Below are positions 1 to 64,000 of a stretch of DNA of 64,000 nucleotides, piece after piece. Each line of letters begins with the position of its first letter. Position 1 is the stretch's first letter. This DNA is from Hwanghaeella grinnelliae (GTDB taxonomy: Bacteria; Pseudomonadota; Alphaproteobacteria; UBA8366; Aestuariispiraceae). The stretch is from positions 1,178,421 to 1,242,420 of the forward strand of contig NZ_SADE01000002.1 in the NCBI RefSeq assembly GCF_004005845.1, read 5' to 3'. The notes beneath the pieces were generated by a model. It saw only the letters and a list, made by a program, of their open reading frames with translations, was not told where the DNA came from and searched no databases. Both the position numbers and the translations under genes were made by a program.

Positions 1-329
1 GGGTGGTTCCTCTTTCATATAACGGCAAAAGCGTTTCGGAAGAGGTCTCCTTTTCCGTCCTCGCCTTCTTCGCGGTTTTCATAGCCACCATCGCGGTCGT
101 CACGATCGGGTTGAGTTTCATGGGGCTGGATATCGTCACCGCCTATTCGGCGGCGGTCACGGCGATAACCAATGTCGGGCCCGGGCTTGGTAACGTCATC
201 GGACCGGCTGGGAATTTCGCCTCGCTGACGGACCCGGCGAAGGTTCTGCTGACGATCACGATGTTGGCCGGACGGTTGGAAGTCTTGGCCCTTTTGGTCG
301 CTTTCGACCGGGATTTCTGGCGCTACTGA
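1..329 (+). CDS. TrkH-family potassium uptake protein, C-terminal fragment
   Basis: The reading frame is open from the window edge, so the gene starts upstream and only about 108 C-terminal residues are visible. They contain two hydrophobic stretches and the signature NVGPGLG followed by GPAGNF, which match the last pore loop (selectivity filter region) of TrkH/KtrB potassium transporters. The ending LAGRLEVLALLV...FW is the usual TrkH C-terminus. TrkH forms the membrane channel subunit of the Trk K+ uptake complex with cytoplasmic TrkA, which is not in the window. The gene is functionally separate from the catabolic cluster to its right. Confidence 0.9.
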   Translation, partial: VVPLSYNGKSVSEEVSFSVLAFFAVFIATIAVVTIGLSFMGLDIVTAYSAAVTAITNVGPGLGNVIGPAGNFASLTDPAKVLLTITMLAGRLEVLALLVAFDRDFWRY

Positions 330-392
330 TCGCCGTTGCGGTCAAGCGACCCGACCGTTTGATTGTCCCGACTCTTGTCAGTAACCGTCAAA

Positions 393-404
393 CTGGGCAT
401 CTAG
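393..404. promoter_or_regulatory. Weak operator-like sequence upstream of the MarR gene
   Basis: CTGGGCATCTAG matches 8 of 12 positions of the TTAGACATCTAA operator candidate found before the TAXI gene, with an almost intact right half-site (ATCTAG). It lies 35 bp upstream of the MarR start codon, where an autoregulatory site would be expected. The left half is poor, so this is only a suggestion. Confidence 0.25.
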
Positions 405-438
405 GGTTCTTTCCGGCGTAAAGAAGGCGGAGTATCCG

Positions 439-990
439 GTGGCGCAAAACAAGGCGAATGAGGCAAAGGGGGAAGACCATTCCCAAATTGTCGAACGGCC
501 CGCGGAGCATCTTGAAGATGATCGCATGGCCCACCTCATCCGTTATGTGGCGCGGGGGCTGACACGGTCGCTTCAAATGCGACTTGCGGAGCATGACCTG
601 CAATTCGGATTGTGGGTCTATCTGCGTATCCTCTGGGACAATGACGGTCTGACCCAACGGGAATTGAGCGACCGCGCCGGGCTTATGCAGTCGACGACCC
701 ATACCGCGTTGGCGAAGCTTGAGGCAAAAGGATATGTGACGCGCGAGCATCCCGACGGCGACCGGAAGAAGCGCATCGTTCAGCTGACCCCTACCGGTCG
801 GGCGATCCGTAATGTCCTGGAGCCCTTGGCCGAGGAAGTGAACGAAACCGCGATGACGGGCATCTCGGCGGAGCAAACAGAATTGCTGCGCGGCGCGCTT
901 CTGAAAATGGCGGTCAATCTGGACAAGGACGAGGAGCAAGCGCTCCTCGCCGGCCAAAAGGTCCCGCCGACCCGATTGCCGAACATCTAG
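439..990 (+). CDS. MarR-family transcriptional regulator
   Basis: 183 residues with a GTG start. The winged helix-turn-helix lies at about residues 60-135: a helix ending LTQRELSDRAGL, a recognition helix around QSTTHTALAKLEAKGYV and the wing DGDRKKRIVQLTPTG. All are typical of MarR/SlyA dimeric repressors that bind short palindromes and are released by aromatic or phenolic ligands. The N-terminal 30 residues are charged and probably disordered; an ATG at 526 is a possible later start. It sits convergent to the Rieske oxygenase gene, beside a phthalate-like catabolic cluster whose control regions carry TTAGAYATCTAA palindromes. It is therefore the best candidate local repressor (inference). 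Confidence 0.9.
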   Translation: MAQNKANEAKGEDHSQIVERPAEHLEDDRMAHLIRYVARGLTRSLQMRLAEHDLQFGLWVYLRILWDNDGLTQRELSDRAGLMQSTTHTALAKLEAKGYVTREHPDGDRKKRIVQLTPTGRAIRNVLEPLAEEVNETAMTGISAEQTELLRGALLKMAVNLDKDEEQALLAGQKVPPTRLPNI

Positions 991-1029
991 CAGGCGCTTT
1001 TCACGCCCGCTTTGGGGTGGTGGGGGCGG

Positions 1030-2307
1030 CTATTCCGCCGCCACAGACCCGGCCACCTTCGTCCGCCAATCCACGGTTTTGGGTAAGACTTCCTGATAGG
1101 AATGAATCGACACGCGGGGCGGCACGTCTTCGCCGATGCCCAGCGCCTTGCCCGTCGCTTCCATGTCTTGCGCCGCATCCACCATCAGGCGCCGGAATTC
1201 CACAATCGCCAAATCCGATGCGCCCAGAATATCCCGGCTGCGATCGACGATCGGGCCCATGCCGACCCACATGGCGATATCCTGGTTCGGAATCCCCTTG
1301 ATGCCGGTCATGTTGCCGTCTTTCATCAAAGCGCGGTCCTGCAGGAAGTTGTTTTCCAAGCAGCGCACCGGACTCCAGTCCGGGTTCAAGTCGACGCCGG
1401 GTTCCGCCGCGCAGAAACGCCGCCAGTCATCGGTTTTGATGCAGGTTTCCGGGTTGCCCCAGGCGATGAAGTAGAAATAGCTGTGGGTATCGTCCATCGG
1501 CACAATGACGGAGGCCACATTGTAAAGATTGTTGGGCGGGATCAGCGAGACGAAGGGCGCGATGTATTCCGTGACGCGGATATAGTCGTGGCTCGCGGCG
1601 TTTTTGATCGGCCGGCGGATGGCTGCGTAGTGGAAGCCATACGGGGTGCGTTCAATCTGCAAGCGCGGCGACTTGTCCGTGGAGGGGCGGTACCAGCTTT
1701 GGTCATCCGCTTCCGCCGCCGAAACCTTGGCCGGCTTCATGTCGGAAAAGTGCAGGGAGGAAGAATGCGCGGAGTCGATCTGCCCTTCCTGGATCTGCGC
1801 CCAATTGCAGGGGATGGCGATCTTCAGGATGCTGACCTGGTCGTCTTCGCTCTGCGCGAAGGGCGGCGGGTCGAATTCCGGCATGTCTTTTTCGTCACCC
1901 AGATAGGTCCAGACGAAGCCACCGCTTTCCCGCACCGGATAGCTGCGGTGTTTGACCTTTTCCTTCAGGGTGCTTTCCGGGGGTTCGGACGCCATCTCCG
2001 TCACCGTACCGGTCACATCGATTTTCCACCCATGATACAGGCAGCGCAGCCCGCAATCTTCGTTCCGGCCCAGCGCCAACAGGGCATGGCGGTGGGGACA
2101 ATAGCCGTCCAATACGCCCAGGCGCCCTTCCGTATCGCGGAAGGCGACAAGCTCCTCGCCCAGGATGCGAAGCCGCACGGGGGTTCCGTCGGGCTCGGCC
2201 ACTTCTTCGGACATGCAGACAGGAATCCAATGACGGCGCATCAGCCGGCCCATGGGCGCCTCGCCTTCGACCCGGCACAGCAGCTCGTTTTCCTCCTGTG
2301 TTAGCAT
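1030..2307 (-). CDS. Rieske non-haem iron ring-hydroxylating oxygenase, large subunit (phthalate 4,5-dioxygenase type)
   Basis: 425 residues. The Rieske [2Fe-2S] centre is CPH at residues 70-72 and CLYH at 89-92. The mononuclear iron site follows in the pattern D178-x2-H181-x4-H186 (IDSAHSSSLH). Length and layout fit the phthalate 4,5-dioxygenase / Pht3 group of oxygenases that need no small subunit and draw electrons from a PDR-type reductase, which is encoded divergently next door. Start choice: an ATG at 2319 lies inside the ribosome-binding sequence, whereas the ATG at 2307 has GGAGG five bases upstream and is preferred. The expected reaction is cis-dihydroxylation of an aromatic carboxylate by the cytoplasmic enzyme; the exact substrate cannot be read from the sequence. 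Confidence 0.88.
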   Translation of the reverse strand: MLTQEENELLCRVEGEAPMGRLMRRHWIPVCMSEEVAEPDGTPVRLRILGEELVAFRDTEGRLGVLDGYCPHRHALLALGRNEDCGLRCLYHGWKIDVTGTVTEMASEPPESTLKEKVKHRSYPVRESGGFVWTYLGDEKDMPEFDPPPFAQSEDDQVSILKIAIPCNWAQIQEGQIDSAHSSSLHFSDMKPAKVSAAEADDQSWYRPSTDKSPRLQIERTPYGFHYAAIRRPIKNAASHDYIRVTEYIAPFVSLIPPNNLYNVASVIVPMDDTHSYFYFIAWGNPETCIKTDDWRRFCAAEPGVDLNPDWSPVRCLENNFLQDRALMKDGNMTGIKGIPNQDIAMWVGMGPIVDRSRDILGASDLAIVEFRRLMVDAAQDMEATGKALGIGEDVPPRVSIHSYQEVLPKTVDWRTKVAGSVAAE

Positions 2308-2326
2308 CTTTGCCTCCATTTTATTA

Positions 2327-2338
2327 TTAGATATCTAA
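2327..2338. promoter_or_regulatory. Perfect palindromic operator candidate TTAGATATCTAA
   Basis: A 12-bp perfect palindrome lies in the gap between the divergent oxygenase (start 2307) and reductase (start 2422) genes, where one repressor could control both. MarR-family proteins bind palindromes of this size. A second copy with one base changed occurs at 5661-5672 before the TAXI-TRAP genes. The MarR gene at 439-990 is the obvious candidate binder (inference). Confidence 0.6.
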
Positions 2339-2421
2339 CAAAAACTTCTAGCGTGTTTTGGGAATGCCGTCTAGTCTCATCGTCCGGACGTTAAGAAGCC
2401 TCAAGAACAATAGGGTGGCGA

Positions 2422-3357
2422 ATGTTGGATCTGACGATCCGCGGGAAACGCATTCTCGCGGAGGGCATTTATGAATTCGAGCTGGTTTCCGCCGATGGAA
2501 GCGACCTGCCGGCGTTTACGGCGGGCGGTCATTTGCCGATCGAAACGCCGTCCGGCGCAATGCGGCAATACTCCCTGTCGAACGACCCGTCGGAACGCGA
2601 CCGTTATGTCATCGGGGTGAAACTGGAGCCCGAGGGTCGTGGCGGATCGCGGTCGATGATTGAGGAGACGGCGGAAGGCGACAGGTTAAAATCCCTGGAG
2701 CCCGCCAATGATTTCCCGTTGGAAGAGGCGCCGTCCTATATTCTGGTCGCGGGCGGCATCGGCATCACGCCGATCCTGGCCATGGCCCGTGCGCTGACCG
2801 CACAGGGCAAACCGTTCCAATTGATCTATTGCACCCGGTCGCCGGAACTCACCGCCTATCGCGATGAGCTGACATCCGGCGATATCGCGGGAGAGATCAC
2901 GATACATCACGACGATGGCGACCCGGACAAGGTCTATGATTTCTGGGACCTGTTCGAGACACCCACCAAGGCGCATATCTATTGCTGCGGGCCCAAGCCG
3001 CTGTTGGAGGAGGTTCTGGGCGTCACAGGCCATTGGCCCGCCAATGCCGTCCATTTCGAAGACTTCAAACCGGTCGAGATGTTCCGCGCCGCCGATGTCG
3101 CTTTCGATGTCACCTTGTCGAAAACTGGGACCACCGTTTCCGTGCCGGTCGGGTCGACCATTCTGGATGCCCTCCGCGGCGCCGGGGTCAAAACGCCCAG
3201 TTCCTGTGAAAGCGGCACCTGCGGTACCTGCAAGACCAAATATCTGTCCGGCAATGTCGACCATCGCGACCTAGTCTTGATGCCGGAAGAGAAGGCGGAC
3301 AAGATCATGATCTGTGTGTCGCGGGCGGATGAAGAGGGGCTTGTCCTTGACCTCTGA
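2422..3357 (+). CDS. PDR/VanB-family oxygenase reductase (FMN, NAD, plant-type [2Fe-2S])
   Basis: 311 residues. The flavin-binding motif RQYSLSN is at 48-54, the nucleotide-binding motif GGIGITP at 111-117, and a C-terminal plant-type ferredoxin domain has C262, C267, C270 and C298. The order flavin, NAD, ferredoxin is that of phthalate dioxygenase reductase and VanB. These pass electrons from NAD(P)H to the Rieske centre of a partner oxygenase, here the divergent gene ending at 1030. AGGG lies ahead of the ATG. Its end overlaps the start of the following dehydrogenase, so the two are probably co-translated. Confidence 0.9.
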   Translation: MLDLTIRGKRILAEGIYEFELVSADGSDLPAFTAGGHLPIETPSGAMRQYSLSNDPSERDRYVIGVKLEPEGRGGSRSMIEETAEGDRLKSLEPANDFPLEEAPSYILVAGGIGITPILAMARALTAQGKPFQLIYCTRSPELTAYRDELTSGDIAGEITIHHDDGDPDKVYDFWDLFETPTKAHIYCCGPKPLLEEVLGVTGHWPANAVHFEDFKPVEMFRAADVAFDVTLSKTGTTVSVPVGSTILDALRGAGVKTPSSCESGTCGTCKTKYLSGNVDHRDLVLMPEEKADKIMICVSRADEEGLVLDL

Positions 3358-4528
3358 TTCCCCCATCCGTGTCGGCGTCGCTGGGCTGGGGCGGGCCTTC
3401 GTCCTGACCTTGCCGAGTTTCAAAGCGGACCCGCGCGTGACGCTGGTGGCCTGTGCCGCGCCGCGTCAGGATTCGCGCGACACGTTCGTCCAGGAATTCG
3501 GCGGCACGGCCTATGCAACGGTGGAGGAACTCTGTGCCGACCCGGCGGTGGAAGCGATCTACATCGCCACCCCGCACCAGATGCATCGTGCGCATGCGGA
3601 AGCCGCCTTGCGTGCCGGAAAACATGTGCTGGTCGACAAGCCGCTTTGCGTTTCCATGGCCGACGCGCTGGCCATTGCCGAAACAGCGGAAAAGACGGGT
3701 CGGCATGTTATCGTCGGCCCCAGCCACAGTTTTGACCTGCCGGTGCTGAAAACCCTGGAGCTGATTGAAAGCGGTGCCTATGGCCGTGTCAGGATGATCC
3801 ATGCCTTGAACTTCACCGATTTCCTGTACCGGCCGCGCCGGCCTGAGGAATTGGTCACCGACGAGGGGGGCGGCGTCGTCTTCAGCCAGGGGGTGCACCA
3901 GGTCGATATCGTCCGGCTTCTGGGCGGTGGCATGGCCGCAAGCTTGCGGGCCTCGACAGGTCAATGGGACGCGGACCGGCCCACAGAATGTGCCTATGCG
4001 GCGCACATGACCTTTGAAGGTGGCGCCTTCGCCAGTCTGACCTATTCCGGCTTCGCCCATTTTGACAGCAACGAGTATTGCGGATGGTCTGGCGAGCTTG
4101 GTCATACGGTCGACCCGCGGAATTACGGCGCGGCCCGCCGCGCGTTGATGGGCATGGACGATCCATCGGCGGAAGTGCGGTTGAAAGCGGAACGGACTTT
4201 CGGTTCCTCTAGCGCATTGCCTTGGCCCAGCGAGAACGAGCATTTCGGTCCGGTGATCGTCAGTTGTGACCACGCCGATCTGCGGCTGACACCTTTGGGC
4301 ATCTGGGTATACGGCCATACCAACAAGGAATTCATTAAGGTACCGGTGGGCCCTGTTCCCCGCCGGGGCGTCTTCGACGCCTTGTGGGCGGCGGTCCGCG
4401 AAAACATGGCCGCCGTTCAGGATGCCCGCTGGGGCGCGGCGAGCCTTGAGGTCTGCCACGGCATTCTGACATCGGCGCGCGAAGGGCGCGAAATCACCTT
4501 CGAGCATCAAGTGCCGGTTCGGCGCTGA
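3347..4528 (+). CDS. Gfo/Idh/MocA-family oxidoreductase, probable aromatic cis-dihydrodiol dehydrogenase
   Basis: About 393 residues. The N-terminal Rossmann motif is GVAGLGRA, a lysine motif DKP (in place of the commoner EKP) follows near residue 100, and the catalytic-type histidine lies in FSQGVHQVD. In phthalate pathways the dihydrodiol dehydrogenase (Pht4, CbaC) belongs to this family, not to the short-chain dehydrogenases. That fits the oxygenase and reductase before it and the decarboxylase-like gene after it. The proposed start is TTG at 3347, inside the end of the reductase gene, eight bases after GAGGGG; ATG 3329 and GTG 3314 are alternatives. Predicted reaction: NAD-dependent rearomatisation of the dihydrodiol (inference from context). 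Confidence 0.78.
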   Translation: MTSDSPIRVGVAGLGRAFVLTLPSFKADPRVTLVACAAPRQDSRDTFVQEFGGTAYATVEELCADPAVEAIYIATPHQMHRAHAEAALRAGKHVLVDKPLCVSMADALAIAETAEKTGRHVIVGPSHSFDLPVLKTLELIESGAYGRVRMIHALNFTDFLYRPRRPEELVTDEGGGVVFSQGVHQVDIVRLLGGGMAASLRASTGQWDADRPTECAYAAHMTFEGGAFASLTYSGFAHFDSNEYCGWSGELGHTVDPRNYGAARRALMGMDDPSAEVRLKAERTFGSSSALPWPSENEHFGPVIVSCDHADLRLTPLGIWVYGHTNKEFIKVPVGPVPRRGVFDALWAAVRENMAAVQDARWGAASLEVCHGILTSAREGREITFEHQVPVRR

Positions 4529-4574
4529 TCAACCGGAACAATTTGCAAAAAGAACGATTGGTTAGGGAGAAGAC

Positions 4575-5567
4575 ATGTCGAAGTTACGCCTTTCAATCGC
4601 CATGGGCGATTACGACCGGACACGCGCGATCTATGACGGGCGCGTTCAGATCGACGGCATCGACCCGGCCTGCATGCTTCAAGTGCCGGAGGAGATGTTC
4701 TTCCGCGCCTTTCGCCACCACGCCTACGATGTTTCGGAAATTTCGTTTTCCTCCTACGTCGTTAGTCTGACCAGGCCGGATCCGCATTATGTGGCCATAC
4801 CCGTCTTCCTGAGCCGCGCTTTCCGGCACACCTCGATCTACGTCAACAAGGATGCCGGCATTTCCAAGCCGGAAGACCTGAAGGGACGCAAGATCGGCAT
4901 CGCCGAATATCAATTGACGGCGAATGTCTGGGCCCGTGCCATCCTGCAGGACGATTACGGTGTCGCACCGTCGGATGTGGACTGGATTCGCGGCGGCATG
5001 GACACGCCCGGCCGGCCGGAAAAGTTGAAAATAGATTTGCCCCCGGATGTGCGCGTCACCCCCGCGCCGGAGGGCGCGACCCTGAACGCCATGCTGGCGG
5101 AAGGGGGTATCGACGCGTTCATCGGTCCGCGCGCGCCGCGCTCTTTCCAGGAAGGCGACACGCGTGTCGGCCGTCTGTTCGACGATACGGTCACCGTGGC
5201 GGAAGACTACTATCGGCGCACCAAACGCTTTCCGATCATGCACTTGCTTGGCGTGCGCCGTAGCCTGACGGCAGAACATCCCTGGATTCCGGGCGCCTTG
5301 CTGAAGGCCTTCGCGGAAGCGAAACGCATTTCGCAGGACGCGCTAGACGATACCTCGGCCACGAAAGTGACCATGCCGTTTGTTGAGGACACGCTGCACC
5401 GGGCGCGCAGCTTGATCGGCCCTGATTTCTGGTCTTATGGCGTCGGCGCCAACCGGGACATCCTGGATTACTTCCTGGAACAGCATCACCGGCAGGGATT
5501 GTCGACACGGCGCGTGGCTGTGGATGAGCTGTTCCATCCATCCACGCAGGAATCGTTCAGCCTCTGA
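4575..5567 (+). CDS. 4,5-dihydroxyphthalate decarboxylase-like protein (Pht5 family)
   Basis: 330 residues with a GGGAG ribosome-binding site. The opening MSKLRLSIAMGDYDRT and the segment PVFLSRAFRHTSIYVN are characteristic of the 4,5-dihydroxyphthalate decarboxylase family, which has a periplasmic-binding-protein fold. There is no signal peptide, so it is cytoplasmic, as an enzyme should be. In phthalate catabolism the family converts 4,5-dihydroxyphthalate to protocatechuate. Oxygenase, reductase, dehydrogenase and decarboxylase thus form the whole upper pathway in order. Family members outside true phthalate clusters are often annotated this way without proof, so the substrate is open. Confidence 0.8.
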   Translation: MSKLRLSIAMGDYDRTRAIYDGRVQIDGIDPACMLQVPEEMFFRAFRHHAYDVSEISFSSYVVSLTRPDPHYVAIPVFLSRAFRHTSIYVNKDAGISKPEDLKGRKIGIAEYQLTANVWARAILQDDYGVAPSDVDWIRGGMDTPGRPEKLKIDLPPDVRVTPAPEGATLNAMLAEGGIDAFIGPRAPRSFQEGDTRVGRLFDDTVTVAEDYYRRTKRFPIMHLLGVRRSLTAEHPWIPGALLKAFAEAKRISQDALDDTSATKVTMPFVEDTLHRARSLIGPDFWSYGVGANRDILDYFLEQHHRQGLSTRRVAVDELFHPSTQESFSL

Positions 5568-5625
5568 TTTATAGGGGCGTAGACAAAGGGAGCGATCAAC
5601 CGGCGCCGATCCGTCAAATGCTCAT

Positions 5626-5653
5626 TTGACAGTGTTTCGGGAAGGGCTGTACT
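5626..5653 (+). promoter_or_regulatory. Candidate sigma-70 promoter of the TAXI-TRAP genes
   Basis: A perfect -35 hexamer TTGACA (5626-5631) is followed after 16 bases by TGTACT (5648-5653), a 4/6 match to the -10 consensus. The predicted transcription start falls at about 5660, directly at the operator-like TTAGACATCTAA. This is a classic arrangement for repression. Confidence 0.5.
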
Positions 5654-5660
5654 CTCTTTG

Positions 5661-5672
5661 TTAGACATCTAA
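5661..5672. promoter_or_regulatory. Second copy of the operator candidate, TTAGACATCTAA
   Basis: Differs at one base from the perfect palindrome at 2327-2338. It lies 8 bases downstream of the candidate -10 hexamer and 70 bases upstream of the TAXI start codon, so a bound repressor would block promoter clearance. It links the importer to the oxygenase genes in one proposed regulon. Confidence 0.55.
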
Positions 5673-5742
5673 GAATAATTGTCGGGCATACCGGCTTAAA
5701 AGGCGAAACGGCACATCAAGTGCTTCGTATAGGGAGGAAAAA

Positions 5743-6738
5743 ATGACCAATAAACTCAAGAGTATCTTTGTGGCTGCATCCGTTCTGGCGGGCGTGGCGA
5801 TGCCGCTGCAGTCTGCCCATGCGGAATACAATCTGACCCTGTGTGGTGCCAGCCCGGGCGGTTTGTGGTCGCTGCTGGGCGCAGGCGTGGATGCCGCTGT
5901 GAAAGCATCTTTTCCCGGATCGACGGTGACATATCAGACATCCGGTGGCGGTTTCGCGAATGTCATGCAGATCGATCAGAAAAAGTGCGACCTTGCCATC
6001 ATTCATGATGCGGAAGTGAAAGCCGCCCGTGCCGGGCAGGCGCCGTTCTCCGCGCCGATCGACAGCATGCGTTCCGTCGCCGTCATGTATACCTGGGCGC
6101 CGATGCAGTTGCTGTTCAACAAGGAATTCGCGGACGAGCACGGCATAAATACGATGGAAGACATCGCGGCCAAGAAGGTGCCGGTAAACATTCTGCTCAA
6201 CAAAAAAGGCAATGTGGCCAGCGACGTCGGGGCCTCGATGCTGACCGCCGCGGGTGCCTCTCCGGAAATGATCGATGACTGGGGCGGCAGCGTCACATAT
6301 GCCGCATCGAAGGAACAAGGCGAATTGATGCGGGACCGTCGCGCCGACGTCATCCTCAACTCGCTTTTCGTCAATCACGGCTCCATCCGTGAACTGGCCA
6401 ACGCCATTGACCTGAAACTGGTGCCGGTGACAAAAGCGACGGCGGACACGGTTGCCGATGAATGGACCATTGGCACGTTCACGATCCCAGGCGGTTCCTA
6501 TCCCTGGGCGCCGGACGATACGATGACCGTCACGCTCTCCGCCCAGCTCTTCGTGAACGCGGACGCCGATCCCGCCATGGTCAAGGACGTGACAACGGCG
6601 CTTATCGACCATGCCGACAAGGTCAGCGGTGTGCACAAGGCCATGAAGGCGCTGGATGCGGAATTGATGGCGACGGCATCTGCCGCGCCGTACCATCCCG
6701 CCGCCGAAGAGGTCTATAAGGCCAAGGGCCTCCGCTAA
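5743..6738 (+). CDS. TAXI-family TRAP transporter substrate-binding protein
   Basis: 331 residues. A signal peptide (positive start MTNKLK, hydrophobic core, cleavage after SAHA at about residue 27) sends it to the periplasm. The mature start NLTLCGASPGGLWSLLGAGV and the motif TSGGGFANV are typical of TAXI (TRAP-associated extracytoplasmic immunogenic) binding proteins, which feed a fused TRAP permease. The ribosome-binding site AGGGAGG is strong. The next gene encodes that permease, and a hairpin between them may make the binding protein more abundant. The likely ligand is the aromatic or other carboxylate catabolised by the surrounding enzymes (inference). Confidence 0.88.
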   Translation: MTNKLKSIFVAASVLAGVAMPLQSAHAEYNLTLCGASPGGLWSLLGAGVDAAVKASFPGSTVTYQTSGGGFANVMQIDQKKCDLAIIHDAEVKAARAGQAPFSAPIDSMRSVAVMYTWAPMQLLFNKEFADEHGINTMEDIAAKKVPVNILLNKKGNVASDVGASMLTAAGASPEMIDDWGGSVTYAASKEQGELMRDRRADVILNSLFVNHGSIRELANAIDLKLVPVTKATADTVADEWTIGTFTIPGGSYPWAPDDTMTVTLSAQLFVNADADPAMVKDVTTALIDHADKVSGVHKAMKALDAELMATASAAPYHPAAEEVYKAKGLR

Positions 6739-6760
6739 GCACGGCAGGTATAGGGTTTCA

Positions 6761-6794
6761 GGGGCCGGTGCGCCGCGCCGGCCCCGGCCTTTTT
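6761..6794 (+). terminator. Intrinsic terminator-like hairpin between TAXI and TRAP permease genes
   Basis: GGGGCCGG (6761-6768) pairs with CCGGCCCC (6778-6785) around a 9-base loop, and a TTTTT run follows at 6790-6794. It lies 22 bases after the binding-protein stop codon and before the permease start. It is probably a partial terminator or 3' stabiliser that lowers permease expression relative to the binding protein. Confidence 0.6.
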
Positions 6795-6821
6795 ATCACT
6801 TCTTATTGCAGGAATTTTGAA

Positions 6822-8666
6822 TTGTCGCTCGTATCGATTGCCTTCGATACCGGGTTGCGGCGTAAGCTGACCGGTAAACTCGGAACAGGTGTGAAGGTTT
6901 TTGCCGCCGCGACTGCGGCCTGGACGGTCTATGCGGCCGGTTTCTCCCGGACCGATGTGTTGTCGCTGACCATCACTTTCCTGTCCTTGATGCTGGTTCT
7001 GACCTTTTTGCTGATCACCCCGACGGTGAAATCGAACCCGGCGAAATTGCCCTGGTTCGAATGGATCGGGGCGGGGCTGGCGCTTGCCGCCGGTGGGTAT
7101 TTTTTGACCCAGACCGAAAACATCGCTGTGCGCATCACCTTGCTGACACCGCTGTCGACCTATGACGTCGCCGCCGCCACGGCCATCATCCTTCTGTCGA
7201 TTGAGGCTATGCGCCGAACTGTCGGGCTGGGCCTGACGGCCATCGTTCTGCTGTTCATCGCCTATAATTTGTTCGGCGATCTACTCGGCGGCCCGATGGG
7301 ACATGGGGAGATCTCCTACACCCATTTCCTGGACATCATGGTTTTCACGACCGACGGGTTGTTCGGCGTGCCGCTGCGCGTGGCCGCGACTTATGCCTTT
7401 CTGTTCGTGATGTTCGGCACCGTCTTGGCGAAGACCGGCGGGTCGGATTTCTTCTTCGACATCGCGGCCAGCCTGACCGGTGGGACCAAGGGCGGTCCGG
7501 CAAAAATCGCGGTCATTTCTTCCGGCATGTATGGGACAATTTCCGGCAGCCCAACCTCCGACGTGGTAACGACCGGGTCGGTGACGATCCCGATGATGAA
7601 GCGGTTGGGCTACAGTTCGACCTTCGCGGGCGCGGTGGAAGTCGCGGCCTCCACCGGGGGAAGCCTGGTGCCGCCGGTGATGGGGGCGGCCGCCTTCATC
7701 ATGGCGGAATATACCAACATTGATTACCTCGACATCGCGCTGGCCGCCATTCTGCCCGCGATGCTCTACTACATCCCGATCTATCTACAGGTTCATCTGC
7801 GGGCCAGTAAGATCGGGCTGGAAGGGCTCGACCCCTCGCTGATACCGCCGGTGTTGGCGACATTGAAACGCGGCGGAATGTTTCTTGTACCGCTTGTGGT
7901 TATCACCTGGGCATTGGTCAATGGATATACGCCGACCTACGCGGCGATCTACGGCACAATGGCGGTCGTCGTCGTTTCCATGTTGCGGAAGGACACAAGA
8001 CTGACGCCTTCCCGGGTCTTCGACATCTTGGCCGATACCTGTGTGAAGACCGTTGCCGTTACCGGGGCATGCGCCGCGGCGGGACTGGTTATCGGCGGGA
8101 TTACCATGACGGGGCTCGCTTCCAAATTCGGTGTCCTCGTTTTCTTGATTTCGGGCGACAGTGTTCTGGTTTCGCTGATGGTCGCGGCCGGACTGACCCT
8201 GCTGCTGGGGCTCGGCATGCCGACGCCCAGCGCCTATATCCTGGCGGCGGTCCTGATCGCGCCGGTGATGCAGGACTTGGGCGTCGACCTGATGGCCGGG
8301 CATCTTTTCCTGCTCTATTTCGCCGTGATGTCGGCGCTTACCCCGCCGGTCGCGGTGGCGGCTTATGCGGCGAGCGCGCTTGCCGATGCGCCACCCTTGA
8401 AAATTGCGGCCCTTGCGGTTCGCATCGCCATTGGCGCCTTCCTTGTGCCTTTCGCCTTCGTACACGATCCGGCCCTTATCCTGCAGGGTACACCTTTTGA
8501 GATCGCCTCCGCCTTCATTCTCGTGGCGACGGGCCTTTCAATGGTGGTGGCGGCACAGGAAGGATATTTGAAAGGGCCGCTTACCGTGCCGATCCGGCTG
8601 ATGCTGTTTATCGCTGGGCTGTGCACCATTTTCTTAAGGCCTTACCTGTTTGGAGGTTTATCATGA
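6822..8666 (+). CDS. TRAP transporter fused permease (DctQ-DctM type)
   Basis: About 614 residues and strongly hydrophobic, with many predicted membrane spans. It has the DctM-type motifs GGSDFFFDIAASLTGG, SGSPTSDVVTTG and GLGMPTPSAY, and a shorter N-terminal part that replaces the separate DctQ subunit, as is usual for TAXI systems. It carries out Na+-coupled uptake across the inner membrane with the preceding periplasmic protein. Start: a TTG at 6822 preceded by AGGA is proposed; a GTG at 6768 lies inside the terminator hairpin and is less likely. The stop codon overlaps the next start as ATGA. Confidence 0.9.
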   Translation: MSLVSIAFDTGLRRKLTGKLGTGVKVFAAATAAWTVYAAGFSRTDVLSLTITFLSLMLVLTFLLITPTVKSNPAKLPWFEWIGAGLALAAGGYFLTQTENIAVRITLLTPLSTYDVAAATAIILLSIEAMRRTVGLGLTAIVLLFIAYNLFGDLLGGPMGHGEISYTHFLDIMVFTTDGLFGVPLRVAATYAFLFVMFGTVLAKTGGSDFFFDIAASLTGGTKGGPAKIAVISSGMYGTISGSPTSDVVTTGSVTIPMMKRLGYSSTFAGAVEVAASTGGSLVPPVMGAAAFIMAEYTNIDYLDIALAAILPAMLYYIPIYLQVHLRASKIGLEGLDPSLIPPVLATLKRGGMFLVPLVVITWALVNGYTPTYAAIYGTMAVVVVSMLRKDTRLTPSRVFDILADTCVKTVAVTGACAAAGLVIGGITMTGLASKFGVLVFLISGDSVLVSLMVAAGLTLLLGLGMPTPSAYILAAVLIAPVMQDLGVDLMAGHLFLLYFAVMSALTPPVAVAAYAASALADAPPLKIAALAVRIAIGAFLVPFAFVHDPALILQGTPFEIASAFILVATGLSMVVAAQEGYLKGPLTVPIRLMLFIAGLCTIFLRPYLFGGLS

Positions 8667-9364
8667 CCACGGTTGAAGAAATCCGCCGGGACGTTGTCCT
8701 GGGCAATCATATTTTGGCCGGGGAAGGCGTGTTGGACGTCTTCGGCCATGTCAGTGCCCGGCATCCGGACCGGCCCGACCGGTTTTTCCTGTCGCGTTCC
8801 ACCAGCCCGGCGCAGGTCTCCGACGAAACACTCTTGGAGTTCGACCTGGACGGAAAGGTCGTCGCGGGCGAGGGGCATCCCTATCTGGAACGCTTCATTC
8901 ATTCCGAGATCTATAAGGCGCGGCCGGATGTCGGTTCGGTCGTGCATCACCACGCACCGTCCATCATGCCGTTTGCCGCGACGGGGACACCGCTGCGGCC
9001 GATCTATCACCTGGGCGCGGTGATCGGACCCGAAGTCCCGTTCTGGGACAGCCAGGACGAATTCGGCGATACGTCCATGCTGGTCTTCAACCCGGAAATG
9101 GGTGCGTCCCTGGCGCGGACCTTGGGCAAGGGCAATACCGCGCTATTGAAACGGCATGGCGCGATCTGTGTGGGGGAAACGGTGCCGCGATCGGTCTTTA
9201 TTTCCGCATGCATGCGCGACAATGGCGAATTGCAGGCCAACGCAATGGCCATGGGCGACCCTGATTTCCTGAGCGCCGGCGAAGTCGAGAAATCGAACAA
9301 GGTAAACGGTTGGGGCCGTCCATTGGAGCGCGCTTGGGAGCATTATTGCCGCGTCTACGGCTAG
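8663..9364 (+). CDS. Class II aldolase/adducin-family protein, possible hydroxy-aromatic carboxylate decarboxylase
   Basis: 233 residues, ATG with GGAGG at 8652-8656, translationally coupled to the permease. The zinc-site elements of the class II aldolase fold are visible: E82, the HHH cluster at 95-97, and a later histidine in LLKRHGAI. The family includes fuculose-phosphate aldolases but also decarboxylases of dihydroxyphthalate (PhtC-type) and related acids. With no sugar kinase or isomerase nearby and a phthalate-like cluster around it, a decarboxylase or retro-aldol step on the imported carboxylate is more likely than sugar metabolism. The substrate is unproven. Confidence 0.8.
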   Translation: MTTVEEIRRDVVLGNHILAGEGVLDVFGHVSARHPDRPDRFFLSRSTSPAQVSDETLLEFDLDGKVVAGEGHPYLERFIHSEIYKARPDVGSVVHHHAPSIMPFAATGTPLRPIYHLGAVIGPEVPFWDSQDEFGDTSMLVFNPEMGASLARTLGKGNTALLKRHGAICVGETVPRSVFISACMRDNGELQANAMAMGDPDFLSAGEVEKSNKVNGWGRPLERAWEHYCRVYG

Positions 9365-9376
9365 GGACTAGCATTC

Positions 9377-9396
9377 CCGGCAAACGATAATGCCGG
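9377..9396 (+). other. Small inverted repeat before the isocitrate-lyase-family gene
   Basis: CCGGCA (9377-9382) and TGCCGG (9391-9396) can form a 6-bp hairpin with an 8-base loop. It overlaps the front of the CCGGAGGA ribosome-binding region of the following gene and could affect its translation. There is no T-run, so it is not a terminator. Confidence 0.3.
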
Positions 9397-9409
9397 AGGA
9401 ACGCATCCC

Positions 9410-10309
9410 ATGACCGAAAAACCAGCCCTGCCCTTGATGTCCGCTGCCGCCCGGTTACGCGCGCGCCTGGCCGAAGGGGGCATTATCGCTGCCCCCGGCG
9501 CGCCGGATGCGCTGACCGCGCGACTGGTTGAGAAGGCGGGCTTCGGCGCGGTCTACATGACTGGGCTCGGGGCGACCGCGGTGCGGGTCGGGCAGCCGGA
9601 CCTGAGCATCCTGACCCAGACGGAAATGGCCGACCATGCCCGCGCCATGGTGCGGGCCGTCGGAATTCCGGTGATCGCGGATGCGGATACGGGCTATGGC
9701 GGTCCGCTGAACATGCGCCGAACGGTCCGCGAATATGTCCAGGCGGGCGTGGGCGCGATGCATATCGAAGATCAGATCAGCCCGAAGCGTTGCGGCCAGC
9801 TTTCCGGCGTGCGTCTGATCGACCGGCAGGAAGGCGTGCTTCGCCTGAAGGCGGCGGCGGAGGCGCGGGCCGAGGCCGGGGCGGATGTAGTAATCATCGG
9901 TCGGACGGATGCGCTTCAACCTGAAGGGCTGGATTCAGCGCTCGACCGGGCCAAGGCCTATGGCGATGCCGGTGTCGACCTGCTGTTCGTGGATGGGGTG
10001 AAAACACGGGCGGAGGTCGAGGGGATCTCCGCCGGTCTGTCAGCGCCGAAGATTGTTTCAATCGTCGACGGCACAGACGCCGCCAATCTGACATTGACTG
10101 AGTTGGAGCAGATGGGATTCAGCATGGTGCTTTATGCGGTGACCACGCTGTTCTCTGCGGCGGCGGCCGTGCGGTCCGCATTGGACCATTTGAAAGCGCA
10201 GGGAACGCCTCAGGGCATAGCCCCGCAGATCACTTATGCGGAGTTCTGTGATATTGTCGGCCTCGCCGATTTCCAGGATTTCGCCCATCGTCACGAAATC
10301 GACGGCTAA
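9410..10309 (+). CDS. Isocitrate lyase/PEP mutase-superfamily C-C lyase
   Basis: 299 residues with a GGAGG ribosome-binding site. The metal-binding DADTGYGG is at 91-98, the acid IEDQ at 119-122 and the catalytic-type cysteine is C128 in PKRCGQ. Cys in this position separates lyases (methylisocitrate lyase, 2,3-dimethylmalate lyase) from PEP mutases. The expected reaction splits a 2-hydroxy or 2-methyl di/tricarboxylate into pyruvate or glyoxylate plus another acid, and could serve the lower part of the catabolic route. No methylcitrate synthase is adjacent, so a prpB role is unlikely. Confidence 0.8.
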   Translation: MTEKPALPLMSAAARLRARLAEGGIIAAPGAPDALTARLVEKAGFGAVYMTGLGATAVRVGQPDLSILTQTEMADHARAMVRAVGIPVIADADTGYGGPLNMRRTVREYVQAGVGAMHIEDQISPKRCGQLSGVRLIDRQEGVLRLKAAAEARAEAGADVVIIGRTDALQPEGLDSALDRAKAYGDAGVDLLFVDGVKTRAEVEGISAGLSAPKIVSIVDGTDAANLTLTELEQMGFSMVLYAVTTLFSAAAAVRSALDHLKAQGTPQGIAPQITYAEFCDIVGLADFQDFAHRHEIDG

Positions 10310-10313
10310 GCGT

Positions 10314-11276
10314 TCAAGCCACGACGTTGACAGGTTTGCCGGCGAAATGGCCTTCGACCGCGGTTACCGCCAACGTATAAATCCCGAGCAAAGCGTCCGG
10401 CGTGTTGTAACCTGTATGCGGTGTCAGGGTGACATTCGGGAGGGACCGGATCGGATGGTCGTCCGGCAGCGGTTCGGTGTGGAAAACGTCGAGTGCCGCG
10501 GAAATCCGGCCCGATGTCAGTTCGGCCATCAACGCATCCTCAACGACCACACCGCCGCGCGCGGTGTTCACCAAAAGGGCGCCGTCCCGCATGCGGCGCA
10601 GATGATCCGCCGTCACCATGCCCTCGGTCTCAGGCGTCAAGGCGAGGTGAAGGGACACGACATCGCTTTCCGCGAAGACCTTGTTTAAATCGGTATAGGT
10701 TAAATCCAGGGCCGCGGCGCGCTCCGGGGACGGATTGGCGGTCCAGGCCGATACCTCCATCCCGAACGCCTTTGCCAAGGACGCCACGCGCGCGCCGATC
10801 CCGCCGGTGCCGACGATGCCCAGTTTCTTTCCGTGCAGGTCGAAACCGGATCGCGACTGGTCCCATAACCCTTCCTTCAGCTCCCGGTCGGAGGTTGCAA
10901 TGTGGCGGGCGGCAGCAAGCATCAGGGCGATCGTGTGTTCCGCCACAGTGATATCGGCATAGCCCGGCGTATTGCAGACGGCGATCCCCAGACTGCGCGC
11001 AAGATCCAGATCGACATTGTCCCCCACCCCGATGCCTGTGAAGGCGACCACTTTCAAGTTCTTCGCGGCGCGCAGCACATCGGCTGACAGGCGCCAACCC
11101 AGGATGACGGCTTCCGCATCGCCGATACGGTCTATGAACTCCGCATCGCTGTCCGGTTCGCTTTCATGGATGATCAGCCGGCCGATCTTTTCCATCCGTT
11201 CGCGCAAAGGACCTTGGAAAATCGCTTCCGTGCCAGGACTGGCATCCGGAAACACTATGGTGACATCATTTTTCAT
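10314..11276 (-). CDS. D-isomer-specific 2-hydroxyacid dehydrogenase
   Basis: About 320 residues. The NAD-binding motif GTGGIGARVA is in the centre, the substrate-binding arginine is in NTARGGVV, and the catalytic histidine is in TPHTGY. Both flanks of the split catalytic domain are present, so it is full length. The family reduces 2-oxoacids such as glyoxylate, hydroxypyruvate or 3-phosphohydroxypyruvate; C-terminal KPVNVV is common in hydroxypyruvate/glyoxylate reductases. It is convergent with the isocitrate-lyase-family gene (4-bp gap). It may recycle a 2-oxoacid released there (inference). ATG 11276 is chosen over GTG 11282; neither has a clear ribosome-binding site. Confidence 0.85.
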   Translation of the reverse strand: MKNDVTIVFPDASPGTEAIFQGPLRERMEKIGRLIIHESEPDSDAEFIDRIGDAEAVILGWRLSADVLRAAKNLKVVAFTGIGVGDNVDLDLARSLGIAVCNTPGYADITVAEHTIALMLAAARHIATSDRELKEGLWDQSRSGFDLHGKKLGIVGTGGIGARVASLAKAFGMEVSAWTANPSPERAAALDLTYTDLNKVFAESDVVSLHLALTPETEGMVTADHLRRMRDGALLVNTARGGVVVEDALMAELTSGRISAALDVFHTEPLPDDHPIRSLPNVTLTPHTGYNTPDALLGIYTLAVTAVEGHFAGKPVNVVA

Positions 11277-11347
11277 GGCCACAGCTTGGCCGCGTCGCGC
11301 TCAACCCGCAAGATGCGCGGCACAATAGATCCAGTGGAGGAATTCAG

Positions 11348-12568
11348 ATGACCGGCATCGACAGGAAAACCCAGGCCAGCCTTGGTTTCTCATCCGACAG
11401 GTTGGCGCATATCGATGCCTGGATGGAAGAACATGTGGAAAGCGGTCGATTGGCCGGGCTGGCGGTTCAGATCGCCCGCAAGGGCGAGATCGCTTATTCC
11501 CACCGGCACGGCTTGCGCGACATTGCCGGCGGGCTTCCGGTTGAGGATGACACGATCTGGCGGATCTATTCCATGACCAAGCCGCTGACCACCGTCGCGG
11601 CGCTGATGCTGTATGAAGAAGGGGCGTTCCAGTTGGATCAACCGGTCGCGGATTTCATCCCCGCCGTCGGGTCCAAGGGGGTCTGGAAAGGTCCGGGCCA
11701 TGCCCTGGACGAGGTGGAAGCCCTGGAACGGCCCGTGACGGTTCACGACCTGATGACACATCAGTCCGGTTTTCTGTATGGCGGGGCGATGGGCGATGCC
11801 CTGGAACAGGCGCTGGCGGCGAACGGGTTCCGTTTCGACAAGGGGGAAACGGTGGCCGATTCGCTCGCGCGGCTTTGCGACCTGCCGCTCGCCTTCCAAC
11901 CGGGGGCTCGGTGGTCTTACGGCTATTCGACGGATGTCCTCGGTCATTTGATCGAGGTGATCTCAGGCAAGACGCTGGGCCAGTTCTTCCAAGACCGCAT
12001 CTTGGATCCACTCGGCATGACGGAAACCGGATTCGGTCTGCCGGCCGACCTTCACCCGCGCGTCGCAAAACTGTATGCGCCGACCCCGGAGGGCGGGACG
12101 TTGGAACTGCCGAAGCAGGATGGCCCGCGAACCCCGGAACAAGCGAGTTTGGAAAGCGGGGGCGGCGGATTGCTGTCGACCATGGCGGATTACCAACGTT
12201 TTGCCTCCACACTGCTGGCGCGGGGCAACTATGATGGCGGCAGGCTGCTGGGACGGAAAACCTTCGACAGCATGGTTTCCAACCATATGGGCGGGGATTT
12301 GGCGAGCCGCGGGCAGGCGCATTTCTCGGAAACCACATTCGAAGGGATCGGTTTCGGCCTGGGCGTGTCCGTCATGCTGGATCCGGCGAAGGCCAAGATC
12401 ATCGGCAGTCCCGGTGAGTATGCCTGGGGCGGGATGGCCTCGACGGCCTTCTGGGTCGATCCGGTAGAGGAGATGACGGTGATCCTGATGACCCAATTGG
12501 CGCCGTCCAGCGCCTATACGCTGCGGCGTCAGTTGCGGGTATTGAGCTATCAGGCGCTCGTGGATTAG
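11348..12568 (+). CDS. Serine hydrolase, beta-lactamase/esterase family (class C-like fold)
   Basis: 406 residues with GGAGG ahead of the ATG. The catalytic motif SMTK is at 75-78 and a tyrosine motif YGYSTDVLG at 191-199, the pattern of EstB-type esterases and other class C beta-lactamase relatives. A glycine-rich GGGGLLSTMADY segment follows. There is no signal peptide, so it is cytoplasmic and not an antibiotic-resistance beta-lactamase. It probably hydrolyses an ester or lactone. It stands divergent from the hydroxyacid dehydrogenase and convergent with the M29-like gene, so its link to either cluster is uncertain. Confidence 0.85.
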   Translation: MTGIDRKTQASLGFSSDRLAHIDAWMEEHVESGRLAGLAVQIARKGEIAYSHRHGLRDIAGGLPVEDDTIWRIYSMTKPLTTVAALMLYEEGAFQLDQPVADFIPAVGSKGVWKGPGHALDEVEALERPVTVHDLMTHQSGFLYGGAMGDALEQALAANGFRFDKGETVADSLARLCDLPLAFQPGARWSYGYSTDVLGHLIEVISGKTLGQFFQDRILDPLGMTETGFGLPADLHPRVAKLYAPTPEGGTLELPKQDGPRTPEQASLESGGGGLLSTMADYQRFASTLLARGNYDGGRLLGRKTFDSMVSNHMGGDLASRGQAHFSETTFEGIGFGLGVSVMLDPAKAKIIGSPGEYAWGGMASTAFWVDPVEEMTVILMTQLAPSSAYTLRRQLRVLSYQALVD

Positions 12569-12583
12569 GGGGTAGGAAGCGGT

Positions 12584-13666
12584 TTAAAGGCCGATTTCCT
12601 GCGTGGGGTTGTCGTAGACCGGCGCCAGTTCGGGCCATTCCGTCAGACAATCCCGCAACGGCGCGAAGTCCCAGGGAAGAAGGGCGCCAGCCTGCCAAAG
12701 GGGCTTGCCGTCCACCGCCACGATGGGATCCAGCACCATCCAGGCGATTTCGCCCGGCGGGTCTTCCCCGCAGGTGTGTAAATGCAGGAAGCGCGGATTG
12801 TTGAAGATATTGTTCGACCAACGGTCGGCATCCTCCGTGATCTTGTGTCGGCATGCATTTGCCGGATGCAGGCCGGCATGCCAGGAATGAACCGTGGTCG
12901 GGTTGACGCCCAAGGATTTTTCCACCGATGCGTAATGGGCTTGGACATTCGCGACGTCGTCGGGTGACCCGTCGAACCCTTCGATGCGGCCATGGCGAAC
13001 CTCTGCCGTGACGGCGTCGTTCAGAAACAGGCAGGGCGGGTCGTAGACGCGTGAGCCCGTCGGCGTCAGCGGCAGGGTCAGCACCACGCGGCCCGAAAAC
13101 CCGCGCGCCGGGATGGGTTGATGCACGCCCAAGGGAAACCGGCGCATGCCGACATCCTTGTCCGACCGGCGTTCTTCCGGTGACAGGCGCCCGCGCATAT
13201 CGGTGCCCTGTGGGCAGGTGAAGTGGATTTCCTCCGCGTCCAAAAGGATACGATTGACGGCTTCCTTTGCGGCGATCATGGCCTGGTGCGTCACCGTCCC
13301 GAACGGGGAGGCTAGGCTGGCGACGTCGCGGGCATAGCTCATCACCCGGACTTTGCCCTGCGGTGGTTCCTCAAACCGGCCCTGGTCGCCGATCCGCGCC
13401 AGGAAAAGGGTGATGTCGTTTCGGTCTGCCGCCTCAGCGATACCAGGTACTGGGTCGTTTTGGGGGCCGCCCACATCCAGGGTTTCCACGATGATGCCGG
13501 CATCTTCCGCGAAATCGGCGATTGCGCCCGCGAGTTTCGCATCATACCAGCCTAGCGCCGGGTCCTCGCGCACGATCAGCAGGCGCTGTCCCGTCCGTGC
13601 GTCGGCGCAGTTGAACAAAAGGTTCCTGATTCCCTTTTCCAATTCACTCATGTCCAAATCACTCAT
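12584..13666 (-). CDS. M29 aminopeptidase / NicX-like metalloenzyme
   Basis: 360 residues, cytoplasmic. The C-terminal half carries histidine-rich segments TVHSWHAGLHP and FLHLHTCGEDPPGE in the places where the M29 superfamily holds its metal. This superfamily (PF02073-like) includes thermophilic aminopeptidases and 2,5-dihydroxypyridine 5,6-dioxygenase NicX. In my reading the second segment has His-Leu-His where NicX has His-Leu-Asp. It is the last gene of a leftward operon with an XRE-cupin regulator, a 2-oxoglutarate-type oxygenase, an AhpD-like protein and an amino-acid ABC importer. It is therefore a hydrolase or ring-cleaving dioxygenase for the imported compound. The activity cannot be settled from sequence. 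Confidence 0.6.
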   Translation of the reverse strand: MSDLDMSELEKGIRNLLFNCADARTGQRLLIVREDPALGWYDAKLAGAIADFAEDAGIIVETLDVGGPQNDPVPGIAEAADRNDITLFLARIGDQGRFEEPPQGKVRVMSYARDVASLASPFGTVTHQAMIAAKEAVNRILLDAEEIHFTCPQGTDMRGRLSPEERRSDKDVGMRRFPLGVHQPIPARGFSGRVVLTLPLTPTGSRVYDPPCLFLNDAVTAEVRHGRIEGFDGSPDDVANVQAHYASVEKSLGVNPTTVHSWHAGLHPANACRHKITEDADRWSNNIFNNPRFLHLHTCGEDPPGEIAWMVLDPIVAVDGKPLWQAGALLPWDFAPLRDCLTEWPELAPVYDNPTQEIGL

Positions 13667-13672
13667 GGCGGG

Positions 13673-14260
13673 TCAGCCCTTTTCCGCCTGGACATTCAGA
13701 AACACGAACTCATCGGTGATCAGCCGGCCGAAACCGTGGCGCAGTTCGGCATCGACACACAAACTGTCGCCGGGGCCCAGCACAATCTCTCGCGGGCCGT
13801 AGAGATAGATGGCCTCGCCCCGCAATACATGGATGAAGACGACACCATGGCCCACATAGATCGGCGGCCTTGCATCCTGCCGATACAGGGTGATCAGGTT
13901 TGCCTGAAACCGGATATCCCGCCGCATCCGTGTTGCCAGGTCCAGATATTCATGCACGTGATCGTCGCTGATGCGGGTGGACGGCAGGCCTTCGCCCGCC
14001 TTCACATGGGTATAGTTTGCATGTCCCATCGCCGTGTCGCGGAACAGGCTGACCAGCGGCACGTCCAATGCGATGGCAATTGCTTCCAAGGTCGCGATGG
14101 AGGGGGAGACGCTACCGGATTCTATCCGGCTGATCATCGCGGCGGAAAGGTCCGACAGCTCGGCGAGTTGGCGGGCGGACATGCCGCGTCCCTCACGCAA
14201 CTCACGCAGCGTCGCGCCGATGGCCGGCCCAACAGTTCCCTTTCCTGAAGTACCGGGCAT
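13673..14260 (-). CDS. XRE-cupin transcriptional regulator
   Basis: 195 residues. The helix-turn-helix is near residues 16-72, with recognition part SAAMISRIESGSVSPS. The C-terminal cupin barrel is near 110-192, with segments YVGHGVVFIHVLRGEAI and LGPGDSLCVDAELRHGF. Proteins of this design sense small metabolites and control amine and amino-acid catabolism. It sits inside the operon it probably controls. Candidate targets are the inverted repeats in the 19365-19661 gap upstream of the first operon gene (inference). A G-rich GGGGGA precedes the ATG. Confidence 0.88.
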   Translation of the reverse strand: MPGTSGKGTVGPAIGATLRELREGRGMSARQLAELSDLSAAMISRIESGSVSPSIATLEAIAIALDVPLVSLFRDTAMGHANYTHVKAGEGLPSTRISDDHVHEYLDLATRMRRDIRFQANLITLYRQDARPPIYVGHGVVFIHVLRGEAIYLYGPREIVLGPGDSLCVDAELRHGFGRLITDEFVFLNVQAEKG

Positions 14261-14263
14261 GCA

Positions 14264-15274
14264 TCAATCCCCCGTCTTGCCGTCGCCCCGATCCGATTTC
14301 TGATCCGATTCCCGGTTGCGATAATCGAAAGCCTTCGCGAATCGCCATGACAGATAATCGCCACAGGTTATCGGCTCCGCGCTCGGTTCATGGTCGGGGC
14401 CGAAGACTGCCCGTTGGTCGATCATGGTCTGCGGGTCCGGGTCGAAAGCCAATACCAGCGACAATCTTTCCCGATTCGACCGATTCACGACCCGATGCGG
14501 CGTCGATTTGCACAGATTGTTCGTCCAGCGGGCCAAAAGGTCGCCAACATTGACGACCAGTGTGCCTTCTATGGGAGGGGCCTCGATCCACGCGCCTGAG
14601 ACGTCCTGGACCTGCAATCCGCCGACATCGTCCTGGCACAAGACGGTCAGAACACCGAAATCGGTATGTGGGCCGACGCCGAACTGGTCTTCGCCCAACG
14701 ACGCATCCTGTTGCGGATACCAGACGAAGGAGGCTCGGCTGAGAGGTACATCGCAGGATTTCAGAAAGAATTCCTCCGACAAGCCCAAGCCCTTGGCAAA
14801 GCCGCGCATCAGGTCGCGCGCAACCGTGTGCGCTTCCTCGAAATAGCGCATGGCCAGGCCATGCAATTCCGGCACGGAGTCGGGCCAGCGGTTCGGTCCG
14901 CGCAGCTCATGATCCAAGGGCGTTTCGCCGGCTTGATCCTCGAATCCCCAGATGAAGCTCTCTTTCAGGTCTGGCTTCGCCCCGTCCTGCATTTTCGCGC
15001 CGCCCTGGCTCAACCACCCACGATGGCTTTTCGAAACGCGCACGGCTTCCTTCGCTGTTTCGTCTTGGCGGAAAAAGCGAAAGGCGGCCGCGCGCGCCGC
15101 GTCGATCAAATCGTCGGGAATGCCGTGCCCGCGGACATAGATGAAACCGGGGTTCTGGCTGGCCGCGATAAGGGCCTTGGCGACGGCTGCACTGTCTGTT
15201 CCATCGCGCAGCCCGGAAATGTCGACGACCGGTATACGGTTGATTGGGACGATGTCCGCCGATGCATAATTCAT
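14264..15274 (-). CDS. Isopenicillin-N-synthase-like Fe(II)/2-oxoglutarate oxygenase
   Basis: 336 residues. The iron ligands H203, D205 and H260 are present (GPHTDFGV and STPHRVV), as is the 2-oxoglutarate-binding R270-x-S272. The N-terminal DIOX_N-type region contains GFIYVRGHGIP. The enzyme class hydroxylates, desaturates or ring-closes small substrates. It overlaps the AhpD-like gene by four bases and is in the ABC-importer operon, so its substrate is likely the imported amino acid or heterocycle, or a product of it. The family is too broad for a narrower call. Confidence 0.88.
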   Translation of the reverse strand: MNYASADIVPINRIPVVDISGLRDGTDSAAVAKALIAASQNPGFIYVRGHGIPDDLIDAARAAAFRFFRQDETAKEAVRVSKSHRGWLSQGGAKMQDGAKPDLKESFIWGFEDQAGETPLDHELRGPNRWPDSVPELHGLAMRYFEEAHTVARDLMRGFAKGLGLSEEFFLKSCDVPLSRASFVWYPQQDASLGEDQFGVGPHTDFGVLTVLCQDDVGGLQVQDVSGAWIEAPPIEGTLVVNVGDLLARWTNNLCKSTPHRVVNRSNRERLSLVLAFDPDPQTMIDQRAVFGPDHEPSAEPITCGDYLSWRFAKAFDYRNRESDQKSDRGDGKTGD

Positions 15275-15861
15275 GATGCGTCACCGTCCTTGGAATAATA
15301 GCCGACGATATCGCCCTGCAAGGTCACGCCCAATCCGTTCAGGCAGCGGTTGACGTAATTGAAGTAGCCGATGATCTGGTTGGCCTCCAGGATTTCACCA
15401 TCGTCGACGCCGGCCGATTTCATGGCGTCGACGTCGGCTTCCTCAATCCGCCCCGGCTGCAGGGTCAGCTTTTCCGCATAGCGCAGCATGGCCAATTGCC
15501 CGCCGGAGAATTCATCTTCCGGCCGCCGTTCCTTCAAGGCCTTTTCCACCCGCGCGGCCTTGTCCGGGTCGTCCATCAGGTGGGCGGCGTTGGCCCAGTG
15601 GTTCGACAGCGAATAGGCGCAATCGTTCAACATCGATACGTAGGAGGCGATCACCTCCTGAAACCACATGGGGATCGTGTTGGTGTCGTCATGCAGCGCT
15701 GCGCGGTACAGATAGACATGCCCCCGCATGGATGAGGGGCGCAAGCTGTGCACCCGCATCACATTGTCGACCGTACCATGCGGTGTGCGGGCAAGGTCCA
15801 GGACCTCCCGCAGCGCTTCATTGGCGTCCTCGTCCTTTATCATTCTTATCCAGGCCGACAT
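15271..15861 (-). CDS. AhpD-like / carboxymuconolactone decarboxylase-family protein with an altered CxxC
   Basis: 196 residues. The helical AhpD-like core is recognisable around VIASYVSMLNDCAYSLSNHW, where the usual redox pair CxxC is C81-x-x-S84 followed by H88. A peroxidase-related AhpD enzyme needs both cysteines, so this protein has either lost peroxidase activity or works by another mechanism, for example as a decarboxylase-like enzyme. It overlaps the start of the oxygenase gene by ATGA and follows the ABC ATPase gene. It may protect against, or act in, oxidative catabolism (inference). Confidence 0.7.
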   Translation of the reverse strand: MSAWIRMIKDEDANEALREVLDLARTPHGTVDNVMRVHSLRPSSMRGHVYLYRAALHDDTNTIPMWFQEVIASYVSMLNDCAYSLSNHWANAAHLMDDPDKAARVEKALKERRPEDEFSGGQLAMLRYAEKLTLQPGRIEEADVDAMKSAGVDDGEILEANQIIGYFNYVNRCLNGLGVTLQGDIVGYYSKDGDAS

Positions 15862-15919
15862 CGTCTTATTCCTCCAGGCCGGTGCGCATCAGGGGGGCGC
15901 CCGGCCGTTCTCGCCGTTA

Positions 15920-16705
15920 TCAGTGATGTAGAATCTTTTCCAGGAAGTCCTTGCAGCGGTCGCTCTTCGGGGTACTGAAGAAGGTTTCGGGGGACGCCAT
16001 CTCGACAATCTCGCCGTGATCCATGAAGACCATCGTGTCCGCAACCCGCCGGGCGAATCCCATTTCGTGCGTGACGCACAACATGGTCATGCCGCTTTCG
16101 GCCAACTCGGTCATGACGTCCAGCACCTCATTGATCATTTCCGGGTCCAGGGCCGATGTCGGTTCATCGAACAGCATGATTTTCGGGCGCATGCAGAGCG
16201 ACCGGGCAATGGCGACACGTTGCTGCTGGCCGCCGGAAAGCTGGCTTGGATATTTGTCCGCCTGTTCGGGAATCCGGACCTTCTCCAGAAACTCCATCGC
16301 CAATGCCCTGGCGTCTGTCTTCGACAGGCCGCGCGCGCGGATCGGGCCAAGGGTGCAGTTTTCCAGAACCGTCAAATGGGGAAACAGATTGAACTGCTGA
16401 AACACCATGCCGACTTCGGACCGGATTTCGGAAATGCGTTTGTTGTCATCCGTCAGCTCGATACCGTCGACTTCGATCAGGCCTTGCTCGTGGCTTTCCA
16501 ATCGGTTGATGCAACGGATAAGCGTCGATTTTCCGGATCCCGATGGCCCGCAGACGACGACCTTTTCCCCGGCGCCGACGGTCAGGTCTATATCCTTCAG
16601 AACATGAAAATCATCAAACCACTTGTTCACCGCTTCGATCCGGATGATGGCCGGCCGGCCGGCATCCGCGAAGCGCTGTGCGTTTTCTTGTCCGTGATCT
16701 GTCAT
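15920..16705 (-). CDS. Polar amino-acid ABC transporter ATP-binding protein (GlnQ/AapP type)
   Basis: 261 residues. It has Walker [11 protein letters not shown]-loop [10 protein letters not shown], signature LSGGQQQR, Walker [13 protein letters not shown] and switch histidine VTHEM. The FPH after the Q-loop and the overall length match the polar amino-acid (PAAT) ATPases GlnQ and AapP. It is a cytoplasmic homodimer that drives the two permeases encoded immediately upstream (3-bp gap). The N-terminal 20 residues are an extension beyond the core. Confidence 0.95.
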
Positions 16706-16707
16706 CG

Positions 16708-17598
16708 TTACCTCAGATGCCGGCCCATCCGCTTTTCAAGCCGGCCGAAAGCCAGGGCGCAGGCGTAGCAGATGGTGAAATACATTAGTCCGGTAAAAAG
16801 CCAGACTTCGAAGAAGCGCTGTTCCGAAATAGCGATTTCCATGGCCAGGAACGACAGTTCCTGGATCGATATCAGCGCGACCAAGGACGAGTCCTTGATC
16901 AAGGTGATGAACTGACCCGCGATCGGCGGGACGACGCGTTGGATCGCTTGCGGTAGGACGATGTAGCGCATGATCGCAAGTTTCGATAGGCCGATGCTGG
17001 ACCCCGCCTCGTATTGACCTTTCGGCACGGCCAGGATGCCGGCCCTTACGATTTCGGCGATATAGGCGGCGGACATCATCGACAGGCTGATCAAACCGGA
17101 CAGGAAGTTTTCGATCAGATTGGCCGGCCCGAACAGGAATTCCACGACGCCCAAGGTGGCGGGGGATGCTTGGTCCAGCGCGCTGCCGATATTCAGAAGC
17201 GGGATGATCTGGCTGCTGATGAAGAAATAGAACAGGAACAGGAAGGGCACCGGCGGAATGTTGCGGATAAACTCCACATAGGCCCATCCGATCAGGCGCG
17301 GCAGCAAGCGCTGACTGGTGCGCATGACGCCCAGGATCGTGCCCATGATGGACGCCACGATCAGGGCCCAGATCGAAATCCGGATGGTGGTGATCAACCC
17401 TTTGATAAGCAGGTTCGGCACCCAGTGGCCCAGGTCCTCGTCATATCGGAACAGGTAGCCCGGAATGGCGGACCAGTCCCAGGTATAAACAAGAACGGAA
17501 TCGACGCGGTAGGTGACATAGGCGACCGCGGCGATGGCCGCCGCCAATACGATCACGTCCAAAATGCCGAAGCGCGGTTTTTTCGATCCTCGTACCAT
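16708..17598 (-). CDS. Amino-acid ABC transporter permease (AapM-like)
   Basis: 296 residues. It has an N-terminal span ([17 protein letters not shown]), a periplasmic insert, then the HisM/GlnP permease core with spans at about 75-290. The EAA loop, which docks to the ATPase, reads [22 protein letters not shown]. The long segment before the core is like AapM/BztC, the second permease of broad-range L-amino-acid transporters. It is encoded between the AapQ-like permease and the ATPase, with gaps of 2-4 bp, so the operon is tight. Confidence 0.9.
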
Positions 17599-17602
17599 GA
17601 CT

Positions 17603-18460
17603 CTACCCCCGCGCCCGGATACGGCGTTCCAGAAGAGCGACCAGGCTGGACAGCGAAATCGTCATCACCAGATACATTCCGCCGACCACGAACCAGACCT
17701 CGAAACTCAGGAAAGTATCGGCGATCAGGTTCCTGGCTTCGGTCGTAAGCTCGAAGACGGCGACAAAACTGAGGATGGCGGAATGCTTGATCAGGTTGAC
17801 CAGAATACCGGTCAGGGGCGGCAACATCAGCGGCACGGCCTGCGGCAGGACGACATATCGGTAGGCCTGCAAGCGGTTCAGGCCGACGGTCGCGGATGCT
17901 TCCCACTGACCGCGGCTGACGGAATTGATGCCGGCGCGAATGATTTCCGACGCGAAGGACCCCTCGAAGAAGGCGAGGCACAGAATGCCGGTCCAAAGCG
18001 GATTGTTGATGCCCAGAATGGGCTGGAGCACGAAATAGAAGATCGAGACTTGAACCAGCAGCGGCGTGTTTCGGATCGTTTCCAGATACACTTTGGCGAG
18101 GATCCGCCCGGCGATGGAATCGGAAAGCCGCAATACCGCGGTGACCAGCCCGATGACCAGTGTCAGGACCATGCCCCATGCCGCGATCTCAAGGGTCACC
18201 AGCAACCCGTCGATCAACGGGCCCCATATCAGTTCGCCATCGATGACCCGGTAGAAGGCGCGCGGAAGCCGGTACCACTGCCAGCGGTAATCCATCGCGG
18301 CCATGCCCCGTCCGGTCAGCCAAACGAGCAGACCACCCAAGGCAACGAACTGGACGATGTCGAACCAGGTCGACTTCCACCATAGCTGCGCCGGTTTAGT
18401 GGTTGGCGGTGCTGTTGCGCCGGGCCCGGGATGGCCGGAATTGGTCGCGGAATCGCTCAC
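17603..18460 (-). CDS. Amino-acid ABC transporter permease (AapQ-like)
   Basis: 285 residues. The N-terminal hydrophobic helix IVQFVALGGLLVWLTG is followed by a periplasmic region and the PAAT permease core. The ATPase-docking loop reads EASATVGLNRLQAYRYVVLPQAVP. It pairs with the downstream permease as a heterodimer. The first 30 residues are proline- and threonine-rich and likely cytoplasmic. It lies 88 bp downstream of the binding-protein gene. Confidence 0.9.
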   Translation of the reverse strand: MSDSATNSGHPGPGATAPPTTKPAQLWWKSTWFDIVQFVALGGLLVWLTGRGMAAMDYRWQWYRLPRAFYRVIDGELIWGPLIDGLLVTLEIAAWGMVLTLVIGLVTAVLRLSDSIAGRILAKVYLETIRNTPLLVQVSIFYFVLQPILGINNPLWTGILCLAFFEGSFASEIIRAGINSVSRGQWEASATVGLNRLQAYRYVVLPQAVPLMLPPLTGILVNLIKHSAILSFVAVFELTTEARNLIADTFLSFEVWFVVGGMYLVMTISLSSLVALLERRIRARG

Positions 18461-18548
18461 GCTTCGCTCTCATGCAGGACAGAGGTCGTTCGATATCGCA
18501 CGGAAAGAACCGGCGCGGCGGCGAATGGCGGCCGCGCCGGAAACAGGC

Positions 18549-19364
18549 CTACTCGACCTGATCCTTCCAGTCCCGGTTCTGGAACCATTTCGCGTGGGCC
18601 GACTTCAGCCAGCCGTCGAGGTTCCGGTACTGGATCCAATTGTTGAAGAAGTTCAGCGCATCCGGGTCGCCCTTGCGGACGGCGAAGGCGGACGCTGACG
18701 GATCGAAGGGCCCGACGCCGAACGGATGGTAGAGCACGTCCGGATTGTCGATGACATAATAGGCCGGCTTCGGTTCCGACGTCAGGAAGGCGTGGGCGTT
18801 GCCGTTCAGAACGTCTTGCAGCGCCTGGGCATCGTCGTCGAACTGCCGGACCTTGGCCTTCGGGAAAAGCCGCGCCGCCGTTTCACCCGGCGCGGTGCCG
18901 CGCTTGATGGTCAGCGTGACATCGCTGCTGTTCCAGTCTTCCATGGTCTCCAGACCGTCTTTCTCAGCCAGCGCCTTGTTCGCGGCCATTCCGACCGTGA
19001 GATAGGCATAGGGGTGGGAGAAATTGACCGTCAGGTTACGTTGCGGCTTTTGGACCATCCCGGTGATGATCACGTCGAACTTCTTGGCCAACAGGGCCGG
19101 GATAATGCCGTCGAAGGCGGTCGGCACGAATTCCACATCCACGCCCATATCCTCGGCAAGCTGCCGGGCGACGTCGACTTCGAACCCGATCAAATCGCCC
19201 TTCTTGTCCCGCATGGCCCAGGGAACGAAGGTCGAAAGACCGACGACCAGTTTGCCGCGCGCTTGAATATCCTCAATGACACTTTGTGCCGAGGCCTGGG
19301 CACTGACGCCGATAGCGAGTGCACCCGCCAGCGCAACGCCGATAAGTTTCCGAAAAAGTTTCAT
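18549..19364 (-). CDS. Amino-acid ABC transporter periplasmic binding protein (family 3)
   Basis: 271 residues from the ATG at 19364. The signal peptide is MKLFRKLIG plus a hydrophobic core ending SAQASA at residue 26. The mature part has the family-3 signature GFEVDVARQLAEDMGVDVEFV and the domain FDVIITGMVQKPQRN. It captures a polar amino-acid-like solute for the two permeases. Longer in-frame starts would place the signal peptide internally and are rejected. GGGGAG lies upstream at a longish 11-base spacing. The first gene of an eight-gene leftward operon. Confidence 0.92.
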   Translation of the reverse strand: MKLFRKLIGVALAGALAIGVSAQASAQSVIEDIQARGKLVVGLSTFVPWAMRDKKGDLIGFEVDVARQLAEDMGVDVEFVPTAFDGIIPALLAKKFDVIITGMVQKPQRNLTVNFSHPYAYLTVGMAANKALAEKDGLETMEDWNSSDVTLTIKRGTAPGETAARLFPKAKVRQFDDDAQALQDVLNGNAHAFLTSEPKPAYYVIDNPDVLYHPFGVGPFDPSASAFAVRKGDPDALNFFNNWIQYRNLDGWLKSAHAKWFQNRDWKDQVE

Positions 19365-19661
19365 AATGCTTAGATCTCCCCTGTTCAGCGACTCCGGTAC
19401 TACGAAAACCCGCTTCCTCCGGCACCTGGGGAACGGTCGGACTATACGGTCCGAACCGTTTGAATCTCGCCTCCTGGTGCGCCGCGCCGTCATCTCATGG
19501 ATGCAGCGTCGTTCTTATGCGTGGAATGCTACGGGCAAACTTGCATCTCATGCAATAACTTTATCATGGATAAACATCCAGCCGTTCGGTAGGCTTCGCG
19601 CTGTCGGTCGGTCTTCCGGGCGACTATGTGTTTTGTTTGGATAGATGATGGGGGCAGACAG
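19365..19661. promoter_or_regulatory. Divergent control region between ABC operon and RidA gene
   Basis: About 300 bases without a gene, holding two inverted repeats. CGGAC (19438-19442) and GTCCG (19449-19453) are separated by TATACG. TTGCAT (19541-19546) and ATGCAA (19550-19555) are separated by CTC. The second is a perfect 6+6 repeat with a 3-base spacer, typical of an operator for a dimeric regulator; the XRE-cupin protein encoded in the operon is the likely binder. No convincing promoter hexamers were identified. Confidence 0.45.
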
Positions 19662-20057
19662 ATGGCGCGTCAGAATATTTCAAGCGGCCGTCCTTGGGAG
19701 GACAAGGCCGGATATTCCCGGGCGGTCCGGATTGGGCCGATAGTGGAAATTGGCCTCACGTCGCCCAGCGCGCCGGATGGATCAATCCTGCATTCTGGGG
19801 ATGTCTACAAGCAAACGCGCGAATGTCTGCTGATCATTGAAGACGCGCTGGCGGCGGTCGGCGCCAGCTTCAAGGATGTTATCAAGACGAACATCATGAT
19901 GTTGGATACGCGGAAATGGGCGGATGCCGGCCGCGCCCATTCGGAGTTCCTGGGGGCGACGCGCCCGGGGCTTTCCTTTGTCGGCGTTAGCGGTTTCTTC
20001 GACCCGTTGATCGAAGTCGAGGTCGAGGTCACCGCCTATATCGAGGATGACGCATAG
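19662..20057 (+). CDS. RidA/YjgF-family protein
   Basis: 131 residues, ATG preceded by GGGGGC. It shows the RidA fold sequence (VEIGLTSPSAP, then LLIIEDALAAVGASFKDVIKTNIMM, then EVEVEVTAY). The arginine that binds the carboxylate of imines in true RidA deaminases is not evident; the equivalent strand is GFFDPLIEVEVEV. It therefore belongs to one of the Rid subgroups found in catabolic operons and may act on a different carbonyl or imine. It is divergent from the amino-acid importer operon and probably shares its control region. Confidence 0.82.
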   Translation: MARQNISSGRPWEDKAGYSRAVRIGPIVEIGLTSPSAPDGSILHSGDVYKQTRECLLIIEDALAAVGASFKDVIKTNIMMLDTRKWADAGRAHSEFLGATRPGLSFVGVSGFFDPLIEVEVEVTAYIEDDA

Positions 20058-20090
20058 TTTTCCCGATCGGCGGAAGACAGCGCCCCTGAC

Positions 20091-20747
20091 CTAAAGGGTA
20101 GCCAACGCGCTGAGCCCGTCCCGGTCGGTGATCGAAATCGACCCGCGGGCCAGGGATACGAAGCCGCGCCGGTGCAGTTCCTTCAACTGACGGCCGACAA
20201 CCTCACGTGCCGTGCCCAATTCGGTGGCGAGGTCTTGATGCGTCACTGTGAGCGTGCCGTCGGGCGAGGCCAGGGCGAGGAGACGTTGCGCCAACCGCTT
20301 GTCCAGGCGTTCGAAGGCCACTTCCTCCACCACATGCATGACATCGGAAATCCGGTGGGAATATTCCCCGAAAACCATACGCCGGAATCCTGCCGACCGG
20401 GCGAGGGCATCCTCGAACGCGCCTTTCGGTATGGCGATCGCGTGAACTTCCGACTCGGTCACCCCCTCGGCGCTATACATTTCGTCGGAAAGCAGACAGG
20501 CGGTTGTCATGATGCAGCTTTCGCCGCCGGAGACGCGGTAAAGAACGATTTCTCGGCCCGATGCAGAGGTTTGCTGCACACGGACGGTTCCGTCCAAGAC
20601 CAATAGGAAACTTTCGGCGGCAAAGCCGGGTGCGAAGACAGTCGTTCCAGGGGGCAACGTCACGCGCTGGGCGTTGTCGGTCAGGATGGTCCGGTCGGGT
20701 ACCGGCAGCGCCGCCAGATCCGGAAACTGGTCGATCCATTCCGTCAT
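20091..20747 (-). CDS. Crp/Fnr-family transcriptional regulator
   Basis: 218 residues. An N-terminal cyclic-nucleotide-binding-type barrel spans about 15-120 (LPPGTTVFAPG, LLVLDGTVRVQQ, GESCIM). A C-terminal winged helix has recognition part ELGTAREVVGRQLKELHRRG. There is no N-terminal Fe-S cysteine set as in FNR. It is divergent from the sulfide-oxidation genes and a GTGACTAAGTCAC palindrome lies between, so it probably senses sulfide, redox state or oxygen status and controls them (inference). C49-type single cysteines are absent from the barrel apart from those in GESCIMTTACLL, which could be redox sensors. Confidence 0.85.
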   Translation of the reverse strand: MTEWIDQFPDLAALPVPDRTILTDNAQRVTLPPGTTVFAPGFAAESFLLVLDGTVRVQQTSASGREIVLYRVSGGESCIMTTACLLSDEMYSAEGVTESEVHAIAIPKGAFEDALARSAGFRRMVFGEYSHRISDVMHVVEEVAFERLDKRLAQRLLALASPDGTLTVTHQDLATELGTAREVVGRQLKELHRRGFVSLARGSISITDRDGLSALATL

Positions 20748-20795
20748 AAATCACCCCTCCAAAGGCGCAGCCAAACCGGGAAACCTCACGGCCGC

Positions 20796-20808
20796 GTGAC
20801 TAAGTCAC
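20796..20808. promoter_or_regulatory. Palindrome GTGACTAAGTCAC, candidate Crp/Fnr operator
   Basis: GTGAC and GTCAC are perfect inverted 5-bp arms around TAA. TGTGA/TCACA-like arms are recognised by Crp/Fnr proteins, although the spacing here is shorter than the usual 6 bases. It lies 49 bp from the regulator start and 183 bp from the metallo-beta-lactamase start, in the 243-bp divergent gap, whose remainder shows nothing else I can name. Confidence 0.45.
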
Positions 20809-20990
20809 ATACATACCGGGGCCGCAAGCGCATGGTGGCTGTTGTGAGTATCCGCGCCGGGTCACCGGTAAGCGGGTCAAGGATTACCCCCTCGTTCGGC
20901 TGCAATCAATCGGACGGTTGGGCGTATTCGGCGTATCGACCGCCAGTGCCAGGCGGGGACCGGCATCAAGAAAGCCGATGGAGGAAAGCA

Positions 20991-21851
20991 ATGAAACCGA
21001 GTGTGAAGACCTTTTTCGACGAAGCGACCTTTACCGCGTCGCATGTGGTGTGGGACCCGACGACAAAGCATGCCGCGATTATCGATTCCGTTAAGGATTA
21101 CGATCCGAAATCGGGCCGAACCTCGACGACATCAGCCGATGCGTTGATCGCTTTTGTGAAAGCGGAAGGGTTGAACATCGAATGGATCCTGGAAACCCAT
21201 GTCCATGCCGATCATCTGACCGCCGCCCCTTATCTGAAGGCTGCCTTGGGTGGGAAAACCGGTATCGGTGCGCGCATCGACGTGGTCCAAGGGGTCTTCA
21301 AGACGGTCTTCAACGTGGAAGACTCCTTCGCGACGGATGGGCGGCAGTTCGATCATCTCTTCCAAGACGGCGAGGTCTTCCACATCGGTGAGATGGAGGC
21401 GACCGTGATCCACACGCCGGGCCATACGCCGGCCTGTGCGACCTACGTTATCGGCGATGCCGCCTTTGTCGGGGATACGCTGTTCATGCCGGACTTCGGC
21501 ACCGCCCGCTGCGACTTTCCCGGCGGCGACGCGCGTCAGCTTTATCAATCGATCAAGAAGATCCTGTCCCTGCCGACCGAAACCCGCCTTTTCATGTGTC
21601 ACGATTATGCACCGGGCGGGCGTGATTATGTGTGGGAAACCACCGTCGGTGCTCAGCGCGAAAGCAACATCCACGTCAATGACAGCGTCGATGAGGATGC
21701 CTTCGTCAAGATGCGGACGGAACGCGACGCGAAATTGGATATGCCGGTCCTGATCCTGCCATCGGTGCAGGTCAATATGCGTGCGGGCGATTTGCCGCCG
21801 CCGGAGGACAACGGCACGCGCTATCTGAAAATTCCGCTCGACGCTCTTTGA
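20991..21851 (+). CDS. Persulfide dioxygenase-like metallo-beta-lactamase-fold protein
   Basis: 286 residues, ATG with GGAGG at 20980-20984. The metal motif is H70-x-H72-x-D74-H75 (ETHVHADH), followed by HTPGHTPACATYV and the family-specific GTARCDFPGGDA. This last segment is typical of ETHE1/Blh-type enzymes that oxidise glutathione persulfide to sulfite. The downstream gene is a sulfide:quinone oxidoreductase that would make persulfide, so the two form a sulfide-to-sulfite route in the cytoplasm. Members of this branch are also called beta-lactamase hydrolase-like proteins (Blh) when fused to a DUF442 domain; here that domain is on the next protein. Confidence 0.88.
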   Translation: MKPSVKTFFDEATFTASHVVWDPTTKHAAIIDSVKDYDPKSGRTSTTSADALIAFVKAEGLNIEWILETHVHADHLTAAPYLKAALGGKTGIGARIDVVQGVFKTVFNVEDSFATDGRQFDHLFQDGEVFHIGEMEATVIHTPGHTPACATYVIGDAAFVGDTLFMPDFGTARCDFPGGDARQLYQSIKKILSLPTETRLFMCHDYAPGGRDYVWETTVGAQRESNIHVNDSVDEDAFVKMRTERDAKLDMPVLILPSVQVNMRAGDLPPPEDNGTRYLKIPLDAL

Positions 21852-21896
21852 TCGACACCCATTGAGCAGACCAGACGGAATCGGAGGAAACGAGTC

Positions 21897-23579
21897 ATGA
21901 AAATCAATACTGTTGATACGGAACTCAGTGTCTCGCCGCAAATCGCGGCGACGGATATCGCGCAAATCGCGCGGGCGGGGTTCAAGACGATTGTCTGCAA
22001 CCGCCCAGACGGCGAAGGCAACGATCAGCCGCTGTTCCATGAAATCGAGGAAACCGCGAAGAAGGCGGGGCTTGAATGCCATTACCTGCCGGTCGAAAGC
22101 GGCAAGGTACTGGACGAAGACGCCGAAGCCTTCGGCAAATTGCTCGATAGCGCACCCAAGCCGGTTTTCGCTTATTGCCGGACAGGCACGCGGTCGATCA
22201 CGCTTTGGTCGCTCAGCCGGGCTGGAAAGGTCGAGTTGCCGGAAATTCTGACGAAGGCCAAAAAGGCCGGATACGACATGTCCGGCGTGGTGCGGCGCGT
22301 TGCGAATAAGGGCAAGACGCCAAGCAATGCGGTCGACGGTAAATTCGACGTCGTCATCGTCGGGGCCGGCGCGGCGGGTGTCTCCGTTGCCTCCTCAATC
22401 CTGTCGCGGGCGCCGGATATCGACGTCGCAATCGTCGACCCGGCCGATATCCACTACTATCAGCCGGGCTGGACCTTGGTCGGCGGCGGCGTTTTCCAGG
22501 CGGATGAAACGGTCCGGACTCTGTCCTCGGTTCTTCCCAGCAACGTCCATTGGATCAAATCCGCGGTTGCCGCCTTCGAACCGGAAAAGAACACGGTTCT
22601 GCTCGAAGGGTGCCGGGTGATCGAATATGGCCGGTTGGTCGTTTGTCCGGGCCTGAAGCTGGACTGGCACAAAATCGACGGGCTCGACGATACGCTCGGG
22701 AAGAATGGTGTCACGTCGAACTACCGTTTCGACTTGGCCCCCTATACCTGGAAACTGGTCAGCGGCATGCGCGAAGGGACGGCACTGTTCACACAGCCGC
22801 CGATGCCGATCAAATGCGCCGGGGCGCCGCAGAAGGCGATGTATCTGTCGGCCGACCATTGGCACCGCCAGGGCGTGCTGAAGAATATTGATATCGGCTT
22901 CTATAACGCCGGCGGTGCGCTCTTCGGTGTGAAGGAATACGTTCCGGCCTTGATGGAGTATGTCGAGAAGTACAACGCCAACCTGATGTTCAGCCATAAC
23001 CTGACCGCCATCGACGGACCGGCCAAGAAAGCCTGGTTCACGAAGACGGACGGTGACGGTAATACGGAAACGATCGAAAAGTCCTTCGACATGATTCATG
23101 TCTGTCCGCCGCAATGCGCGCCGGACTTCATCCGGGTCAGCCCCTTGGCAGACCAAGCTGGTTGGGTGGATGTCGATCAGAATACGCTGCGGCACAAGAC
23201 GTATGAAAACATCTGGAGCTTGGGCGATGTGATGAACGCGCCCAATGCGAAGACAGCGGCCGCGGCGCGGATGCAGGCGCCGATCGTTGCCCAGAACATC
23301 CTGACCGATATGGGGCGCGGGCCGGGCGTCGCCCATTACGACGGCTATGGGTCCTGCCCTCTGACGGTGGAACGCGGCAAGATCGTCCTCGCGGAATTCG
23401 GTTATGGCGGCAAGTTGCTGCCAAGCTTTCCGACATGGCTGATCAACGGCAAACGGCCGAGCCGCCTTGCTTGGTTGCTGAAGGAAAAGATTCTGCCGCC
23501 GGTCTATTGGGAAGGCATGTTGCGCGGCCGCGAATGGTTGGTGAAGCCGAAGGTCGCGAAACCGGAAATCGTCAACTAA
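21897..23579 (+). CDS. DUF442 phosphatase/rhodanese-like domain fused to sulfide:quinone oxidoreductase
   Basis: 560 residues, GGAGG before the ATG. Residues 1-110 are a DUF442 (TIGR01244) domain with active loop AYCRTGTRS, C94 to R99. From about 150 there is a flavoprotein: FAD motif VGAGAAG at 155-161, then YYQPGWTLVGGG as in type II SQRs, and cysteines in IKCAGAPQK and CPPQCAP that could carry the polysulfide. The C-terminus is amphipathic and positively charged, as in membrane-associated SQRs. Predicted role: oxidise sulfide at the inner membrane, reduce quinone and hand the sulfane sulfur to an acceptor. The fused domain may take part in that transfer (inference). Confidence 0.88.
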   Translation: MKINTVDTELSVSPQIAATDIAQIARAGFKTIVCNRPDGEGNDQPLFHEIEETAKKAGLECHYLPVESGKVLDEDAEAFGKLLDSAPKPVFAYCRTGTRSITLWSLSRAGKVELPEILTKAKKAGYDMSGVVRRVANKGKTPSNAVDGKFDVVIVGAGAAGVSVASSILSRAPDIDVAIVDPADIHYYQPGWTLVGGGVFQADETVRTLSSVLPSNVHWIKSAVAAFEPEKNTVLLEGCRVIEYGRLVVCPGLKLDWHKIDGLDDTLGKNGVTSNYRFDLAPYTWKLVSGMREGTALFTQPPMPIKCAGAPQKAMYLSADHWHRQGVLKNIDIGFYNAGGALFGVKEYVPALMEYVEKYNANLMFSHNLTAIDGPAKKAWFTKTDGDGNTETIEKSFDMIHVCPPQCAPDFIRVSPLADQAGWVDVDQNTLRHKTYENIWSLGDVMNAPNAKTAAAARMQAPIVAQNILTDMGRGPGVAHYDGYGSCPLTVERGKIVLAEFGYGGKLLPSFPTWLINGKRPSRLAWLLKEKILPPVYWEGMLRGREWLVKPKVAKPEIVN

Positions 23580-23589
23580 CCCTTACGCG

Positions 23590-25371
23590 TTGGATATATT
23601 CGGAATGATTGAGCGGGTCCTGCCCTGCATCGGCTGGCTGCGCCGTTACGATGCGGAAGCTTTCCACGGCGACGCCTTGGCGGCGGTTATCGTCACCATC
23701 ATGTTGATCCCGCAAAGCTTGGCCTATGCCTTGCTTGCCGGGTTGCCGCCGGAAGTCGGCCTGTACGCCAGCATGTTGCCTTTGGCGGGCTATGCGCTGT
23801 TCGGGTCGTCGAACGCGCTGGCCGTGGGGCCGGTCGCGGTGGTGTCCCTGATGACCGCGGCGGCGATCGGGAATGTCGCGGCGAACGGCAATGTGGACTA
23901 TGCCTCGGCGGCGCTGGCGCTGGCCTTGATGTCGGGTGTGTTCTTGTTGGCGATGGGGCTTTTGCGGCTCGGCTTCCTGGCCAGCCTGCTCAGCCATTCC
24001 GTGATTTCGGGTTTCATCACCGCGTCGGGGCTGCTGATCGCCACCAGTCAGCTCAAGCATATTCTGGGGGTCAGCGCATCCGGGCATAACATGCTGGAAC
24101 TTGTGCAATCGCTGATCGCCCATGCGGGGGAGGCGAACGTTCCGACCTTGGTGATCGGCGTCTTGGCGACGGCCTTTCTGTTCTGGGTTCGCGCGAAACT
24201 CAAACCGATGCTCAAGTCCTTGGGCTTTGGCCCGGTCATGGCGGATGCCCTGGCCAAAGCAGGCCCGGTCGCGGCGGTAATCGTCACGATCCTGGCGGTC
24301 GAATTTCTGGGACTGGATGGGGATGGGGTGAAGGTGGTCGGGGCGATCCCGCAAGGACTGCCGCCATTCTCGGTCCCCCCGGTCGATATCGACCTATGGC
24401 GGGAATTGATGCCGTCGGCGATCCTGATCTCGATCATCGGATTCGTGGAATCCGTTTCCGTCGCCCAGACATTGGCCGCCAAACGGCGGGAGAGGATCTA
24501 TCCGAACCGCGAATTGCTCGGGCTCGGCGCCGCGAATGTGGCGGCGGCTGTCAGCGGCGGCTATCCGGTGACGGGCGGGTTCGCGCGGTCGGTCGTTAAT
24601 TTCGACGCCGGCGCGCGCACGCCGCTGGCGGGTGTGATGACGGCGGTGGGGATTGGATTGACGGCGATGTTCCTGACGCCGCTGTTCCATCAACTGCCGA
24701 AGGCGACCTTAGCGGCGACCATCGTCGTGGCGGTCTTGTCGCTGGTCGACCTGGGGGCGCTACGCCGCACGTGGAACTACTCGAAGATGGACTTCGCCGC
24801 CATGGCCGCGACCATCGTGATGGTTCTCGGCATGGGGGTGGAAATCGGGATCATCACCGGTGTCGGCCTGTCGTTGGTTCTATTCCTGGGCCGTACCGCC
24901 CGCCCGCATTTTGCCGTGGTGGGGCAGGTGCCGGGCACGCATCACTTCCGAAACGTGAAACGGCATGAAGTGATCACCAGCGGGAAAGTCTTGAGTGTGC
25001 GGGTCGATGAAAGTCTGTACTTCGCCAATTCGCGCTGGTTGGAAGACATGCTGTACGACATGGCGATCTCTAGCCCGACGGTAAAGCATGTGGTGTTGAT
25101 CTGTTCGGCCGTGAACGCGATCGATTCCAGCGCGCTTGAAGGGTTGGAAGGGTTGAGCGATCGGCTCGATGCCGCCGGTGTGACCTTCCACCTGTCGGAA
25201 GTCAAAGGCCCGGTCATGGATAAGTTGAAGAAGACGGAATTCCTCGCCCATTTGACCGGCGCCATTTTCCTCAGCCAGCATGACGCGATGGCGGCCTTGG
25301 ATCCCGAAGCGACGGCGGCGGCGGAAAAAGGCGAACGATTACCCGGCTCGCGCAGCCGACATACTGCCTGA
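23590..25371 (+). CDS. SulP-family anion permease with STAS domain
   Basis: 593 residues. About a dozen hydrophobic segments include the SulP signature IPQSLAYALLAGLPPEVGLYAS near the N-terminus and SGGYPVTGGFARSVVNFDAGARTPLAG in the middle. A C-terminal STAS domain spans about 470-590 (ICSAVNAIDSSALEGL). It is an inner-membrane transporter of sulfate, sulfite, bicarbonate or similar anions. Ten bases after the SQR stop, it probably exports or balances sulfite/sulfate made by sulfide oxidation (inference). Start TTG 23590 or ATG 23605; neither has a strong ribosome-binding site. Confidence 0.88.
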   Translation: MDIFGMIERVLPCIGWLRRYDAEAFHGDALAAVIVTIMLIPQSLAYALLAGLPPEVGLYASMLPLAGYALFGSSNALAVGPVAVVSLMTAAAIGNVAANGNVDYASAALALALMSGVFLLAMGLLRLGFLASLLSHSVISGFITASGLLIATSQLKHILGVSASGHNMLELVQSLIAHAGEANVPTLVIGVLATAFLFWVRAKLKPMLKSLGFGPVMADALAKAGPVAAVIVTILAVEFLGLDGDGVKVVGAIPQGLPPFSVPPVDIDLWRELMPSAILISIIGFVESVSVAQTLAAKRRERIYPNRELLGLGAANVAAAVSGGYPVTGGFARSVVNFDAGARTPLAGVMTAVGIGLTAMFLTPLFHQLPKATLAATIVVAVLSLVDLGALRRTWNYSKMDFAAMAATIVMVLGMGVEIGIITGVGLSLVLFLGRTARPHFAVVGQVPGTHHFRNVKRHEVITSGKVLSVRVDESLYFANSRWLEDMLYDMAISSPTVKHVVLICSAVNAIDSSALEGLEGLSDRLDAAGVTFHLSEVKGPVMDKLKKTEFLAHLTGAIFLSQHDAMAALDPEATAAAEKGERLPGSRSRHTA

Positions 25372-25378
25372 ACCCGGG

Positions 25379-26773
25379 CTAGTTCGGGTCGCCGGCCGGG
25401 CGGAAAAACCTAGTGACGGACAGGATGCGGTCCAGCCCGACGGCGAACAGCAGCAGCAGCAAGGGGTCGACCGGAAGGCGGTATTTCGGCGACATGACGG
25501 GGCCGGTCACCAACAGGAAATACAGTATCAAAGCGGTAAGTAAGCCGGCGGTGACGGCATCGCGTTTGAACAGTGTGATAAGACCGTATGCGCCGAGTAG
25601 GTTCACCAGTAGAAGTGTCAGGGCTGACGCGGCCACGAGGGCGAAATACAGCAGATTTTTCTGGTGGCCGAGGAAGGACAGAATTTTTTCCTTAGTCCCG
25701 CCCGCTTGGTCATAGAAGCTGCCGCTAACCAATTCCCGAACACGCGGATCGACCATGATTGAGGGGGCGGAGAGATTGACGATGGCGCCCTCCAGCCAGG
25801 CCTGGACAATGGTCCCGACGCCGGTCTTTGACATTTCAGCAAAGGCCAGTTCGGTCTTGTTGGCGGATATTTCGAATTTCTGCTCTATGCCGTCGACGGT
25901 GCGTTCAGAATAGTTCTGCTCGTATATAGCCCGGAGATCGGCAATCGCCCGCTCCCGTGGTGTGCCCTCCGCCTTGGCGATGACAACCGGCGCCACCCAA
26001 TACAGCATGTGCTGTCCTGTCTGCGCGGTCAGACTATAGGAATCGTAGACCGTGGCGTTACGAACCAGCAGCGGGGCAATGCACAGACTGCCCGCGACAA
26101 GGAAAGCCAGCCCGCCCAGAACCCCCTCGCGCCACTTCGACTGAAAGGCGGCGATCAAGACAAAGCAAACGGGAATGCAGAACAACAAAGGATACAGGAC
26201 CGAACGGGTGGCCAAGGCCAGGCCGAAACACAGACCGGCAAAAAGGGCATCTCTGAAATGGAAGGTTCTAAGATGTTTGAGGCCCAGATAAACAGCCAAT
26301 GTCAGGAAAAACAGGAATACCGTTTCGGTCAGCAGCAGGCCGGAAAAAATAATCATTCCAGGGCAAAGGGCCGCGGCCAGCCCCGCGAAGACACCGGCGC
26401 GGCGGCTGTAGGTCACACCCATCTTGAACATGATCGCGCAGGTCGCGGTGTCCAGAACCGCCTGGCTCAGCAGTACGGCGGTCGGCACGTCCCCGAAAAC
26501 CGCCCGGATGCCGAGGATCATATAGGGGTATAAAGGCATCCGTTCGGTTTCCGGGATCAGGGTGCCGTCTATGATCGTGCGATAGAAGCCGCCCAGATCG
26601 GCGATGTTTGATGCCGTCGCCCAATAGATTTTGGCGTCTTCGAGGAAGGTCAGATCGGGTCGAGCGGACATCAGGACGACGTTGATCAACCGCAAAACCA
26701 GCGCCAGTCCGGTGACGAGCAGAAGGGCCTGCCGCTCCGTAAGGCCGTCCAATTGCTTCAACACGCTGTTCAT
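25379..26773 (-). CDS. Membrane glycosyltransferase of the PMT/ArnT (GT39/GT83-like) type
   Basis: 464 residues with about 10-12 predicted membrane spans. The first periplasmic loop carries acidic residues in FLEDAKIYW, and a later segment reads ETERMPLYPYMILG, as in polyprenyl-phosphate-sugar-dependent transferases (PMT_2 superfamily). Such enzymes move a sugar from a lipid-linked donor to lipid A, a glycan or protein on the outer face of the inner membrane. It is the last gene of the long leftward glycan run and converges with the SulP gene (7-bp gap). Confidence 0.8.
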   Translation of the reverse strand: MNSVLKQLDGLTERQALLLVTGLALVLRLINVVLMSARPDLTFLEDAKIYWATASNIADLGGFYRTIIDGTLIPETERMPLYPYMILGIRAVFGDVPTAVLLSQAVLDTATCAIMFKMGVTYSRRAGVFAGLAAALCPGMIIFSGLLLTETVFLFFLTLAVYLGLKHLRTFHFRDALFAGLCFGLALATRSVLYPLLFCIPVCFVLIAAFQSKWREGVLGGLAFLVAGSLCIAPLLVRNATVYDSYSLTAQTGQHMLYWVAPVVIAKAEGTPRERAIADLRAIYEQNYSERTVDGIEQKFEISANKTELAFAEMSKTGVGTIVQAWLEGAIVNLSAPSIMVDPRVRELVSGSFYDQAGGTKEKILSFLGHQKNLLYFALVAASALTLLLVNLLGAYGLITLFKRDAVTAGLLTALILYFLLVTGPVMSPKYRLPVDPLLLLLFAVGLDRILSVTRFFRPAGDPN

Positions 26774-26785
26774 GGGACCCGGCGC

Positions 26786-27856
26786 CTATGCCTGAACAAG
26801 GGTTGATGTTTCGGCCTCGAACCGGGCGATTGCCGTCTCGAGACTGAATGTAGCGGGCAGAAGACTGTCACGGGGAAGAGTGCCTGTCGGTTTCGTCCAA
26901 TCCTTCAGGCGCATGACGAATTCGTCCCAATCCTTGGAAACCGCGACACAATCCGGTTCTGCAAGACGGGCGACCTCGTGGATAGCGCCGCTTGTATGTG
27001 TTGCCAGAACAGGTGTGCCGCAAGCAAGCGCTTCAAGGGCGGCGTTCGGCATGCCTTCCCAGCGGGACGGCAAAGCGAAAAGGTCCGCCGATGCCAGGAT
27101 GGTCCAAGGTTGTTTGACGAAACCCGCGAAGTCGACGCGGTCCGAGATGCCCAGTTCCGTCGCCAGATTAAGCAAGCGGTCGTGTTCCGGCCCCGTGCCC
27201 AGAATCGTCAAATGTGTTCCGGCCGCGCAATCGGCAAAGGCATTCAACAGTCGGTCGAAACCTTTTTGCGCGGTAAGGCGGCCGGCGGCGACGATATGTA
27301 TTCCATCCGCCTTGGTTGATTGCGGCTCAAGCGAATTCCGGATCGTCTGGATATCCACCGGGTTGTAGATAACCGTCGATTTGGTCGGCGCGACCCGGTG
27401 GTGCGCCTGCAACGCCTGCTCCATGGTATGGGAACTGGCGATGCATAGATCCGCGTCACGATACAGCCATTTTGACAGCGCGTAGACCAGACGATCAAAG
27501 CCCTTCATGCGGTCGTTCAATGCGTGGAGATTGGCCTCGCGGATGACGAGACGTCCGGGAAGGAATCGGCGTGCCAGCAGCAATGCGACATTCACATACC
27601 CCAAGGAAGAGAAGGTGATGTCCGGGCGTTCCCGGCGCAGGGTGGCGAACAAGGACCAAATGGCGCTGCGAAGCCGGTCCTTGTGGAGATCGATGACGGG
27701 CATCTCTTCATCCACAAGGTCCCGCAGGGGCCCGGTTCCGTTGAAAACGATCACCGTCGTGCGGTGTCCTTTCCGACGCATGCCATTGGCGAGGTGAAGG
27801 GTAACGCGTTCCGCGCCCCCGCCGGTAAAGGACGGTAGAACGAAACAGAAATGCAT
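26786..27856 (-). CDS. Glycosyltransferase family 4 protein
   Basis: 356 residues from ATG 27856, which removes 15 non-conserved residues that would otherwise overlap the next gene. GT-B fold features: N-terminal FVLPSFTGGGAERVTLHLANGM, the mid-protein VAAGRLTAQKGFDRL, and the donor-binding E-x7-E in WEGMPNAALEALACGTPV. It is a cytoplasmic retaining transferase that adds a sugar from a nucleotide donor to the growing glycan. The donor is not predictable. Confidence 0.9.
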   Translation of the reverse strand: MHFCFVLPSFTGGGAERVTLHLANGMRRKGHRTTVIVFNGTGPLRDLVDEEMPVIDLHKDRLRSAIWSLFATLRRERPDITFSSLGYVNVALLLARRFLPGRLVIREANLHALNDRMKGFDRLVYALSKWLYRDADLCIASSHTMEQALQAHHRVAPTKSTVIYNPVDIQTIRNSLEPQSTKADGIHIVAAGRLTAQKGFDRLLNAFADCAAGTHLTILGTGPEHDRLLNLATELGISDRVDFAGFVKQPWTILASADLFALPSRWEGMPNAALEALACGTPVLATHTSGAIHEVARLAEPDCVAVSKDWDEFVMRLKDWTKPTGTLPRDSLLPATFSLETAIARFEAETSTLVQA

Positions 27857-27869
27857 CGCGGTTGTACTG

Positions 27870-28994
27870 CTATCCGTGTGCAACGGCTTGCGAAACGGCA
27901 TCGCATATCCGTTCTTGATCCTCGCCCGAGAGGTAGGGGTGGAAGGGCAGGCTCAAAACCTGTTCCGATGCCTGCTCGCTTTGATCCAACCCGGACCGGG
28001 CGAATTGTTCATACGCCGGTTGCTGATGCAGCGGGCGCGGATAGTAGACCATCGACGGGATGCCCTTCTCGGAAAGCGCGGCGACGATCGAATCCCGGTT
28101 GTCCACACGAATGGTGTATTGAGCCCAGGCCGAGGTGACGTCTTCCGGGACGACCGGCGTTTTTACGATGTTGGAAAGCCGTTGCTCATACCGCGCGGCG
28201 ACCTTCTGACGGGACGCCAACTCGTCGTCGAAGATGTCCAGCTTCGACAGCAGGATCGCGGCCTGCATGGTATCCATACGGGCGTTCAGACCGATGCGGA
28301 CAATATCGTATTTGGCGTCACCCTTGCCGTGCGCCCGGATCGAAGCGCAGCGGTGAGCGATTTCGTCGTTATCGGTCAGAAGCGCGCCGCCATCGCCGAA
28401 ACATCCAAGCGGTTTGGCTGGGAAAAAGCTGACCGCGGTGATGTCGGCAAGGGTGCCGACACGGCCGTCCGGGGTGCTCGCGCCATAGCTCTGCGCGGCA
28501 TCGCCGATCAAGGCCAGTCCGTGCTCGTCGGCAAGGCTGCGCAACGCGCCATAGGGCGCCGGCAGGCCATACAGGTCGACGGCAAGGATCGCCTTTGCCG
28601 CGACCTTGCCCTCGTCCGCCAGTTCCGCCAGGGTCCGTGCCGCCGCTGCCGGGCAGATGTTGTAGGTAACCGGATCGATATCGACGAAGACCGGGGTCGC
28701 CCCCAGCAGTTGGACCACTTCGGCCGTGGCGGGAAAGGTGAAGGCCGGGACCAGCACGCCGTCCCCCGGGCCGATATCGATCGCCATCATGGCCATCAAC
28801 AAAGCGTCGGTTCCGCTGGAACAACTGATTGTATGGCGCGCGCCGCAATGGGCGCTCAACCGATCCTCAAGCTCCTTGATCTCCGGCCCCATGATAAACC
28901 GTCCATGGTCCAGCACCTTGGCGATCCGCGCGTCGACATCGGTCCGAATGCGGGAAAGTTGGGTTTTTAGATCGACAAAGGGAATCGTGCTCAT
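27870..28994 (-). CDS. DegT/DnrJ/EryC1 sugar aminotransferase, WbpE-like
   Basis: 374 residues. The PLP lysine is K194 in FFPAKPLGCFGDGG and the cofactor-binding aspartate D165 in IGDAAQSYGA. The opening MSTIPFVDLKTQ and PGDGVLVPAFTFPATAEVV resemble WbpE/WlbC, which aminate the 3-keto group of UDP-GlcNAc-uronate. The next two genes are WbpD- and WbpB-like, giving dehydrogenase, aminotransferase and acetyltransferase in one block, as in UDP-2,3-diacetamido-uronic acid synthesis. A role in another 3-amino or 4-amino sugar is possible because no UDP-sugar 6-dehydrogenase is seen nearby. Confidence 0.85.
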   Translation of the reverse strand: MSTIPFVDLKTQLSRIRTDVDARIAKVLDHGRFIMGPEIKELEDRLSAHCGARHTISCSSGTDALLMAMMAIDIGPGDGVLVPAFTFPATAEVVQLLGATPVFVDIDPVTYNICPAAAARTLAELADEGKVAAKAILAVDLYGLPAPYGALRSLADEHGLALIGDAAQSYGASTPDGRVGTLADITAVSFFPAKPLGCFGDGGALLTDNDEIAHRCASIRAHGKGDAKYDIVRIGLNARMDTMQAAILLSKLDIFDDELASRQKVAARYEQRLSNIVKTPVVPEDVTSAWAQYTIRVDNRDSIVAALSEKGIPSMVYYPRPLHQQPAYEQFARSGLDQSEQASEQVLSLPFHPYLSGEDQERICDAVSQAVAHG

Positions 28995-29035
28995 GTCGGT
29001 ATCCTAGGATTAAGTGATCGTGAGAAGGAAAAGGG

Positions 29036-29602
29036 TCATAAAAGGGTCAGGCCGTCGGGGCCGACGGAATAACGTTCGCCGGTCGAGGGGCAGACCAGAT
29101 CTTCCCCCAGCCGGTCGCCATTGCGCGAGACCCAGCCGGCTTGCCTGGCCGGGTTGCCCAAGACGAGTGCATGGTCGGGGACGTCTTTCGTGACTACCGC
29201 ACCGGCGCCGATCATCGCATACCGGCCGATCACCGTTCCACAGACAACCGTGGCGTTCGCGCCGATGGACGCCCCTTTCTTGACCAGGGTCGGCAGAAAT
29301 TCGCTTTTGCGGTTCACGAAGGCACGCGGCGTCAGCACATTTGTGAAAACCATGCTGGGGCCGCAGAAGACATCGTCCTCCAGGGTCACACCTTTGTAGA
29401 TCGACACATTGTTCTGGATTTTACAGTCGGACCCGATCGAAACGTTCGGCCCGACGCTGGCGTTTTGACCGAACACGCAGTTCTCACCGATCTTGACCGC
29501 CGATAAAATGTGAGAGAAATGCCAGATCTTCGTGCCCGCGCCGATTTCCACATCGGCGTCGACCACGGCGGTTTCGTGGACAAAATAGCCGGTATCGGTC
29601 AT
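29036..29602 (-). CDS. Left-handed beta-helix N-acyltransferase, WbpD-like
   Basis: 188 residues built of hexapeptide repeats ([45 protein letters not shown]). The N-terminal [16 protein letters not shown] and the [17 protein letters not shown] segment match the WbpD/WlbB group that N-acetylates the 3-amino group of UDP-2-acetamido-3-amino-uronate. It overlaps the upstream WbpB-like gene by 4 bp and precedes the WbpE-like gene. It is a soluble trimer in the cytoplasm by family knowledge. Confidence 0.88.
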
Positions 29603-30618
29603 GGCGTGCCGTCCAAATCCCAGGCCAGTGCCGGTTTTGTCGTTTCACCCGTCCGCAAGGCTCGCTCGCAGGCATCCAGAACGGCCAGTACCCGCAATCC
29701 TTCAGCGGCGTCCGAGCGCGGCCTTGTGCCGTTCGTGATGCAGTCAAGGAAGTGCTGGCATTCGTTTCGAAGCGGTTCCGAGCGCTCATACGGGATGGGC
29801 GTCGCATCGGCTTTTTCGATCTCGGGAAGGCTTTCGTTCCAACCGATACGATGGTCATAGAGAACCAGTTTCCCGTCCTCGGCCTGTGTGTCGTCGAACA
29901 CCGCCATTCCCTTGGTACCGACGACGACAAGTTTCTGGTCTTTGAACGGGTGAAGCCAGGAGACGAAGATATGCGCTTGCACCCCGTCCGAAAAATCCAT
30001 GTGCGTCAGCGATGTGTCGGCGACCGGGGGATACAGCCAGGTGCCGCCATTGGAGACGATCCGGGACGGCATTTCGCCGATCAGGGATAGCAGCATCGAG
30101 ATATCGTGCGGCGCGAAAGACCAAAGGGCGTTTTCCTCGTTTCGAATGCGCCCAAGGTTCGTCCTGTTCGAATAGGCATACCGGATGTCGCCCAACCCGC
30201 CCTGCGCGACGAAATCTTGCAGCGCGATGAAAGCCGGATGATAGAGCAATAGATGGCCGACCATCAGGGTCAGGCCGCGCTCCTCCGCAAGCAGCCTCAG
30301 CTGTTTCCCCTCTTCCAAGTCGAGGCAGAGAGGCTTTTCGGCAAAAACATGCTTTCCGGACTGAAGGGCGGCGCGGGCGATCTCACCATGGGTCGCGCCG
30401 GGGCTGGAGATAACGACACCGTCGATATCCGGATCGTCCAGAATGGCCTGCAGGTCCGGTTGGGCCGCCACGCCGTCATACTGTGAAACCATCGCCGACA
30501 GTCTTTCGGTGTCCGGGTCGCAAACCGACCGCAGCGCGCCCAGAGCATGAAAATTGCGCACGTGGTTCTTACCCCAGCCACCCGCGCCGATAACCGCTAC
30601 ATTAGGCACTTTCTTCAT
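29599..30618 (-). CDS. Gfo/Idh/MocA-family dehydrogenase, WbpB-like
   Basis: 339 residues. The Rossmann motif is [12 protein letters not shown] near residue 8, the catalytic-lysine motif EKPLCLD follows, and a histidine lies in [15 protein letters not shown]. It matches the WbpB/WlbA type, which oxidises C3 of UDP-GlcNAc-uronate before transamination. It is translationally coupled on both sides (ATGA overlaps at 29599 and 30615). It is one of three Gfo/Idh/MocA proteins in the window and not closely like the one at 46860-47894. Confidence 0.85.
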
Positions 30619-31853
30619 CTCTGTACTCCGGCAATTGACTGCAATAAATCGAGCTCCCGCGCCATGCGGTCGTCCCAGCCCGGCAGTGTCTCAGATACTT
30701 TCTGCATGGCTTCCATGCGGCTCAACCGCTCCGATGGGTTGCGGTGCAGCCGTGTGATCGCTTCGGCCAAGGCATCGATGTCGCCCGCGTCCGGAATGCG
30801 GACGGCCGTGTCCGGTCCCAGAAGTTCGTCAGTGTCCGCATCGACCCCGATATCGGGTTGCGATGACGGAATAATGACACAGCGGCCCGACCGGTAGGCT
30901 TCAAGGTTCGCATTGCTGAGGTTTCCCTGCTTGTTCAGCGACACATAAATGTCAGCCAGGGATTGGACGGCGAGAATCTGATCATGAGGCAACCGGTCGA
31001 TCAAAGCAAAGGCGTGGTCGGCGCCGGCATCGACGACGGCCCGCTGAATGGGTTCTTTCAGGGGGCCGGTGCCGACCATAATGGCGAACAGCCCGTCGGG
31101 GCAATCCTTGAACGCTTTCAGGAACCCGTCGGCGAATTCCTGCGCGCCCTTCATATCCGTCAGTTTCCCCACGAACAGGACGACCGTTTTCTGCGCCAGT
31201 CCGGGCGGCAGCGACGGGGGCAAGGATTGCGCCGGATCGGGATTGTCCACACCGTTCAGCAGATAGGCGACCTGCACACCTGGCCGAAGTGCCTTCGACG
31301 CCCAGGCCGGAAAACCACTGCCATCCTGTGTGCCCAGGGCCGCCGTGAAAGGCGACCGGTACAGCCACGCCATGGCGCGCAGGACAAGGCTTTTGCTTTC
31401 AAGCGCCGTTCTCATCACCGGGTAAATGCCCATAACCCGAAACAGGGTTTTGAAATTTGTGAAGCGGGCGAGGAACCCGGCGAGCAACAGGTTGGCATTT
31501 CCGATATAGACGAGGTCCGGATTGCTGGATCGAATACGTTTGTAGACCTGAAAAGCCTGGCGGACCTCCATTAGCGCCCGGCGGGCCTTTCCCCAAAGAC
31601 CTTTGCCGCAGTTGGCGGACGGGATGATATGAACCGGTGTCTTCAGCCCGTCCAGCGCCAGGGTCGCGGCTGCCGGAAAATCGCGGACGAGATGATCGTC
31701 CTTGGCGGTGAAAATGAATTCGCAGTCGATGCCCTTTTCTTCGCAAGCCTCCATCAAACGATAGACGGTCGGCACGCCGGTGGGCTTCCAGAAGCCGGAC
31801 CGAAAGCTATCCTCGAAACCGGAAAAGAGGCGATAGACGAAGGTTATGCGCAT
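30615..31853 (-). CDS. Glycosyltransferase family 4-like protein
   Basis: 412 residues from ATG 31853 (MRITFVYRLFSG). GT-B layout with a C-terminal donor site: VLFVGKLTDMKGAQEFADGFL, then NLSNANLEAYRSGRCVIIPSSQPDIG. It is a cytoplasmic transferase of the glycan pathway with unknown sugar. Longer in-frame starts run into the coding end of the upstream gene and are rejected. Confidence 0.85.
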   Translation of the reverse strand: MRITFVYRLFSGFEDSFRSGFWKPTGVPTVYRLMEACEEKGIDCEFIFTAKDDHLVRDFPAAATLALDGLKTPVHIIPSANCGKGLWGKARRALMEVRQAFQVYKRIRSSNPDLVYIGNANLLLAGFLARFTNFKTLFRVMGIYPVMRTALESKSLVLRAMAWLYRSPFTAALGTQDGSGFPAWASKALRPGVQVAYLLNGVDNPDPAQSLPPSLPPGLAQKTVVLFVGKLTDMKGAQEFADGFLKAFKDCPDGLFAIMVGTGPLKEPIQRAVVDAGADHAFALIDRLPHDQILAVQSLADIYVSLNKQGNLSNANLEAYRSGRCVIIPSSQPDIGVDADTDELLGPDTAVRIPDAGDIDALAEAITRLHRNPSERLSRMEAMQKVSETLPGWDDRMARELDLLQSIAGVQR

Positions 31854-31872
31854 GCCTGTTCCAGCGGAAGGT

Positions 31873-32583
31873 CTAGCGGGCATCAACCGGCCGGTCACGG
31901 TAGGGAATGCAATTGTCACCTACCTGTACCGTCTCGGCTTCATGTCTTTGCGCCCGCCAAAGGTCGATCTTCTCGACCGACGTGCCCGCCGGCGTTGTCC
32001 ACCAGATCGGATGGGTCAGAAGCTGCAGGGCTTTGCCGGCGGCCGCGGCCTCATGATCCATCGGATGTCCGAAGCGCCACGCGCCCCGTGAATCCGAACA
32101 ATAGCCGATCCGGCTGAAATACCGGGGCATGTAGGTGTGAGAGCGGCCGGCAAGGGTGGCCGGATTGTCCAACCATTCCGGGGCCGGTCTGTGGAAGCTG
32201 ATCAGGTTGACCGCCCGGCCGGTGAGGTCGGATAGCAGGCCACATTCGGCGCCCGCTGCTTCTTCGAGTGCGTCCGGCGCATAGCATGAGACGTCGAAAT
32301 GCAATTCCACCGCATGTCCCAGCGCAATGATCCGTTGCAGCGCGGCGCGGCCCTCACGGGTGACGAGATTGTAAAACGGATTGGTGAGCATGACGAAATA
32401 GGTCGCCGCGATGCCAAGCGCCGCCTCCGTTTCCGCAAGCGTGGTGGCGAGGTCTATCGAGAAATCGACGTCATGCCGCGCGATGACATGGCGCGCGTCC
32501 TCCTCCGCGGCGTCAAAGCCGACAAAGGCATATCCGCGGTCGTGAAACGCACCGACCAGCGCCCGGTAGGCGTCGATGTCCAT
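31873..32583 (-). CDS. Small NodB-like (polysaccharide deacetylase fold) protein
   Basis: 236 residues from ATG 32583 (MDIDAYRALVGAFHDRGY). It has the metal-type motif RHDVDFSIDLATTLAETEAALGI, a shape (HDVD) seen in a branch of the polysaccharide deacetylase superfamily, and later LGHAVELHFD and FHRP. These give the D-H-H metal set of the NodB fold. Deacetylases of this kind trim N-acetyl groups from sugars, but many small members in glycan loci have unknown activity. It lies 13 bp after a second NodB-like gene. Confidence 0.65.
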   Translation of the reverse strand: MDIDAYRALVGAFHDRGYAFVGFDAAEEDARHVIARHDVDFSIDLATTLAETEAALGIAATYFVMLTNPFYNLVTREGRAALQRIIALGHAVELHFDVSCYAPDALEEAAGAECGLLSDLTGRAVNLISFHRPAPEWLDNPATLAGRSHTYMPRYFSRIGYCSDSRGAWRFGHPMDHEAAAAGKALQLLTHPIWWTTPAGTSVEKIDLWRAQRHEAETVQVGDNCIPYRDRPVDAR

Positions 32584-32596
32584 CTCGGTTCCGGTG

Positions 32597-33928
32597 TCAG
32601 TCACAGGCAAGATCCAACAGGCGATTGTAGAAGGGCCACAATGGCGCGGTCGTTTGATTGTTGTGATACAGGAACACGAATTGGCCCTGGTACCGTTTGC
32701 ATTGATCGATGACCGCGCGGCATTCTTCAAGCGCTTCGTCGATGCTCATGGAGCGATATTTGCCGCCGAAAAAGCCGAAGTCGAGAACGGCGGTGGAGGC
32801 TTGGCGCAGGGAGAGCGTCTTGCGCTGACGCAGGCTGTAGGCCGGGACCGCATGGGCAGAACCGGTGCGGAAGCCGCTTTTCTCGGGATAGCCGAGCGTC
32901 AGGTCCAGATCCATTCCCATCCGGTCCCAAATCTCTGCGGTCACGCCTGTCTTGTAATGCAGAACATGCTGCCGGCCTTCCAGGACCGGAACACCGGCCA
33001 GGGCTTCCAGATCCCGGCGTTGCCGGGCCCATTCCTCTTCGTCGTCCCAGGTTTGGAATCCGGGATGATAGCCAAGCCGGTGGCCGCCTTGCCGGATGCG
33101 CCGGATGACCTTACCGGTCAGCTTGGGATACTTGGCCGCATAGGGCGCGTCCATCGGGTCCAATGTGGGGCCCATGAAGTAGAAGCGGCTTTTCAAACCG
33201 TGGTTTTCCGATGCCGCCATCAGATCCTCGATGGAGCGCCAGGGCGCGCCGGAGAAGTATCCCTCCCGCAGCCGGTTCGCCGCTTTTGAAAGGCTGCGCC
33301 GCTTGATCAGGTCGCCCATTGCCCAGCGCAGCGGTTCGTGGACGCTGTGATACCCTTTCAGCGAGTCTATGTCGTGGGTCGGAATGACATCGTAGCGGGT
33401 AGTGTATTCGGGTGTGCCGTTCAGCAATGCTGCCGCGATATCCCACGCGGCCCTGTCGGCAAGGGCCTCGCCATAGCGGCCGCAGCGCGCAACCAGGTCC
33501 GCTTCGATCGTATAGCGGCCGTAACGGTCGCCGGTCTCCGCGCCGTATTCTTCAAGCCTGGATATCAAGACGAAAATCGAGCCGATCGCATCATAGGGAA
33601 GGCGCGCTTCAATTGCAGAAGTCTCACCCGCGGGTGGGAACAACGGGGTCGTTCCCGTCTCCATTGCTGTGAGGTCTTCGAGGGCTTTCCGGTTTGGAAG
33701 CAGATCGCCTTTGTCGCCGATCGTGACACAGGCCGGGAAGGCAACCGCCGGAATGGTCAGAATGGCGTCGTCGGGGGCGTCGGCGCCATAGTGAAGCGCA
33801 ACTTCCGCCCCGTCATCGAAACGCAGCGGAAACATGGCTTCCAGAAAGCGGCAGACATGGTCCAGCTCAGGCCGGAAGGCTTGCAGTTCCGGTGCCGTGG
33901 AAAGGCGTATTGAGCGTTTTTCCGTCAT
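32597..33928 (-). CDS. Large polysaccharide-deacetylase-like protein (DUF7033-type architecture)
   Basis: 443 residues from ATG 33928, which overlaps the previous stop as ATGA. The N-terminal 200 residues are of unknown type. The C-terminal part shows TRYDVIPTHDIDS, KSRFYFMGP, GHRLGYHPG and ending FLYHNN, a NodB-like barrel with HD and GYHPG motifs. It is cytoplasmic, as no signal peptide is present. It may act on a lipid- or nucleotide-linked sugar in the glycan pathway. The domain name is from memory and tentative. Confidence 0.6.
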   Translation of the reverse strand: MTEKRSIRLSTAPELQAFRPELDHVCRFLEAMFPLRFDDGAEVALHYGADAPDDAILTIPAVAFPACVTIGDKGDLLPNRKALEDLTAMETGTTPLFPPAGETSAIEARLPYDAIGSIFVLISRLEEYGAETGDRYGRYTIEADLVARCGRYGEALADRAAWDIAAALLNGTPEYTTRYDVIPTHDIDSLKGYHSVHEPLRWAMGDLIKRRSLSKAANRLREGYFSGAPWRSIEDLMAASENHGLKSRFYFMGPTLDPMDAPYAAKYPKLTGKVIRRIRQGGHRLGYHPGFQTWDDEEEWARQRRDLEALAGVPVLEGRQHVLHYKTGVTAEIWDRMGMDLDLTLGYPEKSGFRTGSAHAVPAYSLRQRKTLSLRQASTAVLDFGFFGGKYRSMSIDEALEECRAVIDQCKRYQGQFVFLYHNNQTTAPLWPFYNRLLDLACD

Positions 33929-35586
33929 CGGGTTTGAGGCCCCCGGCCCGGACGGCCTTGATGGTCCAAACCGTGATCTTGCAGATAGCTTTCGCATCGC
34001 AGGGCGACCCCGCTTCGGAAACCGCGCCGGTCAAAAAGGGCGCGGCTATAGGGGCGATAGGCGAGGGTGGAGATCACGTCGGTCCAATACAGAAAAACCT
34101 GGCGATCCATGCGCCGCCAAGCATCCCGGCCGAAGGGCGCCGTAAGACACTTTCCAAGAAATCGCATGGGTCTCGTCCAGGGTGGGGTCACGAATTCCGG
34201 ATGGCGCATCGGTTGCCAGACCGACCCAAGGTTCAAATCCGCCAAGGTGTCGACATACAGTTTTTGGCGGCGCTTCAAACGCCACGGGACACTCTGCCAA
34301 AAGTCCAAGAAGATCTTGTGCCACAGCGGCAGCCGCCATTCGTGGCCAAGATGTTCGTAGACGCGCTGACCGGAAATGACGAATTTCGTCTGACGCGCTT
34401 CGAACTCCAGATATTCATAGAGGGACCGGCTGTCCATGGTGTCCAGCTCTTCGCTGCTGAACCGTTCGTGCAGTGACGCGAACAGGCGATCCCGGATCGC
34501 GGCGTCGTTGCCTGCCGTATGCAGGTCTTTCCACAGGCTGTAGTGCTTTGTCACCTGTGCCTGGATCGCGCGGTCGGCCGAGCCATTGCCGGCGGCGTCC
34601 TGGAACAGTTTGTCCGGGATGTGACCGCCGGAAATATAGTCGCCGGAATTGCCGTTGATGAAGACTGCGTCCTCCGGAACGCTGTTCATGGTCTTCAGCA
34701 TGGAGACGGCATAAAAATCCTGAAGGAAGGGAAGAGACCCACAGGTATCCGACACTTCCATATAACGGTGAAAATCCGACGAGTCGGAGAAACGTCTGAT
34801 GTCCGACGGCGAATACGGCACGAAAATCCAAGGAATACCCATCTGGTCCGCAATCTTCTGCGATGCCTGGGCTTCGAAATTCCCGGGTCGGCCATAGGCA
34901 TAAGCCGTAACGTTTTTATGCCCGTTTTCCACCAAGCCGGACACGACAAGGCGGGAGTCCAATCCTGCGGAGAGGGGGACGAAAACCGGTCTGTCTTTCA
35001 GCTCTTCGGCCAAATCGCCAAACACGTCATGGATCGCGTCCGCCAAGCGGGATTGCCAGGTCTGATCCTCCGCCGTGTCGTCGGCCGCCACGGGCAGATA
35101 GTGGTAATAGCGCTGGAACGCTACCTTGCCCGTTCTGTGGTCGATGCAGGCAATCTCCCCAGCGCGCAGCTGCTCAAGGCCTGCATACAGCGTCTCACGG
35201 CCCGCCGTATAGCCGGCCATCGCGATTTGCAGTCCCGCATGCTCGTCGATCTCCGCAAGGCCAAGCGTTTTGCGCAGAACGTTGCCTGATTGTCCGATGA
35301 CAATCTTGGCGTTCTGCGCACCGATGAGAAGCGGGATCGAGCGGACATGGTCCGTCATCGCGACAGTCACATCGCGGTTCTGCAGAACGAATGCGAAATT
35401 ACCGCTGACCGAACCAAGCCAATCCGCGCAGGCGTCGAATGCCCCATCCGTGGTCAGGCCTTCCAGAAGCGCCGCGGGCGACCGCGTTGCATGGCCCTTC
35501 TGCCAGATTGTTCCGTGATCATTGTCTTGCTTCGACCAGCCGAGATCGGCGTCGAACAAAAGCGATGGCGCCAACATCCCGGTCAT
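33925..35586 (-). CDS. Asparagine-synthase-like ATP-pyrophosphatase protein without glutaminase cysteine
   Basis: 553 residues from ATG 35586. Residues about 1-165 resemble the AsnB N-terminal domain but begin MTGML, without the Cys2 nucleophile that releases ammonia from glutamine. The PP-loop PLSAGLDSR has S206 and D210-S211 for adenylation. Such proteins in polysaccharide loci probably form an amide or similar bond on a sugar or lipid acid, with free ammonia or an amine as nucleophile (inference). It is translationally coupled to its neighbours on both sides. Confidence 0.78.
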   Translation of the reverse strand: MTGMLAPSLLFDADLGWSKQDNDHGTIWQKGHATRSPAALLEGLTTDGAFDACADWLGSVSGNFAFVLQNRDVTVAMTDHVRSIPLLIGAQNAKIVIGQSGNVLRKTLGLAEIDEHAGLQIAMAGYTAGRETLYAGLEQLRAGEIACIDHRTGKVAFQRYYHYLPVAADDTAEDQTWQSRLADAIHDVFGDLAEELKDRPVFVPLSAGLDSRLVVSGLVENGHKNVTAYAYGRPGNFEAQASQKIADQMGIPWIFVPYSPSDIRRFSDSSDFHRYMEVSDTCGSLPFLQDFYAVSMLKTMNSVPEDAVFINGNSGDYISGGHIPDKLFQDAAGNGSADRAIQAQVTKHYSLWKDLHTAGNDAAIRDRLFASLHERFSSEELDTMDSRSLYEYLEFEARQTKFVISGQRVYEHLGHEWRLPLWHKIFLDFWQSVPWRLKRRQKLYVDTLADLNLGSVWQPMRHPEFVTPPWTRPMRFLGKCLTAPFGRDAWRRMDRQVFLYWTDVISTLAYRPYSRALFDRRGFRSGVALRCESYLQDHGLDHQGRPGRGPQTR

Positions 35587-36500
35587 GATCCGCCACGCGC
35601 CAGTCGATACGCTTGCGCCCACCGGTACAGGCCGGTTGATTTGCTAACGCGCCAATAGACCTGCTGCTCCCCCCCGAAGGCACGGAAATAGCGTTCGATC
35701 GGGGCATGCATCGAGCCTTCGAAGTCGAAACCCTCGGCGTTTTTCGCGGCGGTCTGAATGGCGTTCCATAACAGCAGGCTCATCGCGCCGTTTGTCCGTG
35801 TTTCGGGGTCGGTTCCGCCATGAACGTAGTAAGCGCAGGCCTGATCCCAGACCAGGAACAGTGCGGCATGTGCTTGGCCGGCTTCATCCATCGCCGCCAT
35901 GATCGTGCCGCATTCCCGTGCTGCCGCGGCTTCCGCAAGCGCGCCGAGAAGATCCGGGTCGGTCTTCACGGATTTCCCCTGGTTTCGATAGGTCTTGGCG
36001 TTGAGGTCCACCAAAATGTCCAAGGGTGCGTCACTGACAACGGTCAGCTGTCGTTGCGCCTTTCGAATCTCGCGGCGGATGTTCTCGCGGAACATTCCCC
36101 AAACGGCATCGGTATCCGAAATGTCCTTCAGCCGGTAGGTCAGTCTTGGTTCGACGGAAAATCCGGCCTGGGTCAGGGGGTAGAAGATCTCGGCGGCGGG
36201 GTGAAAGTCCTGCTGGAAATAACCCGCCGCAGGCAGCCGTTCCAACATGTCGGCCAATGCAGCCTGCCGCCGACCCAATACCGTCGACGGTTTGCCGTCC
36301 ATGGCGGCGAAGGATGGGCCGAGCCAGGGCGTCATGGGCGGCATCGTGGAAATGGTGGCGCCATAGGATCCGGCGCGCGGAACCAGATACGGAAACCTGG
36401 CGATGCTGGCGCCGTTTTCTTCTATGCAGACTTCGTCCCAGCCATTTGGGGCGGCGATATCCAGCCACCAAGGCTGATCGAAGGGGGAATTTCCAATCAT
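35583..36500 (-). CDS. FemAB/BioF2-like GNAT acyltransferase
   Basis: 305 residues with the double-GNAT pattern of the FemAB-like (GNAT_6) family: YQ-type middle segment NIRREIRKAQRQLTVV and the C-terminal ALFLVWDQACAYYVHGGTDPE followed by GFDFEGSMHAPIERYFRAFGG. These proteins transfer an aminoacyl or acyl group in surface-polymer synthesis. It overlaps the sulfotransferase and Asn-synthase-like genes by ATGA each, suggesting the three decorate the same glycan. Confidence 0.8.
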   Translation of the reverse strand: MIGNSPFDQPWWLDIAAPNGWDEVCIEENGASIARFPYLVPRAGSYGATISTMPPMTPWLGPSFAAMDGKPSTVLGRRQAALADMLERLPAAGYFQQDFHPAAEIFYPLTQAGFSVEPRLTYRLKDISDTDAVWGMFRENIRREIRKAQRQLTVVSDAPLDILVDLNAKTYRNQGKSVKTDPDLLGALAEAAAARECGTIMAAMDEAGQAHAALFLVWDQACAYYVHGGTDPETRTNGAMSLLLWNAIQTAAKNAEGFDFEGSMHAPIERYFRAFGGEQQVYWRVSKSTGLYRWAQAYRLARGGS

Positions 36501-37447
36501 GTCGACCGCTCGGGAACGTGCGCCGGCGAATTGCAGACGGCGGCGATTTCAGTCTGCAACGCGTCCGGGAGGGCGGGGGCTTTGGTCTCGGGAAAGCTGG
36601 GTGGGACCTGGCCGCGCGTGGCTGGCAGCATCGTGTGACGCGCTACAAATGCATCGACGCGCGCCAGCGTCGCAGCCGTGTCTTCAAGAAAATCTTCGTA
36701 TTGAACCGACAGGAAGCGTTCGTCGGGAAGGGTGCTTGCATCAGCGGCAACCGATTTTCTGACAGCTTCGATCTGTTCGAAAACCTGTCTTACCGGATCG
36801 TCCTGGTCTGAAACCGTCAATCCGGCGGGCCGCACGGACCACCAATCGTCATAGGTCCCGTTCTCCAATTTGCGCTGGGCAAGAATGGATTGCGCGTTCC
36901 GTTCCGGATCGCGTCGAACTTCAATGAAAAGGCAGTCCGGAAAGGCCTCGTCCAGGGCTGCCATCCGGACGCTGTTGATAACGTTTTTGAAGATGACGGG
37001 CGCGTCACAGGCCTGTGTCAGGGCGGCAACCGATGCTGTCATTTGTCTTAGGCGGCCGTGCGGTATAGCACCGCGCCCGGCGGAATGTGGGTTGCGCGGA
37101 AAAAACCGATACCAGAACGCACCGCATTCGCTGGGACCATCCGGGCTTTTTGTCCTGCCGCCGGACGAGGCGAAATCGCCTGACGTCTTGCCGGGCCGCC
37201 AACCCGTGAAGGAATGCCAAAGCCCCGGTGCGGCATGCCGCGCGCAATGCCAGTTGCTGATATAACCGTATGCCCGGGCTTGAACCAGTAGCTGGTAGAA
37301 CAAGGTGGTTCCGCTGCGAGGCGCGCCAATGATGAATATCGGCGGATATTTCGGATAGGTTTGGCCCGTCAGACGGCAATAGATATCCGTCTCGAAAAAT
37401 CCGAGCGCCTTGTTCGAGAAATGCTTGGCAATCTTCAGCGGTTGCAC
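36497..37447 (-). CDS. Sulfotransferase-family protein
   Basis: 316 residues. The 5'-phosphosulfate-binding loop GAPRSGTTLFYQLL lies at about residue 41, and a 3'-phosphate-type segment FIEVRRDPERNAQSILAQRK near residue 180 fits PAPS sulfotransferases. It predicts sulfation of the surface glycan, which is uncommon but known in marine bacteria and rhizobia. PAPS-synthesis genes are not in the window. Sequence between residues 75 and 120 is glycine- and arginine-rich and less conserved. Confidence 0.82.
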   Translation of the reverse strand: MQPLKIAKHFSNKALGFFETDIYCRLTGQTYPKYPPIFIIGAPRSGTTLFYQLLVQARAYGYISNWHCARHAAPGLWHSFTGWRPGKTSGDFASSGGRTKSPDGPSECGAFWYRFFPRNPHSAGRGAIPHGRLRQMTASVAALTQACDAPVIFKNVINSVRMAALDEAFPDCLFIEVRRDPERNAQSILAQRKLENGTYDDWWSVRPAGLTVSDQDDPVRQVFEQIEAVRKSVAADASTLPDERFLSVQYEDFLEDTAATLARVDAFVARHTMLPATRGQVPPSFPETKAPALPDALQTEIAAVCNSPAHVPERST

Positions 37448-37483
37448 CGAAGCTTGAACCTCCAGGGGAAAATACGGTCGCTC

Positions 37484-38788
37484 CTAGCGAACCTTGAACA
37501 CGGGGCGGGCGACATCGCCCTTGAGCCAGGATTCGGGATCATCGCTCGACATGGCGGCTTTCAACCGATCCATCGCCGCGTCCCATGCCTTCAAGGTCGG
37601 CTCAAGGCAACCATCGTCAATATGACGCTGGCAGAAGTTGATCCCCCCGCCGGTCAGCACGCCATGTTCCGCCAATTGCTCTCTGATCAAGCTCATGACC
37701 ACTGGGCCTTCCACCCCGGCATCCGGAGAGGGCGTGATCTTGGGCCACCAGGGGTCGCCGGTAATCTGAAGCGACTCCTGCAATCCGGCAGCGGCGATCC
37801 TGTCGTTCATGCCGCTCATGAGGGCTTCGCCATACTGCCAGAACTGTTGCGGCGTTTTATTCGCTTCCAATTTGTCGATCGTTGCGATGGCGGCGGCAAT
37901 GGAGAGAGCTTCACCGCCGAATGTGCCCGAGAAGAATATCTCGGTCATCGGCGCCATGAATTCAGCTTTACCGACAATTGCGGAAATCGGCATGCCGTTG
38001 GCCATTGCTTTGCCGAATGCGGACAGGTCGGGCGTTACGCCGTAATAGGTCTGCGCGCCGCCCATATCGATCCGGAAGCCGCTGATGATTTCGTCGAAGA
38101 CGAGGACCGCGCCGATTTCATCCGCGATGTCGCGCACACCTTGCAGGTATCCCGGTTTCGGCGTCGTTACCGCGGGTTCGATGACGATGGCGGCGACATC
38201 CTTACCATGCTCTCTGGCCACGGCGGTCAGCGCATCCAGGTCATTGAACGGGAACTTGACGGTCAAGTTCCGAACCGCTTCCGGCACGCCGAGGCTTCGT
38301 GTCGTCGCGCCGATATACCAATCCTGCCAGCCGTGATATCCGCCAACCAGAATCTTGTCGCGACCGGTCTTTGCCCGCGCGAGCCTCACGGCCGCCGATG
38401 TCGCATCGGTCCCGTTCTTGCCGAAACGAACCATTTCAGCACAAGGGATCAGTCGCACAAGCCGTTCTGCAAGCTCGGCCTCCAGGTCGGTCGACAGCGA
38501 AAACGAAATCCCTTTGGCAAGCTGATCCTTGATCGCTTTGTCGACATCCGGATCGCAATAGCCCAGCACGATGGGCAGCAGACCCATCACATAGTCGATG
38601 TACCAATTGCCATCGACATCCAGGCATCGGGGGCCATCGCCGCGCTCCAGGAACAAGGGGGTTGTCCCATGCACATGTTGCTGGAAGCTCTTCGTGAAAG
38701 TCTGCGCGCCTAGCGGAATTGTTTTGAGACTACGCTCAAGCAAAGCCAGGCTCTTGCTTACATCAAGATCAGTATTGCGTAACGTCAT
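37484..38788 (-). CDS. Class III aminotransferase, glutamate-1-semialdehyde aminomutase-like
   Basis: 434 residues. The PLP lysine is K260 (AFGKAMANG), cofactor aspartate D232 (VFDEIISGFR), and GGYHGWQDWY near 150. The sequence belongs to the GSA-aminomutase branch, yet it sits amid glycan genes with no haem genes, so it is not hemL. Relatives occur in nonulosonic-acid and spore-coat-type loci, probably aminating a keto sugar or keto acid moiety. Its start overlaps the next gene's stop by 4 bp. Confidence 0.82.
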   Translation of the reverse strand: MTLRNTDLDVSKSLALLERSLKTIPLGAQTFTKSFQQHVHGTTPLFLERGDGPRCLDVDGNWYIDYVMGLLPIVLGYCDPDVDKAIKDQLAKGISFSLSTDLEAELAERLVRLIPCAEMVRFGKNGTDATSAAVRLARAKTGRDKILVGGYHGWQDWYIGATTRSLGVPEAVRNLTVKFPFNDLDALTAVAREHGKDVAAIVIEPAVTTPKPGYLQGVRDIADEIGAVLVFDEIISGFRIDMGGAQTYYGVTPDLSAFGKAMANGMPISAIVGKAEFMAPMTEIFFSGTFGGEALSIAAAIATIDKLEANKTPQQFWQYGEALMSGMNDRIAAAGLQESLQITGDPWWPKITPSPDAGVEGPVVMSLIREQLAEHGVLTGGGINFCQRHIDDGCLEPTLKAWDAAMDRLKAAMSSDDPESWLKGDVARPVFKVR

Positions 38789-40422
38789 CGCGGTGCACTC
38801 TTATCGGTTTGAGGCAGTAAGACAGCATTGGCATAGCCCTGATCGGGCGGTGTGGGCGGTTCGCGCAGGGCGGTGGCGAACTGCTTTTCATCGAATATCA
38901 GGCGGTTACGGGAATCCCAGTAAGCTGAAACGAACCGGCATCTGTTATCAAGATGCGGTTTCAAGGCCGGGTTCCACTCCGTCTCTTCGATGTCGAGGGC
39001 GATGACCGGCCGGTTCGTACACAATGTGTAGCCGAACGTCGTGCTGGTCATGCAGCCGAAAAAGATCGCGTCGGCTTGTTGCCAGACTTCTTCAAAGGGG
39101 GTTGCGATCACCTCATCGGCCAGATCGTCGAAAAGCCCTTGAACTTCCTTCAGCCTATCGGGATGGGCTTTGTACAGTACACGGTAGCCTTGATCCTTCA
39201 GAAACCGGCAGACACGGATTTCGAGGTCCAATTGAAAAGCAAAGAAATCGGCTGGTGAATAGTGATACCGCAGCGCGGTCATCGGATAGCCGACGATCAT
39301 CACGGACCGGATCTCCGCCGGCAGGGCGGATTTCCGCGACGCCTCTATTTGCCGTTGGTAGTCACTCGTTTCCAGGCCGATGAACTCTGTGGGCTGCTGT
39401 TCGGAAATGCCGGACAGCCGGTATTCCGTCGCATGGTGTTCGGCCGATTTCGTCGTCGGGCAAACGAACAGGTCGCATACGGCATATTCGGAATAGGCCT
39501 GCGCCCGTTCCCAAAAATTGCACATGTCGTTCCCATGATGGAAGCCGATGACCTGGCTGCCGCGGCTTTTCGCTGCGAATGCCAAGGTCCTGTTCAGCGG
39601 CTTTCCTAGCTGGGTGACAACCACGCTTTCCGCCGCCGGCATCGTTCTGGCCGCGAACGTGTACAGCTGCTTCAATCGTTGCAGCCGTTTGATCCAGGCC
39701 TGTGCGATTGTCGCAGTCTCAATGTTCTCGCATCTCAAGTATTTCGATGCAGCCGCGGCGGCGGATTCGAGAAAACGATGAAGATGCTCGATGGTTTCTG
39801 ACGACAAAGTTTTTGCGGATTCAGCCTCCACACCATTCAGGACGAGTTCCAGATACAGATGCCGGCAAAGCCGCCCCTTTCGTTCCAGATACTCAAGCTT
39901 TAGATCGTCGCCGCTCCCGATGCCGATCGTATCGTATCGTGGAAGGCGGCCCCGCATCAGCGTTTTGCAGGCCACGCGTGTATTGAAGATTGTGTTGCGG
40001 ATGAGGTTCCGAATTCGGAGCCTTGATATGAGTTTGGCCGCCGGCGGGGCATCGAAAGCCGTCGCGAAGACGTCCCAATCCGGTTCCAGGAAACGTTTGG
40101 ACGTTTCGGTATAGTTGGCCTCGACACCCAATGCCTTGGCCTGGGCAAATGCACCGGCAAAATGGCAATGCGCAGCTAAAATGAAGGCGAACTGCGTATC
40201 GGCCAGAAGCACATATTTGTCTTCACCCTCAAGGGCGGCGTGGAAAAGGTCGAAAGCCTTCCAAAAGGCGTCCAGGAATTGGGTATGATCGTGTTCGGAA
40301 ACCGGCCACCAGAAACTGTCCGCAAAGCCTGCCCGCCCGGCTGATCTGATCGCCGGTGCATCAAAGAAAAGGGGGCCGCGCGCCTCGGCATCGGCTTCCG
40401 TGCTGGTGTTGGTGACCGCCAT
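38785..40422 (-). CDS. Capsule-synthesis-like protein of unknown function
   Basis: 545 residues from ATG 40422, 1 bp from the next gene. No signal peptide or membrane span. The second half has a GT-B-like rhythm: VVTQLGKPLNRTLAF, VIGFHHGNDMCNFW, RSVMIVGYPMT, YRVLYKAHPDR, and FEEVWQQADAIFFG. The HPDR and late TSTTFGYTL segments resemble CDP-glycerol transferase / KpsS-like capsule proteins. Probably a glycosyltransferase; the two nearby proteins at 40424 and 58245 share the general design but are more alike each other. No firm function. Confidence 0.6.
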   Translation of the reverse strand: MAVTNTSTEADAEARGPLFFDAPAIRSAGRAGFADSFWWPVSEHDHTQFLDAFWKAFDLFHAALEGEDKYVLLADTQFAFILAAHCHFAGAFAQAKALGVEANYTETSKRFLEPDWDVFATAFDAPPAAKLISRLRIRNLIRNTIFNTRVACKTLMRGRLPRYDTIGIGSGDDLKLEYLERKGRLCRHLYLELVLNGVEAESAKTLSSETIEHLHRFLESAAAAASKYLRCENIETATIAQAWIKRLQRLKQLYTFAARTMPAAESVVVTQLGKPLNRTLAFAAKSRGSQVIGFHHGNDMCNFWERAQAYSEYAVCDLFVCPTTKSAEHHATEYRLSGISEQQPTEFIGLETSDYQRQIEASRKSALPAEIRSVMIVGYPMTALRYHYSPADFFAFQLDLEIRVCRFLKDQGYRVLYKAHPDRLKEVQGLFDDLADEVIATPFEEVWQQADAIFFGCMTSTTFGYTLCTNRPVIALDIEETEWNPALKPHLDNRCRFVSAYWDSRNRLIFDEKQFATALREPPTPPDQGYANAVLLPQTDKSAPR

Positions 40423-40423
40423 G

Positions 40424-41902
40424 CTAACTTTGCTGCTGGAAGGAAGCATCAAAAGTTTCCCGCATCTTGTCGAGCAGCTCCGGCGATACTCTGCCCATCA
40501 AGTCGGTGCCGTGCATATCGATGGCCACATCGACCACGGCTTGAAGATACTGTTTCCCCCGTTCCGCGTATGACCCAATGTCGTGCGGCTCTGTGCCGAA
40601 CACCCAATCGAGTGCCGGTCCGATGTCGGTCCATGAGGTAATCTGCTTAACGTGGGAAAGCATGCGGTAGTTTGCGTGCATGCCGAAAAGGATCAGCGGA
40701 ATTCCTTTCACCGCCGCCTCGAAACCGGATGTCCCGTTGATCGTCGCGACGGCGGCTGCCTTGTCCATGACCTTAAGGCCGGACTCCATCGGGTCGATGA
40801 AAATGACATTCGGCATCTTACGAAGCGACTTGTAAAAGTCCGCCGGCCGCGCCCCGACGGAGGTGAGATGCTCCTTCACGACAAGGAAGGTCCCGGCCGG
40901 AAGCTCTTTCGCAAGCGCTTGGATGGCGAAGGGCTGATGATTGAATTCAGGTGACTCGCGCGTCAGCGTCACTTCCGGTTCGACGCTGAGGGGGAAATAC
41001 ACGAAGGGAACGTTCTCGATGTCCTGCAGGCTGGCCGTGGCGTTCCGTTGAAGGGTCCGGAAATGGTCCCATATGTCGAAATGCTCGCGCAGTTGCGCCT
41101 TCAGAACCAAGCCCTTCCGCTTCTCGTAGCGGCGAAGGTGGTAGTAGAAATATCGCACGAATTCATGCGTCATGTTCTTCAGCATGATGGATGTAGAGAA
41201 CCGCCTGATCATCTTGGCGCGTTCGTCCAGATAGACCTTGTAGTGGCCCGTGATCGTCGGGCCGTCCGGCTGAACGGTCGCCTTCTCGAATGCATGGGCG
41301 ATCGTCGGATGTTCCATGAACTCGTTTTCGGTCCAGTAGTAATAGTCTTCATATCCTGCGGATACGAAATAGCGGATCGCAATGCCCATGCCCCGCGCGG
41401 CGACGCAACAGGACTTGTTGGGCTGCAGAACCAGATCGACGTCGTGCTTCTGCAAAAGCCCTTTGAAGAATTCGACGAATGATACATAGGCGCGAAGCGC
41501 CTTCGGGTAGGTCGCTGCTCTGCTCCACCGCGTTTCGCGGTAGTTTGTTCCGGCTGCCAGGAACCCGGTGCCAAGGTGCCGGTCGTCCAAAAGCAAATGC
41601 GTGAACCGAAAACCCAGTTCGTGCTCCAGGGCCTTCGCGCGATCAATCCACTCTTGCGGCGCTTCCAACGGTTCAAGCAGGCTGTCGTATCTGAACGTCG
41701 TCGTTTCGATGGCGTCGAACAGCGTCCCGTAGGTCTGTTCGTAGTGATGAACTTCCTGCTGGTTCTTGCAGACAAGCGTGACCTTGGCGCCATCGGATTT
41801 GAACCCTTTCAGGAAATCCGAAAGCACACCGCTAAGTTCCGAATGGGAGAACACGAGGATAGATTTTGGCTTCACCGGCGCCAAATCCGAAGCTTCAGTC
41901 AT
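40424..41902 (-). CDS. Capsule-synthesis-like putative glycosyltransferase, paralogue A
   Basis: 492 residues. The C-terminal half contains PFVYFPLSVEPE, a block ending LVVKEHLTSVGARPADFY, and AAVATINGTSGFEAAVKGIP. This is the pattern of surface-carbohydrate proteins related to KpsC/KpsS-like and CDP-glycerol-type transferases. The protein at 58245-59762 has the same blocks (PYVYFPLNREPE, VGVKEHIAGVGSRSPKFY, VATVAGTAGIEASVIGKP), so the two are paralogues. A nonulosonic-acid (or Kdo-like) transferase role would suit the locus, but this is inference. Confidence 0.65.
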   Translation of the reverse strand: MTEASDLAPVKPKSILVFSHSELSGVLSDFLKGFKSDGAKVTLVCKNQQEVHHYEQTYGTLFDAIETTTFRYDSLLEPLEAPQEWIDRAKALEHELGFRFTHLLLDDRHLGTGFLAAGTNYRETRWSRAATYPKALRAYVSFVEFFKGLLQKHDVDLVLQPNKSCCVAARGMGIAIRYFVSAGYEDYYYWTENEFMEHPTIAHAFEKATVQPDGPTITGHYKVYLDERAKMIRRFSTSIMLKNMTHEFVRYFYYHLRRYEKRKGLVLKAQLREHFDIWDHFRTLQRNATASLQDIENVPFVYFPLSVEPEVTLTRESPEFNHQPFAIQALAKELPAGTFLVVKEHLTSVGARPADFYKSLRKMPNVIFIDPMESGLKVMDKAAAVATINGTSGFEAAVKGIPLILFGMHANYRMLSHVKQITSWTDIGPALDWVFGTEPHDIGSYAERGKQYLQAVVDVAIDMHGTDLMGRVSPELLDKMRETFDASFQQQS

Positions 41903-41995
41903 AAGAATCTACTTCCAAGAATCTATGCGAACACGGTTTCCGGACAGGCATCGGACGGCACAGAAAAGCCGTCGACACCAGGCCGGCGAGTTCGT

Positions 41996-43072
41996 CTAGT
42001 CAATATCCGACCAGGACAGGGGGGTTCCGCGCGGAAGATCCCGCCGCGCCTTCCGGCCGATTGCCGACTTTATGAATTTGGGTGCAAGCCCGCCGCCCGG
42101 TCGGATGGAGCGAACGTTATCCGCCGAAAGCGTATCGCCCGCCGAAATGTCCTGAACCACATACAAGGAGCGCCGAAGCCCTTTGGTTCCGGCCTCGCTA
42201 TCCGTCGTTTGATAGGACGGACGGCCGACCGCCGCGAACGCCTCATGGCTTGCGGTCACCATCGCCTCGAATTCCGCGGGCTCCAGCGAGAAGTCCGCAT
42301 CGGGACCGCCGTCGGACCGTTTCCAGGTCATGTGCTTTTCGATGACCGTCGCGCCCAGAGTCGTGGCCGCCACGGGTACGGCGGTGCCCAATGTGTGGTC
42401 CGACAGACCGACGGGAACACCGAAGGCCTGCGCCAGATGGGGGATGGTCGCCAGATTGCACTCGGCCACCGGTGTCGGATAACCGGAAACGCAGTGCAGC
42501 AGGCACATCGGAACATTGTCCGCCTTTGCAACGACCTCCACCGCGTCGGAGATCTCGCCAAGATCCGCCATCCCGGTGGACATGATCATAGGACGGCCCT
42601 TGGCGGCGACATACTCGATCAAGGGCAGGTCCACCAATTCGCAGGACGCGATCTTGTATATCGGCGGATCGAACTGCTCCAAGAAATCGACAGCCGTCGG
42701 GTCGAAGGGCGAGGAGAAGACCGGAATGCCGACCTGGGCACCCTTGTTGAATATCGCCTCGTGCCATTCCCAGGGCGTGTGCGCTTCCTGGTACAGTTCG
42801 TACAGGCTGCGTCCTTCCCAAAGGCCGGGCCCCAACACAAAACCGGGGCCGTCATGGTCAATGGTGATCGTATCGGCCGTGTAGGTCTGGATTTTTATGG
42901 CATCGGCACCCGTGTCCGCCGCGGCCTGCACAAGGTCCAGCATCCGGTCCAGCTGGCCCAGATGGTTGCCTGAAAGTTCGGCGATGATGAACGGGGGATG
43001 TTCCGGACCAACCGGTTTTCCGGCCAGTTCTATGGTGGATGGGGCAGAGGCAGGGGGGGAAACCGATGTCAT
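41996..43072 (-). CDS. pseI: Pseudaminic acid synthase
   Basis: 358 residues from ATG 43072. NeuB-family TIM barrel with IAELSGNHLGQLDRML at the substrate/metal end, LWEGRSLYELYQEAHTPWEWH, KIASCELVDLPLI and SDHTLG, then a C-terminal SAF antifreeze-like domain (GDTLSADNVRSIRPGGGLAPK). The SLYELYQEAHTPWEWH stretch is diagnostic for PseI within the family. It condenses 2,4-diacetamido-2,4,6-trideoxy-altrose with phosphoenolpyruvate to pseudaminic acid in the cytoplasm. It follows the PseG-like gene by 4 bp. Confidence 0.92.
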   Translation of the reverse strand: MTSVSPPASAPSTIELAGKPVGPEHPPFIIAELSGNHLGQLDRMLDLVQAAADTGADAIKIQTYTADTITIDHDGPGFVLGPGLWEGRSLYELYQEAHTPWEWHEAIFNKGAQVGIPVFSSPFDPTAVDFLEQFDPPIYKIASCELVDLPLIEYVAAKGRPMIMSTGMADLGEISDAVEVVAKADNVPMCLLHCVSGYPTPVAECNLATIPHLAQAFGVPVGLSDHTLGTAVPVAATTLGATVIEKHMTWKRSDGGPDADFSLEPAEFEAMVTASHEAFAAVGRPSYQTTDSEAGTKGLRRSLYVVQDISAGDTLSADNVRSIRPGGGLAPKFIKSAIGRKARRDLPRGTPLSWSDID

Positions 43073-43076
43073 GGTG

Positions 43077-44036
43077 CTATCCAATGCCGGCGCCGTTCGG
43101 CGCGGGTTGTGCGTCAAGTTGATTTTCCAGCCATTCGGCGACGCGAACCAATCCCAAACCATCAACGAGGTTCATGGCCCGGTCGCGCATGGCCGCAGCG
43201 ACGTCTGCATTCATTATGGTCTGAATCGTCCCAGGTAAACACCCGGGCTCAAAAGCCCGACCGGCGCCGGAGGACACCACCGTCTCCATCAAGAAATGCT
43301 GCGCGGCGTTGGTCTGGACCGCGATCACGGGTCGGCCTGCCGCACAGGCTTCGAACGCGGTGACACTGGCGCTTGTGACGACCAGCGTCGCCCATTCGAG
43401 CAGCGTCTGTAACCCGTCCGGGGCGTGCACATAGTCCAGTCGCGCCGCGGGCAGCGACGCGGGCAAGGTCGCTTCATGTTTGAAGAAGGGGCCGATCACC
43501 ACCGTCACGGTCCAATCCTGCGGAAGACCTTCACAGTCTTCCAAAACGCGTCGCGTCCAGTTCTGCGGGTCGCTGGCACCCAGTGTCACGAGCAGGTTCC
43601 TGGTTCCGGCCGAGAGTGGGTTCGATGCGGCGATCGCGGTGTAGGAGGGATCGAGCAGGGCAAAGGCCGGGCCGTTGAGGACCGCCGGTTTGCGCCATTC
43701 CTGGCCGGTGTAAAGGTTCCGGTTTGTGTTCTGATTGAGAATGGCGTCAGCGTGGAACACCGCATCCCCCAAATCATCGATCGCCAACACCTTGCGCGCC
43801 GGCCAACCCTCCTTCGCCAGGCCGTAGCCGTCGACGATGGCCCAGTCCCAGACTGCGTCGCGCCCAAGCGCTTCCGCCAGTTCCGCGTCGGTAAGGTCGC
43901 CGGGAAAGCCTTCAACGCGCGCGCCTGCCACGGGTTTTGGTGATGGCACCCCGCGGACCGCGACGCGGACGGTGTGGCCGCGCGCCGAAAGAACGGCGGC
44001 GAGACGCGAGGAGCGGCTGAAATGCCCCAACCCCAC
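43077..44036 (-). CDS. pseG: UDP-sugar hydrolase, PseG-like, with non-standard N-terminus
   Basis: At least 319 residues. The motif GLGHFSRSSRLA holds the catalytic-type histidine of PseG, and the C-terminal half has TLGASDPQNWTRRVL and VTSASVTAFEACAAGRP. It removes UDP from UDP-2,4-diacetamido-trideoxy-altrose before PseI. The only standard start in frame is GTG 44036, right at GLGH, but the frame upstream encodes FLFILEAGGDV, the expected first strand and loop of PseG. True translation therefore probably begins around 44063-44075, at a CTG or ATC codon, or the sequence has an error there. Confidence 0.82.
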   Translation of the reverse strand: MGLGHFSRSSRLAAVLSARGHTVRVAVRGVPSPKPVAGARVEGFPGDLTDAELAEALGRDAVWDWAIVDGYGLAKEGWPARKVLAIDDLGDAVFHADAILNQNTNRNLYTGQEWRKPAVLNGPAFALLDPSYTAIAASNPLSAGTRNLLVTLGASDPQNWTRRVLEDCEGLPQDWTVTVVIGPFFKHEATLPASLPAARLDYVHAPDGLQTLLEWATLVVTSASVTAFEACAAGRPVIAVQTNAAQHFLMETVVSSGAGRAFEPGCLPGTIQTIMNADVAAAMRDRAMNLVDGLGLVRVAEWLENQLDAQPAPNGAGIG

Positions 44037-44135
44037 GTCGCCGCCGGCTTCCAGAATGAACAGAAAAGTTCCGATCCGACCGGCTTTCCAGGTTTTCCGT
44101 GTCAGCGTGATGCCAAGACCGACAGTTCAGTGGCC

Positions 44136-45413
44136 CTACAGCAGCACGTAATGGCTCTGTTTTTCGAAAAAGTTCGACCGTTCGTCGTCGCTCGGCGGCG
44201 AATGAAGGAATGGGCGCGCATTTTCGATCATCGGAATGCGGGCTTCTTCGACCCCGTCCTCATTCCGGTGATTCGCGACGCTGTCCTTCGTTACCCATTC
44301 GCCGGCATCGTTCTTGGCCCAGATCGACGGGTCGCGCATCGGCTCGATCATGGCGAGCAGTTCGTCCTCGGTCATCCCGGAGGCTTCGAGGAACAGGTCC
44401 AGGTCAAACGGGCGGACATGGTCATGTTTTTCGACCATATCGATTGCCTGTTCACGGGTCATCCGGCCATGGCGGACTTCGTTACTGGCGTCGTCGGTCG
44501 CACGGCCGTACCCGAATTTGAGGTATTTCAGATAATCGTGCAGGCCGTTGGCATGGATGTCGTCCAATTTGGCGTAGGTGTTGAACGTACGTTCCCGCTC
44601 AGGGGCGGTTGCGAAGTTCAGGTTGTTGATCACGAATTCCGCCTGATCGCGGCCGTCCCAGGGAAGGAAGTTCGACATATAAATGCCGCGAACGCCGACC
44701 CGCTCCAGGTCCTCATCGGAGGGATAGAAGAAGGGGGCCAGGTCGTAGCGTGTCAGCGGGCAATCGTCCCGCTGCAGCAGGTCTTCCGGCTCAAACCCCC
44801 GCATGGAGTGCTCTTGGCGCTTCTTCTTCGTGAATTCGACGAAATCGTCGTCGTTATACATCCCGACCAGTTCGGAAAAGCCTTCTTCGCCCCAAACGAC
44901 AAGCGGCACATCGTGCTGCACCGCCGCCCGCATCGGGAAGGTCATGATCCCGGCGTGATAGTGCCAGGTCACATCCCCAACAAGCTTCAGCATGTATTTG
45001 GCGATCCGGATCGCCGAGCCCGGCGCGGTGGAGTAGCGGACCAGATTGCAATCCGTCTGTTCAATCAGGTTCGCCAGATTTCGGATGCCCAGCGGTGTGT
45101 TGAAGGTGTGGTTGTAAGACACCAGCAACGGGTTCAACCCGTACTTTTCCTTTACGACATAGACCTGATAGGTGGAGTCCTTGCCGCCCGAGACCGGGAT
45201 GATGCAGTCGTAGGGATTGCCTTTCGCGCGTTGCTTCTCGGCCGCCTCGGTCAGGATCTTCCGGAACATCTTTTCGCGTGAGGCCCAGTCGACTTGTTCT
45301 TTCAAAGTCGTCCGGCTTTCAAAGCTGCGGCAACCCGAACAGATGCCGTCATCGTCCAGAATGATCCCGGGCTTTGCGTTGGCCGGGTATACGCAACGCT
45401 TACAATATTCCAT
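44136..45413 (-). CDS. N-acetyl sugar amidotransferase 1 (PseA/WbpG-like)
   Basis: 425 residues from ATG 45413. The zinc-type cysteines are C4, C7, C25 and C28, then the PP-loop VSGGKDS at 74-80 for ATP-dependent adenylation. The family converts a sugar N-acetyl group to an acetamidino group using ammonia. HisF- and HisH-like genes follow immediately upstream in transcription order, supplying that ammonia. Its place beside PseG and PseI suggests formation of 7-acetamidino-pseudaminic acid, as by PseA in Campylobacter (inference). Confidence 0.88.
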   Translation of the reverse strand: MEYCKRCVYPANAKPGIILDDDGICSGCRSFESRTTLKEQVDWASREKMFRKILTEAAEKQRAKGNPYDCIIPVSGGKDSTYQVYVVKEKYGLNPLLVSYNHTFNTPLGIRNLANLIEQTDCNLVRYSTAPGSAIRIAKYMLKLVGDVTWHYHAGIMTFPMRAAVQHDVPLVVWGEEGFSELVGMYNDDDFVEFTKKKRQEHSMRGFEPEDLLQRDDCPLTRYDLAPFFYPSDEDLERVGVRGIYMSNFLPWDGRDQAEFVINNLNFATAPERERTFNTYAKLDDIHANGLHDYLKYLKFGYGRATDDASNEVRHGRMTREQAIDMVEKHDHVRPFDLDLFLEASGMTEDELLAMIEPMRDPSIWAKNDAGEWVTKDSVANHRNEDGVEEARIPMIENARPFLHSPPSDDERSNFFEKQSHYVLL

Positions 45414-45423
45414 TAAACTGCTC

Positions 45424-46248
45424 CTAGTAGGGCTGGTACGTCGGCCGCCTTGGCATATCGACCTTATAGAAGGTGGAATCGCGGACCCAAAGGCCCTGCG
45501 CGGCCATGTGCTCCTTGGCCTTTTTCGTGCTGTGTTCTGTGTAGTGAAAGATGTTCCCGGCGGCAACGGCATCGGCGCCGCCAACCTCAATTCCTTCGAC
45601 AAGGTGGTCCCAATTCGCGACGCCGCCAAACGCGATCACGGGGATCGGGGATACCGCGGTCACACTCTTGATGAGGGACAGGTCATAGCCCCGCTTGTCG
45701 CCGTCATGCTCGATGTTGTTGAGGAGTATCTCCCCCGCGCCGCGTTGCGCCGCTCGAAGCACCCAGGTATTCACGTCCTCGCCGGTCTTTTCGCGGCCGC
45801 GCGCGATAACCGCTTCATAACCCGATGGCATGTCGGGGTTCGGCGCGGCATCCACGGAAACTACGACGCATTGCTTGCCGAATGAACCGGCGACGTCTTC
45901 TATCAGGCTGTCCGACTGGTAAGCATGTGTGTTCAGAACCACTTTGTCGGCGCCGGCCCGGGTGTATTCCCTGACCTTGTCCAGGTCACGGATCTTGCCG
46001 CCGACGGATAGCGGAACAAAACAGCGGCGCGACAGGCCGTGCACGACCTCAAGGAAATGGTCCAGATAGGAATCGTCGGCCGAAATCTCCAGAACGCAGA
46101 TCTCATCGACGGCCCAGGAATTAAAGAAATCCACGGCCGTGAAGGCGTTTCCAACCATGTTGGTGGGCCGAAACCTCCGGGTCTGAACCACGTTTCCGCG
46201 ATAGCACAAAAGCGTGGCGATAAGCCTGTGTTTGGTCGCTACAGTCAT
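45424..46248 (-). CDS. HisF-like subunit of amidination cassette 1
   Basis: 274 residues with the HisF barrel (CFVPLSVGGKIRDLDKV, AGADKVVLNT, VVVSVDA, IPVIAFGGV). The catalytic aspartate at the HisF Asp11 position is replaced (LIATLLCYRG in place of IIPCLDVKDG; L14), while the second one in SVDA is kept. It therefore should not make imidazole glycerol phosphate but could dock HisH and conduct ammonia to the amidotransferase. No other histidine gene is nearby. The C-terminus is about 20 residues longer than typical HisF. Confidence 0.88.
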   Translation of the reverse strand: MTVATKHRLIATLLCYRGNVVQTRRFRPTNMVGNAFTAVDFFNSWAVDEICVLEISADDSYLDHFLEVVHGLSRRCFVPLSVGGKIRDLDKVREYTRAGADKVVLNTHAYQSDSLIEDVAGSFGKQCVVVSVDAAPNPDMPSGYEAVIARGREKTGEDVNTWVLRAAQRGAGEILLNNIEHDGDKRGYDLSLIKSVTAVSPIPVIAFGGVANWDHLVEGIEVGGADAVAAGNIFHYTEHSTKKAKEHMAAQGLWVRDSTFYKVDMPRRPTYQPY

Positions 46249-46251
46249 GGC

Positions 46252-46872
46252 TCAGATCTCTAGAAAATTTTGAATCAGCTTCATGCCGGCCAGCTGTGAT
46301 TTCTCAGGATGGAACTGGGTCGCGGAGATGTGGTCTTTTTCCACGGCCGCGGCGAAAGGATAGCCGTAGTCGCAGATTCCCGCGACCCAACTGTCGTCCG
46401 TACCGCCGACCGGCGCGGAATAACTGTGGACAAAGTAGAAGTCGGACTCTTCCGCCAGATCGTTGAAAAGCCGGCTTTCTTTGCTTTTCCTGACGGCGTT
46501 CCAGCCGATATGCGGCACCTTGGGCTTTCCAGGGCCTTCCGGAAACTTGGTGACGGTTCCCTTGATCCATCCCAGGCCGGGTTCGACGCCTTCCTCGCTG
46601 CCTTCATACAGGAACTGCATCCCGACGCAGATACCAAGATAGGGCGTTTTCTTGTCCAGGACCGTTTCGGCCAGCGCTTCTTCATGCCCGCGCCGGCGCA
46701 GTTCGCGTATCCCAGCATCGAACGACCCGACGCCCGGAAGAACGATCTTGTCGGCCCCTTTCAACTCGCTTCCTGCCTCGGCCACGCTGACGGATATTTC
46801 GAAACACTCCAACGCGTTCAGCACGGATCGCAGATTCGCGAACCCATAATCAACGACGACTACCGATTGCAT
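46252..46872 (-). CDS. HisH-like glutaminase of amidination cassette 1
   Basis: 206 residues. Complete class I glutaminase triad: C82 in GICVGMQ, H188 and E190 in QFHPEKS. The oxyanion segment PGVGSFDAG is present. It releases ammonia from glutamine for the neighbouring HisF/amidotransferase pair. The three genes lie 3-10 bp apart in the order HisH, HisF, amidotransferase. Its start overlaps the end of the following Gfo/Idh gene by 13 bp. Confidence 0.9.
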   Translation of the reverse strand: MQSVVVVDYGFANLRSVLNALECFEISVSVAEAGSELKGADKIVLPGVGSFDAGIRELRRRGHEEALAETVLDKKTPYLGICVGMQFLYEGSEEGVEPGLGWIKGTVTKFPEGPGKPKVPHIGWNAVRKSKESRLFNDLAEESDFYFVHSYSAPVGGTDDSWVAGICDYGYPFAAAVEKDHISATQFHPEKSQLAGMKLIQNFLEI

Positions 46873-47894
46873 GAATGTGAAGCCTCCCTTGAGAATTCGG
46901 CCCCCAGGGCCACCGAGCTGCCCAGCGATTGCTTGCAGGTTTCCGCCAGCGCAACCACATGGGCGCCGTCGTCGACGCTCGCCAAACGATCGTCATCGGT
47001 GACCCCGCCGTCCACCAATGCCGTGAAATTCTTTGCCATGTCGAGATATGGCTGGTTGGTGTCTATCCCCGCGGATTCGAACAATGTCTTTCGGCTTTTG
47101 CTGTCGGCGAAGGTAACCCGGCATGCTTCCGGCGCCTTGCCCAGACTTTCCCAAAGGATCGTACCCTGTGTCCCGACAATTTCGCAGCCGCGTGACTTCG
47201 GGTTGCGCAAATAGTCCAGATGAATGCTGGACCGCATGCCCGTGGCATGTGTCAACACGATGGACGCCCAGTCCTCGACATCGATATCAAGCGTTCCGAT
47301 CCTGCCAAACGTACCGGCACAGCCCGTTGCCTGGCCAAAGAACGAACACAGGTAATCCATTTCGTGAATCGCGTCGTAGATCACACCGCCGCCTTCGCTG
47401 GCATGGGCGCAATAGAGTTTGCGGTAGTCCCCGTCGGCACGCATGGCAGGCAAGTAATTACCGTAATGGGCGCGGGCGAAATGCGGCTCGCCGATGCTGT
47501 CGAGGGCCTCACGAAGCGACGCGACGCCCGGATGAAACCGCATGTTGGAGACAACGCGGACAAGCGTGTCGGATTGCTGCGCCCGATCCTGAAACCGTTT
47601 TGCTTCATTGGCCGACAGCGTCAGGGGCTTTTCGATGAGAAGGGCGCGAACCCGGTCCAGCAGCTCCAGCGCAAGCGGAACATGAAACCGGTGGGGGACG
47701 GCGATGACGGCCATATCGGGTTGCCAGGCCAAGGCTTCGTCTAGGGTCGCGAAGGCTCGCGCACCGGTTTCTTGCGCGGCTTGATCGCGCCGAACCGCGT
47801 CCTGGTCGATCACGGCAACCTCACAGCCCGCAGCGGCGAAATTGCGGCTGTGCCGCAGACCGATCGAACCGCACCCGATGACAATACACTTCAT
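46860..47894 (-). CDS. Gfo/Idh/MocA-family sugar oxidoreductase
   Basis: 344 residues. Rossmann motif IVIGCGSIGLRHSRNF, lysine motif EKPLTLSANEA, and YDAIHEMDYLCSFFG with the catalytic-type histidine. It lies between cassette 1 and the CMP-sugar transferase, so it probably oxidises or epimerises a precursor of one of the nonulosonic or amino sugars. Related genes occur in sialic/legionaminic-type clusters. It has only family-level similarity to the WbpB-like protein. Confidence 0.8.
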   Translation of the reverse strand: MKCIVIGCGSIGLRHSRNFAAAGCEVAVIDQDAVRRDQAAQETGARAFATLDEALAWQPDMAVIAVPHRFHVPLALELLDRVRALLIEKPLTLSANEAKRFQDRAQQSDTLVRVVSNMRFHPGVASLREALDSIGEPHFARAHYGNYLPAMRADGDYRKLYCAHASEGGGVIYDAIHEMDYLCSFFGQATGCAGTFGRIGTLDIDVEDWASIVLTHATGMRSSIHLDYLRNPKSRGCEIVGTQGTILWESLGKAPEACRVTFADSKSRKTLFESAGIDTNQPYLDMAKNFTALVDGGVTDDDRLASVDDGAHVVALAETCKQSLGSSVALGAEFSREASHSCNR

Positions 47895-47900
47895 CTTAGC

Positions 47901-48578
47901 CTACCGGGATGACGCCACGGCGGTGGCGACCACAAGATCTTCCCGCGTGTTGATGTCGATGGAACGGGACTGCGGCATCACATGCCCACGCAGCCCCGGT
48001 CCATAGAAGGTTCTGTGTTCTTTGAACGCCGTGGCATTCACCGAATAGGTACTGCCATTGTCGACCAGCAAGGTCGGCAGGTCACTTTCACGTTTGGACA
48101 CCAAATCGGGCCACATCGGCTCCAGCGTTCCGGCCGGTGTGGCCCGCAGGGCTTGGTGCGGCGGCAGCGGGTAGGTGCTGACGGCCATTGCGAAACCGCA
48201 GCCCTCTACACCAAGAAGCCCGTGCACCGCCGCGATGTCGTCGCCCGTGCGAAGCGGCGCTGTCGCGTACAGACAGCATAGTTCGGTGACGGCCTCCGAC
48301 CGGTCGTCGAAGAATTGCATCGCATGCAGGCAGACATCCGTGACCCGGGCGCTGTCGCTGCCAAGGTCCTTGGGTCTGGCGATGATCTCCGCACCGAACT
48401 TTGCCGCGACATCGATGATTTCATCATCGTCGGAAGACACGACAACATGGTCGAATATCCCGCAATTCTGCGCCGCGGCGATGGTATGCGCGATGATCGG
48501 TTTCCCGAGGAAATCGGCGATGTTCTTCCTGGGCAACCGTTTCGAGCCGCCGCGGGCAGGGATGAGGGCGAGTTTCAT
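47901..48578 (-). CDS. pseF: CMP-nonulosonic acid cytidylyltransferase (PseF-like)
   Basis: 225 residues. The nucleotide-binding signature LIPARGGSKRLPRKNI opens the protein, followed by VSSDDDEIIDVAAKFGAEIIARP and LYATAPLRTGDDI, the NeuA/PseF pattern. It activates the nonulosonic acid with CTP in the cytoplasm. Only one such gene is visible although two NeuB-family synthases are encoded, so it may serve both products or the second product may be activated elsewhere. Confidence 0.9.
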   Translation of the reverse strand: MKLALIPARGGSKRLPRKNIADFLGKPIIAHTIAAAQNCGIFDHVVVSSDDDEIIDVAAKFGAEIIARPKDLGSDSARVTDVCLHAMQFFDDRSEAVTELCCLYATAPLRTGDDIAAVHGLLGVEGCGFAMAVSTYPLPPHQALRATPAGTLEPMWPDLVSKRESDLPTLLVDNGSTYSVNATAFKEHRTFYGPGLRGHVMPQSRSIDINTREDLVVATAVASSR

Positions 48579-48617
48579 GGACGCCAGATATGAGGGATGA
48601 CGAGGGTGGAAAACCGG

Positions 48618-49694
48618 TTAGGCAAGATCGCCCGGCATTACCTTGTGACCGGCGGGCAGATCGGTGCGCAGTGACTGTTCGCCCAAAGCTTCGGCTTGGT
48701 CGGGGGCAAGACCGCCGCCCGGACGCCGATAGTCGAGCGCGCAATCCTTCAGCTTCCGGCCTGCCGGCGTATCTTCGGCAAGATAGGTGCTGCGGCGCGC
48801 GATTTCCCGCTTTTCCAATTCCACCGGCTGCATGATCCGGCGGCTGCTGCCCAGCGCCGTCGGCAGGTCGCGCATCAATTGCACGAAGGCCGCCATGTCC
48901 TGCGGTTCAAGGGAGAAGATATGCTCGATGCTGCGCGTCATGCGATCCTTGGTAATCGTCTTTTCGACCAGGTTCGCGCCAAGTGCGACGGCGGCGACAT
49001 CCATATCCCAGCCGGGCGAATGGTCTGAGAAGGCGACAGGATAACCCAGCAGGGTCTTCAGCGACGGAATGATATTGAGGTTGATCCCCTCCAGACGGGC
49101 GGGATAACCCGACGGACAATGGTGGATAATGACGTTGTCGTTGCCTTCCGAGCGGATCACGTCGATCGCGCGTTCGATTTCGCCGATCGTCGAGTTGCCT
49201 GTGTCCAGTTGCAAGCACATGCCTGTTCGGGCTGCTTTGCGGATCAGCGGGAAATGGTTCACATCGCCGGATGCAATCTTGATCGAAGCGCAACCAAGCG
49301 ATTCGACAAGGTCGACCTCATCCGGGAAGCCGATGGTTGCGAAAAAGGCGAGATTGCATTCATCCGCGCAAGCCTTGACTTCGCGCCATTCGTCATTCGA
49401 AAGGGCCCGGCGTTTCAGCAGGTCGTAGAGCGGTTCTTGAACCGTTTCCGTCTTGCCCGTTTCCCGATCGACGAGAATTTCATAGGTGAACAGGGCGGAT
49501 TTGTCCTCGACGACGCGGTCCGGATCGAAGATCTGGAATTTCACGGCGTCCGCGCCTGCACGGGCGGCGTGCCGAATCAGATCCTTCGCGCTTTCCACGC
49601 CTTCATGGGTCGGTCCCGCTTCGTAGGTCACGAAGATCGGCTCCCCGTCGCCGACCTTGCGTTCGCCGAAAGCGACATACTGGTGATCGTTCAT
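48618..49694 (-). CDS. Second, divergent NeuB-family synthase
   Basis: 358 residues. The NeuB barrel and C-terminal SAF domain (GRKLKDCALDYRRPGGGLAPDQ) are present. The usual IAEIGxNHxG opening reads VTYEAGPTHEG and the loop SDHTLG reads SDHSPG, and a unique insertion EILVDRETGKTETVQEP lies near residue 75. It lacks the PseI-specific stretch. It should condense PEP with some amino sugar to give a nine-carbon (or similar) keto acid. The substrate is not clear; it lies next to a GNAT and the second amidination cassette. Confidence 0.82.
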   Translation of the reverse strand: MNDHQYVAFGERKVGDGEPIFVTYEAGPTHEGVESAKDLIRHAARAGADAVKFQIFDPDRVVEDKSALFTYEILVDRETGKTETVQEPLYDLLKRRALSNDEWREVKACADECNLAFFATIGFPDEVDLVESLGCASIKIASGDVNHFPLIRKAARTGMCLQLDTGNSTIGEIERAIDVIRSEGNDNVIIHHCPSGYPARLEGINLNIIPSLKTLLGYPVAFSDHSPGWDMDVAAVALGANLVEKTITKDRMTRSIEHIFSLEPQDMAAFVQLMRDLPTALGSSRRIMQPVELEKREIARRSTYLAEDTPAGRKLKDCALDYRRPGGGLAPDQAEALGEQSLRTDLPAGHKVMPGDLA

Positions 49695-49698
49695 TTCC

Positions 49699-50250
49699 CT
49701 ATTCTCCTGAACCGGTGGACTGGCTGGCGAACCTGTCCATCAAAACCAAATCATCCCAATGATCATCGCACCAGAAATGGGCAGGCCGGATGGCCTTTTC
49801 TTCAAATCCCGCTTGGCGGAACGCTTTGCGCGAACCGACATTGCGCGCGTAGCAGCCGGCCGTCAGCTTTGCGAGCTTTAGGTCTTGGAATGCATAGTTG
49901 GCAAGCCCGGCGATCGCTTCGCGGCCGAACCCTTTTCCCCAAGCGGATTTTTCACCAATCAGAATACCGATTTCACCGCGCTTGTGATGCGTTGAAATCG
50001 GGCCGATCTTGATATTGCCGATATGCTGACCGTCTTCCGCGAACAGACCGAAAAGCTGTGTATCTTCCCGGCCCCGGCATTGCCCGACAAAACGCCTTAC
50101 ATCGTCCATCGTGTTTTCGGCAAACCGGGATTCAAGGAACCGGTTGATCTCGGGGTCGTTCAACCACGAGACATACGCGTCCGTGACGTCGTCCGGTTCA
50201 AGTTCCCGCAGACGCAGGCGCGCCGTTTCGATGATGCTTTGCATTGGCAT
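49699..50250 (-). CDS. GNAT N-acetyltransferase (RimJ/PseH-like)
   Basis: 183 residues from ATG 50250 (ATG 50244 possible). It opens with ETARLRLRELEPDDVTDAYVSWLNDPEI, and the acetyl-CoA site is around GEKSAWGKGFGREAI. GNATs of this type in pseudaminic loci (PseH) acetylate the 4-amino group made by PseC. It is the only clear PseH candidate between pseB and pseF; the GNAT at 60993 is the alternative. It lies 1 bp from the second HisF gene. Confidence 0.8.
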   Translation of the reverse strand: MPMQSIIETARLRLRELEPDDVTDAYVSWLNDPEINRFLESRFAENTMDDVRRFVGQCRGREDTQLFGLFAEDGQHIGNIKIGPISTHHKRGEIGILIGEKSAWGKGFGREAIAGLANYAFQDLKLAKLTAGCYARNVGSRKAFRQAGFEEKAIRPAHFWCDDHWDDLVLMDRFASQSTGSGE

Positions 50251-50251
50251 G

Positions 50252-51010
50252 CTACAACCGGACCGGCAGCTTCTCGTGCCGCATATAGTGTTTGATCTTG
50301 CGAATATTGTTGTCCGAGAAGACGAGCAAGGTGCCAAGCGCGACGGCATCGACCCCTGCGGACAAGGCTTCGGCAACTTGCGACAAAGTGCCTGCGCCGC
50401 CCTCCAGAATAACCGGAACGGACACACGGGTTCGGACCTTGTCGTACAGGTCGGTGTTCAGGCCTTCCCGAGTCCCTTCGCGCGACACATCCATAACCCG
50501 AAGTTCCCCGGCGCCCAGATCGATCACCTGGTCCAGCCAATCTTCCAACGAAAGATCGCGTGTCGGGCGGCCGGTCAGATGGTCGTACAGCAGATAGGTC
50601 CCGTCCTCGTTCCAGACATCGATGCCGATGACCGTGGCCTGACTTCCGTATCGGTGCGCGATTCCGTCGATCAGGGCCGGATTGGAACGCGCCGTGGAAG
50701 TGAGGCAGATCTTGTCCGCACCGCTCTTGAAACACCGGTCGGCGATATCGAGGGAGGAAATACCGCCCCCTACCGTCAGGGGGACGAAGCATTCCAGCGC
50801 CGCCGCCGCGATCGTTTCGAAATCCGGTTCGCGGTTTTCTTTGCTGGCGTCGATATCCAGCAGGAATATCTCGTCCGCACCCTGCGCATTGTAGGCCCGC
50901 GCCGTCGTCTTGGCGCTGCCGGCATCTCGGTACTCCGCATAGCGCGTGCCCTTAACCAACCGGTTCTTGGACAGCAGCATGCTGGGAATAATTCTGCAAA
51001 GTTCGCGCAT
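50252..51010 (-). CDS. HisF-like subunit of amidination cassette 2
   Basis: 252 residues from ATG 51010, typical HisF length. Barrel motifs FVPLTVGGGISSLDIA, SGADKICLTS, VIGIDVW, VPVILEGGAGTLSQVAEAL are present. As in cassette 1, the HisF Asp11 is lost (IIPSMLLSKNRLVKG; L12) and the second aspartate in GIDV is kept. It is not a close copy of the cassette 1 HisF. Its predicted role is ammonia transfer from the adjacent HisH to amidotransferase 2. Confidence 0.9.
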   Translation of the reverse strand: MRELCRIIPSMLLSKNRLVKGTRYAEYRDAGSAKTTARAYNAQGADEIFLLDIDASKENREPDFETIAAAALECFVPLTVGGGISSLDIADRCFKSGADKICLTSTARSNPALIDGIAHRYGSQATVIGIDVWNEDGTYLLYDHLTGRPTRDLSLEDWLDQVIDLGAGELRVMDVSREGTREGLNTDLYDKVRTRVSVPVILEGGAGTLSQVAEALSAGVDAVALGTLLVFSDNNIRKIKHYMRHEKLPVRL

Positions 51011-51020
51011 CGTGTGTTCG

Positions 51021-51647
51021 CTAAGGCTTCCAGGCCAGAAAGGACTCGAGGAATTGAATGCCGTCGTTTTGGGATTTTTCGGGGTGGAATTGCGTTCCGA
51101 CGACCGTATCGAAACCGATGGCGGCAACGCATCCATCGAATGTGTCGAGGGTAGCGGTCGATTGCGCCAACGGCGTGCCGAACAGGCCGAAGGAATGGCA
51201 GAAATAATAGACGCCTTTGGGGCTCATCATATTGGACAGCGGGTTCTCAGCGTTAACCTCAATCGCTTTCCATCCGATGTGAGGCACCGTCTGGCGCTCC
51301 GCGGCATGGGATTTCAGGTTTTGAACCGTTCCGGGAACCCAGCCAAAACCGGCGCCCGCGCCGTACTCTTCCAGTTCTTCCGCCAAGACCTGCATGCCGA
51401 TGCAGATCCCCAGGAAGGGCCGGGCCTTGTCGAAAACCATTTCACGTAGCGCATCCATCAGCCCGCTGGAACGAAGCCGCGCCATCGCGGTGCCGGCTGC
51501 CCCCACACCGGGAAGCACAAGCCGGTCCGCCTTGGCGACCTCGTCCGGGGTGCTGATCACTTCTACATCAGCACCCGCGTACCAGATAGCGTTGGACACG
51601 GAGGAAATGTTGCCCGCGCCATAGTCAATGACGGATACGACACTCAC
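51021..51647 (-). CDS. HisH-like glutaminase of amidination cassette 2
   Basis: 208 residues with the full triad: C82 (GICIGMQ), H188 and E190 (QFHPEKS). It overlaps the end of amidotransferase 2 by ATGA and precedes the HisF gene by 10 bp. The order amidotransferase, HisH, HisF differs from cassette 1, arguing against a recent tandem duplication. Confidence 0.9.
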   Translation of the reverse strand: MSVVSVIDYGAGNISSVSNAIWYAGADVEVISTPDEVAKADRLVLPGVGAAGTAMARLRSSGLMDALREMVFDKARPFLGICIGMQVLAEELEEYGAGAGFGWVPGTVQNLKSHAAERQTVPHIGWKAIEVNAENPLSNMMSPKGVYYFCHSFGLFGTPLAQSTATLDTFDGCVAAIGFDTVVGTQFHPEKSQNDGIQFLESFLAWKP

Positions 51648-52843
51648 CGTGAAGCTTCTCTTTTGCTGTCCAATTCCATATCACCGATGACGCGCGGCCA
51701 CTGGTCATAGTCCCATGGCTTCCAATTGGCGCAATTCGACTGGCATTCCTCGCAGGACGGCGTCTTGTGCGGCTCGACCGCATGCGGCTCGATCAAGTCC
51801 ATGAAATGCTGTTCCGTGATACCGAGGAATTCTAGGAACACATCGAGCGCGGCCGGGCGGCGACCGTCATAGTCCTCCACCAATTGTGCGCCTTCGTCCC
51901 GTGTCAGCCGGTTGTTCCGGATATCGATCGAGACAAGATGAGTGGTCCGGCCGAAGCCGCGTTTCAGGTGTTTGATGTAGTCGCGCACCCCTTGCATGAA
52001 ACACTCGATCTTTTCGTAATCGTACATCGGCGGAATGCCCTCGACCTGGTCGCCTTTCCAGCCGAGTTCGTCCTTGATGAGTTTGACCTGTTCCTTGACG
52101 TCCCAGGGGATGTAGGACCCAAGCAGGATAGACCGTGTGCCCTGTTTCCGCAGGTCGCGCATTGGCGGATAGGTGTAGGGCAGCATGTCGCGTTCGGTAA
52201 CGGGATAGTCGGAAATCGTGTTGTCCAGCATCCCGACGAGATCTTCTGCGTTCATGCCCAGATTGACGAAGGAATTGAACCGGCGTTCGTCCACTTCCTC
52301 ATGCTCGTCATAGCTGTAGAAGGACGCATATTCGGCCGTGGGTTCGCCCCATACCAGAAGCGGAATGTTCTGCCACAGCGACACCCACATCGGGTAGGCG
52401 AAGATGCCGGTATGACAATGCCAGCAGAAATCGCCGCGCCGTTTGAGCGATTCATACATCAGCTTCCGGACAACCTGCCAATTCGGCGTGAAGTGGTGCA
52501 CGTCGACGCCCAGGGTCCGGAAGGTGCGCAGCGCGTTTTCCTGCAGCGTGGGACGCAGGAAGCCGTGGTCGAAACGAACGACCAGCGGCTTCAATTTCAT
52601 TTTCTTGACCAGGTACCAAAGCGTGAAGGTCGAGTCCTTCCCGCCGGAAAACGGGACGATACAGTCGTACATTCCCTTGCCACGGAAGTCCGCGACGATC
52701 TTGTCCAGCTCTCCGCGGCGATGATCCCAGTCGATCTTCGTGTGTTTGAATTCAACCTGTCGGCAGACGGAGCAGACTCCCTCTTCATCGAACTGGAGGG
52801 ACTCCGCGGTTTCCGGCATCAGACACTTCGTGCAGTAGCGCAT
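51644..52843 (-). CDS. N-acetyl sugar amidotransferase 2 (WbpG/PseA-like)
   Basis: 399 residues. ATG 52843 is chosen because GGAG lies eight bases ahead; ATG 52855 overlaps this ribosome-binding site. Zinc-type cysteines C4, C7, C24 and C27 and the PP-loop FSGGKDS at 65-71 are present. A C-terminal cysteine group (CEECQSNCANW) is unique to this copy and could bind metal. It shares the fold and N-terminus of amidotransferase 1 but diverges strongly elsewhere, so it likely works on a different sugar. Confidence 0.88.
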   Translation of the reverse strand: MRYCTKCLMPETAESLQFDEEGVCSVCRQVEFKHTKIDWDHRRGELDKIVADFRGKGMYDCIVPFSGGKDSTFTLWYLVKKMKLKPLVVRFDHGFLRPTLQENALRTFRTLGVDVHHFTPNWQVVRKLMYESLKRRGDFCWHCHTGIFAYPMWVSLWQNIPLLVWGEPTAEYASFYSYDEHEEVDERRFNSFVNLGMNAEDLVGMLDNTISDYPVTERDMLPYTYPPMRDLRKQGTRSILLGSYIPWDVKEQVKLIKDELGWKGDQVEGIPPMYDYEKIECFMQGVRDYIKHLKRGFGRTTHLVSIDIRNNRLTRDEGAQLVEDYDGRRPAALDVFLEFLGITEQHFMDLIEPHAVEPHKTPSCEECQSNCANWKPWDYDQWPRVIGDMELDSKREASR

Positions 52844-52869
52844 AACGTTCTCCATGGCACTTTGGGAGC

Positions 52870-54066
52870 CTAGGGCTCTAGGACAGACTCGATTGACCGG
52901 ACGACATATTCCGCGTCGTCGTCGGTCATGCTCGGAAATAGGGGGATACTCAGCGCGCGCCGGTAATAGGCGAGCGACCCCGGATATTGGTTACTGGCGG
53001 CATCGCATCGGAAGTGCGGCTGCAGGATCAGCGGGATGTAGTGAACCTGGGTCCCGACGCCGCGTTCCCGCAATGCGTTCATCACTGCCGCACGGGACTT
53101 GCCGATGGCATCGAAGTCGATCAGCGTCACATACAGATGCCAAGCGGGCTGGTTCGCGGCCGTTCTGCCAAACGGTTTAACCGGCGCAGGGGACGTGCTG
53201 AACGCCCGGTCATAGAGGTCGGCCAGCGCCCGCCGGCGTTCTACGAACTGCGGCAGTTTCGCAAGCTGACTTTCCGCCAAGGCGCACTGAATGTCCGACA
53301 GGCGGTAGTTCAAGGCCGGCTCGGCAAGCTCGTAGTACCACGGGTTCACGGCCCCGGTTTCGGCGTCGAGCGCAAGATCCTTGTAGGTGAACTCGTCGCC
53401 TGTGCGCACAATGCCGTGGTTGCCGAACCGCCGCATTTTTTGCGCCAACTTGGCGTCGCTTGTCGTGACCGCTCCGCCTTCGCCGGCTGCGATTGTCTTG
53501 ACCGGATGGAAGGAAAACGTCTCGACATGGGTGTGGGGACAAGCACCCACCCGCCAACCTTCGTCCGACACGGTGCCCAGTGCATGACAGGCATCGGCCA
53601 GAAGATAGGCGCCGACCGAATCCGCCAATGCCCGCATTGCCGCCATGTCTTCCATCTGGCCCGCCAGATGCACCGGCGTTATGCAGCGTACCGGAAAGCT
53701 CGCCCTGGATATGGCTTCTTGCGCGGTTTCCGGGGTCATCAGACCCGTGTCCGGGTCAACGTCGGCGAAGACGACTTCCGCGCCCAAAAGGTCGGCCGTA
53801 CTTGCCGTGGCGGCGAAGGTCGTGGTCGGAACGATTACGGAGGTTTCGGGCCCGACACCGAAGGCGTGGTAGGCCATGTGCAACGCGGCGGTTCCGTTCG
53901 CGCAGGCGATGGCATGGTCTGCGCCGACGGCTTTGGCCAGGGCGGCCTCGAAAGATGCGACGTTGGGCCCCGTGGTGAGATACGGGGAGGTCAATACACC
54001 AACGACGGCATCGATATCGGCTTGGTCGATCTGTTGCCGGCCATAGGGAAGGAACGCGCGTTCCAT
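52870..54066 (-). CDS. pseC: UDP-4-amino-4,6-dideoxy-altrosamine-forming aminotransferase
   Basis: 398 residues. PLP lysine K190 (SFHPVKTIAAGEGG), aspartate D158 (LLADACHALG). The opening LPYGRQQID and TSPYLTTGPNV are hallmarks of PseC. It transfers an amino group to C4 of the PseB product in the second step of pseudaminic-acid synthesis. It is separated from pseB by 1 bp, the usual pseB-pseC order. Confidence 0.93.
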   Translation of the reverse strand: MERAFLPYGRQQIDQADIDAVVGVLTSPYLTTGPNVASFEAALAKAVGADHAIACANGTAALHMAYHAFGVGPETSVIVPTTTFAATASTADLLGAEVVFADVDPDTGLMTPETAQEAISRASFPVRCITPVHLAGQMEDMAAMRALADSVGAYLLADACHALGTVSDEGWRVGACPHTHVETFSFHPVKTIAAGEGGAVTTSDAKLAQKMRRFGNHGIVRTGDEFTYKDLALDAETGAVNPWYYELAEPALNYRLSDIQCALAESQLAKLPQFVERRRALADLYDRAFSTSPAPVKPFGRTAANQPAWHLYVTLIDFDAIGKSRAAVMNALRERGVGTQVHYIPLILQPHFRCDAASNQYPGSLAYYRRALSIPLFPSMTDDDAEYVVRSIESVLEP

Positions 54067-54067
54067 T

Positions 54068-55153
54068 TTAGTATCCTAGGGAATTCAACAGCGTGCGGGT
54101 TTCCTCAAGTGACAGCCATTCGGTGTTGGTGTCGCTGGCAAAGGAGAACCGTGGGTCGACTTCCCGCGCGCCGGAGGCGAAATACTCTTCGCGGCTGGAT
54201 TCACGCCACAATTGCATCAGCGGCATGATCACATAGATATCGTCGAGTTCGAGCGTCGCCCGCGCGTCGTCTTCGGTAATCATGATCTCATGCATTTTTT
54301 CGCCGGGCCGGATGCCGATGTCTTCCATGGGCAGGTCCGGTGCGATCGCCGCGCACAGGGTTTTGATATCGACGCTGGGAATCTTGGGCACGAAAATTTC
54401 GCCGCCCTGCATACGCGCGAAGGAAGAGAGGACCATGTTCACGCCCTGACGCAATGTGATCCAAAAACGCGTCATATCCGGGTGCGTGATGGGCAGATGG
54501 GTCGCGCCGTTATTCACCAGGCGCTTGAACAGGGGGACGACGCTGCCGCGCGACCCCATGACATTGCCGTACCGCACGACCGAGAAGCGCGGCCCGTTCC
54601 GCCCGCCGAGGGCGTTTCCGGCAACGAAGATCTTGTCCGAGGCGAGCTTGCTGGCGCCGTAGAGGTTGATCGGGTTGGCGGCCTTGTCCGTCGATAGCGC
54701 GACAACCTTTTTGACGCCGCAGTAAATCGAGGCATTCACCACGTTTTCCGCGCCGTGCACGTTGGTCCGAATGCATTCGAACGGATTGTATTCAGCGATC
54801 GGCACATGCTTCAGCGCGGCCGCATGGACCACATAATCGACCCCGCGCATGGCCATTTTCAGCCGTTCCAAGTCGCGGACATCGCCGATGAAGTAGCGCA
54901 GGAACGGGTGTTCCGTATCGGAGAAGACTTGCGCCATCTCGTATTGTTTTAGCTCATCCCGCGAGAAAATGATCAGCCGCTCCGGGGTATACCGTTCGAT
55001 CACGCTCTTCACGAAGGCATGGCCGAAGGACCCGGTCCCACCCGTTACAAGAATATTCTTGCCGTTGAGATCCATTTCGGGATTGGTGAAGCTCCGCATT
55101 TTGCCGCCGAAGCCGTCTTCCAGGACCTTATCCAGGTCGCGATCTCTATCCAT
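54068..55153 (-). CDS. pseB: UDP-GlcNAc 4,6-dehydratase (inverting), first pseudaminic-acid enzyme
   Basis: 361 residues. NAD motif GGTGSFG at 38-44, the modified catalytic set STDKA at 154-158 and Y165-x3-K169. FlaA1/PseB enzymes use the Asp-Lys of STDKA for 5-inverting dehydration of UDP-GlcNAc. The N-terminus is about 25 residues longer than usual; ATG 55153 is kept because GAGG lies upstream, while ATG 55075 would give the standard length. It opens the Pse block after a terminator hairpin, so it likely has its own promoter in 55154-55254. Confidence 0.93.
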   Translation of the reverse strand: MDRDRDLDKVLEDGFGGKMRSFTNPEMDLNGKNILVTGGTGSFGHAFVKSVIERYTPERLIIFSRDELKQYEMAQVFSDTEHPFLRYFIGDVRDLERLKMAMRGVDYVVHAAALKHVPIAEYNPFECIRTNVHGAENVVNASIYCGVKKVVALSTDKAANPINLYGASKLASDKIFVAGNALGGRNGPRFSVVRYGNVMGSRGSVVPLFKRLVNNGATHLPITHPDMTRFWITLRQGVNMVLSSFARMQGGEIFVPKIPSVDIKTLCAAIAPDLPMEDIGIRPGEKMHEIMITEDDARATLELDDIYVIMPLMQLWRESSREEYFASGAREVDPRFSFASDTNTEWLSLEETRTLLNSLGY

Positions 55154-55254
55154 TATTTTTCCTCGTTTCGTACGACCGGCTGGCCGGGCATTCTCGTCGG
55201 GACGTCCCGCAAAACAGGGTTTGAGCCAATTCGCGGTTCAAATCAAAGTTCAAG

Positions 55255-55281
55255 AAAGCGCTGTCTGCGAAACAGCGCTTT
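55255..55281 (-). terminator. Strong hairpin, probable terminator upstream of pseB
   Basis: AAAGCGCTGT (55255-55264) pairs perfectly over 10 bp with ACAGCGCTTT (55272-55281) around a 7-base loop. Read leftwards, after the ABC transporter gene, the stem is followed by TTTCTTG. It lies 57 bp beyond that gene's stop and about 100 bp before the pseB start, and so splits the long gene run into two transcription units. The rest of the 55154-55338 gap shows nothing I can name. Confidence 0.6.
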
Positions 55282-55338
55282 CCACGGCATTTTTCAAGAC
55301 GGCCTGTTGTCGCGCCATATGCGCCTTACTCATCATGC

Positions 55339-57183
55339 CTAGACCGTCTGTGCCGCGGTTTCCGCGCTTTCGACACCACCATCCGCGGCATGAAGCGCGG
55401 GTGGGGATCCGAAAGCGGTACGATACCAACCGTTCTTGTCGATAAGCTCGGAATGGACGCCGGTATCAACGACCTTGCCATTCAGCATCACAATAATTTC
55501 GTCCGTGATTTGAATGGTGGAGATGCGATGGGCGACCATGATTATGGTCATATTCGTTTCACGGGCCAACCGGGTCATCAAGGTGCAAAAATCCCGTTCC
55601 GAAAGGGCGTCCAGCTGGCTGGTCGGCTCATCTAGAATCAGGATTGGCACGCCGCCGAGGATGGCGCGGGCGATTTCAAGCCGTTGCTTCTGGCCGCCGG
55701 ATAGGGACCCGCCTTTTTCGCCGACATAGGTGTTCAACCCCTCAGGCAGACCGTCCAGGAAGTCACCCAGCCCGGCCAGTTTTGCAGCCTTAAGCACATC
55801 CGCATCGGGCATGTCCGATCGACCGTACCGGATATGGTCCGCTATGGTTCCATCGAAGATTTCAGGGCTTTGCTGCGCATAGGCGATCCCATTGCGAAGG
55901 CTGTGCAGATTAAATTCGGATATATCGACGCCATCGAAACGGATAACGCCCGAATCGGGAATGCGCAGCCGCGGCAGCATATCGATCAAGGTGGATTTTC
56001 CGGCACCGGACGGGCCGACGATGGCAACCAGTTTGCCGGCGGGAATGGTCAGGTCAAGATGATCCAACACGCGTTTATCTTCGTCGGATCCATACGAGAA
56101 ACTGACGGATTCAAAGCGAATTTCGCGGTCGAGGGAGCCGAAAGTGCGGTTGCCGCTTGCCGATTCTTCTTTGGCCTTCAGGCTCGTCAGGCTGTTTACC
56201 GCAACTTCGATACTGCCATGGTTGGCCAGGATATTCTGCCGGACCGATTGCGCTTGTTTGACGGTTGGAAGCAGGCGAAGCGCAATGACCAGAAAAACAC
56301 TCAGTGTCGTGATCGTCAGGCCAAACAAGGCTTCCCCGAAGATGATCGTGGCGGCAGCCGTGATGGCCAGAATAGGCTCGGGGACGATGTCGATGATGGC
56401 CTTGGATCGCTGCAGGGATACGGCACGATCGGCATTTACCGTTGTGTAGCTGCAGAAGCGGTCTATTTCAGCCTGTTCGGTACGGGAAAGTCGGATCAGA
56501 CGGGTCGAAGACAGTCGTTGTACCAGGAAATGCGTGATCGACTGATTGATATCGACGATTTGTTGGCCGATCTCCCGGCTCCGCCGCATCAGGCCCTGAA
56601 CGCTGAAGACGATGACCCCGAACACGCAGAGCGCCGAAAGGGTCATCTGCCATGAAATGACGAGCATTGCGGTAACATAGACGGCGCCGACGACGAGAAT
56701 ACCGATGATGGTGAGCAAATCGACAATGGCCCGTGTCGCTTTGCCGATCTCGCCGACGATGTCGTTTACAACGGTGCCGGTCGAATGGGATTTCTGAAAC
56801 TCAAGGCTGGTATGCAGATATCGGCGAAAAACTTCATCCTGAAGCGATTTCTGCAGCGCCATTCTCGCCGCACTGACCGTGACTTGCCGCGCATACAGGA
56901 TCGCCTGCCGCGTAATGATCATGATCAGTGTGAAGGCAAGCAGGCTCTCAAGCGAGACGGGGACGCCCAGCGCCCCGGCCACCTCAAGGATGTATTTCCA
57001 ATGAACGCCCTTCTCGGTCAGCGTCTGCAGGTCTCCGTTGGATTGCAGAAACTCGAAGATCGGCAGCATCATGGCCAAACCCAGGCCTTCGACGACCACG
57101 GCGACCAAGTTGAGAAACAGAAGATACACGACAAGCCAGGGTTTTAACCCTAGCTCGAAGCACTTGGAGAGTAATGAGAACAC
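55339..57183 (-). CDS. ABC transporter with fused membrane and ATPase domains, PglK/MsbA-like flippase
   Basis: 614 residues. Six predicted spans in 15-310, then ATPase: Walker A GPSGAGKST at 390-398, Q-loop AYAQQSPEIF, signature LSGGQKQR, Walker B ILILDEPTSQLD, switch MVAHRIST. It is an exporter half-transporter that works as a homodimer. No Wzx/Wzy or Wzm/Wzt genes are visible, so this may be the flippase of the lipid-linked oligosaccharide, as PglK is in Campylobacter (inference). Confidence 0.88.
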   Translation of the reverse strand: MFSLLSKCFELGLKPWLVVYLLFLNLVAVVVEGLGLAMMLPIFEFLQSNGDLQTLTEKGVHWKYILEVAGALGVPVSLESLLAFTLIMIITRQAILYARQVTVSAARMALQKSLQDEVFRRYLHTSLEFQKSHSTGTVVNDIVGEIGKATRAIVDLLTIIGILVVGAVYVTAMLVISWQMTLSALCVFGVIVFSVQGLMRRSREIGQQIVDINQSITHFLVQRLSSTRLIRLSRTEQAEIDRFCSYTTVNADRAVSLQRSKAIIDIVPEPILAITAAATIIFGEALFGLTITTLSVFLVIALRLLPTVKQAQSVRQNILANHGSIEVAVNSLTSLKAKEESASGNRTFGSLDREIRFESVSFSYGSDEDKRVLDHLDLTIPAGKLVAIVGPSGAGKSTLIDMLPRLRIPDSGVIRFDGVDISEFNLHSLRNGIAYAQQSPEIFDGTIADHIRYGRSDMPDADVLKAAKLAGLGDFLDGLPEGLNTYVGEKGGSLSGGQKQRLEIARAILGGVPILILDEPTSQLDALSERDFCTLMTRLARETNMTIIMVAHRISTIQITDEIIVMLNGKVVDTGVHSELIDKNGWYRTAFGSPPALHAADGGVESAETAAQTV

Positions 57184-57216
57184 TGACGGTATCGATACTG
57201 TTTTGACGTTTCAGGC

Positions 57217-58227
57217 TTAGATGATCCGAAGCTTTGACTGGTTCAAGGGACCCCAATCCCCGAGTTCGGGGTTCAGGGGGTGAACTTTTTCGAAGCATCC
57301 CTTCAGACAATTGTGGCAAAGCGTGCCTTTCAAATCGTCGTTCATGTGGCGGCGTCGGAAATCACGGAACCGGTCGCCGTAAAATGCGTCGCCTACGCTC
57401 ATTTTGTTCAGGTCTTCGATGGCAAGACTGTTCTGATAGTCGTTGCAGCAAACGCGAAGATGACCTTCTGCCGTGATGTTCAACTGGTTGAATGGGATGA
57501 CGCAGGTATCCGGCATGTTCTCGTCCAGCGGCAGGTTCGGCATCTGCCCGGAAACATTGACGGCGGGGTTTATGTAGAACTCGTCTATCCGGCCCTCGAA
57601 CCGTTCGATGAGTTCAGGCAGCGAGTCCGCGTTCTTCGGTACCTGAACGAACGAGATATAGACAAACATCTTACGGTCGAGGGTTTTCCGATGCTCAAGC
57701 ACGAACTCGATATTCTCGACGACCTTGTCGAAATGGTCTTGTCCATGGACCAGCGCGTAGGTTTCCCTGTTGCCGCCATTCACCGAGAATTTGAGTGAGT
57801 CGACGCCTGCGTCGATGACCGTTTTCAGGCGCTCCTTGCTCGGCAGAGATCCGTTCGTCGACACATATACATAGTCGTATCCGACCTCTTTGGCGTTTCG
57901 GACATGCAGGTCCAGCTTCTTGCAGGTGAATGGTTCCGCGCCGCCATACAGGCCGGCCTCGCGGGCGCCAAGATCATAAGCTTCCTTGAGAGCGCGCTTG
58001 AGAAACTCCGGATCGATCAGTTTTCCGCGCCGGGTGGTCAACGGATACGGGCAGAAGGTGCAAGCATGGTTGCAGATATTGGCCACTTCGACCAAGACGC
58101 TTTTCGGGAAGCTCGGCGTTTCACTCAGGACGGCCGATTGAATCAGCGTCTTGTCCCGGTTCCGCAGGCGGCTTTCCGTCGCGTCGGTGGATTTTTCGTT
58201 GTCTAGATTTATTGATTGATCGGGCAT
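57217..58227 (-). CDS. Radical SAM protein with SPASM-like C-terminal cysteines
   Basis: 336 residues. The [4Fe-4S]-SAM motif is C52-x3-C56-x2-C59 (CNHACTFC). Then GGAEPF, VSTNGSLPS and the C-terminal cysteine set CVIPFNQL, RVCCNDY and LCHNCLKGC, enough for one or two auxiliary clusters. SPASM proteins modify peptides, but members in surface-polysaccharide loci are thought to modify sugars. It sits between the flippase and a capsule-type transferase, supporting a glycan role. The chemistry is unknown. Confidence 0.85.
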   Translation of the reverse strand: MPDQSINLDNEKSTDATESRLRNRDKTLIQSAVLSETPSFPKSVLVEVANICNHACTFCPYPLTTRRGKLIDPEFLKRALKEAYDLGAREAGLYGGAEPFTCKKLDLHVRNAKEVGYDYVYVSTNGSLPSKERLKTVIDAGVDSLKFSVNGGNRETYALVHGQDHFDKVVENIEFVLEHRKTLDRKMFVYISFVQVPKNADSLPELIERFEGRIDEFYINPAVNVSGQMPNLPLDENMPDTCVIPFNQLNITAEGHLRVCCNDYQNSLAIEDLNKMSVGDAFYGDRFRDFRRRHMNDDLKGTLCHNCLKGCFEKVHPLNPELGDWGPLNQSKLRII

Positions 58228-58244
58228 TATTTTCTTCCTCCGCG

Positions 58245-59762
58245 TTATGCGGCTTTGCTTTCGTGCTGGTCCGTCAAACCCGGAATGGATCCAACACCGA
58301 TGATACGGACGCTGTTTTCCAGAAGATCGACGGCGTCGCCAATGATCTTGCCGTCAATTTTCCGGTCCTCGTCCCATTCGAAATCGGACATGTCGAACGC
58401 AACATCCAATACGGCCTGATGGAATCGGGCGCCGTCGACCTTGGCTTTTTCCAGGTCGATTTCCTTATTGGCGACCATGCTAAGGTATTTGGTGACCTGC
58501 GCTTCGTCCGTTACCTCGAGCACATGCGGCAAGAACCTGTTCAGCGCGTGGCGGCCAAAGGAAATGACGGGTTTTCCGATGACCGACGCCTCGATGCCGG
58601 CCGTCCCCGCTACCGTCGCGACAATCTCAGCGTTGCGCATGCATTCAAACGTCGATTCCACGAGGTCCAAGAACCGGGTTTGTTTAAAATACGATATCTG
58701 CTCGTAGAATTTGGGCGATCGTGACCCCACGCCGGCGATGTGTTCTTTCACACCGACAACGAACCCTGACGGCAAATCGCGAACGATGGAAGCGAGCGCC
58801 GGCAATTGGTGCAGAAACTCCGGCGACATCATCATATATGTGTGCTCGGGTTCGCGATTGAGCGGGAAGTAGACGTAAGGCGTGGCTCTCAAGTCCGAGG
58901 CCTTGTATCCCTTCCTCATATAGAGAAACTTCCAGAACTCGGTATGAAGGCTGGTTTCGTACTGGATCTCGCTCCACCACGGGTAGGCTTTAAACCGACC
59001 GCGCAGGAAGCTGTAGACATGGTCGCGTGTCAGGCGGAAATAGGCTGGGAGGAGGTTGAGCGGGTTTCCGAACAACTTCAGCCGGTTCTTATTGCCTAGC
59101 GCTGAGCTCGCATAGGAAGACGTCAGGTTGATCGGTTCAAATTCTTGATCGAGAAGCTCATTGTATCGATGCTCAACCATGGGGTTTTGAAGGTATTCGT
59201 CGCAAACCCAGAACGCGGCACTGCCGACCGGCGTCTCCATGAAGCGGCGGAACGGAATGCCGTTCGCACGGGCGATCACGGCATTCGAAACCCAACCGTT
59301 CATCATCAACGTGATTGATTTGTCGGCGAATTCTTTTTCCCAGAATTCAAACTCGTTAACGAAGCCGTTGATGATCTGAAGCGTACTGGAATTCTTGTAA
59401 ACCTTGGATTTGGGAAACCCATATCCACCAAGGTAAAACGGGGCACCGTAGGCCTTCCGAGACATGGAAACGGAGTTGATCGTGCGCCCGATCTTCGTTT
59501 CAAAGTGACGGGCTTTGCGAAGAACCTCCTGCTCGTTTTCAACTTCAATCTCGTGCGCCGTGTTCATATGACCGCAAAAGGTCACGCTATCCAATGTGCC
59601 GTCTTCCACGTATTTTTCGAAATACGTGACATCGACCTTGTTATCGACATAAGCGTGGATTTTTGATCCGTGCCGACGCTTCAACTCGCAAACAATGTCC
59701 AACAGGATCTCCGTGATCCATGGACGCATGACAATGGCAACACTGGAGAAGTCATGAGACAT
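58245..59762 (-). CDS. Capsule-synthesis-like putative glycosyltransferase, paralogue B
   Basis: 505 residues. It shares blocks with the protein at 40424-41902: PYVYFPLNREPEHTYMM, VGVKEHIAGVGSRSPKFY, and VATVAGTAGIEASVIGKPVISFG. The first 250 residues are of unknown type, and no membrane span or signal peptide is seen. It is likely a cytoplasmic GT-B-fold enzyme of the surface glycan. Having two such paralogues matches the presence of two nonulosonic-acid synthases, a coincidence worth testing. Confidence 0.62.
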   Translation of the reverse strand: MSHDFSSVAIVMRPWITEILLDIVCELKRRHGSKIHAYVDNKVDVTYFEKYVEDGTLDSVTFCGHMNTAHEIEVENEQEVLRKARHFETKIGRTINSVSMSRKAYGAPFYLGGYGFPKSKVYKNSSTLQIINGFVNEFEFWEKEFADKSITLMMNGWVSNAVIARANGIPFRRFMETPVGSAAFWVCDEYLQNPMVEHRYNELLDQEFEPINLTSSYASSALGNKNRLKLFGNPLNLLPAYFRLTRDHVYSFLRGRFKAYPWWSEIQYETSLHTEFWKFLYMRKGYKASDLRATPYVYFPLNREPEHTYMMMSPEFLHQLPALASIVRDLPSGFVVGVKEHIAGVGSRSPKFYEQISYFKQTRFLDLVESTFECMRNAEIVATVAGTAGIEASVIGKPVISFGRHALNRFLPHVLEVTDEAQVTKYLSMVANKEIDLEKAKVDGARFHQAVLDVAFDMSDFEWDEDRKIDGKIIGDAVDLLENSVRIIGVGSIPGLTDQHESKAA

Positions 59763-59975
59763 GAGGCGGTCCCTTCATCAGGTAGGGTGTCTAGGTCGTG
59801 GGGATTGCGACGTGCGCGGGCGGCTAAAAGGCCTGTGGCGTCGTCGATAAACTGTGTCGTCCTTTAGAACGGCTACCGCACTGGAGGGGAATCGCCTCCA
59901 GCGTTCACGCGGTGAACAAGCTTTGGCCCGTGTATAACCACGTCGGCCGCCTCTGTCACGAAGAATTTAAGCGGT
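59763..59975. other. Intergenic gap with two hairpins
   Basis: 213 bases without a gene. CTGGAGG (59881-59887) pairs with CCTCCAG (59895-59901), and directly after it GTTCAC (59903-59908) pairs with GTGAAC (59912-59917). On the leftward strand they follow the methyltransferase gene and may end its transcript or sit in the leader of the genes beginning at 59762. No clear T-run follows. Confidence 0.4.
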
Positions 59976-60848
59976 TCAGCGCGCGACTTTCCGCGATAAG
60001 GTATCGCGCATAACGAATTTGCTTATTGTCGCCCCCAAGGCCGTCCCGATAACGGGTAGGGCCACGGCACGCGTCAATGCGCCCCGCAACCGCTTCGGCC
60101 CGTCGTAATAGTCCAGGTCGGTTAAATCCTGAAGCCGCATCAGGGTTACATCGTCCACATGCCCGAAGGCACGACGGGCTTGGTCAAAATGACGCCAGGG
60201 CCAGCGCAGGAACAAACTGGTTTCGACGGAGGATGTATCGCGGCCCAGCATCCGCAATGCGCCAAGCCACATGCCGCGCGGCAGAAACCAGTGGAGAAGC
60301 CAGGTTTTTGTATGGGAATCGAAGGGAACTAAGCGGTGCGGAACGGTGTGGAAAGCAATGCCGCCCGGTTTCAGAACCCGGCCTTCTTCTTGATAGTAGT
60401 TTTCGAAAACCGCTTGCTCGACATGTTCGACGACCTGTTGGCTGAACACGACGTCAACCGTTCGGTCATCGAAGGGTAGCGCCTCGCCGGAATAGCGAAA
60501 GAAACGATCCTTGTCTTCCTTGAATAGGGTTCGGAACAGCGTGTTCCACCGGTCGCAGGCGGTGCTGGGGATATCGACGCCCAGCACATTCGTATAGCCC
60601 AGGGCGCATAGATAAAGGAGTGAAAATCCCGCACCGCATCCGTGGTCAAGAATCACGATTTCCGATTTGGGCCGTCCCTCGCTGTATGTGCCGACAACCT
60701 TCAAAAGACCGCGCAGATGGTAGGGCGGATTCCCGCTTGTCCGCTGTACCGCCTGCTGGAACGCTTCCCATGGTTCTTGCAGCGGTTCACCTTCGGCGAC
60801 GGCTTCTTTCAGGGCGCGGAAGTAAGGCAGTAATTCTTGCCAGGACAT
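59976..60848 (-). CDS. SAM-dependent methyltransferase (class I)
   Basis: 290 residues. SAM motif I is DHGCGAGFSLLYLCALGY with acidic VDIPS after it, and motif IV VDVVFSQQVVEHV. The middle segment VLKPGGIAFHTVPHRLVP is typical of Methyltransf_11 proteins. It probably methylates a sugar or lipid of the glycan, given the neighbourhood. The C-terminal ending has a hydrophobic stretch. Confidence 0.82.
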   Translation of the reverse strand: MSWQELLPYFRALKEAVAEGEPLQEPWEAFQQAVQRTSGNPPYHLRGLLKVVGTYSEGRPKSEIVILDHGCGAGFSLLYLCALGYTNVLGVDIPSTACDRWNTLFRTLFKEDKDRFFRYSGEALPFDDRTVDVVFSQQVVEHVEQAVFENYYQEEGRVLKPGGIAFHTVPHRLVPFDSHTKTWLLHWFLPRGMWLGALRMLGRDTSSVETSLFLRWPWRHFDQARRAFGHVDDVTLMRLQDLTDLDYYDGPKRLRGALTRAVALPVIGTALGATISKFVMRDTLSRKVAR

Positions 60849-60992
60849 TTTTTTCCTGTGTGCATGTCAGGGGTTATGTCTGCCGTCCGACAAGGCGCCA
60901 GCACATTCGGGGCGGAACCATACTATCGCAAAACAATTCTTCGGTTGAATACCCACACCAGCCTTCGATCCTGCGTGGAACCCTGATTTTCC

Positions 60993-61445
60993 TTACTGGA
61001 TAAGCGCCATCTGATCAAACCCGCCCTTGGATGATTGTTTGCGAAATCCGGCCTGTTCGAAAATGCGCTGGCTTGCGGCATTGTCCACGTGGACATCCGC
61101 CAAGACCTGTCCGCGCCAGCCGTAGTCGCGGAATCTGTCGATGCCCCGTATCAAAACGGTGCCGCCTAATCCCTTTCCGCGCCAATCGGGCGCAAGGGCG
61201 ATGCTTACGAATGCTTGTTCGCCGGCGCAGTCGAAACGGACCGATCCGATTTTCGTGCCGTCGATTTCCGCGATCAGGATCAGACTGTCGGGGCTGGCCA
61301 ACTTTCCGCGAAACCAGGCGAGATGTGAGGCTTCGTCTATCTTTTCAGGGTTCTTCGACTGTGCCCGCGTCGCGGGGTCGTTCCGCCAACTGAGTAGATC
61401 CAGAGCGTCGGTTTCTTCGGCGGGGCGGAGGGCAATTTTGGTCAT
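60993..61445 (-). CDS. GNAT N-acetyltransferase
   Basis: 150 residues. It opens with ALRPAEETDALDLLSWRNDP and has the acetyl-CoA region LAPDWRGKGLGGTVL near residue 90 followed by ADVHVDNAASQRIFEQAGF. This pattern is close to PseH and other sugar N-acetyltransferases, so it is a rival for the PseH role to the GNAT at 49699. It stands alone with flanking gaps of 144 and 50 bp. Confidence 0.82.
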   Translation of the reverse strand: MTKIALRPAEETDALDLLSWRNDPATRAQSKNPEKIDEASHLAWFRGKLASPDSLILIAEIDGTKIGSVRFDCAGEQAFVSIALAPDWRGKGLGGTVLIRGIDRFRDYGWRGQVLADVHVDNAASQRIFEQAGFRKQSSKGGFDQMALIQ

Positions 61446-61495
61446 GGTTACAAGGCGCCTGAATTAGGTTGCGGCTTGAGAGAAGCGTGGATCCG

Positions 61496-62254
61496 TCATC
61501 TTGCTCTGCGGGCGACGAGAAGGTGGTTTTCCGGCTGGGCGTCGGCGATCCCGTCGCGCATGCGGTTGCGCAAGATCTCTATTTCATCGAACCCGGACGA
61601 AGCCAGGGTGCGTTTCCAGTTCGACGCGCTGCGCAATCGTTTATTGATCCGCCCTTGCTTGTCGACTTGCGCGTTGAGGCCGTCGAGCGAGCCGAACCAA
61701 CCGCCGACGACAAGCAATCCGCCGGGTTTCAGGACGCCCGCCATACGCTGAATGGTCTCGCGCCATTCATCGTCGCTGACGATGTGAAACATCACGCCGA
61801 TGGCGTTCACAAGGTCCACTTTCCCGGATACCTCGGCCAAAGCGTCGCTGGCGGTCCCATGTGCCAGGGTCATATTGGGGGTGTTTGCATAGCGTTCGTT
61901 CAAGGCCTTATAGGCACGTTGGGATACTTCGACGCCGTGCAGGGAAGACGCGCCCAGCTGGGTGTAGAAGTCGAGCCAATGCCCCGCCCCGGATCCGATA
62001 TCGATGACGTCGCCGACAGGGCCGTTCTCAAGGCGTTCGAACAGCGCTTTGCAGATAAGGGCTTCGACGCTGGCGTAGTGATAGGCTGTTGAATAGCGGT
62101 TTCTGCCTGGGCCGATCGTATCGCTGTCGCTGATCGAGTCCTCGTAGAAGTTCTCGTCCCACCATGTCCCGCTCTCATACTGCCGACCGGGCCGGGCATA
62201 GGATTGCCGCAAGACCTTCGCCATTCGCAACAGTTTCACAATTTGCTTTTTCAT
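61496..62254 (-). CDS. SAM-dependent methyltransferase
   Basis: 252 residues. SAM motif DIGSGAGHWLDFYTQLGA with VEVSQ after it, then VDLVNAIGVMFHIVSDDEW and VLKPGGLLVVGGWFG. The basic N-terminus (KKQIVKLLRMAKVLRQ) could contact membrane or substrate. The long run of leftward glycan-related genes appears to start here. Confidence 0.82.
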   Translation of the reverse strand: MKKQIVKLLRMAKVLRQSYARPGRQYESGTWWDENFYEDSISDSDTIGPGRNRYSTAYHYASVEALICKALFERLENGPVGDVIDIGSGAGHWLDFYTQLGASSLHGVEVSQRAYKALNERYANTPNMTLAHGTASDALAEVSGKVDLVNAIGVMFHIVSDDEWRETIQRMAGVLKPGGLLVVGGWFGSLDGLNAQVDKQGRINKRLRSASNWKRTLASSGFDEIEILRNRMRDGIADAQPENHLLVARRAR

Positions 62255-62559
62255 CTGGGACTGGCCGGACCGGGAATCTCGTTAATATTGACGGCGTGCT
62301 TGGACATCGAATCAGCTCTCGCATGCTTCGTCGAGATATATTCGTGCGGGGGCTGATGATCGCCGTGTTGTTCGATTAGATGAGTCTTCCGTCGACCGCC
62401 ACCGCCTCGTGGACGGTTCGATCAGGAAGGCGGACCCGGCCTCGCCGGTTTGGACCTGTTTGCCGGTTAGGGATGGCATCATGCGGTGGGGGCTGTCCGG
62501 TCGATCTATTGCCCGTCACATGCCGGGAATCCAATCATGCGGCCGGTACTTTCGCTTTC
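62255..62559. other. Intergenic region, nothing identified
   Basis: About 305 bases between a methyltransferase gene start and a small leftward gene. No convincing coding frame, hairpin with T-run, or regulatory palindrome was found. It presumably contains the promoter for the leftward glycan genes. Confidence 0.5.
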
Positions 62560-62805
62560 TTACTGGATGCTCTTATCCGTCAGCGGGATCGCCATGTTCT
62601 TACTGGCCAGGGCGACGATTTCGTCGATCGACAAGTCCTCATCCACCCCGTCCAGGCATACGGCGATGCGGTCGGTATAGGCCTCGTAGATCTTTTCCGC
62701 CGCCCGGCATTCATAAACCGGGACATAGCGGTAAACCTGATTGATCGGCTGGAAAGTGGCCGACGGGGTCGGATCAATCAGCAGCACCAAAAGCGCAAGC
62801 TCCAT
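62560..62805 (-). CDS. Small protein of unknown function
   Basis: 81 residues from ATG 62805, which has GGAGG six bases upstream; longer starts are not supported. The N-terminus MELALLVLLIDPTPSATF is hydrophobic and the rest soluble: PINQVYRYVPVYECRAAEKIYEAY, then a C-terminal acidic helix. I do not recognise the family. The strong ribosome-binding site and plausible composition make it a real gene. Confidence 0.6.
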   Translation of the reverse strand: MELALLVLLIDPTPSATFQPINQVYRYVPVYECRAAEKIYEAYTDRIAVCLDGVDEDLSIDEIVALASKNMAIPLTDKSIQ

Positions 62806-62939
62806 AACAAACCTCCATTTCCCGTCCCCTCTTCTTGGAGGATAGCGCACGTCGTGCGCATTTTGAAGAAAAATGTCATGAGTTTGTCACAATGTCGGCC
62901 GGACCCGAGATTGGCTGACATGGTTTGGCAGCGGCCGCC

Positions 62940-64000
62940 TCACTTGAAGAAGCGCTGATACAGGAAGCCGATCCCGACCAGACTGAAGCCAAGGCCCAGG
63001 AAGGAAATCACCCGGTACAGCCCGTCCAGGTCGCCCATATCCACCAGGAAGACCTTCGCCGTCGTCAGCAAAACCAGCCCCAGGCCGACCCGGCGCAGTA
63101 TCCGCCGGTCGCGGATCAAACCCAGGATCAAGGCGGGGGCGGCGCAGAGCAGCCAGATGATGGAATAGGTGTACAGCTCCGCTTCCGTCGTCGGGCCGAT
63201 ATCCAGCCGCGTGCCGTGGAAGGCGTGCCGGACTTCCATATTGATCCACAGGAAAGCCAGTCCGGCGGCGGCGAATGCAAGTATGCGGGCCAGTGCCCGC
63301 TCCCCGCCCCATTGGGCCAGATAGGCGAGCACCGCGACGATCATGGCGGGAGCCAGATAAGCGATCAACAACGTGTTGATAAAGGTCGAACTCCCGACCG
63401 CTTCACCCGTGAACGGTCCCATCAGCAGGACCTGAAGCCCGACCACGGCAGCCCCGCCCAATCCCAAGAACAGTCGGGACGCGATGCGGTGCAGGGCCCG
63501 GGGGCGGACGATGTTGCGGTAATACAAAGCCGTGCCGGAGATCAGCCAGTTCAAGCTGTGCAGGCTGACCTCGATCAGCGTCAGACGGTTCGGCCATTCC
63601 GTGGCGGTGCCGAAAAATTCGCGGATTTCCAGACTGACGGTCGCGGAGGCAAGCGCGATGGCGCCAGATTCCAGCAATCCGACCAGGGTGTCGTCCTTCT
63701 GCCTGCGGAACAGCCGGGCCGCCCCTGCAAGGGCCATGGCCGGAAGACCGTAGCTATACAGAATCCAGACCGCGTCGCTTTCCACGACAGACAAGGTGAA
63801 GGGGATCTGGTTCAGCATGGCGAGACGCCCGATCACGACGGCCGCGACGATCGCGGATGCGGGGCGCAGATAGGCAATCTCGAACCTGCCATTCACCCAG
63901 GCGGCGGCCAGGATCATGAAAGACAGCGCGATAGTCAGCCAGGACCCGTCCAGCAGGATGGTCAGGGACAGCGCAATCGCTGAAAGAGCCGCCAGGGCAT
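62940..64000 (-). CDS. DUF2339-family membrane protein, partial
   Basis: The frame stays open past ATG 63917 to the window end, so the gene is cut at its 5' side; at least 353 residues are visible. It is very hydrophobic, with about ten spans. The C-terminal LLTTAKVFLVDMGDLDGLYRVISFLGLG is the hallmark of the large DUF2339 membrane proteins. The function is unknown; it is probably a housekeeping-type inner-membrane protein unconnected with the glycan genes. Confidence 0.85.
   Translation of the reverse strand, partial: ALAALSAIALSLTILLDGSWLTIALSFMILAAAWVNGRFEIAYLRPASAIVAAVVIGRLAMLNQIPFTLSVVESDAVWILYSYGLPAMALAGAARLFRRQKDDTLVGLLESGAIALASATVSLEIREFFGTATEWPNRLTLIEVSLHSLNWLISGTALYYRNIVRPRALHRIASRLFLGLGGAAVVGLQVLLMGPFTGEAVGSSTFINTLLIAYLAPAMIVAVLAYLAQWGGERALARILAFAAAGLAFLWINMEVRHAFHGTRLDIGPTTEAELYTYSIIWLLCAAPALILGLIRDRRILRRVGLGLVLLTTAKVFLVDMGDLDGLYRVISFLGLGFSLVGIGFLYQRFFK

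Follow-up and report, generated by a model that had tools for sequence, protein, structure and literature searches.

Two amidination cassettes and a divergent NeuB-like protein in a pseudaminic acid locus of Hwanghaeella grinnelliae

Gene organization of the locus

The window, i.e. the whole 64,000-nucleotide stretch of the Hwanghaeella grinnelliae genome analysed here, contains a single run of 14 genes on the reverse strand, which extends from PseB to PseI and encloses two amidination cassettes. In the order of transcription, cassette 1 comprises WbuX1-HisH1-HisF1 (52855-50252) and cassette 2 HisH2-HisF2-WbuX2 (46872-44136). The sequence-only reading had proposed that amidotransferase, HisH and HisF genes occur here twice, in different order and with diverged sequences. 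This is borne out by profile matches and by the identities between the cassettes (WbuX 33.6%, HisH 39.7%, HisF 30.0%), which were taken on whole open reading frames and hence still include extra N-terminal residues of WbuX2 and HisF1. The starts of these two proteins were revised to 45413 and 51010, respectively, and that of PseI was also revised.

WbuX1 (51644..52855; TIGR03573, 344.6 bits) and WbuX2 (44136..45413; 322.9 bits) both exceed the curated cut-off of 203.2 bits and share an SGGKDS motif and two CxxC pairs. They thereby possess the tetracysteine and PP-loop SGGxDS features that the relevant passages of PMC10607449 ascribe to N-acetyl sugar amidotransferases. The glutaminases HisH1 (51021..51647; TIGR01855, 185 bits), whose GTG start overlaps the WbuX1 stop, and HisH2 (46252..46872; 229 bits) lie above the cut-off of 105.4 bits and retain the cysteine and His-Pro-Glu motifs (GIC and HPEK in HisH1). 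HisF1 (50252..51010) and HisF2 (45424..46248) score 197-227 bits, below the cut-offs of all three models compared (HisF, WbuZ and AglZ/HisF2), with 216.6 and 227 bits against TIGR03572 (WbuZ; cut-off 299.7) and 196.8 and 198 bits against NF038364 (cut-off 310). In both, the catalytic aspartate of the PCLD motif is replaced by leucine; the same loss is seen in the HisF2-type protein of E. coli O145, while the aspartate is intact in both histidine-operon HisFs compared. From their context and this loss they should function like WbuZ/AglZ-HisF2, though they are not filed as members of those families. A role of the cassettes in histidine biosynthesis was ruled out, as the genome has its own HisF (C2:587004; 367 bits, above the cut-off). 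A third WbuX is encoded elsewhere in the genome (C1:1001265), next to genes that by eye look like flagellins.

Most other genes of the run resemble those of the pseudaminic acid pathway. PseB, the inverting UDP-GlcNAc 4,6-dehydratase (54068..55153; TIGR03589, 511 bits, cut-off 407.75), the aminotransferase PseC (52870..54066; TIGR03588, 434.9 bits, cut-off 423.5) and the synthase PseI (41996..43072; TIGR03586, 471.2 bits, cut-off 340.25) exceed their cut-offs. Three further proteins fall below theirs: a PseF-like CMP-sugar synthetase, by a slight margin (47901..48578; TIGR03584, 199.8 bits, cut-off 205.7), a PseG-like UDP-sugar hydrolase (43077..44036; TIGR03590, 99.4 bits, cut-off 153.55) and a PseH-like GNAT acetyltransferase (49699..50244; PF13302, 90.5 bits; PseH model 41.2 bits, cut-off 93.1). 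The PseG-like match begins at profile position 14, so that the called open reading frame lacks its N-terminus; the frame is open upstream of 44036. The run also encodes a Gfo/Idh/MocA oxidoreductase (46860..47894; PF01408, PF22725) and a divergent nonulosonate-synthase-like protein, NeuB2 (48618..49694). Outside the run, positions 27870-30618 contain a trio of genes resembling WbpB, WbpD and WbpE, and a VimE-like protein (89.5 bits, cut-off 440) is encoded close by. The cut-offs of LegB-, LegC- and LegG-type models were exceeded by none of the 28 window proteins scanned with NCBIfam.

Phylogeny of the amidotransferases and frequency of doubled sets

In a WbuX tree that contained no authentic C. 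jejuni PseA or PtmG sequence, WbuX1 falls in clade A (66 rows, SH-aLRT 100) and WbuX2 in clade B (36 rows, SH-aLRT 99), within a NeuB2-linked sub-clade of 9 rows (SH-aLRT 99). Fragments were excluded (below 290 residues for WbuX and 280 for NeuB), as were near-copies; among the sequences left out of the trees were the WbuX2 and NeuB2 pieces of G636 and the broken NeuB2 of G186. The sequence-only reading would have been contradicted by recent paralogues with identical active sites. Instead, clades A and B differ at fixed residues, and the AU test rejects a tree with WbuX1 and WbuX2 as sisters (p = 5e-53), the outcome expected had a single cassette been duplicated recently. Judged from these alignments, the two cassettes are distantly related sets of separate descent.

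WbuX1-type proteins of clade A occur in the context of pseudaminic and apparently legionaminic acid loci. Seven pseudaminic loci (L105, L107, L108, L111, L117, L123, L157) have a WbuX1-type set and no NeuB2 match on gene maps, which show top blastp hits against proteins of the window rather than annotated genes. Of 398 genomes sampled, 41 carry a WbuX gene, and in 6 of these two WbuX genes lie within 20 kb of each other. Two complete sets are found in 9/139 WbuX loci, a count that is not a frequency, since the loci were chosen around WbuX, partly for having pairs, and six known duplicates were removed by hand. These counts weaken an early impression that two sets are exceptional. Another, that clade-B WbuX is always paired, was abandoned because three genomes (G135, G079, G137) have one WbuX each, of clade B. 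The expectation that known loci usually carry one set was thus overstated, given these loci and the PseA and PtmG pair that the consulted excerpts report for C. jejuni (see below). Doubled amidination is uncommon, yet not new.

Such doubling among carriers could be taken to mean that one set is redundant or idle, i.e. a horizontally acquired cassette that repeats an existing function. We consider this improbable, as motifs are retained in all six proteins, the clades differ at fixed residues, and both modules occur together with NeuB2 in four genomes: the present one, that of L099 (in one locus), and G783 and G636 (on separate contigs).

Linkage of WbuX2 with NeuB2

All eight genomes that contribute the nine sequences of the WbuX2 sub-clade also have a NeuB2 orthologue, and NeuB2 was absent at E <= 1e-60 from 7/7 tested genomes with other clade-B WbuX proteins (G135, G599, G774, G605, G702, G649, G787). 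In the 398 genomes, NeuB2 is present in 6, any WbuX in 41 and both in 4 (Fisher p = 0.0013; p = 0.008 leaving out the present genome). Both other genomes with a WbuX2 of at least 50% identity fall among the five other NeuB2 genomes (chance 1.3e-4). A wider set, in which 11/14 NeuB2 genomes have a WbuX within 8 kb, is inflated, 8/14 having been first met via amidinase searches, and one of the 11 (G636) being counted on a 140.9-bit WbuX fragment at a contig end; the fair co-occurrence counts are those of the 398-genome samples. In the scan of named genomes the best 80 matches were retained.

G351 has a single run, PseB-PseC-NeuB2-HisH-HisF-WbuX2-PseF-PseG-PseI. G186 has the same run minus the amidination genes; its NeuB2 is broken and no WbuX was found genome-wide. 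The association is not strict: in G005 and G788 the only amidotransferases next to NeuB2 are of the WbuX1 type, G252 (an assembly of 550 contigs) has an intact NeuB2 with no WbuX found, and in G275 NeuB2 lies on a different contig from the sole WbuX. In the NeuB2-driven sample a WbuX was found within 8 kb in just 3/6 genomes, and anywhere in 4/6. These arrangements count against the two-module proposal given below: NeuB2 does not always go together with amidination, and WbuX2 is not its sole partner. The second set tends to be co-inherited with NeuB2.

Of the two partners suggested earlier for the second set, the second NeuB-like synthase is thus favoured by co-inheritance, and a WbpBED-type diamino sugar finds weak backing. 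By the latter proposal, the WbpB/D/E-like trio would supply a 2,3-diamino sugar for amidination by cassette 2, in the manner of WbpG in P. aeruginosa O5. The trio does exist in the window, near the VimE-like protein, and two other loci (L149, L151) have a second set together with WbpD/WbpE-like genes; however, the second WbuX of L149 groups with LpNASAT, and the best match of that of L151 is E. coli WbuX. Some 14 kb separate the trio from cassette 2 itself, which belongs to the pseudaminic run. Among the seven loci with strict WbuX2 relatives (L099, L176, L177, L214, L216, L219, L274) a trio appears near NeuB2 and WbuX2 in one (L214), and none is seen at the other six. We therefore regard this proposal as highly improbable.

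NeuB2, an unusual NeuB-like subfamily

NeuB2 proteins form a discrete clade of 12 members (support 100/100). The window protein has the NeuB domain (PF03102, 210 bits, cut-off 22.1), and falls below the equivalog cut-offs of TIGR03569 (231.7 versus 399.65) and TIGR03586 (197.1 versus 340.25). Its fold matches those of 1xuu (Z 34.4, 339 residues, rmsd 8.4) and 6ncs (Z 35.0, 262 residues, rmsd 2.0). Many of the substrate-contact residues of the family are kept, whereas the sites equivalent to H236, S154, D247, N29, G211 and S109 of nmNeuB are altered in 12/12 members. The H236 site is occupied by threonine in all 12 and by histidine in 114/116 other NeuBs, Ser154 is replaced by aspartate in all 12, and Asp247 is changed to glutamate. 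We take His236 of nmNeuB to be a metal ligand. As NeuB2 has lost this putative ligand, that it makes a nonulosonic acid at all is itself something we infer. The NeuB contact residues given in the available part of PMC6795526 do not include His236. A residue rule described in the corresponding passages of PMC7371886 (glycine for Neu/Leg, phenylalanine for Pse) fails to settle the type of NeuB2, whose members show G, S, A or Q. The PseI of the window has cysteine at this residue, where the aligned sequences that share 44% identity or more with it show phenylalanine. NeuB2 is an unusual and apparently unstudied relative of sialic acid synthase.

Functional implications

HisH, HisF and WbuX proteins together transfer ammonia from glutamine to a sugar N-acetyl group, converting it to an acetamidino group. 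Each module would work like WbpG-HisH2-HisF2: HisH would release ammonia from glutamine, HisF, having lost its cyclase residue, would hand it onward, and WbuX would use ATP to activate the N-acetyl group and exchange its oxygen for nitrogen. Module 1 is predicted to amidinate the product of the PseB-PseC-GNAT-PseG-PseI-PseF pseudaminic branch. Module 2 would pair with NeuB2, probably a separate nonulosonate synthase subfamily that usually lies next to a normal PseI. With two modules, one of them probably working with NeuB2, two differently amidinated nonulosonic acids become the most likely outcome, a proposal to which we give about an even chance, the chemistry, the products and the nitrogen amidinated being deduced from the genes. 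Both sugars would probably enter a surface polysaccharide, as the flanking genes suggest. In favour are the separate descent and retained motifs of the sets, the WbuX1-type sets in pseudaminic loci with no NeuB2 match, the restriction of the WbuX2 sub-clade to NeuB2-bearing genomes, and the combined run of G351. Against two sugars, the scanned window genes provide a single PseB, PseC, PseG and PseF for both synthases; among them no evident supplier of another backbone was seen.

The same economy of genes, in which both synthases would draw on a single hexose pathway and a single PseF among the genes scanned, would fit a single nonulosonic acid with two amidines. Here WbuX1 and WbuX2 would act on the C5 and C7 N-acetyl groups of the same pseudaminic acid, with NeuB2 condensing the amidinated hexose with phosphoenolpyruvate and PseI the plain one. 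That NeuB2 adjoins amidinases of both types is consistent with this, and the aspartate at the Ser154 site might pair with a cationic amidine. However, WbuX2 is the lone WbuX of G785 and G784 and so does not require WbuX1, and literature searches for doubly acetamidino nonulosonic acids and for triamino nonulosonic acids found no paper with the former term and none on the latter. A single doubly amidinated sugar appears to us rather unlikely.

A distinct proposal concerns NeuB2 itself, which may, tentatively and with some doubt, be a new synthase subfamily for amidinated substrates, with amidination preceding phosphoenolpyruvate condensation and the site rebuilt for a cationic amidino-hexose. 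Metal-independent KDO8P synthases offer a parallel for condensation without a metal. The changes His236 to Thr, Ser154 to Asp and Asp247 to Glu would then rebuild the metal and substrate site, perhaps into a metal-free one. The intact NeuB2 of G252, where no WbuX was found, argues against this. So does the name of PseA in the cited portion of PMC13317340, CMP-Pse5Ac7Am acetamidino-synthase, which suggests late amidination, at the level of the CMP-sugar, and also disfavours a doubly amidinated product.

Acetamidino groups add positive charge to otherwise acidic surface sugars. NeuB2, being co-inherited with one amidinase sub-clade and having fixed active-site changes, offers a concrete enzyme for asking at which step amidination occurs and how many amidine groups one sugar can bear. 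Methylophilus aquaticus (L177), with one cassette in its run, would be a simpler test bed than the present 14-gene run.

Comparison with known systems

The window differs from the flagellar island of C. jejuni, which presumably has one hisH/hisF pair, in possessing NeuB2 and two HisH/HisF pairs; that island in turn differs in being flagellar and in having a complete legionaminic pathway. Like the window, it encodes two amidinases, PseA and PtmG (PMC13317340), named for pseudaminic and legionaminic acid in the pertinent extracts of that paper and PMC13130089. L105 and L123 resemble the window in bringing together PseB, PseC, WbuX, HisH, HisF, an acetyltransferase, a class III aminotransferase, PseG and a synthase. 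The O-antigen locus of Legionella pneumophila Sg6, as far as its description in PMC3694923 extends, contains CapD, DegT, HisH, HisF, an acetyltransferase, a cytidylyltransferase, an aminomutase, PseG and NeuB, and its "LPS biosynthesis protein" is in our interpretation a WbuX. Unlike the window, these three loci have one set and, within the genes given for them, no NeuB2 match. WbpG-HisH2-HisF2 of P. aeruginosa O5 and the WbuX set of E. coli O145 represent the same three-protein kit, and the O145 HisF2-type protein, like the window HisFs, is without the catalytic aspartate. However, their substrates are other sugars, according to the sections of PMC10607449 that treat them, and E. coli WbuX belongs to a distant clade of 6 rows, apart from WbuX1 and WbuX2. 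With the NeuB/PseI/SpsE family NeuB2 shares the fold and many contact residues, and it differs from it in six fixed changes of the active site.

Organization of the locus and features of the cassette proteins

The minus-strand run at 55153-41996 encodes, in order, PseB, PseC, the first amidination cassette (the N-acetyl sugar amidotransferase WbuX1, HisH1 and HisF1; 52855-50252), a GNAT protein, the divergent nonulosonate-synthase-like protein NeuB2 (48618-49694), a PseF-like synthetase, a Gfo/Idh/MocA oxidoreductase (46860-47894), the second cassette (HisH2, HisF2 and WbuX2; 46872-44136), a PseG-like protein and the pseudaminic acid synthase PseI (41996-43072). With improved starts for HisF1 (51010), GNAT (50244), WbuX2 (45413) and PseI (43072), two neighbours overlap and the remaining gaps are under 40 bases, the PseG start excepted. 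The conserved N-terminus of PseG (43077-44160) is without an ATG, GTG or TTG, and its frame is open upstream of the GTG at 44036. PseI has KIASCE in place of the KIASFE of rows sharing 44% identity or more with it, with the cysteine at the position reported for C2 specificity.

Profile matches at both places bear out the sequence-only reading that amidotransferase, HisH and HisF each occur twice in one locus, in differing internal order. WbuX1 and WbuX2 exceed the cut-off of TIGR03573, and HisH1 and HisH2 that of TIGR01855; HisF1 and HisF2 score 197-227 bits against the HisF, WbuZ and AglZ/HisF2 models, below those cut-offs, and the genome's own HisF is encoded at C2:587004 (367 bits). Both WbuX proteins contain SGGKDS and two CxxC pairs, the features by which PMC10607449 describes the family, with an L. 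pneumophila member in PDB 8wex. The catalytic Cys and His-Pro-Glu are retained in HisH1 and HisH2. In HisF1 and HisF2 the Asp of the PCLD motif, kept by both histidine-operon HisFs compared (E. coli and the genome's own), is replaced by Leu, as it is in an E. coli O145 protein annotated AglZ/HisF2. Judged by these motifs, the six cassette proteins look free of decay. In three other loci (L039 1249-3333, L040 5017-7068 and L041 14906-17143) WbuX and HisF matches lie within a single frame of 683-745 aa, which supports the two working together.

A class III, glutamate-1-semialdehyde-aminomutase-like aminotransferase (37484-38788) and the Gfo/Idh/MocA oxidoreductase have matches in many nonulosonate loci, and together could add a further amino group. 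A DUF7033 protein resembling the VimE deacetylase (32597-33997; 89.5 bits, cut-off 440) is encoded near a WbpB/WbpD/WbpE-like trio (27870-30618).

Separate ancestry of the amidotransferases

WbuX1 and WbuX2 are 33.6% identical, and a quick tree built from 190 WbuX sequences places them in different clades, of 66 rows (clade A, SH-aLRT 100) and 36 rows (clade B, SH-aLRT 99) respectively. Their placement as a sister pair was rejected in a careful tree of 33 rows (p-AU 4.97e-53). The sets are thus clearly diverged, as had been proposed, and the two WbuX are not recent paralogues. Clades A and B are almost cleanly split at seven alignment columns, such as Phe193 in 66/66 members of A versus Arg in 35/36 of B.

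Among the 79 loci listed in a scan of named genomes, the WbuX1 type is spread over many phyla, and often stands with PseB, PseC, HisH, HisF, GNAT, a class III aminotransferase and PseI. Seven such loci (L105, L107, L108, L111, L117, L123 and L157) gave no NeuB2 match, and four other loci (L142 of Legionella feeleii, L143, L150 and L154) look legionaminic from weaker matches.

The genome encodes a third WbuX (G000:C1:1001265-1002305; L004 9265-10425), whose clade is also found in G001 and G007. Its neighbours include flagellin-like genes (by eye), an AsnB-type protein (TIGR01536, 354.6 bits) and a 653-aa protein that no NCBIfam model matched. No HisH or HisF match was found in the 20 kb around it, and the AsnB-type glutaminase may serve in their place.

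NeuB2 is a distinct subfamily of the NeuB fold

The NeuB2 subfamily comprises 12 full-length members including the window copy, to which they are 50-64% identical; they form a clade with 100/100 support, and the nearest other NeuB among 128 compared is 37% identical to the window protein. Seven positions are fixed or nearly so in the 12 members with residues absent from nearly all other NeuBs. By alignment to the NeuB of PDB 1xuu (nmNeuB), these are T29 (N in 110/115 others; nmNeuB N29), A119 (S in 96/116; S109), D164 (S in 109/116; S154), H191 (in 11/12 members; L in 98/116; a gap in the 1xuu alignment), A221 (G in 114/116; G211), T246 (H in 114/116; H236) and E257 (D in 115/116; D247). nmNeuB H236 is reported to be a Mn2+ ligand (Gunawan 2005).

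An AlphaFold2 model from a 12-sequence input (mean pLDDT 88.7) matches 1xuu with Z 34.4 over 339 residues (rmsd 8.4) and 6ncs with Z 35.0 over 262 residues (rmsd 2.0). Among eleven NeuB ligand contacts compared from the list in PMC6795526, the window protein keeps E25, Q55, T110, K129, Y186, S213, H215, E234 and R314, and is changed at F112 and N184. The model and alignment indicate that NeuB2 is an intact protein of predicted NeuB fold with conserved altered residues.

Co-occurrence of WbuX2 and NeuB2

WbuX2 belongs to a sub-clade of nine rows (SH-aLRT 99, tree of 190) from the window's genome (G000), L099/G782, G783 (two contigs), G351, G155, L176/G784, L177/G785 (Methylophilus aquaticus, where NeuB2 is joined by a single set, of WbuX2 type) and G569. 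A NeuB2 orthologue is present in 8/8 of these genomes, in agreement with the suggested link of the second set to the second NeuB-like synthase. No NeuB2 was found at E <= 1e-60 in the seven tested genomes that carry clade-B WbuX from outside this sub-clade (G135, G599, G774, G605, G702, G649 and G787). In G636 a NeuB2 fragment and a 70% WbuX2 fragment share one short contig, 3.0 kb apart.

A sample of 398 genomes of the phylum was also searched with WbuX2 and NeuB2 separately. WbuX2 at 50% identity or above was found in G000, G155 and G351, all three with NeuB2, and NeuB2 (E <= 1e-80) in six genomes. WbuX (E <= 1e-40) is present in 4/6 of these versus 41/398 overall (Fisher p = 0.0013; 0.008 without the window's genome), and within 8 kb of NeuB2 in 3/6. 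With all routes pooled this proximity holds in 11/14 genomes, 8/14 having first been met through amidinase searches. The adjoining WbuX is of WbuX1 type in G005 and G788. The three genomes outside the 11 are G275, whose WbuX is on a different contig from NeuB2, G186 and G252. In G186 NeuB2 (C1:3905046-3905780; L218, L281) is interrupted by two stop codons, PseB, PseC, PseF, PseG and PseI neighbours are present, and no WbuX was found. This resembles a loss of amidination accompanied by NeuB2 decay; it is a single case, and G252 (550 contigs) is opposite, with NeuB2 intact and no WbuX found.

Of the 13 other NeuB2 genomes, 11 (exceptions G155 and G005) also encode a synthase bearing PseI's KIASFE motif, so NeuB2 usually comes in addition to PseI and is not a substitute for it. 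The Pseudolabrys MAG locus L099 has both modules and NeuB2 in a gene order differing from the window (WbuX1 70%, WbuX2 74%, NeuB2 62% and PseI 55% identical), and both modules with NeuB2 are likewise present in G783 and G636, divided among contigs. Their being kept together while gene order shuffles argues for functional modules. Upstream of the operon, at 57217-59762, is a radical SAM/SPASM protein with relatives near other WbuX or NeuB2 in L170, L214 and L217; a 505-aa protein also has a relative in L170.

We consider it an even prospect that two amidinated products are made, one by the PseI branch via WbuX1 and one linked to NeuB2 via WbuX2. The genes in view supply a single hexose pathway, which leaves room for a rival reading, to us rather improbable, where NeuB2 accepts that hexose in amidinated form. 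No paper using "diacetamidino" or a similar term for a doubly amidinated nonulosonic acid was found in the literature searched, mostly outside subscription journals, where related matches contained "acetimidoylamino" only. Titles and abstract openings on nonulosonic acid with amidotransferase, HisF or HisH, mostly from non-subscription literature, did not describe NeuB2.

Frequency of doubled sets and comparison with known systems

Two WbuX genes lie within 20 kb of each other in six of the 398 genomes (G000, G419, G429, G474, G489 and G515). Among 144 relatives, 57 have a WbuX match, 50 over the cut-off; in eight, two copies above the cut-off lie no more than 20 kb apart on one contig, and G033 is an extra case with a partial copy. 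In a non-random set of 142 selected loci of at least 9 kb, WbuX is found in 139, at least two copies in 21, and two each of WbuX, HisH and HisF in nine, the window being one. Against these counts, the expectation that loci usually have one set is too strong, and the doubling has a precedent: in PMC13317340 and PMC13130089, a C. jejuni island has two amidinases, PseA and PtmG, for two sugars. Given the counts and this precedent, the doubling itself is not new, though it is uncommon. As tabulated in PMC3694923, the O-antigen locus of L. pneumophila Sg6 resembles the WbuX1-type loci in having a single similar set, including what we infer to be its WbuX gene, in contrast to the two of the window.
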